Below are positions 1 through 64,000 of a stretch of DNA of 64,000 nt, in pieces. Under the pieces are notes generated by a model. It ran no database searches. It worked only from the letters and a program-made list of their open reading frames with translations, and was not told the DNA's origin. The position numbers and the translations under genes were made by a program. Source of the DNA: Branchiostoma floridae. Its lineage: Eukaryota > Chordata > Leptocardii > Amphioxiformes > Branchiostomatidae. The stretch spans positions 10,007,295 through 10,071,294 of the forward strand of contig NC_049995.1 in NCBI RefSeq assembly GCF_000003815.2. The letters run 5' to 3'. The stretch's first letter is position 1. Each line of letters starts with the position of its first letter.

Positions 1-563
1 CGTAGACTCACGACCGCTTCCCCTCTGAACAGCTCCACGACGGCATATCGTTGGTTTCCCAAGTCGAATCGGCTGGGTAGGAACGTGCTCCCGTTGTAAT
101 TGTGGGATATGTGCATGGTTGAAAATCCGCAAGCCAGAAGAACTGACGACACGCTGCTCATGTTGCGTTTGAGAGCGAGCCATTGCTCTGGGGCTAGAGC
201 CAGCCCTTGTTTACCGGGCTTCCACACGTCTTTCTCGGGACAAGGTCGATAGAACCTCCGCACATTCACTAGCGGCATCCCCTTGAAACAGCCGACTGTA
301 ACAAAGACGTCTTCGCCAATAGAGAACCTGGCTTCAACTCCGTCGTTGATAACCTCCGATGTCGGGGGTCGTTTAACGGTCGGTGCTGGCTTGGTCGCGG
401 GCCAAGTGTCTGGTACGTCTCCAGTTGGCGGCGTCCGGGCTCCGCCGTGACGGGGTGATGTCTGCGTCGCTGCGTCCGCCTGTGGAGGTTTAGAGAGCCC
501 GGCGTACGCGGGTAGTGTCCTCCAATATTGGAGATCTTTCGGATAAATCACTGAGTCGTCCAT
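1..563 (-). CDS. PC4 (transcriptional coactivator p15) domain protein, 3' end outside window
   Basis: An open minus-strand frame starts at the ATG at 563 (MDDSVIYPKDL...) and runs 187 codons off the left edge with no intron. Residues about 25-75 are a low-complexity Pro/Thr/Ala linker. Residues about 80-150 match a PC4 domain: a segment reading TVGCFKGMPLVNVRRFYRP, then the diagnostic KPGKQGLALAPEQWLALK, which corresponds to the family's KPGRKGISLxxEQW core. PC4 binds single-stranded DNA and, in animals, acts as an RNA polymerase II coactivator; that role here is inferred from the domain only. The domain is followed by at least 60 further residues, unlike the small human PC4, so this is a divergent or multi-part protein. 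It lies 224 bp downstream of the Mcl-1-like ORF on the same strand; no poly(A) signal was identified between them. Confidence 0.72.
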   Translation of the reverse strand, partial: MDDSVIYPKDLQYWRTLPAYAGLSKPPQADAATQTSPRHGGARTPPTGDVPDTWPATKPAPTVKRPPTSEVINDGVEARFSIGEDVFVTVGCFKGMPLVNVRRFYRPCPEKDVWKPGKQGLALAPEQWLALKRNMSSVSSVLLACGFSTMHISHNYNGSTFLPSRFDLGNQRYAVVELFRGEAVVSL

Positions 564-786
564 GGCTCGTCAGGTTCTTGGTCGTCAGCGAGGCGGTGGA
601 GATCCGTAGGTGCGCTAGATCGCGGCGGGTCTGCCTTTATGAGGACCTCTTGCCCTGCCCCAACCAATTAGCGTGCAGCTCATCATCTCATGCAATTATG
701 TAAATCAACCTTGCACCGAGCGCTGGCCAACCAGCGTACCGTACGGGGGCGTGTGTTAACATGCTCGGGCGTGTTCAGTGCAAAAT
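564..786. other. Spacer between the two minus-strand ORFs
   Basis: This short stretch holds no recognisable coding sequence. It would serve as 3' UTR of the Mcl-1-like gene and 5' flank of the PC4-domain gene. Confidence 0.4.
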
Positions 787-1281
787 TTACGTCACGATGA
801 TGCAAACGTGTGCAGTGAGAAGCCAACAGAGACACTGTACAACCGACGGGTACTTGTCGTGCCGCCGACGGTCAAGCCATCCGTCCCATCCACGTTGGTG
901 TAACAACCAGTTTCCCGCATAGTTGCAAATCAACGTTGCTAACTCGATGGCGTCGGTACTACCTTCATACCGTTCGTGCGAGTTGACACATACGTCCACG
1001 GCGAAAGACATTGCGGTAACGAGTCGACCCCAGTGTAATCGTCGCTCTTGCAGTACTTTTTCGAGCACCCTTTTCAGCCCATCCCTCGCGTTGGGTAAGT
1101 TGTCCATGAAGCTGTCGATTATCTTTTCATATTCCTGGTCCGCCGAGATCATATCCACCCACTGTATCACTTTTACGTACGCCACCGAACTGGAGTGTCT
1201 GTATTCAGGAAACAAGCCTGGGGCTTTGTGATATAGTAACTGACGAAAGACGTCTGTTGTTTGTGCTTTCAGCGCATCCAT
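787..1281 (-). CDS. Mcl-1-like Bcl-2 family protein, single exon
   Basis: A 164-aa ORF with an in-frame stop shortly upstream of its ATG. BH1 is clear at residues 82-98 (LHWGRLVTAMSFAVDVC; W84-G85-R86) and BH2 at 125-135 (WLLHQRGWDGW), very close to the Mcl-1 BH2 WLVKQRGWDGF. A weak BH3-like helix lies around 36-48 (VKVIQWVDMISAD), without the usual Gly-Asp. The last 18 residues (147-164) are hydrophobic and could be a membrane tail anchor. Multidomain Bcl-2 proteins regulate mitochondrial outer-membrane permeability; whether this one is pro- or anti-death cannot be read from sequence. It lacks the long PEST-rich N-terminus of vertebrate Mcl-1. BH2 is not interrupted, although most family members have an intron there, which suggests a retrocopy or intron loss. 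Family assignment is confident; subfamily is inferred. Confidence 0.82.
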   Translation of the reverse strand: MDALKAQTTDVFRQLLYHKAPGLFPEYRHSSSVAYVKVIQWVDMISADQEYEKIIDSFMDNLPNARDGLKRVLEKVLQERRLHWGRLVTAMSFAVDVCVNSHERYEGSTDAIELATLICNYAGNWLLHQRGWDGWLDRRRHDKYPSVVQCLCWLLTAHVCIIVT

Positions 1282-1852
1282 GAAAGACTGATCTCAGTAG
1301 AGACTTCACCAGGCCAAATAAGGGTATGTCATTCACGATTGGGGAGGGGGAGGTTCATTTGTGGCGGGGGGGTGTGTATCAAAAGGGCACATCATATCTG
1401 ACCTCTGACCCACGCCTGAATACATTATATCTGACCTCTGACCTGCGCCTGAATACATAATATGTGACTTCTGACCTCTGACCCGCCCTGACAAAATAAT
1501 ATCTGACCTCTGACCTGCTCCACTAGGCAGGCGATGACCTTTGACCTGCGCCTGCTTGCGCCTGAATAATAATAGTCAGCGTACACCTACTATACTACTG
1601 ACGTATATATGCGTATTTTTTTATGATAAAGGCATAGAAAGCGATCTGTGAATTGATCAACTTATGTTAATAGTATGTGGACTTTATTTATCGTAATATC
1701 ATTGATTTGCTATATCTCCTGACTTCTTTATTGCGCTGAGATGCACAACCTATGATTTACAGCTGATTAAAATACTGAGATCACTACTGATGGTCTGTAC
1801 GTTGAAACTCAGAGTAGCTCTCTTACTTTGTTATCATCTACTCAACAATTAG
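1282..1852. other. Intergenic region with nuclear-receptor-like minisatellite
   Basis: Region between the divergently oriented Mcl-1-like gene and the first cathepsin C copy. It contains the TGACCT minisatellite annotated separately. No exon encoding a signal peptide or exclusion domain for the downstream cathepsin C copy is visible here. Confidence 0.5.
1395..1547 (+). repeat. Degenerate ~35-40 bp minisatellite carrying DR1-type TGACCTnTGACC motifs
   Basis: Four irregular units repeat TGACCTCTGACC followed by a CGCCTGAATACAT-like segment, with the motif at 1399, 1432, 1472 and 1504. A fifth at 1535-1547 reads TGACCTTTGACCT, the perfect reverse complement of an AGGTCA direct repeat with 1-bp spacing. 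That spacing is the DR1 site used by HNF4, RXR heterodimers and COUP-TF. Regulatory use is inference. Confidence 0.7.
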
Positions 1853-2027
1853 CCATCAAACATCTCCCGAAGAATTTTGACTGGCGCAACATCGATGGAC
1901 AAGATTATGTCTCGGCTGTCAAAGACCAGGGCAACGTATGCGGCAGCTGCTACGCACAGGCAACGGCAATCGCGTTGGAGTCCCGCCTCAGGATCATGAC
2001 CAACAACACTCTCATGGTTAGTGCAAT

Positions 2028-2170
2028 CACGTGTTGTTCACGTGTATCATCACGTGATGGTCACGTGTGTCATTCCATTGTGATTGTGTGTATCATCACG
2101 TGATTGCCACCTTTATCATCAGCTGATGGTTATGTCTGCCATCACGTGACTATCACGTGATAGTCACGTG
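2028..2170. promoter_or_regulatory. Cluster of eight CACGTG E-boxes in cathepsin C copy 1 intron
   Basis: CACGTG occurs at 2028, 2039, 2051, 2062, 2097, 2143, 2154 and 2165, several within larger ATCACGTGAT or GTCACGTG contexts. It lies just after the active-site-Cys exon. Such sites bind bHLH-zip factors such as TFEB/MiT (CLEAR element), USF or Myc; function here is inferred. Confidence 0.5.
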
Positions 2171-3186
2171 TATGATAATTTTTATTCTGTGTGAATGGCG
2201 CCGGTATTTTCTGATGAAGATAGACCATAACCATTTTGTGACTACACCACATAATGTCCACTAAATTATTGAATATCGTTCTCAGACCACAATGTCACCT
2301 CAGGACGTAGTGAGCTGTAGCGACTACTCGCAAGGCTGCAAAGGGGGTTTTCCGTACCTCACATCCAAATACGCCCAAGACTTCGGCATGGTCGAGGAGC
2401 GGTGTAACCCCTACCACGGACACGACACAGCCTGCAGGCCGTATCCGGCTGACTGTAGGAGATACTACGTTGCAGACTACCAATACATCGGTAAAGCCAC
2501 CATCTCTTTTCTAATAGGTTCCTAGTATGATAAAGGCAGTCCAGCTATATAACAGAACTGTGCCTACTGTACTGTCTGTCTTTGCCTTTCGTTTGAGTTC
2601 AACAAACAAGATGGTTAAAGGTCGCCTATGTTATATGTTGAAGTTATTGCCCCAAACATGTTTCACGTTAGATAAACACTTTGAATTATCAATTCATCGA
2701 TAGAGTAACAGCGCCATAATGTTAACATATGATTATCGTGCTGGTTTTTTGTCTTGTTAATAGGTTTGTAACAATCATAAATTGAAAAAAAACAGTTGTG
2801 GAGATTTTTTTCTTCCTATTTGCAGGAGGCTATTATGGTGCGTGTAACGAAGGACTGATGATGTTGGACCTGGTAAAGAATGGACCAATCCCCGTCAGTT
2901 TCCAGGTGTATGACGACTTCCGGCAGTACCATAATGGAATATACCACCACACAGGTTAGGTCACAATGTCATAAATATGTTTCCATTAGGATTTGCTACA
3001 ACAACAAAGCAAGTCCAGGACAAAAGATACAGAAATAGGAACTCAGCGCCAAGAAAACCGCCGGAGGGAGCAAAGTTAACCTTGCCGGATTGACCCCAAT
3101 CTTCCCTACATCTATAACATTAACGTATCAAATATCATCACAATCTATCCAGTGGTTCTTGAGTATTACTGCTAACCACGAATAAG

Positions 3187-3410
3187 TGCACACACACACA
3201 TACACACAAGCACACACACACACACACATACATACACATACACACACACATACACACACACACATACACACACGTATAGACACACACACGTATAGACACG
3301 CACACACACACACACACGCGTATACACACATTCACACACACACACATACACACACACATACATACACACACGCACACACAAACATACATACACACACACA
3401 CATACGCACG

Positions 3411-3461
<51 letters not shown>

Positions 3462-3530
3462 GCACGCACACACACATACACACGCACACACACACGTACA
3501 CACACGCACACACATATACACGCAAACATT
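3187..3530. repeat. Compound (CA)n/(TA)n microsatellite
   Basis: About 340 bp of CA-rich dinucleotide repeats with interspersed TA and CG steps and a pure (TA)n core near 3428-3460. It lies in the last intron of cathepsin C copy 1. Long open frames through it on both strands are artefacts. Confidence 0.95.
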
Positions 3531-3853
3531 CATATGCAAACACTCACAAACTACAATAGATGGAACCCAGAACCATTTTTATTGAGATAAAATATCTTAA
3601 TGCACTTCAAACAATTTTTTTCCAATTTACAGGCTTGAAAGACGGCTGGAACCCATGGAAAGTCACCGACCACGTGGTCACCATAGTCGGCTACGGAATC
3701 GACCCAAGTTCGGACGAGAAGTACTGGATAGCCCAGAACACGTGGGGTACGGACTGGGGTGAGCTGGGATACTTCAAAATCCGCAGGGGAACCAACGAGG
3801 TCAACATTGAGTCCATCGCAGTGACCATGACTCCCATTGTGCCTAATCCGTAA

Positions 3854-5113
3854 ACATTTTACCTAGTTTAAACTGTGCATGTGACGTGGCAATGTCGGTG
3901 GTTTGCTACTTTTTGATTGACAAATAACGTTTACCTGTACATGTTAGCGTTTAAATATATTGTATCTCTTGCTTGGCAAGCTGCCAATTGCTAGCATGCT
4001 ATTGATCACTTCCCTTTTCATCAAACCGATTGGTAACAAGCTACACCCAACGACCTGTTCGGGTGTAGCCGGCCATCATATGAGTAATGCAGCCTAGCTA
4101 CAACATTGGATCCGAGCCAAACCACTGACTTGGAATTGTCCAAGTATGACTCATTGTGCCATTTTTGCCTTACGTTCTGTCAGGTAGCAATTCTCCGGGG
4201 GCACAACAAGACAAATTTACGAAAGAAGACGTCAATTGGTTACAGCAACACCACATATTTTACGGAGGTAAAAAGTAGAGTAAAGTAGAGCACTAGTATT
4301 TATCGGTTATTTCCTCTGAAATCTAAATAAATACGCGTTCTTCATACTATGCAGTAGACTCACTCATTTTTGCGAAAACATTTCTAGGTTAACATTACCA
4401 GGACTGCATTTCATCGCCTGCAACAACAATAGAATTGAGCCAGATCTTAGCAATAGTGTTTCTTTGGGTTACAACTACAAAAGTTAATAGCTAAAAAGTA
4501 CTTCATTCGGTCAATTTTTCGCTTTTCCAACGAGTCTTCCAGAACCATATACATGTATGCTGCTGAAGTCTGATACTAAATTATATTGTCTGTGACAGCT
4601 GGTTGAATGTGTAAAAAATACATTCAATTTGTACAAAATTGTGATTTTAGACATTTGTATGGCATTTTCTTCAACCTTACAGAGAACAGAATACAAGCAA
4701 AGTTGGTGGAAAATCTAATATGTAATTGAACTTTGTCCCAGTTGCAGCGGAGATTCAGAGATATGGATTGAGCATAACAAGTTGACTGCGCACTACCAAA
4801 GACAAGTGCGGTACTTTTCTATGACTATTTTTGGCGATGGAAGATCAAACAGCTCTGGTGGAGCCACTGCATAAGATCTCCCGCATCCGGAGTTTTTACT
4901 CTGGCCGCCTGTTTGTCTGGGTTTTCAAGCTTTAGCAAGGCGAGTAAAATTTGTCTTATACGTCAGATTTCTCTCCCTTGTTCCTACCCTGGTGATGCAA
5001 CTACTTTGGAAGTTCAGCGTGACGAAAGTTTGAGAACGTTAGATTTCAAAAATTAACCGTTAGATTTGAATTTTAACGGACGTTCGATAGCCGTAACGTT
5101 GGAAAGGTTCGCC
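3854..5113. other. Spacer between cathepsin C copies
   Basis: Contains the 3' flank of copy 1, a short fragment (about 4100-4145) of the foldback element seen whole at 30403-30562, and the AT-rich 5' flank of copy 2. No coding exon was recognised. Confidence 0.5.
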
Positions 5114-8100
5114 ATGACAGCGGTGCTGATGCTCGTGATGTTGTCCGGCCTACCGATGTCCTGGGCCGACACACCGGCCAACTGTTCCTGGGCTCAAGTC
5201 GCCGGACTCTGGGAGTTTCACGTCGGAGCGGTGAGTACACGTTGACTTACGTTAACCACTGTTTATGGTGTAAAAGAGTGAAGTTCAAAGAAACTAGAAC
5301 TATGATAAAAACATGTTTGGCATCTACAGTCTAGTATCAGACGGTGTGTTAATTTGACGGCGATAGTTGCTGAGCACAATGACTTGCTTAATTGTTTTCC
5401 TTCTTTTCTTTAGTTAAAAGTTAATTGCAAGTTCGTGCTAATTGCAAATACGTGATTGAAACATAGAAGGCACACATGTGACAATGAACAATGATAAATA
5501 TCATTTTGAAAAAGGCTACTCGAATCCGAAGTGTTGACTTTTCTTGTAATGAATCTACATGTATGAATATACGAAAGCTATGTTGGGTCAACAACCGCTA
5601 ACTGTGTCACACAAAGGATGCAGTCAGTGTGGGTCTTTCCTGCCATGTTGGTCATCCTTCCACAACTTTAAAGATGCTTCTTTTAGTGATGATAATAAAT
5701 CGACCCAGATCAAAGTTTATTCTAGTAACGCATGGCTTCTGAGGATTACATGTGTTGACAGCAAATAAAACCCACATAAATAAAGGAACATTTAAGACTG
5801 GCAATGTGACAAGATGTACGTGGCTATTGGTAAATTGAAGTTGAGCCATTGCCAATCTCGGCCTACAAAAGACATATGTCATGTAGGGTAGAACATCTGA
5901 AAGTTCTGTGTACCATCCAATGTTTATCATGTCTACATACAAGTGCTAACAAAACGCTACCTTCTTGGCGAGGGTAATGGATAATTAGTACGTTCAGGGT
6001 TCCTAGTACGCATGCGCAACGACATGCATTGTGGGTGATATGCCAAAGGTGAATGCCCCTGACTTGTAGAAAGTTATATTTGGTACATTGTTTTTGTCTC
6101 AGGGCCTTCATCTTTGGTATATTACCCATAATTTCTGTCACTGCACATGCGTACTCATAACCGTGAACGTACGTATACCGTATACGTACCGATTCCGCAG
6201 GGTGGAAACGACAACCGGTTGAAGTGCAGTGGCTTCTCGCCTGTGGAGATGTTTCAGTTGAACCTTCAGTTCCCGGATGTTGTGTGGGACCAGGACGGCA
6301 ACAAGGGCTTCTGGACCATGATCTACAACCAGGGCTTCGAGGTGGTCATCAACCAGAGGAAATACTTCGCCTTCTCAACGTAAGAGATATGGTCAAACCT
6401 GGGGTCAAACCGGTTTTTCTTGTTGAAAAAAAAAACTCAAAGAAAGAAGAATAAAATACGCCAAAAATAGTTACTCAAGCAACTGGATATGGTTTTGAAA
6501 CAGTCAGACGTTTCGGAAAGAATCCACTTTCCTTCGTCAGTGACACTGAAGTGATCTGCAAGAAACAGGTCTTTTATACTCTAACTATGAATGAAGACAA
6601 TTTCAGATGTCCTATAGGAAACGTTGTAAGACAATTCATACNNNNNNNNNNNNNNNNNNNNNNNNNNNNNNNNNNNNNNNNNNNNNNNNNNNNNNNNNNN
6701 NNNNNNNNNNNNNNNNNNNNNNNNNNNNNNNNNNNNNNNNNAGTTGCTTGGAGTAAACTATTTTTGGCGTATCTTATTACCTGGATGTCTAACCTACATC
6801 GACGTAAAGAAGAATAAAAATTTTTGCTTTTAGATCATCACACTTCAAAACTGCAAGAAAATCTGAGATATTGAGTCTGTTTCTATAAAATTGTTTCATT
6901 ATTTACAGTTTCATACAAGATGGCAGCGTCGTCACGAGCTACTGCAACACGACGTTCGCAGGATGGTCACATGACCTCCTGGGACGAGACTGGGCCTGTT
7001 ACTATGGCATCCGACTGAAACCTGGTGTCCCGGATGAAGCACCAGTCACAACTCGCTTGCTACAAAAGATCGAGGAAAAGAGGACTCAAATGAATGATAC
7101 GAACTTCGTAAAAGGTTGTACAATTAAAAATGTTGATAATATGTTGCCTTTAGCATTGTATCAATTCTGAGTAATTCATTTTCGTTTTGTTGTACGTAAC
7201 TTTTCTGTATCATCGCATCTTCAGTCAGTTTGGTAGCATGCTAACCCTTCTGTCGTATTGAGGTCACTTTAGAGGTCAAGCCATGAAGGTTTTCAAATTA
7301 TCTTCAATGCTAGAACCAGATAGCTCTTAAAGACCTATATAGCATGCATTCAAATGTATTCACGATGTTCAAACTTCTATTTTTTCACCAGCAATAAATA
7401 GTGCACAAAGGTCATGGAAGGCGGTGACCTACCCAGAACACATTGGGATGCGGCTATCCAACATGGCGTCCATGTCAGGTGGCCATGTCTCCGCGCTGAG
7501 CTACCCCTTACCAGTAGAGATGGACGAGAAAACTAGAATAGGTGAGACAACATTATCTATTGATTTATTAGCTCTTGTTTATTGAAAAAAATTAGCTATG
7601 ATTTAAACATGCATCTGTGATTATGCAGGCATGACTTGTTTGTGTCGAAGTTTTTTCTTAATTCTAATTTTCATCTTTTTTTAATGATTTAATTACAGCT
7701 ATAAGTCACTTGCCATCGGAGTTCGATTGGCGCAACGTCAACGGTCAGAATTTTGTCCCTGACGTCAGGGAGCAAGGCGACAGTTGTGGCAGCTGCTACG
7801 CACAGGTCACGGCCGCCGTGTTGGAATCACGTCTTCGAATCATGACCAACAATACTCTCAAGGTCAGTGCAATCACGTGATCGTCACATGATTAACCACG
7901 TGATCGTCGCATGATTAACTAAGGCACGTGCAACGATAACTGCAGTCCAATATTTGGCCCCATCTAATAAGACTAATTGATAAAGCACAGTTTGAAAGAG
8001 ATGAAAACAACTGCAATCAAAACTGCAAAACTGTAGCCTAGAGGCTGAAGTGCAGACTTCTAGTAACGTACAATAAGCTACCTTCCATGTTTGGGTTGTT

Positions 8101-10203
8101 GTTTGAAACCAACAAGTAACTTTAAAAGTTAAAAAAAAGAGAAAAGAAGAACAGCTAAAAATATTCACTCACGTGATCTTCTCGTCACAATTTGAATCAT
8201 GAGAGTGCCATTTTAGGATGCAAGCACAACAAAAAGGACTGTCCGCCATATTGGTGTCCTGTCATATTGGTGTTCCATTCAATTCAGTGCACCTCTCAGT
8301 TTGACTCAAGCGCAAATTACATGTCAATAGGGACACCAACAAGGCAGTAGAAGCACCTTTGACCTATCACATTCCTTTTCTCGTTCCCAGACCAGCATGT
8401 CGCCCCAGGATGTGGTGAGCTGTAGCGAGTACTCGCAGGGCTGCCTTGGGGGTTTTCCGTATCTGACTGCCAAGTACGCCCAAGATTTTGGCATGGTCGA
8501 AGAACGGTGTGACCCCTACCACGGATACCCAACTCCCTGCAAACAGTATCCTTCTGACTGTAGGAGATACTACGCCGAAGATTACCACTATATCGGTAAG
8601 GCTGTTTATGTCATACCTGGGCCGCGAAAACGTTCGATACAGGTGTTCCGGACCGTGTGATATCTTTCTGTAACACACAGGCTTCCAAGTTGTATCACAC
8701 GGGCTTCCTTCAAGTAAATCAACCTATTTCAAACATGCCGAGTGCGGCACGGTTGAAAATTCGAATACCGGATTCGGACGTTAGGATTGCTGTTGTTACA
8801 ATTGTTTGTTCGAGGACACAACATTTTCGCGACTTCTAGTGCATTTCATATCAAAACATGTGTTTTCTCAGGTGGGTATGGCATAGATAAAATACAACAA
8901 GGTGTATTCCGCATCACCCTCGGTCCCAGCCCTCCCGCGAATCGGATCACCCTCCGGCCTTCGGCGGTCGGGCGATCCTACCCGCGGTCGGGCTTGTACC
9001 TCGGGTGATACGGAATAAACTATTCTATATTTATACCATGCCCAACACAAATACCATTATTTTGTTATTTGAATCCGATCTATGCGTTAATTAGTAGTTT
9101 ATGCAGTATTAGCAAGCATTAAAAACGTTATTAACGAAGGGAGAGATTTGACTGAAGGGTATTTTCATTTACAGGAGGGTATTACGGCGCTTGTAACGAA
9201 GGTCTGATGATGTTGGAGCTGGTCAATAAAGGACCAATCACAGCCGCCCTTCAGGTGTATGATGACTTCCGGTATTTCAAGTCAGGGATATACCACCACA
9301 CAGGTAACTGCTTGTAATAGATAGAGTTTCGTATATAGACTTTAAAAGGTTATCTATCATAATTAGTATGTTTGAACAATTGACTGTAGATTAGTAAGTC
9401 AACCCTTTCTGTGAAATCTTTGTGGTGATTATTTTTGACAACAGAGATGTTGGAAAAACAGAGGGTTTGAGAGAATCACTTCATGTCCACATTTTTTGCA
9501 AATATTAAAGTATAAACGACAGCAAGCTCTACTAAACCGATTGTATCAGAATATTGCATTATACTATAGAGCTTGTAACTTTGAGCCTTCACACAATAAT
9601 CCAATTGCATACATTTTCGATCATGCGCATTGGTTTTTCTGGGATATTTGACCGCACACATCGGACATGCGTCTATTCTCCAAACAGCGGTTGGGTCGCG
9701 GAAATAGTAGTGGTCGGGATTTTTACCGTAGAAGTCGTGATTTTTTACCGTGGTTATTACTTACTTAATTACTACAATCTCAGCGATTCAACATCTGCTT
9801 GGAGAATAACATGCTTCCACGTTTTGGAAATACTTCGGTCAAAGTTGAACGAAAGTTGATACCACCTGCCGTCCTATTTCTGGCATGATCTGATGCGTCC
9901 AACAACCAGATGGAGAAGAAGTTTAGTATATATGATATATTCTGTCTTAAATATGACCGTTCTGTCACTTCAATACATTCAGGTCTCCAGAATGGCTGGA
10001 ATCCTTGGCAGTTCACCGATCACGTGACCACGTTCATAGGATATGGCGCTGACGCAACTTCCGGTGAGAAGTACTGGATCGGACAGAACACGTGGGGTAC
10101 GGACTGGGGCGAGCTGGGATACTTCAAAATCCGCCGGGGAACCAACGAGGTCAACATCGAGTCCATTGGGGTGGCTATGACACCTATAGTGCCGAACCCA
10201 TAG
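5114..10203 (+). CDS. CTSC: Cathepsin C (dipeptidyl peptidase 1), complete
   Basis: Eight exons: 5114-5230, 6201-6379, 6909-7114, 7392-7541, 7699-7862, 8391-8595, 9175-9303, 9983-10203; 1371 nt, 456 aa (human 463 aa). Residues 1-18 are a signal peptide, and the mature N-terminus DTPANCSW keeps the Asp that caps the active site and reads substrate N-termini. The exclusion domain carries [16 protein letters not shown] and [21 protein letters not shown]. The papain-like domain begins at LPSEFDWRN (about 222). Catalytic residues are C250 in DSCGSCYA, H397 in [11 protein letters not shown] and N419 in [11 protein letters not shown]. The family is a lysosomal dipeptidyl exopeptidase that activates other proteases. 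There is one extra residue between the oxyanion Gln and the catalytic Cys (QGDSCGSC against human QASCGSC), shared with copy 1. The first intron holds a foldback element ending about 28 bp before exon 2. Confidence 0.95.
5990..6175. mobile_element. Foldback/MITE family 1, copy in cathepsin C intron 1
   Basis: Inverted repeats of roughly 70 bp: TACGTTCAGGGTT...AGTACGCATGCGCA on the left and its imperfect complement ending at about 6172 on the right, with an inner GTGGGTGATATGCCAAAGGTGAA arm. A second copy of the family lies at 16253-16450. The right end stops about 28 bp before exon 2. No coding capacity; a non-autonomous DNA transposon is inferred. Confidence 0.75.
6450..6781. mobile_element. 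Foldback element interrupted by an assembly gap
   Basis: The left arm AATACGCCAAAAATAGTTACTCAAGCAACT is complemented on the right of the gap by AGTTGCTTGGAGTAAACTATTTTTGGCGTAT. The left interior contains GTCAGACGTTTCGGAAAGAATCCAC followed by TTCCTTCGTCAGTGAC. The 100-N gap falls inside the element, consistent with assembly collapse in a hairpin. Lies in cathepsin C intron 2. Confidence 0.7.
6642..6741. other. Assembly gap (100 N)
   Basis: Exactly 100 unresolved bases, a conventional placeholder; true length unknown. It is within cathepsin C intron 2 and does not hit an exon. Confidence 0.99.
7874..7930. promoter_or_regulatory. Three CACGTG E-boxes in cathepsin C copy 2, paralogous position
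   Basis: CACGTG at 7874, 7897 and 7925, in the same intron and starting at the same distance from the Cys exon as the cluster in copy 1. Two further near-matches (CACATG, CGCATG) look like decayed sites. Function is inferred. Confidence 0.45.
8890..9020. mobile_element. Short GC-rich foldback element
   Basis: The arms TATTCCGCATCACCCTCGG and CCTCGGGTGATACGGAATA are near-perfect complements around a GC-rich centre, in cathepsin C intron 6. No coding capacity. Confidence 0.65.
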
Positions 10204-10229
10204 CACTCTTGATTATGTTTCCCTTCATA

Positions 10230-10510
10230 AAAAGAAAACATATTGTTTTACCCCTTTTCTTCCTCTTCTTATTTCGTCAAAATAAGGTCAAAGACCTGGA
10301 CCAGGTGGCTGTCACCCTAGTTACTGGTCTAGCAGCAGACACCCTGTGGCGTTCAGTTACATTATGTAGCAAGTGGTAGGGCAGAGTTCGAGGGGCAGAT
10401 AGTCACCATGGATATGCATGTGCTGGAGTAAGGATAAACTGAGAAGTAGTAGTTTGCTAGGCTAGACCATGTTAGGTTGAAATTATTTGATTGCAAATGT
10501 TACAACCTTT
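10230..10510 (+). repeat. Dispersed repeat, copy 1
   Basis: Shares about 230 bp with 36000-36265, including AAGGTCAANGACCT, GACCAGG...GCTGTCACC, GGTTACTGGT-like and CATTATGTAGCAAGTGGTA blocks. Starts just after the cathepsin C stop, so it would form much of that gene's 3' UTR. Family unknown; no terminal inverted repeats or coding seen. Confidence 0.7.
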
Positions 10511-13235
10511 GCAAATTTGTAGTTGACACTTGTTTTAATGTTATCTCTTCTCATCTATAAAAGTTTAATTAGATGTCACGCTATTGAAGTAGCTGTTGGG
10601 ACGAATGTTTTACAAATACTTAGATATCTGAGTAAGCTTTCAAAATCTGATTAACTTCAAACTAAGTTTGTTCTGCAGATATTATGTCTGAAATACGAAT
10701 CTACTAGTCGACAATGGCATTGGATGTCTATGTTTTATTCGATACGAAATAGAGCCTAATTCGATTAACAGATTTTCTCACCAACTATTCCATGCCTAGA
10801 TACAAGGACCGCCTGATGTCATTGAATTGTGAGTTTGTTTGAGTCAAGGTCAACCATACGTGAGTATATCATAAATCAATGAACATTTAGCCTTCAAAAA
10901 GTGATTAGTCAATGATTGAAATTCAAAACCAAATACGTAATAATAAACGGGATATAAGAAAACAGCAACGTTGTCGGGTTTAATGTAATTTTTTGGGCAA
11001 TTTGGTTAAATAAAGAGCACCCCCCTGACGAATTCTAAGATGGACCAGCCCAGATGACGTCGCTTAGCAACCCGACCCGTGGAAACAGACGCACCTGTTG
11101 GGGAGGATTCCCGCAGCATAGCAACGGTGCATAGCAACGGTGCAGACGACAGGAGGAGGATCACACAGATCAGTACTAAAGGGATTGCGTCAAGGCAGTC
11201 AGTTTGCGCGCAAGCTTGAAGCGGACCGGGCATCTTTACCTGGTGTCCTCCTGAAAGCTGCGTGATTTTAACAATCGGCCTTTGTTTGCAGATCGCGAAA
11301 CTCAGTCCATACTTTTTTTCCTTGATTCGGCGACTTTCGAGATGTCAACGAATTTGGCTGAATTTTGTTGACATTGAAAAGGCCACTGGACGTTATATTG
11401 ATGAAATAGTGTACGTTCACTTCGCGTGCGTTACAATACAGACCGAAACCATCTTCAGACAGTGCTTGGGGCTATCTATCTTTCTGTGACTTTACAACCG
11501 AAATGGCGCTTCAACATGGATTGCTGGTGAGTGTACTAAGTTGAGTGTACTATAGTTTATGTCGTCTCACTTCCATGTGGCGTAAAGGGCGACGCAAATC
11601 TCCATTCATACAGCTCTTAGGCCACACAACGTTGTGCCATCACTACAGCATTATAGTGCAAGTTGTAGGTACGTGTAAATTATGCTTTATGCGTGTCATC
11701 TTGATTTAGTTGTGCTCAGTCGACTCATGAGAACGAGAAGGTTTATTTTTAGTTGGGACTGAAATGATTTTTGGTACCTTGGGGGATACAAGGGCTTAAA
11801 GCGCACACGGAAAAATGTGTTTTGAAAGCCGTAAGCTCATCCCGTGTCGTTTGTTAAAGAGACCATAGGTCTTGTTACATGACACACGTTGTCACGAGTC
11901 AGCTAATCTACAAAATCCCGAATAATCCAAGCTCAGTCTTACGCTTTCAAGCTGCGTTAAATGTGTTTTTGTAATGCTTATGGTATTTAATCGAACACTG
12001 CATGCATGTATTACTGCCAGCATCTATAAGTAAAAAAGATATTTTAAACCTTTCGTGTCAACCCCATATTTTCATATTTTTTCCAAACAAAATTTAAAGA
12101 CGTTGAATGGGGACATGTTTTCGACAAAGAAAGTGAGTTGCCCGGAAAAATGCACTAGTGTATGTACAGATCTCCTTGAAATGCTAAAGCAACGGTCTTC
12201 CTGCTGATATTTTGTTTATATTGTTTTTGTTTCATTGTTTCGCAATTTGTTGCCTTTAGGCGTAACATACCAGTTTTAAACAGTACCTAAAGTGTAAGAC
12301 CGGACTGTCATGCTTGATCGACGCACTCACACTCGGACGTATCGTAACTCTTTTCGATAAGTGAGGTTGTATCTTAAACATGCTTAAGATGTGACTCTCC
12401 TCAAAGACGGCACTTCCAACTGTACGTCCTTTTCGAGGGACATCCCAAACCAAAGCTAGGTATACTGCGTTGAGTAAGGAAATACCTGTAAAGTGCCATT
12501 TCCAATGACACCATTTTGCCCTGCTTTGAATTCGAACCATGAACCTTTACATTCTGATTTAAAACTCCTAAAGACAAGACCACTTTGCCAGCCCTTTATT
12601 CCAGTGTTGTTGTTGTTGTTGTGTTGTTTGGACCACCCGTATTATTGAACTTATCCTTGAAACTTGGCCTTTGCCCTTGTAGCTAACTCTGTCATAATTA
12701 CACCAAAGTAGATTACGTCGTAACTAAACAACTTTTGTCAGAACCAAACAAGCGTTACAATCTTATATCCGCTGAGACCCATTCATAGTCTCTCAGCCAT
12801 ACAAAGGAAAGATATAATTATACCTGTACTAGCGGCTTCCGTTAATTTGAACCATCTGTGTTTATATGTCGTATATGTTTCTGTTGTTTAACAAACACTG
12901 ACTTCTGTTTCTTTCATTCGTTGCCATTTGAAATGGTCGGCCGTTGTCCATCAATCGCTTTCTTGTCGATGACGAGAACAGTATTTCAATTAAAATCTAG
13001 CAAAATCTTGTACAACCTGGAGTCACAAATCTACACCATTCACTCTTAGTCTAGAGCTGTGTACTATTAAAAAACATAGCCATAACATGTCCACAATTAG
13101 AGATATTAAATCCGTATCTTCCGCTGCAGTACCGTACCAAGCCGTTAGGTGGCCCCAAATCTAGTGAATTTCAGATCTTATGGAGCCCTACCCACATACC
13201 GAATACCAATGCAATCAATCCAGGCATTCTCGAGT

Positions 13236-13332
13236 TATACTACTACTACTACTACTACTACAACTACTACTACTACAACTACTACTACTACTACTGCTAC
13301 TACTACGTATATTACTACACACATACAAACAA

Positions 13333-13393
<61 letters not shown>
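13236..13393. repeat. (ACT)n followed by (AC)n microsatellite
   Basis: About 65 bp of ACT trinucleotides, then a linker and more than 50 bp of (AC)n. ORFs reading poly-Thr, poly-Val or poly-Ser through it are artefacts. Confidence 0.95.
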
Positions 13394-13397
<4 letters not shown>

Positions 13398-15657
13398 CTG
13401 CACCTACTACCGAAAGCATAACCTTCTTGGCGAGGGGAATGACAATTATACTTGAAAATGGAAGGTGCACAGCATGAGGTCAAATAAGGGTCAAAATGCA
13501 TTCTGTGAGATGACATCGACCGTTCCAAATGGGAACGGCCGTCACTAAGTGGAAATGTGTCTTTCCGCGCTGTTTTATGCAAACCACTTTCTCCACGACA
13601 ACATTCCCTCACTCTTTCGCCACGTGAAATGACCGATTGAAGTGTGGCTTCCAAGTACCACTGAAAGCAAAATAATCAATAATTCAAAAGTGCATGCTCT
13701 AGAAACTTTCAAAGGGGCGACAGCATTGTATGAATGGTGGATACAGTCAACAACTGTTTTGAAGAGCTAGAATTAATACCGTAATATTGCTACTTAAGAC
13801 TTTTCTAAAACTCATTGTACAGCACTTCAATTGGCTATTACCGACAATTTCCCGCTATTGGTACTTTACAATATACTTTACCAGTCAAATGTACGGAAAA
13901 GTGCTGGTTCGTTTTTGGGAAAACAAAAAGAAATGCACTTTAGACTGGATGGATACTCTAGCATTGGTTTAGTTCCAATATTCCGTACCTCCGTATACCG
14001 CCGGATTATGCAGCTAAGATTATGTCTACATTTGACTATTGAAGAGAAGGACCTGTTTGTATTCTTTGCACCACTTGTAACTGTCCTAAAAGCGCGGCGA
14101 AGGACTGACATGGTCTTAAGTTGTGTTTACGTAGCTGGTTGTGGATGGCCCTGCGGTGTTTTCTAGTGGTCAGTAATGACTTTTCATGGCGTCTTTGATG
14201 TAAACAACAAAACGGAAGTTCACTACTTGTATTTTACGTCGATGTGTACGGGCGTGTGTTTTGTGCTTTGTTGTTTGTGGCTTTTTTACCAAAGGTAGGT
14301 TTTCCACTTTTGTTTTGCATTATGTCGTGTGTGATCCTTAACTGTAACATGGCCCAACAGGAGTGTAACTATGGCAAAGTCACAGGGTGTTTCACTGTAC
14401 TTATTCGTATACGTGTGTCCAAGTGTATAGCCTAGAAAATGGCCGCCGCTATTTTTGCCCAATTTTAATAACTATTCTTAAGTAAAGACCTATAGGCTTT
14501 TTGTTCTCCCACAATGAAACGGTGAGAATTTTGCCGTTGTCTTTAGCTTACGGTCAAGAAGAAGACATGTTGGACGTGTTATTTCAAAAATCACGTAGCT
14601 TTTGGGTTGTTGTATAGGGTAGGGTAGTATTTTGTTTACGTTCCCATGGCAACATTGTTTTAACACTCGGCCATATTGAACTATCATCAGAACCGTAGTT
14701 ACGTTCGTTCGATCATTGACCAAGTGCTTGCACCGCTATTTTCTGTCTCGGAAACGGTAGTTGCATTTTGATTATCGTCACTGTTTTACGATTATTAGCA
14801 CGTTGTCACTTTAAGTGTATTATTAGCACGCTATATATATCTACAATGTGTTCATTCAAAATTGTTTCTTGGCGTGAGTTGGGGTCAGGGTTTGAGTTAT
14901 TCCGACTCGAGATTCAATATGCTTTTATTTCTTCTCTATACTGTCATGCATTTAGTAAATATTGCTTTAAATGCGTTTTGCTTCTTGACTGACCACCACC
15001 CCCCCCCCCTTAAACGCTCCGATATGGTATCGACCGGTCAGCGATATGGCGACGGTTTACTAGACGGAAATTAGCTACGTCGCCCCTAGTGGAACACTAT
15101 CGTCCCCGGGGGTTTTGATGTAAACATTTTGGATCGGTAGCCGCCATTACCACACAAAGGCCCTCAGGGTTCGGATATGATCAATGTTTGGTATAAACAG
15201 AAAATAAGACAATCTGAACGATACACAAAACTCGTAGGGCGAAAATCGCCACGCTAACCTTTAGTCGAGGTTTTGGTCGTCGTAGTTTGGTACGAAATTG
15301 AACGTAACGTGTAACTTACTTCCTTATACGGTACTAAAAGGGCTGTAATGTACAAATTATTACCTTCGGTCAGTGGCCTCCGACAGGGGTACTGTTTTCG
15401 TCTTTGTGTGTTCACCACTATACGTCCAGATGGTTGAGAAGGGTCTATTTGAATTTTTGCATGTCAGTAGCTATTGAAGTCCCGATTAAACATTACGGTT
15501 TTGTAAACCGTAGCAGTATTTGCAGGTTTCGGGGGGATTGTACTTTTAAACCCTATTTTCTTTCATATCATTGATTTTTTAATCTGCAGTAATATTTGAC
15601 ATACATGTACTTTGTTGCAGAGAAGGCTTGTGGCGCTGTAGGGGGTAAAACTGTACG

Positions 15658-18600
15658 ATGAAGAAAACCGCGAAGTCCGAGAAGAACAGTCGCACTGACA
15701 ACAAGATGGAGAAAATTGTAAGTATATTTACATTCACGTTATATAGCGCCTGTCTCTTTCAGTGCTCTGTCAAAGAAAAGTAAATGTAAACAAAAGGGCG
15801 ACTAAAAGAAATAGCACTTTACGTACGAAAATTTCCGAACGCATATTATCCTAGAGTCTGGATTATAATTCACATAACATTAAACTTTCAACTGGTTAAA
15901 GCGATATTTTAGATAATATAATCAAAAAGTGTCACTCCTCCTTTGTTATTCTTTTCATTTTCTGCCCCCTTCTGCCAGATCTCTATTCGTATCCAAGTAA
16001 ATAGTAGAATGATAACTGTGAACATTGATTTACATTGCAGACTTCTGATGAGAATATGGCGAAGGCGTCACGTGATCTGAGGGACGACCTGATGCAGGCT
16101 CAGGAGCACGCCGCGCGGTGCATGCTGGTCCAGCGCGAAAAACAAGCCAACGAAGGACTACTCATGGCATTATCAGGTTTGATATTACTTTCAACATGTA
16201 GGATATGACAATATATCCCATGTTAATTTGAGGAACGTTTCCTTTAATAGTTGATGGATCCGACTGCGTATGAGCAGCGAAACGCATGGTGGGTAATATG
16301 TCAAAGGTGAAGGCCCCTAAGCTGTAAACGATTTTTGTCTAGACCGTGTTTAGTTCATGGTCCGAATGTTGTTTATGTTTCATGGACCTTGACCTTTGAC
16401 ATATTACCCACCATGCAGTTCGTTGCGCAAGCGCAGTTGGATCCATCATGGTTATTTGAATTCTTTCTGTTTCCAGATGCCCTGGGTCGGATCAGAGAAC
16501 GCCGGGCACGAGAGCAGGTCCGCCTGGAAACCGTTACGTCAATCAAACAGCTCCATGAGTGGTACGAGTACGGAAAGGGCATCTTGAAACAAGGGGACGG
16601 ACTGGAAGCCATCTTGCGATTTCGTAACGAGATTAAATGGCTGAGGAGGTTCTACCGCACCTCACTCGAGCACCTCTACAAGTATCTGGAAAGATATTTC
16701 TGCATAGAACGTCACACGGACCACAATCTTCAAGGAGAACTGACCAGAATCATGGTCGAAACGAAGGATGTGAAAACTCTGCTGGATCAGCATTTCGTCG
16801 AAGCGAATGTGCTGCGGCCGAATGTGCAGGATAAGGACCCTGTCGTCAGCCTCGTTCCCTTCTTGTACCTTGAGTTACGTCATCTCATCGACCTTTTCCA
16901 CGAATGGAGGGTTCATGTCAGGTAAGGAACTTATGCTTGTCATATTTACATGTTTAATATTGTGATATTCTTGTATGTAAAAATCACATCTGCATGTATA
17001 AAACTCATCATGATGAAAACTCACCTGTGTTGGTACTTGGTAGTAATCATAGTACAATGCTTAACTTTCTTACAGCACGTGATCTTGCGGATAACTGACG
17101 TCAACAATTGGCCAAACGTTTGATTGGACAAAGTCAGAATACTCGACACTGAATAGGACTACTTTATAAGGTGCATTAAGGGGGCTACATACATCATGGC
17201 ACTCCAGCCATCACTGAACAGAGACGGTGGGCGTTATAAACATACTGACACGTTTGACCAATTGCTGACGTCACGTGTCTGCAAGGTCTCTTGTTAATAA
17301 GACCCGTGTATGTGTAACTATCGTTATACACCCCATCAGATACAGAAACAAGCTGGAGGACGTTGAGCAGCGCCGCTGGTTGGTCAGACGACAGGAGATG
17401 CAGAGGCGTCACGTGATCGATGACATCAGCGAGAGGATAGTCACAGTCACGCGAGAAATGGCGGATCGCGAGACGAGACTACGTCACAACATCGCGGGGC
17501 TGGAGAGAGTTAAAGCTGTCATTTCTCAACAGAAAGGTACGATGATATTTCAAGTTTTGTACAGAACACTAGTACAAGATAAGTAGGAATTGTAAGAAAA
17601 TAGATAATTTTTACCTTCATATGGTCCAGCTCATAACAAACCGTCTTCATTTTCACTACAACGTATTTGTACATATATATGATGACCAGCCCTCCGTCCT
17701 GCCTCTTGCTACATAAGGTAAGTAGCAGACAGCAACGAGTGTTCCCTGCTTTACCACTTACCTTGATAACAGCCGTCTAGTCCATGTCATTGAACTTGTT
17801 TTAATGCAAGAAGAAGAAGAAACAGAGAAAAAACAATGTTTTCCTTTCGTCCAGGTAAGCATAAATATGTTAGAATATGGAATGTTGAACTTAGTTATAT
17901 TCTACAAATCTGGTTTCAGGGATTCACGAAGAAATCGAAGTGCTGGAACTGGAGCTAGACGGGTTTCTATGGGAAAGGACGAAGCTGCAGAAAATGGCGG
18001 TCGAGATGAAAGATGAACTCCGAAACATCCCAAACAAGCGAGACTACAAGCGGGACAAGATAAAGACAGAACAAAGAAAAGTTGTCACAGATTTTGACAA
18101 AAATCAGATCAAGATTAACGACAAAAGAAAGAAGCTTGAAGAAAAGTACAGAGTAAAAGACTGGTACGAAAAATCCGAGCACAACCTAGTAAGTATCACC
18201 TTGGAAATTGCAGACGATAGGAGGAGGATCGCAGGTCTCGCGAAGCTGCGCGAGACTTTGGAGCGAGAGCGAGACGGTGCCAGAAAGAGGCTACAAGATC
18301 TGAATGCGTCTGCTACGAATGTGGAGCTGAAGTTACACTCGCTTCACACGGATTACCTGTACGCTATGAGGAGCGTGGAACAAGTTAGGCGAATCCAATG
18401 GCAAGTCGACGGAGGGGTGGACTTTGAGAGGGGCGTGAGGGTTCGACCAAATGAAGTCCATGTCAGTGAGCTGAAAAAGGTACGTCCTGAAAAATGTCAT
18501 ATTAATAAGTAGTTTAAATAACAAAACTAGCACCATGTACACTTAAGAATGTAACAAAACATGGAATGTAGTTCTAAATATAATTGTTTTATTCACAATA

Positions 18601-20680
18601 TATGTGTTGCTTTACTAGCAATAAACCCTCGGTCATAAACTTTACAAACACGTGCAACGTAGATCGTACCTTCAATGCTTGAATACAAAGATCCTTTCCT
18701 AAGAATAAACGGCCGCGGCAAATGAAATATTTTCACTGAATATTTCTACTTAAAAGTAGACAAGACATTGCTTTTAAAGATAATGATACACTTGATTCAA
18801 TTGGGGGTCTAATCTTTTGAAAACATTAATCTTGTCCATACTATATAAAAAATGATAACATGTAAAGATTGCTTTTATTTTTTAAAGAGAGGTGAGGCAT
18901 TCTACGACATGACGTCACACCCTCGTGGCAGAGTCATCATCATCAATAACGACTCCCACTGCACCATGTATGACGACTATCGTGACGTCACACATCTGAC
19001 TGACGTGTTTGAGCAGCTGGGGTTCGCCGTGACGATAGAACAGAACATCACTGCTACGGTAGGACATTATTTTTTTGTATATCCCTAATAGTATTAAACT
19101 AGTTTTGTCGTCCCTTATTGATACCGAATGTTAATGTACGGGGTACGTGGTTATCGACGTATACAAACATATAGAGATAGATAGATAAATAGAAATGTAG
19201 TATGTGAGTGTGTGTGTTTGCCTGTGTGTCTGTGTGTGTCGTGTGTTCATGTGTCTGTGTGCGTGAATGTCCTGTCTGTGCGTGTCTGTGTGCGTTTGTG
19301 TGTTTGTGCGCGTCTTTGTCTTTATGTGGAGGGAGAGAAAGAGTGAGAAAGAGAGAGAGAGAGAGAGAGTGAGAGTGAAAGAGAGAGAGAGAGTTCTGAA
19401 TCATGGTATCGTTACCATTTTCATACCAAAAATAACAAATATGTTGTATGTCAGCTAATAAAGTATCCAAGAACCGATGACAGGTCAAGAATAATCTAAA
19501 AGCGCGTAAGCTGGCGCCATTTTGTTCTCTTTCCAGGAGATGGAGAATCAGGCCGCCCGATTGGCTGAGGAGAACAACATCCCAGGATGCAGCGCGCTGG
19601 TGGTGGTGGTACTGAGCCCGGGACACGACCGCCGTCTGCACGGCTCCGACAAACAGGGCGTCTCACATCGGGACTTCATGGCGCAATTCGAGGTATGGAA
19701 GGACTGATAGATTCAGCCTCTACAGCAGGCTCTATTGGCCTTTCGTCTTTTTTTGGCACATAACACACTTTTCTGGTTATTTCTTTTCATTCTGCCAACG
19801 ACCTATTGCACAAAAAAAAAGAAACGACCAGCAAAAGTGTTATCATGAGCCATATGCAAAAAATGACGAAAAAAGGCGCAGCGAGTCTGCTATGGAGGAT
19901 ACGATAGGTTGTCCACAGTCACATAACTATGACGTCATTTACCGTCAACAACGGTGATTGGTTGCCAGAAATGCTAAACCGTCGATATGGACTCTAGTTG
20001 TCGGTTCAATTCATACTTTGTAGAGAGTACCAGACCACCTTTTGTGCGTACGCGCGTGCTGTTTGAATGGTCGCCATCTTGGATCCTTCCACCCCACCAA
20101 TATGGCGTCGGACGCTACTATTTGAGCTTTAAAGTCAAACGGGACACACTTTGTGATAAACTTTTACTCATTGTGTTTTTTCCAGGAGGCATTTAGTGAC
20201 AACATGAAGGGAGAGCCGACTCTGTTCCTGTTGATGGACACCCCTTCCGGAAGTGACGTCAAGACCACCAACGACGACGACTTCTACAGCAGATTCTACG
20301 AACCCGATTTGCCGAACGATGACGACGATAACAAAGATGACGGAACCGACCAAGACGGAACGTCCAATAGTGACGTCTTCGTTGCGTGCTGCCCGTCCTA
20401 TGGTTACCTTTTATGTGAGGATTCCGTACAAGGCACCTTAGCTGCCCAAACATTCGTCAAATATCTCACACATTTTGCGGCAACGGAAGATTTCGCGACA
20501 ATACTCCACCGAGTGCGCAACGAGCTGCACATGCGCAGTAGCGTCAAAGCCACACCTGTTTGCGATGGCAACTGCGCAGACGCAGAAGATGAACATAACG
20601 CTCATGATTCGGCCACAGATAACGGTCTCTCATACTTGTGTTTGCCATCAAAGAAGTTGTATTTCTTCCCTGGGGTTTAA
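15658..20680 (+). CDS. Coiled-coil/caspase-domain protein 1, catalytic residues lost (pseudocaspase)
   Basis: Eight coding exons: 15658-15717, 16041-16176, 16477-16921, 17340-17536, 17920-18479, 18888-19058, 19537-19692, 20186-20680; 2220 nt, 739 aa, all phases compatible. The ATG follows an acceptor at 15620, so a non-coding leader exon lies upstream. Residues 21-215 form a helical region shared with the downstream paralogue (LMQAQEH, LIDLFHEWRVHV). Residues 216-465 are charged coiled coil. A caspase domain starts at about 470: FYDMTSHPRGRVIIINND resembles the initiator-caspase start YxMxSxPRGxxLIINN, then FEQLGFAVTIEQNITAT. At the catalytic His the sequence is LSPGHD (P551), and the QACRG box reads LLMDTPSG (T594), so both catalytic residues are gone. 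An acidic linker (DDDDNKDDGTDQD) precedes a p10-like region ending KKLYFFPGV. No DED, CARD or death domain was recognised. A regulatory, FLIP-like role is inference. Confidence 0.88.
16253..16450. mobile_element. Foldback/MITE family 1, copy in caspase-like gene 1
   Basis: Arms GATGGATCCGACTGCG...GCATGGTGGGTAATATGTC and the complement ending CGCAGTTGGATCCATCATGG. The inner arm matches the copy at 5990-6175. It ends 26 bp before the exon at 16477. Non-coding. Confidence 0.8.
19200..19395. repeat. GT-rich and (GA)n microsatellite
   Basis: GT-rich stretch followed by (GA)n in the intron between the two p20 exons of caspase-like gene 1. Confidence 0.9.
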
Positions 20681-20700
20681 GACTTTATGACCTCCTTGAA

Positions 20701-20774
20701 GATTCTAATGATAACGGTGTCCAATACTTCTGTTTGCCACAAAGAAGTTGTATTTCTTCCCTGGGGTTTAAGAT
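20701..20774 (+). repeat. Tandem duplicate of the caspase-like gene 1 terminal coding tail
   Basis: Starting at 20701 the sequence repeats the last coding segment at 20606-20683: GATTC...ATAACGGT, TGTTTGCCA, AAAGAAGTTGTATTTCTTCC and CTGGGGTTTAAGA. The unit is about 95 bp. The duplicate lies after the real stop at 20678 and has shifted out of frame relative to KKLYFFPG, so it is 3' UTR. Confidence 0.9.
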
Positions 20775-20821
20775 TCAATGTTGAGATAACCATCGCGATA
20801 ACATTTTTGCTAGGTCATCAT

Positions 20822-20885
20822 GCGATTTTGATGTCGTAGGATTTTGATGTCGTGCGATGTTGATGCGGTACGATTTTAATGTCGT
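20822..20885. repeat. 16-bp tandem repeat, four units
   Basis: Four consecutive units of GCGATTTTGATGTCGT with few mismatches, in the 3' flank of caspase-like gene 1. Confidence 0.9.
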
Positions 20886-23800
20886 GGGGTTTTCAGATAA
20901 GCTGTAAACGAACCAATTGCCAAGTGGGATATTATAAGACTCTTTTTAGACAAGAATACACCTGCATTTTGCAAAACATTTGCAAGACTATCCCAAAAAT
21001 GCCATTGCCTAGTTTGCGATCGTACGACCGTCATACGACAAATGTGATCAGGCCCTTAAGCCTCTTTGAAGCCAACTGTTGGAAGAAAATGAAGTAATAG
21101 AAGTAACGGTGTCTATTCGTTTTATCTAGTCGAGCATACTCTAATGTTCTTACCAAGTATCAGTTTAATTCGTGCACTTGTCGTACCCAGTATAACAGAT
21201 GTGATGCGTCTAGGAAGGGTGTATTTTGTATTGTATACTTTACGATGTGTATCGTCGCCATGCTTGATCAGAAAATGTCAATATTTGCAAATTTATAAAT
21301 ATTCTCTTTTGAGTGCCTAGATGATGCCATCCATAGAACCAAGTCAAAATGGCTTTGAAAAAAAGTTGTCATTGATCCATGCAATGTTGTTTTACAGTAT
21401 ACGACTGATAGACAGATCACATGTACTTTTGAATGTTATTTGTTACCTGTAGACTTGAAATAGAAATACATGTGTTGTGAGAAAAAATGTTTTCGCCTGA
21501 TAATTTTCGTCCATAAATGACCAAACTCAAGTTTTGTAACTTTGTGATGAATCTTCAACAGGACGAAATGCAGACATTTTTAATGGCGCCACCTAGCGGA
21601 ATGTTTATGAAACGTTCGAGATGCGTGTCGGTAATGTATCCACTCCTAACAACGGTGGCCCCACCAAGTGCTTTTGTCAACAATCTCTATTCATTTACGC
21701 TTCCATACAATTCTATTTAATGCCCCACCGGCTTAGTTGCATCAAGGGTTTAAAATGCCTTTGTGTTCGGTTGTGTATGTGTAAGGCGAGAAGGTAACAA
21801 AAGAAGGTATTCACAACAGTGCTACTGTACAAACACTAAGAAACGCAGGCTACAATATGTCTTGAAAAGACTAGACAAAGTTCATCAGAAGAAAGGGGGT
21901 TATGTCAATTCTCTTTGCACTAACGTCTTTTAAATTTCATGTAAGCGATATAGAATCGTTATATTATTGTTAAAGTCATTCCAAAGAGATGAGGTACTAT
22001 AGGTAAGAGAAATAAAAGTTACAGTCAGTAAAAATAAATATTACAAAGAAATTGCAATTACCTCTTTTTGCAGTGGAACCGTCTGAGTGAAAGGTGGTCG
22101 GTTCCATCGCAGTGGCTCATGGGTCATTGGCGCATAGTAACACTTGGTAAGAGTGTCGCAGTTTCTCGAACAAAGATGGACGGATGGAGGGAGAACCTAT
22201 CGAAAACCTTGCCTCTGTCAATCTCTTAGTTGAAATTTGATTGACATTTGGCTATCCAAAGTTATGTAGTAATGTCTGACGTAGTTGTAGTCGAGGAGTG
22301 GACTTTCAAAATTTTCGAAGAAGTGTCGAAAGGGTACCAAAGTTGTTGAGACCAAAGTTACAAGTCTTTGAAGCAAATCTATCGGTCTTGACTGGACTTG
22401 CGTACAGAAGTTGACAAGCTCACATTTGCCTTAGGGTAGCACAAGACTCACTTTGGAAACCAAGGATCTAAGGTAAGGGTAAGCTATGATTCTTTTGTAA
22501 AAGCATTACAAGTCAAACCGTTAATGTCTCATAATGCATGTGGCTCTTTATATAGAAAAAAACCAAAACACTGGTCATTAAAAGTAAACAGAACTGCCTC
22601 ATTTTCTCTGTGAAAATACCCCGCACTTATAACATATAACATTATGTTACTAACGTTCTAATTTCCTTAACCACTCGTATAAAATGTTTAATATATTCGT
22701 CAGTAATGTTTATAGCGTTACGCAATAATACAAGTACAATGTACTGATTTTTATTTGCAAGGTCTTGTCCGAGGATCAGTTGTACCATTGAACAGTTTGA
22801 AAATAGTGCAGAATGACATTGGTGACGATTAGATATCTATTTGAATATAAGAATTGATACGGAATAAGATTTGAGCTTAAAATGGTGTTTGACTTTTGTT
22901 TGAAGCAATGTTCTGGGCTGTGAGAGTCTAAAAGGCAATGCTAGAAACCTTTTACACGCTAGAGTGAAATTGAAAACATGTACTTTGTTGTCGGAACATA
23001 CCTTGGATATTTTGTTGCTGCTCTACAGTTATTCTAACACAGTTTTTAGTGCATGTCAACATGGTCAGTAATGTAGGTAATACAAGATGGGGGACAGGTA
23101 TCATATAAGAGTTTCATTACAAGATAAGAATACTGGAATTCTGGATGATTTTTTTTACAAAATTAACACCAATAGCACCTAATTTCTTTTGCACAAGTTC
23201 AATTCATGTTGTTTATCATAATTGCTTTCACAAGTTAGATTCATGTTGCTTATTATGCATGCCCCAGTTGATGTAAAAAGAGCAACCAATAATAACTGAC
23301 CTCTCACAAAAAGGCGGTGAAATATAACCACACAAGTTATTGATGACTGGCGACCTTCAACGAATTTAGTTCATTATTCTAAAGGTGACAAATGCCTGAA
23401 TACCATCGGTTCTAGAATAGCGCTTTTGATTTATCAATATGTTTATATAAAGTAGTATTGTAGCGAATCAAAGAAAGTTTTCTTGAACATCACAAACGAA
23501 ACCTCCAGAAATCGTGGTAATGTATGGTGGCACGGTATTGGGTTGCACCCCCACTGTGTTGTGTACTATCGTATGTCCCGTATGTTTTGACTGGGACATG
23601 GGGGGGGGGGGGGGGGGTCGGGCAATCTCTCTTCGTTTAGTGCACAAGATCAACCAATGTCCTTTTACAATAACTGGCATATTCATTTCAATATTTATTT
23701 GTCTATGAAAACCGCACAATCAAACGAGAATATGCTATCATAAATTCTAAGAGATTTCTAAGACTTAATAAATTTAAAGAGACAAAAACCTTTCTAATTC

Positions 23801-24959
23801 AGTGACACATTTGAAGTAAGACTCTGTATCCTCTATACCCTATATATTATGATAAACGTACTAGCGAGCCGATGTCCCTTTTTTTCTTTAGAATATTAAT
23901 GTCTTATTCCACGACTAACAACTTTGATTCAATCAAAAGCTTTTCGATAATCTTTAAAGTATCAAAGATCAAACATTTTTTTCACTGATTTACTGACCTT
24001 TTCCTAATTCCAAGTAATCTCTCTATACTAAAACTCCTAAAGGGTTAAACTTTAGAGATGTAACACGTTTGCACAGTTAAGTAGAGCGGCAATCAACATT
24101 CCCACGTAACTTAAACGACCCCTGTGCACTTTGAATGGAGAGTGGTAGCCCGGTAGCCGCCGCCATGTTTGCACTAAGTCTCGTAGGTCAACCATCACAA
24201 AGGAGTCCGTCTCTAAATCGATAGTGTTAAAAGGATTCGCAAACTGAGCTGAACAAACTGTGGCGTTTTTTTTACAAGGCCGCGTCGTGTTCATCTGATA
24301 AACACAGCTACAAGTGGGTGTAAAAGTGTAGGCCACCCTCGTATATTTCCTTATTATGTCATCAATGTGTTTCTGGTATGTTTTAACTGATTGAAAATTT
24401 GTAACAAACTATGATAATTAAGGGTGTGAAACGCGTTGTTTTCTTCCCCTGCTTGTGATTGGTTGTGATCTGTACAAACGTTTAAAAGAAGAACGTTTTT
24501 CTGAGATTGATAAAGATTTCACATAAATTGTACCTTCAAGCATGGCATTGGTGATATAGGTTTGGGGACAAATCTTTTGTCTTTAGTGCTAAGTGCTATT
24601 TTGGGTAGAAAACAGTAAAACAGTTCGATTGTTTAATTTTCTTCTTGATCATGGTAACCATTCTTTAACGGCTTTGGGTTGTTTTATCGGTCTAAAGATT
24701 AGTCTATTGTGTAAGCGTCCAGTCGCCTTACCGTAGCGGGAGCGAAGTAATTCAAACCAACCCTGAAAACACCCGACGTACGCTAATGATAAACTATGCT
24801 GACAGACAACACTCTCAGCACCGTAGACGCTAAGAGGAGCTCCCAATAGTATGATTACCCTACTAGTACCAAGCTTATTGTCTAAAGCTTGCTTAACTAT
24901 CCCGGGACAACATTCAGTTCAACTTTTCTTTTATCATTTCTTTCAGAGTCTTCACCAAG

Positions 24960-27900
24960 ATGTCGTCTTTAATGGAATCATTCAACGGTGACTTGTCACC
25001 AAGGAGTCACTCTGTAGCTAACTATGTAAGTAAATAGTATCGTATTTATTTTATCATCAACCCTTCATAGATTTTAAATAGACATAAGTGATATTCATTG
25101 ACATGCTATTCTACTTTAATAGCTGTATAGAACATTTTTATAGGTAGATAGCGTAGGCAAATATTCAAAGATTGCTTGTATTTCCATTAGCACTTTATGA
25201 TATATTCAGCAAACATGGTGATTATATATCATGCTTAACCATATATAACCTTACTACCAAGAGGTGAAGCTTTGGTCAACTTGAGCCTTTCAGTATTTTT
25301 AGGGTTAATATTTCGAACGTACGTCTACGACTACGTTGTACCGCAAGTTGGATCAGGAAGAATCTTTTTATAATAAGAGATTTTTCTGAAAACGTATGAA
25401 ATCCAATTAAGCACGCATTCAAGAATCCGTAAATGTTGCGTTTTTTCATGAAAAAAGCTTTACTTGTACTTGATTATAACGTATGATTACCATGCATATG
25501 TACAGTATAGTGTATGATATATGTAGACATATAGTACAGCGTATTATAGTGTTTTATAGCTTTACATATCATTTTATTTTTCATCTTTTTTGTGATGAGC
25601 CGACAATCAAAGAAATTATGTATACCCCTTCACCTTTCTTCCGAAACTTTCTTATCTGCCCCCCTCCCCCATATCCTTAGACAAAGAAGGAGGCTATGGA
25701 AGACGCATCAGACGAGGAGAGAGGGGTCCTGATGCAGATGCAGGAACATTTCTACAGGCAGGCTCTCATGACGGAGAAGGCCAAGTACGACAAGGTATGG
25801 ACAAATACAACAGCTATTCGTGCCATATAAAAATTAATAGATGGAGAATAGATGGAGGATCTCAAGTACCATAGAACACAAAGTTTGATTCTAACATTGA
25901 GTTTGTATCTTTTATAAGATGCATTTTAGAGCCAGGGCTTAGATCTAATGAATAAACAAGGCCAGGGTTGATATCATCTAAGTGTTAACTGTTGTTCACC
26001 TTTATCCGCAGGGTAACCTATATCTGTGTATTTTCATGATATTTCAAGTCAATGGATTGTGCTTTAAAAGTTCAAACTGCAATATTTTTGAAAATATTGC
26101 AGTCCGATATGATAACAGATACAGGTTACCCAAATACTTTCAAATATCACCAACGGATATGTAGGTTACACTGCGAATAAAGATAAAGTAGCGTTTCATT
26201 AATGATATGACATACGATAACCATGTGCTGATTATATTACATATAAATTAAAATCCAGTTCTTGCATCACAATGTGTACGATTAATGATAATGGGAGATT
26301 ATGTTTTGTTTTACATTCAAGTAATAGATAGATCATTAAGATCTATTGACCTTGCTAAATGTTCTTTCACTTCTGAATCAGTTTTTCCGAGAAGAGGTGA
26401 GTAGAATGCTGGGGATAGCCGCCCAGCGCAGACGACAATATGGCCTCCCCAAGAAGAGTCACGAGACCTGCGACACCATCAAGGCCTTGCGCGAGTGGAT
26501 CACGTGGGAAACTAAGCGAATCAGCATCCACCGCGATAACGAGGACGAGAATGACGTCGTCCGCAACCTGCGCATGCTCCTGAACAGGATCGACTACGTG
26601 AAGATTCTTTTCTCAGACATCAAACGATATTTGATCACTCCTCTTCTCACGTACTTTGCGATCAGTGCAGAGTTTAACGCTGAGCTTTCGTCAGTCAGAA
26701 GAGATCTCATGAAAGGAAAACAGCAATGTGAGAAGCTATTATCGGACGACTACAAACAAATCACCGACGGACAAGCCTTCGAAGCCATACCGAACGAGAA
26801 GCGATTCCCAGTTCTAGTAGTGGTACCCAAAGCGATAGGATTCCTCTGCATAATCACAGATCTCACCACAAAATGGCGGATCCACTCTCAGTTCGAAAAC
26901 AATCTGGACAACTTGTGGACTCGCCGTGCCTCCTTGGACACCCCTCAGATGCTGCAGTCCAAGAAAGAAGAGATCACCCACCTCGAGAACAACGTGCAGA
27001 TGGCTCAACGAGACTTTGACGAGATCTCGCGAGACGTGCGGGAGTTCGAACAAGATGCTAAAGATTCTCAGTTTAGCAGTCAGTACTCGGGTACGTCTGA
27101 CAAGTTAGAGCAGGCACAACATGAAGTCAACAAGCTGCTACAAGAAGAAAGAAAACTTCAAAGAAAAATCAAGAGCATGACGGAGCGACTTCGCTCAACA
27201 AGAGTAGGGGCTGTTAAAATAAGAGACATGTTGAATCAGTCGAAAGAACAGCTCGCCAAAACACAAGAGATTTTGCTGACAAAAACTGAGGAGTTTGAAG
27301 AGTTGTCATCAAGAAAGAAAGAATTTGACGACTCGGAACAGGAGTTCCTTCGAGGAGGCTTCGACCAGAGAAGAGTAGAACTTATGCAGATGAAGGAAAG
27401 ACAGAGACATGCCAAGAAGAAGTTACGGTATGTCTTTAAACTATTTTTAAAAGCTATTAAGACAAGTGTAAACAATCGAGCATTCTGCCACACAGTATAA
27501 CGTAATCTCTGTGTAGGAAATGTACTTTTATTGTATCTCAACATAAAGGTTTCTAATGTAAACCTTCACTTAAATAGATTGGGACTTGTCTCATATATAT
27601 TTCCAACTGACTCGGTCGGCCTTGTTCCTGTATGGGACGTTAGAGTCACATGACATCAGCAACGGGTCGTAAGTGTTCGATAGTCTGTGTTGCCACACGT
27701 CTCTGTTTATTTCAATTGTGGTTATGTATATAAAAAAAAAGGTTCTATGATCCAGTGATAATGCCTTGTAAATAATCATTGTCTATTAATAGTAAGTGTA
27801 AAAAATGTGCCAATACAAAAGAACTTATCTATGAAACGTTCTTCACAATTTTCTGTCAATTTTAACAAATAATTTCCAGAGAGATTTACCAGTGGCATAA

Positions 27901-29928
27901 AATAGATTCAAAACTGGCCAAGGAGTACAGCTCGCCAAATGGAGTCATCAGCCACTCCGTTAGCCAGACACACTCTAGGCCGGCTTCGCTCCTCTGGCAG
28001 CTTATAATGCTCCATTTTGGTGCCTTAGGATCTGCTTGGAGATTACTTAACAAATACTATATCATACTTTCTGTTTTAGGCAACTAGAGGAGAGGCGTGA
28101 GCGGATAAAGCAGGATTTCCGGGCGGTGCGTGAGGAGCTGATCTCTCTGGACACCGAGCACGACAAGGTCACGCAGGACTACGACTACGTCAAGGGCATC
28201 ATGGACACCTCCCTCAAATCTCTCTGGAGAGGTTCGTGCGATTTTTTGGGTGAAATGCAGGAACTTTCGCGGTGGTTTAATGTTCGCGGTTTTTGCGGTG
28301 GCCCATTTACCGCTAACATTTTCCCATGGCAATTAGAGACTACAATCCATGATGCTACCGCGAACTTAAAACCACCGCGAAAAGTCCATTTTCCTGCTAC
28401 CGCGAAATTAAATTTCCACGAACTTAAATGCATTTACAGTATTTCCATAACGCCTGGTGTGCCTGGTGTCACGTAATGTTTTGATTGGTAATGAGTTAGA
28501 ATTATTCAAAATTGCCGACCCATGACGTCACAAGTTATCACGGCAGCGCCCATGAACCGAGGGCAAAACCAAAAATGGAAACTTTGCAAAAGTTATAATT
28601 ACAATTAAATTTTAAATCTTAAAATGCAACGTGGTGTTTAGAGCGGCGCACAATCGCAATCTCTACAGTCCATGGGCCGCACATAATATAGCAGGGAGGG
28701 TCTATCAGAATGTTACAATGACCGCCATTCAATTCGTAAATGGGATCAATGATGTGAAGTGAAGCATAGGAAAATTGTGGAATACTTTTGTTCTTTTTGG
28801 CAACGCCTTAAGAGCGGAGACATATTTTCTCTATCCTTATCGTGTACACTCTTATTTTACACAGATCAGTCCCCGGATGCCATCTCCGTTCTACCCAACA
28901 GAATGACGCGAGAGAAATTAAAAACGGTAAGCGTTACACTAAGTTAATGAGATGTTCTAAAGTCTCCATGTATAGAAGTATGTAGAATAATGGGCTACGT
29001 GTTGTCATTGGAATGACGTAAAATCCATTGGAAAAATACAGATATTTGTAGTTTAGCTCAGATGATAACTAGATAGAATATTATTGATCCTGTATAGATC
29101 CAATAGTAAGTGTTTTGTTTTCTGTTGCGATGATATCAAATAACTACACGTTGTTTACCATGTTTATATCATGTCACTGTAATTAGCCTCTAAGTATGAA
29201 CTTAGAAATTAACACTTCATTTTAACTGATATTCACATTGTTGGTTATTGATATACATGATGAACTGACGCCATTTTCTGCTTCGTTTTGCTACAGTTTC
29301 CGGTCTATGACATCCACCAACCCAAAGGAATCTGCCTGATTATCTGTAACGAGATCGTGCGGAACAAAGCGAAGTGCAGACACAGCGTGAGGAAGGACCT
29401 AAGGGGCCTTGCCAGCCTGTTCCGACAGTTCGGCTATCAAATCGTCGTTAAGGAGAACCTGACGTCAACAGTGAGTCAAAAGTTGTTTTCATCAAATTTT
29501 CTCTGTTGGGCAATCAGCAAAGGGTTAACATGCGCATGGTGGTTTTTTTTTCAGTGGTTGTATTTTAGAACCATTCTTGTGGCGCACAATTTTGGCTGGG
29601 TTTATTCTCCATTAGTTTTTGGTCCTTAAAAAGAACGCAAATGTAATGACATTAGTTATGGTAAGAAAAAGCAACTCAAACATCAAAAAGTAGATATTTG
29701 GATTAACAGATCGAAATATGAACTTTTAATTATGGTAAAGAAAAACAATATGTATAAACATTTAGGACAAAAAAATCCAATAAGAAATGACAGTTACTAT
29801 TTGTAACTATATGTGCTGTGATTTTTGTGTTTCACCGGTGTATGGCATAACAATATACAGGAGTAACCTCTCTCTCTGTCTCTGTCTCTGTCACTGTCTG
29901 TCTCTGTCTGTCTGTCTCTCTCTCTCTG

Positions 29929-29982
<54 letters not shown>

Positions 29983-31132
29983 ACAGACTCTATCTCTCTC
30001 TCCCCTCAATCTCTCTTGAGAACATGCAAATTTTCTTCATACTAAACGTACAGCGTAATCTTCTTCCTCAGCAAATCGTCGAGGCGCTGATCTCCCTATC
30101 GGACGAGTACCACGAGTTCAGCGGGCGGTACAGCTCGGTAGTGGTGGTGATCATGGCTCATGGGGACGCCTCGGGTAGACTGGTGGGCACGGACCTGCAA
30201 CCTGTCTCCGTCAACGAGCTGACGTCACACTTCCAGCACACACGCTGTCCCAGCCTCATGGGGCAGCCCAAGATGTTCTTCATTCAGGTGAGAAGTAATC
30301 TGTTTATTTAGTAATCTGTTGTTATCACCTGTATTGTAATCAGGTTGTTTGTCTGTAGTTGGGAGGTCTCTGAATATGTAAGGACGCTGAACACTTCACT
30401 TCCTGCATGTCTACAACATTGGATCAGGGCCAAACAAAATTATCCAGGTCTCGAAATACTTCATTACACCGTTAAATCTTACACCCTATAAGGCTTCTCA
30501 ACTGAAATATTTCGAGACCTAAATGTTTTGTTTGGCTCTGATCCAATGTTGTAGACATGCAGAAAGTAAAGACTTATGACATCTCTATTCCTCATAAATA
30601 CACATTTAGAGCTAGTTTTGTATACTAAATCAGAGTGTAAGTGAGGTTTTCGTTTCCTTTTTTTTTCATATTTTAGACTTGCATGGAGCTTGTCTTGGAA
30701 GCACAGCGACTGGGCAACCCCGACGTACCCGGGGACATCTCACCGAGACGAAACGGCTTCAAGTCAACTTTCAGTCTCAACAGCTTCGGTCCCCTCGTCG
30801 TAACGCCCGAAGAGCCGAGACTACCGGACAACAGCGACTTCTTCGTGGCACAGGCGACCGTCTTTCCCCCGCTAACGACCCCCATACTAACCTCCTCTCT
30901 AATCGTACAAGACAGATCATGCTCGCCCGAAAACTGCTTCCTGAACGCCATGGTTCGAATCTTCGCCGAGTACGCATGCGTGGAAGATTTGCTAAGCATG
31001 ATGGGAAGGGTGGAAGACTGCGTTGCTAGTACGGGCAGCCATGACAGTTATACCGGGCGAAGCTCTCCCTTGCAGATGTCATACGTCAAACAAACGTTAG
31101 GAAAACAGATCTTCTTCATGCCTGGGATGTAA
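24960..31132 (+). CDS. Coiled-coil/caspase-domain protein 2, catalytic Cys/His retained
   Basis: Eight coding exons: 24960-25025, 25681-25794, 26382-27427, 28080-28231, 28865-28926, 29297-29470, 30072-30287, 30677-31132; 2286 nt, 761 aa, phases consistent. It is paralogous to the gene just upstream: LMQMQEH and LCIITDLTTKWRIH match its N-terminal region, and the 1046-nt exon fuses regions that are two exons upstream. Residues about 230-460 are coiled coil. The caspase domain begins VYDIHQPKGICLIICNE. The catalytic His is H568 in VIMAHGDASG, and Cys is C612 in FFIQTCMEL, so the usual QACRG reads QTCME. R508 aligns with the p20 S1-pocket Arg. The p10 part (SDFFVAQATVF..., NCFLNAMVRIF, SYVKQTLGKQIFFMPG) lacks the S-W-R Arg. 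It is probably a catalytically competent cysteine peptidase with altered specificity; this is inference. Confidence 0.88.
25996..26187. mobile_element. MITE family 2, copy in caspase-like gene 2
   Basis: Terminal arms TTCACCTTTATCCGCAGGGT... and a decayed complement ending ...CTGCGAATAAAGATAAA. An internal palindrome GCAATATTTTTGAAAATATTGC lies near the centre. The same termini occur at 44614-44828. Confidence 0.75.
28235..28443. mobile_element. Foldback element rich in CGCGGT/ACCGCG
   Basis: TTCGCGGTGGTTTAATGTTCGCGG on the left is complemented by CCGCGAACTTAAAACCACCGCGAA on the right, with a further ACCGCGAAATTAAATTTCC block and a TTTACAGTA end. It lies in an intron of caspase-like gene 2. 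Non-coding. Confidence 0.7.
29870..30000. repeat. (CT)n / (CTGT)n microsatellite
   Basis: About 130 bp of CT and CTGT repeats, in the intron before the His568 exon of caspase-like gene 2. Confidence 0.95.
30403..30562. mobile_element. MITE family 3 (long terminal inverted repeats)
   Basis: CTGCATGTCTACAACATTGG...GGCCAAACAAAA at the left and its near-perfect complement at the right give arms of about 60 bp out of 160 bp. It lies in the intron between the catalytic His and Cys exons of caspase-like gene 2. A degraded fragment is at about 4100-4145. Confidence 0.85.
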
Positions 31133-31713
31133 AGTAGGCATAATTTGAGCACCCTTTGTGAACTCAGCATCAAAACAAAGCCTAACAATAGATAACCAGT
31201 TTTAGTGCGTCCTATTAAGAGCACATTGGCCGAAATAAGCCATTTCACCATTTATAGTGCGCATGTGCAGACGTGATGCATTGTGCTTGAGGACAAAATT
31301 TAATGGCCTTATTACTACAAAAAGGATGACAATGTACTTCACAATATTGACCTTACACTATTGCACATCTACACTGATAAATTTTAGATGACTTAAAGTT
31401 GGAGTACCAAAATATATTTGCAAGAAGAGTTCATTGTGTGTCTTTTAAAGACTTAAAGCGCAGCAAAATGTGATTATGGGTCTTTTAAAGACTTAAATGT
31501 ATAACAGACGCAGTCTTAGAATGTTCCTCTCTGTTTTCAGAATGTATAATGTGTATATTCTTCTATTTCTTGGTATTGGGAGAGAACTAAATGAAATGTA
31601 AATTTATATGATAACCCAATGTCTTTGCTTGTGAGTTGTATCAAGAAAAGGCAAAAAAAGTATAAGCACTTGTAAATATGACGATTCATTCAAGGCGGAC
31701 ATCTGAGAATTTG

Positions 31714-31719
31714 AATAAA
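31714..31719 (+). terminator. Candidate poly(A) signal for caspase-like gene 2
   Basis: AATAAA about 580 bp after the stop codon; assignment inferred from position and strand. Confidence 0.4.
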
Positions 31720-31753
31720 GAGACCCGCTATGATATCTTCTTCTTGTTCACTC

Positions 31754-31759
31754 TTTATT
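31754..31759 (-). terminator. Candidate poly(A) signal for the Pro-rich membrane protein gene
   Basis: TTTATT on the plus strand (AATAAA on minus), about 250 bp beyond the stop at 32008. Confidence 0.4.
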
Positions 31760-32007
31760 TCTGCTGGACAACAACAGTATTGAGACAAAAAGTATTTACA
31801 GGACTTATTTACATTGTATTTACAATTTGCCGATTGAGGAAGACCTTATATTCGTTTTTATACAATAAGCAGTTCAACAGCAGTGGTCTGGTAAATACTC
31901 GTAGTGTACATTTTTACAACAATAATTACCGACTGCAAAACACTTGACGAAGATGCTTCTCTTTGTAATACACAAGCCTCTCGCCAGGTGGAGCTGTCGA
32001 TCAGCAG

Positions 32008-33096
32008 TCACAATGATCCCCTTTCGTAGCATTTTCCACGAAAGTTCGTGTTCCTGATGGTTCCTGTTGTCATTCTATATTGTGACATGGAAATAGGAAG
32101 ATACAAAGAGAGAGAGTAAGAAATCATTTTTTTCATTGCGCATTAATCCCAATAGGTGAAACGTATGACATTTGGCACAAACATGGTACATTTAAACTAT
32201 TACTGATATCTAAATCTTAAATCAATAATCTACTTCATGAACAACAGTGAAGACATTCTTACAATGCATAACAGTACTCTAACATTATGTTTGTAGTAAG
32301 ATGCTACGTAATGAATGTATGAAATAGTCTCGTTTTTTACATTTTAAAGGCTCTCTGTGTACATGTACTACATAATCTTAATATGCAAACCATACTTACG
32401 CTTTAGGCCTATACCAAGACCCAGGGCAAGAGCTATGCCGATCACCGTCAGCACCCCCGCCGCGATTAGTGACACCATCCATTTCTTCCCCAACCTCCTA
32501 CTCCTCCGCGCGTTGCTAACACCGACAGGTGCAACCCTGCAGATTGGCACAGCTCCGAGTTTTCTATGCTCCGGGGGTGGAGTAATCACAACTTTCGGTA
32601 GGGGGCGCTTGGGAGTGGTTTGAAGTGGTGGGAGGGTACCCTTGAGTTGGAGAGGAGGTAGGTGATGCGGGGGTGTCGGAGGGGCGAGGTTGTGACTGAA
32701 GGCTGTATTGTCGTTGTCATCCTTCAAAAAAGACCGGGAAAGTTGGACAGTCAGTATATTGAAGTAAATCAAGATTCATTTCGTTTGAATCATTTTCAAA
32801 CGAAAGATTAGCAAGAATACTGGTACTTGTTTTGAAAAGGACCCAATTTTGCTCGTGTAATGCCTTACCAACTCTAACAAATGATAAGACTTATCAAGAG
32901 TACACAGTATACACGGTTCTGTACACGTAATGAAATTTGAATAAAAAATTTGTACATTCAAACATGGCGGCACCATAATGATACAAATTACCCAAGTTCT
33001 AACAATAGATTTTGTTTAAACTGAGTTTTTAAGAAAAACAAAATTACTCACCGTGTCACGGTTTTCAGGGAGTCCCAGGCTGTTCTGGCCACTCAT
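32008..33096 (-). CDS. Small Pro-rich single-pass membrane protein (gene A of the cluster)
   Basis: Three coding exons on the minus strand: 33096-33052 (MSGQNSLGLPENRDT), 32721-32400 and 32063-32008; 423 nt, 140 aa, phases agree. The exon holding the ATG extends to an acceptor at 33122, so a non-coding exon precedes it. Residues 16-90 are Pro-rich (PPTPPHHLPPLQLK, TPPPEH). A basic RRSRRLGKK precedes one strong membrane segment (WMVSLIAAGVLTVIGIALAL), then a short tail of about 25 residues. Basic residues before the membrane segment favour a cytosolic N-terminus. The layout (short first coding exon, then one exon with cytoplasmic part and membrane segment ending in phase 1) matches the neighbouring LDLRa and TMPRSS-like genes, so it may be a stripped-down relative. 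No enzymatic domain; function unknown. Confidence 0.62.
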
Positions 33097-33121
33097 CGTT
33101 GTAGACAAAAACTCCTCAAAT

Positions 33122-35162
33122 CTGAAATGCGTTTATTTCCAATTAATTCTGCTCCTTCCTACAAGAATAAAGTTCTAATTTAGAATAATACATATAAAAA
33201 CTTTGAGAAAATGACACATTTACACATCTTCTTAATGTGCTTTGTGACATGAGACCTACTTTTTCTTTAAAAGTCCGAAAGAAACCTGGAGGTTTCGAGC
33301 CCCCTAGCGGTACTTTTAAGTATCACAGCACCACAGACCGATATCTTGAAATAGCGTGGCATAGTCCATCAGTATCTGATATGCCTTACAGATGTATGTA
33401 GGCCAATGACCTCGATTTTGACATCCCGCCTAGCTTGAAACTTGCTGAACATCAACTGTTGTGTGTTACTACAGTTTAAAACTAGATGCTATGGCAACGT
33501 ACAAGAAATTCACACACAAAAATCCATATTACACAGAGGTATGAAGTAATCTACTTCTTGTTACAGATTGTTTCAGCACGCCACAGAAACGAATACTACA
33601 AAGGCACTGAATACACCATACATGTTAGAGATGTAAAGTTACATACTTGACCTAACCTCATTAACCATTGACAATTGTACTAGTATCAATTATAAGCTGA
33701 TAATCTATACAGATGTAAACTTCATAAGAGGAAAACTTAATGTTGAAGATTGCTGCATGCTTATTAAAGACCATGTAAAGACGTGGCTTGTATAGCCAAA
33801 TCCACTTTACGAATACGTAAAGGTGGTGCAAATTTCATTACCCTTTATGTTACTTTATGGCACCAAAAACACTGCAGCTGCAATATTTGACTACTTTATC
33901 ACGTATTTCCGTTGTTCGGAAAGTTTGCTTGAATATTCGTTTTCTTGCTGTACAAAGTAAGAATATATTGCCTTACCTAGAAAACCAAACGGTCCACTGG
34001 TAAGGGTGTTAAACAGAGGGTACCGTTTACTCTAACAGCTTCAACTACGACACAGCCGTCCGAAAATAGAAAGCAACTCTTCAAAAGTTGATGGCAAAAC
34101 AAGTGCTCCTTACCTAATGAAACGCTGGCCGTCAGTTAACTCGTCATGGTGTTATAGGTTCGCCTGCCCTTAGTATACAGTTCGCTCTTGCAGCAACAGT
34201 CAATATCTAAACCCGTAACAAACAACACACAGGTACAACTATACATGTACGTCATACTCGCCCAAGGGGTCCCTCACACGTGTACTCAAGCGTGTCGGCT
34301 CACTTTTCTCCCATCATTCATTGCCCGCGGCCGTCGCCATGTCAACGGGCGGCCATCTTTGTTTCTCGTGAAAGAACGGACATCGACACTGTTGTGTCGA
34401 ATCGTGTGGGGCTTGTGCGGAAGAGGTAGAATAAACAACCCCCTACAGATAATGTGTTTCAGTAAACAATGGTTTGTGCTACTGGATAGTCTAAGCCAGA
34501 GTCATTCATATACTAAATTTAGTATGCCAAAACGTCGGACCGTCTTAATTTATATCCCTTTGCATGCAAAAGAGGATTCTAACGCATCACATAGCCGTAG
34601 TAGAGATAAACTCAGAAAGGTTATCATCTTATATTAGATTTACATATTTCATTCTTCTTGTATGCATTGTTTTACCTTGTTGGCAATTAACCCTCGGATA
34701 TGAATTTGCAATAAAATTGATAGTTTTCACATAGGCTTCGCAAGGAATTTTAACAATAATTTTTGTGACCAAGCAAAACTACCTGTTCATAAATTCTGCG
34801 CGCACGAAAAATGCTTCTTGTTAGCTTTTACTATCAACTGGTACCCCTTTGAGAAAATATGGCATAACATTCAAGTGAATGCAATAATGAAGCCGTACTA
34901 AAGTCACTTACAATGACATCTTCAAAAGCATTGCTTTTATTAGAAATATGTAGACTGCGCAGGCCATAACAAAATATGAATTCAAAACACGAAGCTTATA
35001 TCATTTTACATTAATATTTACTGATGTAGTATGAATCTTTATCTTGCTTATTAAGCAATGTACAAAATGCTGAAGATCAACGTGTCATGGTAGTGAAATA
35101 GTGTCATTCGCTGAGTTTCAGTCTGTTCAAAATCACACATTAGGATAATTCTATTGTCAGTC
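33122..35162. other. Flank between gene A and gene B of the membrane cluster
   Basis: Probably the promoter and leader exons of gene A: a donor-like CTTAC on the plus strand around 34110 could end a non-coding exon reading away from the CCGCGGCCGTCGCCATG region near 34320. A 149-codon plus ORF at 34188-34637 overlaps this and has no recognisable domain. The rest is AT-rich unique sequence. Confidence 0.4.
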
Positions 35163-38100
35163 TCAGTTTGGTAATGTAGTACTAGTGTTGACCACTGGTG
35201 TGGAGTCTGTGGTAGAGTGGTCAGTTGTCGGTGAACTTTCGCCTTGTGACGTTGTAGGGTGCAGTACTGATGTATTTATTTATTTATTTATTTATTAGGA
35301 TTCTCCATTTGGAGGGTATGGCGAAACAGGTGTTAAGAACACCTTTTCAAAGCCGCCATACACACATGTGCACATGTTCGCACATGTCTACACGCGGCGG
35401 GGTTACACCGCCCCTTACGGGGTGATATACCCTTTCGCTGGCTGATACGGTATGGAGGTTCGCCAGGCCTCCAACCGGGTGATTTGAAGTGAATCACCAA
35501 CTCCAGACAGAAGGGTTTGTTCCATCTCACACCGCACCATCGCACGTGTGGGGGTTCTTTAACGTGCATGGGGTGTGACTCTCCCCATACACGGGACCTC
35601 CATTTAACGTCCTATCCGAGGGACGGCCCTAGCCGAAGCTAGGTACTCATTTTTCACCTGAGTATAGCGAGGAAATCCGTGTAAAGTGCCTTTCCCAAGG
35701 GCACAAGATCGGTGACACGCAGCGGGATTCGAACTCGCCACCTCTCGGTCACGAGGCACAAATCCCGCCGCTGCGCCAGACGATCTGTAGAACGCATGGT
35801 TCTCTCCTCGGTAGAGCTTCCTGCGAATAGACACATTTGCATTGAGTAAATTCACTTTACAACGGTCGGATAGAGTATCGGGTGGAGTACTTTTTTTTTA
35901 CTCATGGTTTCTGCATACAGGTGTATGTAATGATGTAAGATATCACGCTGGTGTACATGTAGCTGTGAAATTATATTTACACATACCGAAAAGAAATATA
36001 ATGTTTGCTGCGTTCTTTTGCCACGTCTTCTTCTTTCTTACATTCCAAACAAAAGGTCAATGACCTAGACCAGGCTGCTGTCACCATGGTTACTGGTAAA
36101 GTAGCACAAACCTTTTGGTGTTCGATTTCATTATGTAGCAAGTGGTAAGATAGAACTGGATGGACTGGTCACTTAGGTTTGAGGGAAAATAAAAAGAGCA
36201 CTAGCTTTATAAGGTAGACCATGTACAGGTAAATCATAAATTTCTTTGCAAATATTACCTTCCTAGCTTGAAATTAGTTTTCTGTGCTTGCTTTAAAGTT
36301 AGAAATGTATTATCATGACAGAAAAAAACGAGATATTTACCGATGGTTGAAGTGGCAATCGTTGTCTTTGTCGTCGGTCTTGCTGAATCAGAAGTAGCGG
36401 CTGTAGTAGTAGTAGTTGCTGTAGTAGTAGTAGTGGTAGTAGCAGTCGTTGTTCTAGCAGTAGTAGTAGGAGTACGTAATACGGACGTAGAAACGCCTAC
36501 ACTATCGGTAGTAGTGCTCGACGAAGACGTGTGTACGTAGCGTGTGATTTTTGTAAACTTTGGATCGATGTTCAGGCGGCCGAGTGTCGTAGAGTGGGCT
36601 ATCACCGAGCGAACGGCTTGTATGTCTGGTTCTCTGGTCGCTCTAAAATGGATGACGAAGTTACATATGATGCCCTGACGTAGTTTCTTGACCTCTGCAA
36701 AGCTGTACGCGTGCGCCAGGTTGCTTTTCGTGTACTCTTCTTTCAACTGTAGGGAAAACACATACATTCAAATACCGCTAGTATGTATTTGAACAATGCA
36801 AAGAATATTTAGTATATTCAGTTTCTATAACAGGTTTTTTCTAATAAAATCTCTCGAATAACCAAATATTGGATGTCAGACCCCAGAGAAGTCTACATTC
36901 AGAGTTTTTGTTAAATCTATATTTAACGTATTATTAAGAATTTCTCTCTGTCTAGTTCATTTTTCCTACGGGCTCTAATAAGCGAAGCAACGGACATACA
37001 TATAACAGCAAATGAAAAAAAGTGAAGTAAGAAAACCTTTTCTGGGACCTTTGACCTAACTTCCTGTCAGTGTCATCAACGTGCATAGCATGTAAAGACC
37101 ACTGACTTATACTGCATACATGTACCTACAATCACAGAAACAGACAGACAGACAGACAGACAGAGAAACAGACACACCGAAAACAAACCTCTGAACACGG
37201 CGGTAATATATCGCTGATAAAGACATGACACAAGTAGCTCTAGCATTAATGCAAACTTCAAAAGAAAAATACCAACCGATTCTTTGATTTGCTTCGCCAT
37301 GCCCATAAACAAAGTCGATGAAGGATCACGCAGTTGGGCTGCCGTTTCAGGATCTATGTCCGTTGTCGTGAGTATCTTCACTTTTCCACTGAAGGCAAAA
37401 TCGTGTCCTTTTTGTAAGGATGTGCCTGGTTGGTCTATCTTGACCCCAACTCCCAGGGCGATGATGATGACCAGTACCAGCATCAGGCACAAGGCGGTCA
37501 CAGCACGTTTACTCCGCATGCAACTGTTGGAAAACGTAGAGAAAGAAATATCTAACTGACAATGTGAATACCATTTGCAATTTGCAAGCAAATGCATAAT
37601 GAGTGCCTACATATGGTCTAACATTACAAACTACTGACCTTTTTCTTTCACAAACATACCCATAAATATACTGACAAGCTCCTCTTACTCTTTCCTGCCA
37701 CTTGCAACATAATCTTTACCTTTGCATCTTCTAGCTATCGCCTAAAAAATACAACATACTACTCTAATCATTCTTACTGAAAAACATTCACATATATGGT
37801 AACCAGCCCCTCTACCTCTCTACTGGCACTCAGTACATAATAATGAATTCGAACACCACATTGTGTTGGCTACTTCCATCGACCTTATTTCTTTTGAAAA
37901 GAAGAACAAGCCAGGGAACTTAGCAAAAACACAGTTTCCCTTAAAGTTTATCCATAATTTAGACCAATTAACTCAACAATTGAGCTAATCTTACACTGTT
38001 CGTGACAGGGAAGACAGACATGTGTACAGTATTCAAAGGTTCACTGTAACGGAAGAACACCCTTAGTTCTTTTTAGTATTGCAATGAATAGTTCGCAACA

Positions 38101-38605
38101 GCTTAACGTTCGGCATTAAGGATTGCAACACTTCCCAGTGGCATTTATGTCCGGTAGGTTACCAGTCAGGACTCAAAATTAAAATTGGTAACTCACCCGA
38201 CACCCGGTCGAGAGATAGGGCCACTGACTATAGGACAATGTACTCTGTTGGACAGCCACCCATACTAGAGTATGGCGAGTCTACTGGTACTGGTACTATG
38301 CACTCAACAAACCTGTTAGTGGTATAGAGAGGTCTGCCCTCCCGGATGAAGTGTTCGCCCTCCCCAGTGTCCTCCATCTCTGCTAGTTCCTGCAGTTCTA
38401 TCCCCACAGTACCTCCACCGGGGATCGGTGAGTACCGGTACTCTCTATGTTCTCGTTCTTGCGTAGACTGATTCTGTAATGATGATGAGAAAATAATGGT
38501 TTATCACCTCCGTAAAAAATGGGGATATTTTTTGTTTGGTAATGTTGTGTTTATACTAAGAATGTGAAATCTACGAAAGTTGTACCGTGACATAACTCTT
38601 ACCAT
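35163..38605 (-). CDS. Type II membrane protein with SEA domain and Thr-rich mucin-like stalk (gene B)
   Basis: Minus-strand coding segments: ATG 38605-38603 (last three bases of exon 38660-38603), 38473-38313, 37523-37277, 36746-36341 and 35266-35163; 921 nt, 306 aa, all phases agree. Residues 2-60 are cytoplasmic (SPIPGGGTVGIELQELAEMEDTG, GEGEHFIR). CMRSKRA then leads into a membrane segment (about 62-82). Residues about 97-215 are a SEA domain split by a phase-0 intron: FSGKVKILTTTDIDPETAAQ and LRQGIICNFVIHFRA. The cleavage motif G-S is replaced by G162-I163, so autoproteolysis is unlikely. The remainder is Thr/Ser-rich and probably O-glycosylated, partly encoded by a trinucleotide repeat. 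The last exon is joined by phase match only; its acceptor abuts a SINE and is the least certain. The architecture resembles membrane mucins and protease stems. Confidence 0.72.
35272..35800 (-). mobile_element. tRNA-derived SINE
   Basis: On the minus strand it has an A-box-like TGGCGCAGCGG (35778-35768), a B-box GAGTTCGAATCCC (35736-35724), a conserved-looking body (GGGAAAGGCACTTTACACGG, GAGTACCTAGCTTCGGCTAG, CACGTTAAAGAACCCCCACACG) and a 3' tail of TAAA repeats (35297-35272). This is a typical Pol III SINE layout. It might belong to a deeply conserved metazoan SINE superfamily, a suggestion from memory that was not checked. Confidence 0.82.
36000..36265 (+). repeat. Dispersed repeat, copy 2
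   Basis: Matches 10230-10510 over about 230 bp (AAGGTCAATGACCTAGACCAGG, CATTATGTAGCAAGTGGTAAG, GTAGACCATGT). Lies in the last intron of gene B. Family unknown. Confidence 0.7.
37139..37165. repeat. (CAGA)n microsatellite
   Basis: Short run of CAGA repeats in the intron that splits the SEA domain of gene B. Confidence 0.9.
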
Positions 38606-38660
38606 TCTGTAAGCTTCGGGATGGTGTTTATGATTAGAAGTTCTTTCAAACCAAATTCAC

Positions 38661-39839
38661 CTGAAAAAGAAATTAAAGCACGGTCGTTAGAACGTCGATG
38701 TTGAAAAATCACCCTAGAACCCTAAGGCTTGTCAAACATTTCTAATCGATTCCATGTGATATTTGAATAGAGTACGAAGAATTTATCTAACTACGGCATG
38801 TCGAAAATAGATCAATACTATGAAGTACTAATGGAGGGAGTGTTCTTGCCCCCCTCCCCCATCCAGTTTTACTCATATACTTTTAAATCACTTCATTTAC
38901 AACTCTAAAATGTCCAACATTACCGTATCGCTACATACATTGATGCAACTACATGTAGATAACTACGCGTATACGAAAATACATTTTCTATGTCTTTACG
39001 ATTATTTACGAATAATTTAACGATACGTATTTCTAAATTTACCTTGCAAGATTGCGTCCAGCTAGCGCAGTGACCTCAGATAGGGAACGATGCTTGTGTT
39101 AGTGGTACAGCTAAGAATCTGCTACATACTACTACATTGTCAAAAAGCATGCAACAATTTTAGTGCGCATTGACAGCTACATAGTAAGTTATTAAGCTAA
39201 CTGTTCTGTTCCGTAGCTCCAAAATAGACTGTCTGTACGACGAACTAAGTCCCAGTTTGCTCTGTATTTTGACAGGTCTGTTTGTGTTTGATATGGGTGA
39301 AACAGTATGCCGGCCATTTTGTTCTCTTTACAGACCAAAGTGTTACAGAACACGTTGCGTCAACAAAAGCATATAATGGTTCCATTACAATGGATTTGGG
39401 GGTCAGCAACGGACAGATACCAATTGAGAAGTGTAAACCAAACCGACCATGTCGACTTAGATTGATTACGAGCTAGCATGAGAAAAAAGCGCTCCTAGCG
39501 GCCGGTCCTCTGAAANNNNNNNNNNNNNNNNNNNNNNNNNNNNNNNNNNNNNNNNNNNNNNNNNNNNNNNNNNNNNNNNNNNNNNNNNNNNNNNNNNNNN
39601 NNNNNNNNNNNNNNNATTGATTCATATCGAACATATTGATTAAGAATGATTCATATCGACCTATATGTGTCATTTATATAATGTAATTGACCTGCAAACA
39701 AAGTACAATTTGGTCTGTCACTGCCATATGTATTTATACTATAGATATCAAGCAAACGATGCCATACATTGTGTAAATATTTTATTAAGTACGTGATACA
39801 TGGGTTTTACCTTATTTAATGCAATCATTGAGTGTCATG
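38661..39839. other. Promoter side of gene B, with assembly gap
   Basis: A donor-like junction at 39042/39043 (minus-strand CTTGCAAG|GTAAAT) marks a probable non-coding first exon extending to about 39240. The stretch 39043-39400 is paralogous to 40838-41190 upstream of gene C. No coding sequence. Confidence 0.5.
39516..39615. other. Assembly gap (100 N)
   Basis: Exactly 100 N between gene B's promoter and gene C's 3' end; true size unknown. Confidence 0.99.
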
Positions 39840-40446
39840 TCAACCGTCACCCTTAGAATTGGTGACAACAATACACTTAATACATTTGCATAATGAGACG
39901 AATAAAAATTCGGACCAAGTAAAGGCACATGCAAAGTTAGGGCAATCCCCGTTAGTCATGGGAGTGGGAGTAGTAGGAATAGTAGTAATGATCGGAGGGG
40001 TAGTAGGCGTTGGTCGTGGTTTCATTGTGCTCTGTTGGACGATATTGTATCCAATTCCAATAGCTATCATAATTACTATGATCAGTACCAATCCCAAGCA
40101 AAGCAACATAACACCGCGTTTACTCCGCATGCACTTATTGCAGGTGTACCGTCGTGGTTTGCAATCGCGGATGAAGTGTTCGCCCTCTCCATTTTCCTCC
40201 TCCATCTGCGAGAGTTCCGGCTGCTCCATCCCCACAGTGTCACCACTGGGGATCGGCAAGTAGCGATGCCCTCTGTGCTGTCGTTCTGGTGAACTCTGAT
40301 TCTGTAGTTAAATGTTTAAAATTCTGTCACTATTTTCAATTTGGTTGTTTTGTAATCATCTGTGTTATGCATGATCTAAGCAACTATCAAAGTCATTTCT
40401 GAAGTATAAATGTAGATAATCACAAATGTAAATGAAGTCTCACCAT
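39840..40446 (-). CDS. Type II membrane protein, SEA-less duplicate of gene B (gene C)
   Basis: ATG 40446-40444 is the last codon-sized triplet of exon 40485-40444; it joins 40301-39840 in phase 0, giving 154 aa. The cytoplasmic part is clearly paralogous to gene B: HRYLPIPSGDTVGMEQPELSQMEEENGEGEHFIR against the same pattern there, then CMRSKRG and a membrane segment at about 65-85 (VMLLCLGLVLIIVIMIAIGIG). The intron that gene B has just before CMRSKR is absent here; the exon reads straight through. After the membrane segment comes a Thr/Pro-rich stretch (TPTTPPIITTIPTTPTP) and a Cys-containing tail (DCPNFACAF, LCKCIKC) ending at TGA 39840. No SEA domain follows. Either a shortened protein or one with an unrecognised downstream splice; the single-exon reading is the simplest. 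Confidence 0.65.
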
Positions 40447-40837
40447 TGTGTCGGCTTCTGGATGACTGAGGTTTAATGAATGCACCTAAAGGAAAACATG
40501 AACATACACATATTAAAGGGACGAAAATACTAGCATTAGTGTTTGAAATAACCCTTTTTTATAACGTGAATTGTGATCTAATTTCATTGGTTGGCCAGTG
40601 ATAGCTCAATAAATTACGAATACATGCATTTGATGATGTTGCTACATGTCCTAAACGTATCAGTCACTGTTGGTACTGAATCTGGTAGGGTGGTAGTGTG
40701 ATCTTTCTCCTCTTCCCATAGTTTCAGACACATAAAACACTCAACTTATAACAACTCTTAAAACTGCAGAGTTGTTGTAAGTAAATTTAAGTATGAGTGT
40801 TCACAAAAATTATAACAATTTGTGGTTCTGAATTTAC

Positions 40838-41190
40838 CTTGTAGGATGGCGTCCAGTGAAGTGAGTTCAAACTGTCTCTGTTCAAAGTGATACAGCTATG
40901 AATCCGCTGCTGAGTACTACATCGTCAAACAGCATACAACAAAATAATAGTACGCACTGACGGCTACACAAAACAGCAGCACGGTTCTGTAGCTGCAAAA
41001 AGACGGACTGTGCGAGAGAGTGTCTTTTTGCAGGTACAGGACTGTTTGATGTTACATGTAAATGAAAGTGTATACTTCAACCATGCTGTTCTCTAAACAG
41101 TCCACTAGTATTACATGTATACAGAGCACACTGAGTCAACAAGACAATAATGGTTCTTTTACAATAGAATTTGGGGCCAGATGCTGAAAT
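40838..41190 (-). promoter_or_regulatory. Promoter/leader region of gene C, paralogous to that of gene B
   Basis: Contains the donor-like end of a non-coding exon at 40838 (matching 39043 in gene B) and shared blocks such as GCTGTTCTCT, GAGTCAACA-like and AATGGTTC with 39043-39400. A 10-bp hairpin GCAAAAAGAC/GTCTTTTTGC lies near 40998-41032. The similarity shows that the duplication included the promoter. Confidence 0.5.
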
Positions 41191-41275
41191 GTTAGGGTCT
41201 GTACAAGATAAATATCCACCTTTGGCTTTTGTATTACTCCGCGGGTTTGGTAGGATAGTGAAGAAAAAACGTTTG

Positions 41276-41347
<72 letters not shown>

Positions 41348-41352
41348 TGTGC

Positions 41353-41409
<57 letters not shown>

Positions 41410-42544
41410 GCGCGCGCGTTTGCTAACCAAATTGTAAGGTAATACAAAGAGCATATAGGTGGACATAAATCATAAATCAAATCATGCCATACATATTGCA
41501 CATATAGTAAAATACATTTTAATCATACTTCAGTTTTATACACACATCAAATTGCAGATCCAGTTTTACACATAAAGGACGGAACAAGGAGGTAAATCTA
41601 CATGTGACATACTTGCGGTAATTACCCAACTGGTTATTACATATACATACAATAATGTGTCTTGATACTCCAACTGCATGGTCTACTATACAAACATTGA
41701 CATGAATGTTTAAAAAATTGTTGACACTCAGTCTGTTTCACAGCGTTGTGACAGTATGTTTTATTGACCCTTATCTCTTCCCAAAGTCCCAATTCGTGGA
41801 CTATCTTACAAAGTGAGCACCACGTGTTTGTTCTCTGACGTCACAGACAAGTTAGAATATATCATATCACGGAATGTGCAGTATGACGGGCACAGTGTGA
41901 GCTGACGTCGTCATAGTTTATTTGTTCAGTTTCCTATTCACGGTCCTGAAGGTGGTATCTCACTGCACTTGGGGCACCGGTGCGGCACTGCGGGGTTCGT
42001 TTACTGCGGCACTATTGTATTTGCGTAATCTCTGTTTCGGTCAGCCCCTCTTCTCTTCACCATTTTGCAATTGGTCTCTGCAAGTCCCGTCGTTATAGGT
42101 AGACATATCAGTCTGACATGGTCGTTATATTTGGTGGCGAAGGAAGTCTCGCACAAAAGACCACTTCATACAGTATACAAAAAAAATAGATATCTATGAA
42201 GAACATGCTCAAGGGTAGAATTTCTGAATCAGTTTTTGTTGCTCACTTCTGCCAGGGTTTCTTCACTCCGGAGGAGGAACCCCTCCCTTCCCTTGATCCA
42301 GACTTTTCTGCTTCAAGCAGCTCTTGGCCACCTGTTCTTTCATCCTTGCAATGATGAACCGATGGAAATTCCTCGCCATTTGTAAAACGTCACAAATGAT
42401 GACACCGTGCGTTCATGTTGCTTTATCCAACCTTTCAGGGCGTGTTGTTTGTTCAAGATTTTTGGTAACAAAGCTGCAATGGATAAAGCATTGTCTCCAC
42501 GGCCAAGAATATTGTATTCTATTTAATGTTTCCAACTGTTCAAG
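41191..42544. other. Flank between genes C and D
   Basis: Contains the inverted CA/GT microsatellite and otherwise AT-rich sequence that includes the 3' flank of gene D. No coding exon recognised. Confidence 0.4.
41277..41404. repeat. Inverted (CA)n-(GT)n microsatellite
   Basis: About 65 bp of (CA)n, a short TATTGTGCTT spacer, then about 50 bp of (GT)n on the same strand, which is a self-complementary arrangement. ORFs through it are artefacts. Confidence 0.95.
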
Positions 42545-44974
42545 CTAAGTAGTAGTAGTCATCATGGTAGTACAGCCTAACTCGTCGTCCTTGTTGGGAC
42601 AGTCCTCTTTCCTATCGCATCTCCAGCCTTCAGCTATACAGGTCCCGTCATTGCAGGTAAACTGGTCAGCACCACAAGTTCTAACTGAAAGAACAGACAA
42701 GCAAGAAAATGTGTTATTTTTTGTGTAAGACTGTCACTGTTTCCATCTTAGATTATGCTGTTATACCGATCATTCGAATTCATTTTCTGCATTTACATCG
42801 GTACCTCGTATATCGGAACGGTATCTTCATTAGACTATTACCTACAAAAATGTAATGGATATTATTCAGCTATACATTCAGTAATTAAACATCTGTATGG
42901 TTGTACTTTTCTTTTGTTTATATTTCATGTTATATATCTGCTTGTTTTCTTGTAAAAATAGAAAATACTAGATGAATTGAATGTTGTTCTTACCTGGACA
43001 GTTGTCTTCATCTTCCCCATCCGGCAGACAGTGTTTGATACCGTTGACGTCACACACCAGATCGAAACTGATACAATCCCCATTGTTACATTCAAATAAA
43101 TTCTGGTCACTGCACGACTTTCCTGTTGTTGTTGTTGGTGTTATTGTTGTTGTTGTTGTTGAGTCTGTCACGCTTGATTCTGTGTTTTCTTGCGTCCGTG
43201 GATGCTGTGTTGTTCCTGCAAGTGTAATAGAATGTGCGGAAGACTTTGAGTTCTCATAAAACAACATAGTAGATCTCTTAATATAATTTCACCAGATTGG
43301 TAGAACATAACATATTGGAGTTTTCGTTCAAACGACATGTATGTACACAGATAGTGGAAATTCCTAATAGATATAGATATTATAGATAGATTTAGATATA
43401 GTAGATATTCAGCATAGTATCAGCATGCGAACAATACATGGAAATATTAGAGATTCACTTCAGTGTCAGAGAAAGTCGCTAGAGGGCTCAAAGTCTGATA
43501 AAGTGTTTACTGTCAAGAGCTGAGCACACATTACAATCTATAGCTATGCTTATGTACCACAGAGAGGTATTGAACCAATACTAGAGCAACAAACACACAC
43601 TACCAAAACAAACCTTGGTACTAAAGGTGAAAACTGGCGCATGGTTTTAAACATGATATACACTCTCGTGAGTTTACGTTCTGAAATCATAAGTCATTAG
43701 CAATGATCTCAAAGAAGGCGACAGTGGTCGTTGAAATTTTATCCGTGTATACCTTTGTGTTGCAAGAAAGATTGGCATTGTATTATGACAAGTACATGTA
43801 CCTGTACTTTCGGATTGAATCGCTGTTGCTGTGGCTGGGAGGATGCTTTTGGTTGTGGTATGATGAATCGTATTTGTAGGCTGGAGAGTAACCGGGGGAT
43901 TCGCCGTTGTGCCATTTGACGCTGGACCTAAGGGCACTGCTGTCCCGTTAATTGGTGGCTCCGCTCCTAAAAAACACATTATACACACGCTTTCGTCAAT
44001 TTTTCTCGCGATTCTTCGACCAACTTCAAACGTGCAAAATAATGTAATTTAGTCGGTTGCAATGGGTATTAAAAGAAACATGAATGCAAAGAAATAAACT
44101 ATACCTGGCAAATAAACTGCAAGTAGTGTCACTGGTATCGCAAGGATTATTACCATAGCGACTCCGGCAATGATGTAGCAAATGTTGTCTTTGAGACACT
44201 TGCATCGTGTACTGTCTGCAGTACCAGTTTGGATCCGTTGTCCATTCTGTGCTTCAACATCAACTTTTATGCGGTCCTCAGTTCTTTCGCCGTTTTGACG
44301 TTGGAGTTCAATAGCACCGTCGTTTGCCATTCTATCTTTTTGACTGCAGGGAGGCAGGACTTGAGGTGAAGGGTGGATCTTGTTGCCTTTTATCTGCAGG
44401 GGATGAGCCAGAAAACCACCGTTGAGCGATGAAATTGATATTACAACAAACTGTACATGTCCGCTATTCATAAAGCCCTCTCCCACCACTGTTTCCATGT
44501 AGCTTTGTTTAGACAGTTTATTATTACAACAGTAGACATACTCTAGTACTTTTGTCGAATAGGATCTATAAAAGTTATGGTATTTGTGACTGTCAATGAT
44601 CACACATGTTGTACGTCCTTTATCCGCAGGGTAACCTATATCCATTGTTTATTTTAAACAAAAAAACAGGGTATTTAGAGACATCAACATGTCGACAGAC
44701 GGTGGGTTCAAATTGAAAATATTGTCAGTCTGGTATAATTGAAAATATTACGGATTTGAAACAGACATCCCTAGATACGGTGTTTTTGAAAATAGCGAAT
44801 ATAGGTTACCCCGCGGATAAAGGTGAACTAGCTTTACATACATGCATGTGAGTGCGTATGTATGAAAATTGCACTCGTTTCGTTACTTTTTGAATGGAGA
44901 CGAATACTACACTTACTCTAAGACAGCTACACACGACATACATGTGGCTGGGCTCAAAACGTATAACTTACCAT
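42545..44974 (-). CDS. Type II membrane protein with two LDLRa domains (gene D)
   Basis: Coding segments: ATG 44974-44972 (end of exon 45019-44972), 44393-44105, 43966-43802, 43215-42994, 42684-42545; 819 nt, 272 aa, phases agree. Residues 1-70 are cytoplasmic, with one membrane segment at about 74-95 (YIIAGVAMVIILAIPVTLLA). A Thr/Pro-rich stem follows (TLQPTNTIHHTTTK, then TTTTITPTTTT). LDLRa 1 is SCSDQNLFECNNGDC...DGEDEDNC and LDLRa 2 is RTCGADQFTCNDGTC...NKDDELGC, both with the six Cys and the acidic calcium-binding cluster. The protein ends TTMMTTTT with TAG at 42545, with no protease domain. An alternative acceptor at 44344 would start at M23. LDLRa modules bind ligands or act as protease stems; the partner is unknown. 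Confidence 0.78.
44614..44828. mobile_element. MITE family 2, copy in gene D intron
   Basis: CCTTTATCCGCAGGGTAACC at the left and GGTTACCCCGCGGATAAAGG at the right are near-perfect complements about 215 bp apart, with no coding sequence between. The same ends occur at 25996-26187. Confidence 0.85.
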
Positions 44975-45019
44975 ATCAGCAGGTCTCTGCCTATACACGC
45001 GTGGAGCCGTTTATCAACC

Positions 45020-48000
45020 CTATGAATGAAATAAAGAAATTATGAGTGTTATTAGAAGAACGACTATAATGCAAGCATTAGAGTAGATTATGGCAAACGT
45101 CGCGCTAACCATTAAGACTTTTTCTCAACAATAGAAACAGGATCGTGATTATTGCTATTTTTGCCAAACAACAGATTTCAGATTGACGAAAATGAGCAAT
45201 GTTGATATTTGAAAACACTTGTCGTGAAACAATAATCCGTTGGAAACATGTTATAGAGACCTTTAATAAGGATAGATTCTTGTATCCCTAAATAATGTCA
45301 GATATCGATATGAGCACAATTAAGAAAATATCAGTTGCAATGCAGAAGAACCCCCTCTAATATCAAACCTTTTCTGTTAGACATGAGTTGAACGCAATCA
45401 TTTTTTGGCCGTGGGGTGTACTAATCGGGGAATCCCCGTATTGAGTCGTTACGTGTCACTGTTGGGACTTTCCATAATGTACACCAAATTTCCCCGACGT
45501 GAACAACTATTTTGTACANNNNNNNNNNNNNNNNNNNNNNNNNNNNNNNNNNNNNNNNNNNNNNNNNNNNNNNNNNNNNNNNNNNNNNNNNNNNNNNNNN
45601 NNNNNNNNNNNNNNNNNNCTAAGATTGCCATTGCCCATAATCTTGGAAGCGAAATCAAGTAAACGTACAACATTTTGTTCAAGGTATACGTAATGGCGAC
45701 TGTGTCATAGAAAAATTTTGTTCACCTGTAACGGTATTCAATTGTTTGTCGTACAATACTTCCGGGTTGACATCCGGTGTTGTTGAGTTCACCGAAACGT
45801 ATCATTTTGGAATTTCTAAGGAAAGCAAAACTAATAGTAAAAGGGCAACAGATTTGCACTCCTTTCCCAGTGACAAATAATAGAATATCATTAAGTTCTC
45901 TTTCTACAATATTTCGTAACTTAATCAATTGGGTCAACTCTAGAACACAAGTCGTGTTAAAACGGTCCACGACGTCAATACCATTTGAATATACTGTACA
46001 TGTTGTGTTAAACTTCACTTCGTCCTCTTTATCTCATGGATTTTCATATAGAAATCCATGCACACCTACACGTCAAGACGGCTACAAGGATTATGATATG
46101 TCATGATACAGAAAATGTCAAAGAAGACAAGGTATAGGCTAAAAAAAAACGGCAAAAGTACAAAATATAGTGCCTCGTACCTCATACACGAAACAGAGCA
46201 TGCAAACATCGACAGTTCTAAACGAAGCCGAACTTCACTGTAACATTTCATGAGATGAAACTTCGACACAACAGCCAGTCGAATTCAGTGTGACACAAAA
46301 TGACTCGGCAACAAAGTACTACGTACACGAAACTATATACTGTCACTTGTGAGTGAGTGAGAGAACCTACCAAATGTAATGTCGGCACAGCTGGCTGAGT
46401 TCCCAGAGACCCGAAAAGTGTCCTAAAACCAGTCGAGTGTCCGAAAGTGTTGCTCTGTGTGTTTCACGAAGTTCCTGGCTTTGGTGTTAGCGCGGGTAAA
46501 CTAGACAGTTTTTGCCACACAACGCAAGAATAGAGAAAAAAAATGTATGGAAACCCCGACTCACTACGTAAATGTACAAAGGGTTATGAATGACGTCTTG
46601 GCTATGACGTAATGCTATTAATAGCTACTACGGACTTTCCACTCTTCGTTTAAGTGTTTTCGTCATACAAATGGTACTTTCCAAAAACCCTTAAGCCAAA
46701 TTGTTTCAGTCGAGATATGTATATTTTCCTTTACAAATGGGTCATGGGTCAATTTGACAATGAACTAAAACAAATTACAAATAGCCGTTGCATATTTGCT
46801 TAGCGCCTTAGTCAACAAAAATGCCCCCCCCCCCCCACACACACACACAACGCACATAATAGTACATTTTAACAATGCAGACTGAGTCAAAGTGTATACC
46901 TTCTTACAGTTAATGCGTTGTGTAACGCTTGGGTGACTGTTGAGGTATATCCTTGTTATATCATTTTGTGGTCTGACGTCTAGATATCTAGTATATAAAC
47001 GGAATACGGTTGAGAAGTTGTAAGCGACAAGAAGATTATGTTTACCAAAAAATATTAACGTAGTCATTACGTACAAGACGTGATATTTACATGGAAGTAG
47101 GCGGCGCTTTTATGGGCGCACATTGTTGTACAGGGGCTCTTAGTGCGATACATACAAAGTGATGCTTTTCAAAGCCAATTTGTGCTTCAAATAGTCGTAG
47201 ATGCTGTTGTAATTACGCGCAAGGATATTTATAATTAAGTTGGAAAGCACCCACTGGCTTTAAACTGTATGCCATGTAGATTTTAACATTATGTTGGTCG
47301 CAATGCCAAACCCCAATAAAGCCCAATCTGCAGTACCGTTCTCGGCCGGCCCGAGAAAGCGTTTAAAAAGACCGTCAAATTGCCAGATTTCGATCTTTTC
47401 CGAAATGATGAAATCAAGAGAGGTTCACAAAGGGGTTTGAAATCTACAAGCTTATTTTACTTTGTTTTCATAAATGCTACCATTTAACGTCAATTATCGT
47501 AATATTCAAAACATTTCACATTTTTTTTTCATTCAAAACGCTGTAAAGCTATGTTGGCTCAGGAAGGCATTTCAAACCAACTTATTAGTATTACTGAACA
47601 ACCTGCTTTGACATTGACAATAGATAATCATATAAAACATTTAAGTTTCTTCCGATACAAACATGAGAAAGGAAAGATGTAGACAACAGAAGTTCGAAGA
47701 AAATTTGCCATAGAATTTATTCTTTTGATATGTATAAAGCATACAGATATTTACGACATGAAATACAATACTTGGGTTCCTGCCCAGAGACTTATAAAAG
47801 CCATATTTACAGACGAACAATGTTGACAGCAGTTTACATATTGGAAAACATTCATTTTATGTCTTATACTATATTGATACAATCTGATGACGTTATATCG
47901 CTTATCATTTTCTAAATACTTAGATTAGCATGGACACATTGTGACTATTTCTTGAATGATATATTCTGTAGCATATAAACAAGCTTCAAAATGTTGTATC

Positions 48001-48214
48001 ATATTCAAATGTCAGACAACACAGGTATCATAACAAAACTGCGCATTCCATCGATAATTTCCTATGGCATAATTGTATCATTCTATGTAAGCCATTTCAT
48101 TTTAGGATAAACTTGAACATTTTGATATTATAATGACCATAACAGCAAGTTATATATCCGCCTCATTTGAAAGCAGACTTTTCGCATGACTTACATTTTA
48201 CAATATATACAGAT
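45020..48214. other. Upstream region of gene D and 3' flank of gene E
   Basis: Contains an assembly gap, a donor-like boundary at 46370/46371 that may end a non-coding leader exon of gene D, a C-run followed by (CA)n near 46825-46848 and a possible minus-strand AATAAA near 47717 for gene E. Otherwise AT-rich with no recognised coding sequence. Confidence 0.4.
45519..45618. other. Assembly gap (100 N)
   Basis: Exactly 100 N; true size unknown. ORFs spanning it are artefacts. Confidence 0.99.
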
Positions 48215-56411
<8,197 letters not shown>

Positions 56412-59400
56412 CTTGTGACACGGCAGTTCACTACAAACATGTCACCTACGGGAGGGTGGGTAAAAAATTAATAACACGTATTTATTCATGCATAAAATAG
56501 ATGGGACGACAAAAGCAGGCAATCAGAGTCGTTAAGTGATAAACAATGATAAAGATATGCACAAATAAACACATATAATATACTTACAGGAAACACATTT
56601 AGACACACATACACACACGCGAGCACACGCACACAAAGTAACGTATACAGTCGCAAAATATACTATAAAGCATGGCAACCTGTCTCATAATACCGCAATG
56701 ATATCTGACACATTCCCCTAAAAATACACATGAACAATTCAACCAGGATGAAGATTTCTCAATGAAACTATGACATGATTTCCAATGATGTCTGGCTCAT
56801 CGCATGACGTTAGCTGTGAAACGCGAGAGATAAAATCATGGCCATAAATCCAGTTTACTCAGTTGCGATTAATTTTACCGGTTACAGTGTTATGGACTAG
56901 CAATTAACATTTAGAAAAATGACAGATACGTTCTTTGGCTACTCACAGATAGAACATCTGTCATTATTTCAACGTAATGTAAGTTGACATTCAGGAAGAA
57001 TCCATGACGTACATGTATAACAAAACGAGCAGATACATGTATTTGATCCGCCATTTTGATGACGTACTCTTGACCTTGCAGTTTTGTGAAACCATCGAGG
57101 CGTTTACAACTGAAAATTTTTTCAAATTTTGGTTTTTATAAAACCAAACAAAACGACATCGGAACTATAGTGTCCTGTACAACAGATGTGTGCCTGAATT
57201 TGTAGATTGAAAACAGGTTACGCAATATGAGGAAATAAACGTTCAAAACATCATGGAGTTCCGGTATCAAGTTTCACTGTGTTATAGACGCAAGTGTCGG
57301 CAGTCAAAAAAGTGCCTCATAAACAAAATTATCCATATTCTAATGGTTTATGGCTGTAAAAACGTTTAAATCATTATCACCATGACTGAATTTAGTTAGC
57401 TCACTCTGTATACTATATGTTTACATTGCTTGTATACCAAGTTTTGTTGTTTATACTTTTCGGAATACGTGTTTGAAACGTCATACGATCCATGTAGTGT
57501 CCCTAGTCCTTTGATATATGATTATACAATAAAGTTCTTTCATGATATGATTATCTAGCTCTCAAAAATTATATTCTAGGAACATCTATAATCTGTTTTA
57601 TGCACCTTTAGAAACACCACCAGATTATATGACTCACCCAGCAACAATGCTACAACCCTGTCCGTACGTTCGTGACCATGTACACAACACACAGATTTGT
57701 TCGTGGATTTAGACGTAAGCATAACGCTTGACTTCAAAATTTGAAGATCAACGGACGATTTAGAAGGATGAAAAGATTGTGTCAAGTTGATTCCTGTTGA
57801 ATCTTTCACAAAGTTTCTGTAACCCAAAGGATATGGTCGACCTTGGTGGCTTTAAAGCATGTCTATCGCCTGTTGACGTCTAGTAAATTCGTAAACTGAG
57901 GATTGTACAAGTTTTTTTTTAAATCTAACGTAGTTGGTTTGTAACATTCAAGGAGAATCGTATGTGGTCAAATATTGTGTCGAATTTTGAGTCAAATGGT
58001 GCTTGCATGAATAGCCCGTGCTCCATTGTTTGTTAAAAGTTCAGCCAACTGTGACAAGGAAATGATACCTTATAAATCCTGTCTGGCGCACAAAACGCGT
58101 ACCTACCTATACAGCAGTAGTAAGTAGACAAATGTATGGGAGGGCTTTGTCGAAAATGAAAGGGCGAAGTTTTACTTAGTAAATCATAATAAATGTGTCG
58201 TTTATGCCCTGCTAATATACTGAGTACTAAATAAACATGGGTCCTGTACACTCAAGTCAAAACCTTATATAGTGATAGATAATATAGTGATAGATAGATT
58301 TAGAAAAGTCAAAACAGTTGACACGTTTAGTATATTTTGTACGTTTTTCCTAAAGGCATGGTAACGAATAACGTTTGAATGTGTACTAAACACCACGGTG
58401 ATAGTGTGTGCTGTCAGACGTGAGGCAACACTAGGACAACATTCACGGTTAAAATACTAAACATACGATCATTTGGGTAAACATATGTATCATATGTATC
58501 AAACAAACGTTCTTCTGACATATTGCCTTGCCTTGGTATGATTTGAGCAACATATCATATCATATATTCACGGATCTTTACGCAAAATTATCGTCACGGT
58601 AAATCCCAACCTACCACGCTCAACACTTATTGAAACCTACAACTGAATCCCGGCAGATTACATGATAATGAGAGCAGATACATCGGTCTTTTGTGTCTGG
58701 CTATCTTTAAGTTCATAGTTATGCTTGCCTTCATCGACGAAAAATAGCTCTATAAAACAAAATACAGAACTATATCAAACATTTAATGTTCATGATTGAT
58801 ACATTGATAAGAGAATGACATTCACCTCTCTAGTACGTACATACCTTGCCAGTTCCCTTGTCAGAAACATCTACATTTGGATAGATCAGTGTAGTCCAAC
58901 CACCAATAGACCACCAAGGCATACGTGGCGCTTCCGAAGACTACCTCTAATCACTGTGATTTCCCCTGAATAACAATCCGCCATTCACTTCCAAGAACTG
59001 TTTTCATCCCGGACGCCATCTTTGTTCCGTGTGACTAGTATCTGTTGACTTTATGTTGATGCCTGTAGCGACCGATCTTTGTTTACGTAGTAATAGGACA
59101 CCTGGCGTGCTTTACAGGTGAACGAAGCAGACAAGTGTAAACAAATCCAGGTAATACTCGCCAAGGGCGCCATGACCTGATCTCCGGCCAAGCAGACGTT
59201 CGACTCCGGATGATTTTTTAAAGTTTATTTTTGACGTGTTTAAGGCTAACGTAACATTTCTAAGCCGGATCGGACTGTTTGTGGGCACAAAAAAATACCA
59301 CGACTATTCTATTTTAAACTTTACGTCTTGAGTAGCTTGGTGTATTTTATATCCTTTTCGGGCCCCGGTTTGGAAATGTGACGTGGGTCTAAGAAGGCGG

Positions 59401-61040
59401 TTTTGCCGGGACGATTGTTGAGCGTTTGTACAGCGACTACAATTGGATTGGTGCAACAATATTTTTGGGGTCTCAACCAGGCTCCACGGATCGCTGGTCA
59501 AATACTAGTAGTAGAAATTAGACAAGTAGAATAAATATTACGCTACGAGAGTTGGCGTGGCCGGTCAGATTAGTCAGTACGCGAACCCCTAGCATACTAT
59601 TCCCTCTATATTACTACCTATTTGACCAGCAAGCCGCGAAGCCTGATTGAGGCTACGTCAGGCTACACTAGTGGATAGGAGGCAATACCAACGGGGTTAT
59701 CTTGAAAATACTTCGTTCTTTTCACAAATATATCCTCATTTCGTCGTTTAAACCGAATATTGTCCGCCACTGCTTTTTCCTTTGTTGTTTGCCTTTTTAT
59801 TAATCGTTTTTATCCGTACCTTGAGCGACGGGCGGTAAAATTCAATTTTAAGTATTTGAACCTAAATCCTGTCTACTTAGGTGTATCCCTCACACGTAGG
59901 TCCAGATTTTTCTTGAGTTGAAAAGCTGGACTTTGACGTCACAAAATTGGAATTTCAGTTACCTGAGTGTTGATATCTCGGAAATGTAATGTCAGTTGAA
60001 GCTAGAAGTGTTTTCTTCCTAAATATTTCTTCCTATATATTTTTTATCACACTGCCACATGTGGTATAGGAAATTGGTCTCGATTTTGAATAGAACATAT
60101 ACTACTTACATATACCATACAATGATAAGTGTATTTGTTCCTTCACTTATAGAGATTTGACGCCGGAGGCATATTGAATAAAATGCCTGAAGCTCCCTCA
60201 TAGTTATTCTTATAGTAAAATTGTATGATACACGGACACAAGACACATTGCTCTTGCTATTCATGTTGTATCTAATACCAACTTCAACACAAAATTAAAT
60301 CATTAGAATTACACAAAATAAGATAAAATAGCAGTACCAAACCAAGTCTATCACACAGTGATAGCCATATTAGTTACCGAATCATTCTTTTATTTATTTT
60401 TTACTATTTCGTATAGAAATTTTTCTTTTGGTCAGACATAACTTTCCATAATTTTCTTAAAGACACTTAATACATACACCAATGCCTAATCACTTGGTAA
60501 CCGACACATCACTAAAAAAACTGCTCATATGCACAATATGCACAAATGGCAATAATAGAATGAATATATATGATATATATTTAGAGGGAGGGGCTGTCAA
60601 AACCAACACACTGTTATTTTGGTTGTGATTAAACATCATAATAGCAGCATTTGTCAAATGATACAACCTAGATTATTCTGTTGTAACCTTACACATTCAA
60701 TTCAACATAGATAACACGGCAACGGATTTAGCATCTTATGAAAACTCATCAAATAAATTCAAATCCTTTAGAAATATTTTACAAAAGCATATGGCATAGA
60801 AACAGACACAATAATTGTTCTTTTGATGTCTATAGCAAAATCTGGCTGCAGGACTGATATCAATTAGGATTTATTTACCATGGTCATTAATCACCGAAGT
60901 ATTCCGTCCTTCTTTTTTTACACACAAACTACATCAATTTTACAGAATAGAATATATTAACTTTTTACACACAAACTGTACATCAATTTACCGTAAAATC
61001 CACACAAAAAAATCAACATCTGGCCTGAGAACGAAAATTC
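56412..61040. other. Intergenic region between genes E and F
   Basis: Holds the leader region of gene E (donor-like boundary at 58844/58845 with a possible non-coding exon to about 59030), a possible LINE-type 3' tail near 57525, a foldback element at 59470-59655 and AT-rich sequence. No coding exon seen. Confidence 0.4.
59470..59655. mobile_element. Foldback element
   Basis: GGTCTCAACCAGGCTCCACGG...GCTGGTCAAATA is complemented by TATTTGACCAGCAAGCCGCG...CTGATTGAGGCT about 120 bp away. Non-coding. Confidence 0.65.
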
Positions 61041-62838
<1,798 letters not shown>

Positions 62839-62899
62839 CTGAAAACATATGAAAATATAAATTCCAAAATAATTCAATCAGGTTGGTAGAATATATGAT

Positions 62900-63064
62900 A
62901 GAGGAAAATTCTTGTATACAACTAGGTTGTGCTTACTGTACTACATATCGCGTCGAGATGCAGAACTCCAGTCAGAAGCTCTGAGGAAGGTGTCTCATAG
63001 ACACCAAAACGTAATTATATAAGCACAGTAAGTACAACCTGGATGTGTACAAGAATTCTCCTTT
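62900..63064. mobile_element. Foldback element in gene F intron
   Basis: GAGGAAAATTCTTGTATACA...GGTTGTGCTTACTGT is complemented by ACAGTAAGTACAACC...TGTACAAGAATTCTCCTT. The centre carries CTCTGAGGAAGGTGTCT...AGACACC, reminiscent of the interior of the element at 6450-6781. Confidence 0.8.
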
Positions 63065-63717
63065 ATCCGAAAATACATATCGTTTTACTGTGTAAGAAAA
63101 ATACCTCCAAGTAATATGAATAGCCTTACTTGATGTAAACGTGTCACTTTACATACATACCAACGCACTCTATCAGACGAAATAGATCAACTTATAAGTT
63201 CTCAATGCGAGCAAAAGAGCAGCCACGGACGATTTTTTTCCAAATACTTTTTTTTCAAAAGCTTTCAGCTTTTTAACTTCGTACCAATTCTTTATGTATA
63301 ACAATGCACTTTATCAAGGGAAATGACTGGTGATCAACTCAAAACACTTTAACTTGAGAGCAAAAGAGCAGTCAAATAGACATGCCCGAATCTTTTTTGA
63401 GGAACGTCAAGAGATTTTTTTTGCTTTTTAACTATATTTTTCATTTTGAATTTCAGCTAATAATGGACTTTTAAAGTATCAAAGCATCAATTGTCCGATG
63501 CAGAACATATATGACAGCATGTTTGTTTGTTTATTTCGATCTCCAATTAGAGTTTACAATAATAATCATAAACTCTATTCTTCCTGGAGTCGTCCATCAA
63601 CATTATAAAAACAATCAAATAACATAAAGTCGACAAAAGTATACAGTATGACACAAATAGAACTGAAGTAAACTGAATGTAAGAATGTAAAATAAACTCA
63701 GTGAACGGAAGTAATGA

Positions 63718-63817
63718 NNNNNNNNNNNNNNNNNNNNNNNNNNNNNNNNNNNNNNNNNNNNNNNNNNNNNNNNNNNNNNNNNNNNNNNNNNNNNNNNNNN
63801 NNNNNNNNNNNNNNNNN
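63718..63817. other. Assembly gap (100 N)
   Basis: Exactly 100 N; true size unknown. Confidence 0.99.
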
Positions 63818-64000
63818 GAGACAAACACTGTCCCCCAGTCCCTGGGTCACCTGGGTTCCCTGCATAACAAATTAAAAGAAGTCACCGACCTTAATTAAAG
63901 CCATCTCAACATTGATTGATTTGATGAACGAATGCGTATGAATGGAGAAGGCGGAAAGGAAGGAAGAAAGAAAAAAAGAAAAGAAAGAAGTAAGAAATGA

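Follow-up and report, generated by a model that had tools for sequence, protein, structure and literature searches.

Introduction

The platforms known to activate caspases rely mostly on death-fold domains to bring these proteases together. A locus of the lancelet Branchiostoma floridae (assembly GCF_000003815.2, contig NC_049995.1, positions 10,007,295 to 10,071,294), analysed here as a window of 64,000 nucleotides, raises the question of whether a dead and a live caspase may be paired on a scaffold of another kind. An earlier note on this DNA had described a tandem pair of genes, each joining a long helical and coiled-coil region to a C-terminal caspase domain, with the catalytic residues lost from the upstream copy (here gene A) and kept in the downstream one (gene B). 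If these genes are indeed a dead/live pair on a helical and coiled-coil scaffold, pseudocaspase control would have evolved more than once and would also have arisen with a different assembly device, and the two genes would offer a compact system for testing such control. In this work, we describe the two genes, the origin of the pair, the state of the two active sites and the mechanism that they may share.

Two fused genes in tandem

Each gene has a counterpart in another lancelet. The protein P0002 of Branchiostoma lanceolatum (738 aa, named 'periplakin-like') is 91% identical to A (669/738 aligned residues), including 184 of 195 residues across A residues 21-215, and P0001 of B. belcheri (LOC109476238), a record marked PREDICTED and partial, is 96% identical to B (708/739 residues). 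Both are annotated in the databases as a single fused coiled-coil/caspase protein, which speaks against the coiled-coil and caspase exons being separate genes. Together with a PF00656 match in each gene, they bear out the fusion described in the earlier note and extend it to other amphioxus species. The linkage of A and B is observed in this one window, each ortholog being found in one other species.

Genes A (15658..20680, supported by an eight-exon model, P0002 and PF00656) and B (24960..31132, supported by P0001 and PF00656) lie head to tail on the + strand, 4.3 kb apart, with eight coding exons each. In both models every intron, 14 in all, runs from a GT donor to an AG acceptor, and the reading frames are intact, giving spliced products of 739 aa (A) and 761 aa (B). 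The splice model of A comprises exons 1-4 (15658-15717, 16041-16176, 16477-16921, 17340-17536) and 5-8 (17920-18479, 18888-19058, 19537-19692, 20186-20680). The N-terminal helical domain and the start of the coiled coil fall in exons 2-4 (16041..17536, by the match to B and P0002), the long coiled-coil region in exons 4-5 (17340..18479, by the predicted structure of P0002) and a dead caspase domain, made up of p20, an acidic linker and p10, in exons 6-8 (18888..20680, by Pfam and alignments). That of B comprises exons 1-4 (24960-25025, 25681-25794, 26382-27427, 28080-28231) and 5-8 (28865-28926, 29297-29470, 30072-30287, 30677-31132). Here exons 2-3 (25681..27427, by homology to A and the P0001 model) encode the helical domain and the greater part of the coiled coil, the end of the coiled coil and a spacer preceding the caspase domain occupy exons 4-5 (28080..28926, by the splice model), and the caspase domain, which carries the catalytic dyad, occupies exons 6-8 (29297..31132, by PF00656, alignment and P0001). 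Both genes of the earlier note are therefore real, although it had missed the first coding exon of B (MSSLMESFNGDLSPRSHSVANY, 24960..25025, + strand), to which tblastn with P0001 gives a match at 24936-25034; gene B starts at 24960.

At E <= 0.01, the homolog search returned one protein for A (among the best 7995 candidates scored) and one for B (among the best 7994), and a search with the B caspase domain (1855 candidates) gave four proteins, P0001 included. The B query lacked its first 22 residues, encoded by exon 1, in the search that returned P0001 and in the full-protein Pfam search. Plakin and spectrin repeats were not found in A by Pfam at E <= 1, and the precomputed Pfam list of P0002 consists of PF00656 only. 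The weak Pfam matches all fell under the cut-off, namely Prominin (E 0.0097) and four others for B and GSHPx (E 0.099) for A. No full third copy was found in the window by tblastn of A, B and five other proteins at E <= 1. The same comparison recorded a short repeat directly 3′ of A and a 42-column match at 40761-40886 (E 0.33).

A shared front end and a single duplication

Over their aligned length, A and B have the same residue in 174 of 687 columns (25%), and, judged by this sequence divergence, the pair is ancient. The similarity is unevenly spread. Compared alone, the N-terminal helical domains of about 200 aa (A residues 21-220) match with a blastp E of 2.4e-11, an hhalign value of 96% and a z of 16.2 (500 shuffles), and the caspase domains alone reach a z of 20.3 (500 shuffles), whereas the coiled-coil segments give a z of 3.2 and an hhalign value of 2.4%, and the best of 500 shuffles outscored their real alignment. 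These three z values rule out a chance coiled-coil match as the source of the similarity between A and B.

The intron positions agree with this picture in part. Three of the seven introns of each gene stand at the same alignment column and in the same phase, one ahead of the helical domain, one directly ahead of the caspase domain and one within it, while the other four in each gene are unshared; random placement of seven introns yields at least three shared ones in 0.015% of 20,000 trials (about 1.5e-4). The homology of the N-terminal domains on their own, together with the three introns in common, implies that the ancestor already had both the helical domain and the caspase domain. The sequence comparison thus supports a fusion older than the A/B split and, as the earlier note had proposed, a single duplication, here of the fused gene.

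The predicted structure of P0002 (mean pLDDT 56.3) contains helices at residues 187-276, 281-315 and 322-443, with pLDDT blocks of 74-94 over residues 221-420, and the P0001 model is all-helical, with low confidence in its N-terminal part and pLDDT blocks of 57-87 over residues 261-450. These models suggest that the coiled coils of the A and B orthologs form long helices. In agreement with the earlier note, none of the death-fold families (DED, CARD and death domain) was found by Pfam in A or in B without its first 22 residues at E <= 1, nor in the two N-terminal domains at E <= 10. A profile of these two domains gave four matches among PDB sequences at E <= 10, the best at 0.049 and two of them tropomyosin/GCN4 coils, and the Pfam search of the two domains gave one match, for one of the two members (CagY_M, E 0.074). 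The VIA-align structure matches span model residues 487-740, a range that leaves the N-terminal fold outside. The models being poor in this region, the N-terminal domain may be a very divergent death fold.

Catalytic residues of the two caspase domains

The columns compared here are the catalytic His and Cys and the Arg/Gln/Arg of the S1 pocket, with the roles that these residues have in caspases. The caspase domain of A is recognized by Pfam (PF00656, E 4.8e-18, residues 479-701), and its fold by a Foldseek match to 3v3k_A (E 8.1e-09) obtained with the P0002 model of mean pLDDT 56.3. By alignment, the catalytic His is replaced by Pro (SHG to SPG; CCG at 19618..19620, + strand) and the catalytic Cys by Thr (QACRG to MDTPS; ACC at 20240..20242, + strand), both changes being identical in P0002, and the S1-pocket residues Arg/Gln/Arg, aligned with those of canonical caspases, have become Met/Met/Glu. 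The changed motifs VVVVLSPGHDRR, LFLLMDTPSG and YLLCEDSVQGTL are letter-for-letter equal in B. lanceolatum, where they read VVVVLSPGHDRRLHGSDKQG, LFLLMDTPSG and YGYLLCEDSVQGTL. Because the dead motifs are the same in that species, A looks like a maintained pseudoenzyme at the sequence level, though its caspase part changes more rapidly than the front: against P0002, 229 of 263 residues are identical in the former and 414 of 440 in the latter (Fisher P 0.002), a difference that fits relaxed constraint on the caspase part.

The caspase domain of B (PF00656, E 2.8e-26) has a fold spanning p20 and p10 and keeps both catalytic residues in the alignment, the His within MAHGD (CAT at 30159..30161, + strand) and the Cys within QTCME (TGC at 30680..30682, + strand), so that the division into an upstream copy without the pair and a downstream copy with it stands as first described. 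All five dyad and S1 residues of B occupy canonical columns (CRHS, MAHGD, FFIQTC and QDRS); the loss of the S1 Arg of p10 was considered and ruled out, as the alignments put QDRS in that column. The loop around the Cys is non-canonical, with the active-site pentapeptide altered at three of five positions (QTCME against QACxG), and B reads ENC where canonical caspases read GSW. These changes weaken the earlier wording 'apparently live': the retention of the Cys-His pair and of the S1 residues holds, and B may plausibly be active. Compared with P0001, B is identical at 127 of 132 residues of the p20 core, 48/48 of the linker, 97/99 of p10 and 202/218 of the coiled coil, which is less conserved than the rest and is the only part to stand out (P 0.008). 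An unusual conservation of the intersubunit linker was dropped as a candidate (48/48, compared with 660/691 elsewhere in the protein; Fisher P 0.25). By these counts the B caspase domain is well conserved; conservation alone is no proof of activity.

A proposed mechanism and its alternatives

We propose that a gene joining the helical domain, the coiled coil and the caspase domain underwent tandem duplication, either within the lancelet lineage or earlier. Copy A, which has none of its catalytic and aspartate-pocket residues left, would have been retained as a pseudocaspase; copy B has kept the dyad and the pocket. The N-terminal domain and the coiled coil would stand in for a DED or CARD and assemble homo- or hetero-oligomers, which would bring the caspase domains together and lead to their dimerisation, and A, itself non-catalytic, would turn B on, restrain it or redirect it, in the way that c-FLIP-L acts on caspase-8. 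We give a probability of about 0.4 to such a convergent FLIP/caspase-8-like pair, in which the helical part and the coiled coil would serve as the assembly device and A would modulate B. The sequences themselves show the architecture, the duplication, the losses in A, which recur in a second species, and the retention of the dyad in B; oligomerisation, heterodimerisation, the catalytic activity of B and the pathway are elements that we infer.

The C-terminal strand of caspases forms the dimer interface, and it is similar in the two proteins (SKKLYFFPG and GKQIFFMPG), a retention that fits dimerisation. The coiled-coil segments can no longer be aligned with each other, which casts doubt on hetero-coiled-coil pairing and would leave the pairing to the helical domain.

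The same divergence leaves room for a different reading, namely that A and B are independent scaffolds that have ceased to act jointly. B would be a protease or sensor that is anchored by its coiled coil and acts on targets of its own, and A would be an adaptor or structural protein that uses the caspase fold only as a binding module. An identity of 25% over 687 aligned columns, coiled coils without alignable similarity and four of seven introns unshared per gene would suit two proteins that have gone separate ways, as would the lower conservation of the A caspase part relative to its front and the periplakin-like label of the A ortholog, which suggests naming after the coiled coil. The tandem placement of the genes, however, and an N-terminal domain and C-terminal strand that are clearly common to both weigh on the other side, and we regard independence as possible while leaning against it.

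It is unlikely, in our judgement, that both proteins are pseudocaspases, with B inactivated through its changes in the pentapeptide and in GSW and both genes encoding oligomeric scaffolds. Such a reading would account for QTCME in place of QACxG and for ENC in place of GSW, and QACXG is described as conserved in amphioxus TNFR- and LRR-caspases (PMC2575513). It does not sit well with the five dyad and S1 residues, all kept in B and all gone in A, nor with the near identity of the B p20 core to that of P0001; furthermore, an amphioxus caspase with QSCRG is reported to promote the death of transfected HeLa cells (PMC3196919), which indicates that position 2 of the pentapeptide tolerates change.

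That A is a gene in decay, or that faulty annotation has fused unrelated coiled-coil and caspase exons, is very improbable: none of the five catalytic and pocket residues is left and the caspase part changes faster, as such a reading would have it, but the frame of 739 codons and the splice sites are intact and a full-length B. lanceolatum counterpart of 738 aa carries the same dead motifs, which rules out a pseudogene.

The modulation of B by A on a helical and coiled-coil assembly device remains our preferred reading. Its most far-reaching form, in which a basal chordate has a platform for caspase activation that is not built on the death fold, with independently invented FLIP-like control and an active partner using the QTCME loop, we hold to be doubtful.

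Relation to known caspase pairs

c-FLIP and caspase-8 use DEDs, whereas A and B carry a helical domain of about 200 aa and a long coiled coil, with no DED by Pfam. In vertebrates, c-FLIP-L (CFLAR) is described as a pseudocaspase without catalytic residues that adjoins its active paralog caspase-8, and the same source speaks of recruitment domains (PMC11121540). The likeness lies in neighbouring paralogs of which one is dead; here, the competence of B is read from its retained residues. Heterodimerisation has been reported for c-FLIP, while for A and B it would follow by analogy.

Two further pairs are comparable in part. In Aedes aegypti, the decoy CASPS18 is described as an enhancer for its paralog CASPS19 (PMC4840389), and the likeness lies in an inactive copy that adjusts the action of its paralog; the accessible text of that source presents the two as Decay homologs and makes no mention of a coiled-coil scaffold. 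Caspase-X of Acropora contains a dead and a live caspase domain and has been modelled like c-FLIP/procaspase-8, the contact of the latter two being placed in strand beta-6 (PMC4715348). Both domains of caspase-X are found in one protein, whereas A and B are two genes with coiled coils.

Closer in lineage, the amphioxus caspase family is reported to have 45 members, many with novel architectures (PMC3196919), and the A/B pair may be among them. Domain shuffling ahead of the caspase domain is described in this same animal group (PMC3196919, PMC2575513), with DED, DD, CARD, TNFR and LRR as the front ends named, and the word 'coiled' is absent from the main texts of both articles. The caspases P0003-P0005 resemble A and B in a short stretch directly ahead of the caspase domain that appears coiled-coil-like by eye; they differ in their length (460-491 aa) and canonical active site (THG, QACRG and GSWY), and their fronts gave no match better than E 0.09 to the helical domain or coil of A and B. 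Our literature search, which for PMC3196919 and PMC2575513 covered the main texts, found no description of the A/B pair or its scaffold. Pairs of a dead and a live caspase are already known, as the available parts of these sources describe for c-FLIP, CASPS18/19 and caspase-X, and what would set A and B apart is the scaffold. The comparison with caspase-8 and FLIP is best taken as an analogy of arrangement, in which a dead caspase lies beside a paralog that retains its catalytic residues.

Neighbourhood of the caspase pair

Two genes on the forward strand (1771-3853 and about 6132-10203) are tandem papain-family protease genes, with five of the six ORFs tested across them matching PF00112 in Pfam (E 2.5e-16 to 2.8e-10), and both, judged by eye, are cathepsin C-like. 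The span of the second contains a run of N inside 6455-6817. On the reverse strand, an LDL-receptor class A-like stretch (42968-43288; Pfam E 3.3e-4, below Pfam's cut-off) and a trypsin stretch (62345-62932; Pfam E 4.4e-10), together with the ORFs between them, which look transmembrane by eye, are perhaps a membrane serine protease cluster.

The neighbourhood of the caspase pair, genes A and B, also includes an ORF of apoptosis regulator type, the Bcl-2 family-like ORF at 790-1293 (-), which matches Pfam PF00452 at E 2.7e-9, its score of 37.9 bits clearing the 31.4-bit cut-off, and carries the motifs HWGR and GWDGW, which are BH1-like and BH2-like, respectively. It lies ~14.4 kb from gene A, and this closeness may be due to chance.

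Repeat at the gene A 3′ end and database caspases

Shortly past the stop of gene A, the catalytically dead member, 20710-20773 (+) is a second copy of 20618-20682, the final ~64 bases of the coding end with the stop. The copies differ by few mismatches and one single-base gap, and the 3′ end of the gene has undergone a short duplication in tandem.

The database caspases retrieved as matches to the gene B caspase domain (P0003-P0005) are canonical-looking proteins of 460-491 aa, fronted by a short coiled-coil-like stretch.
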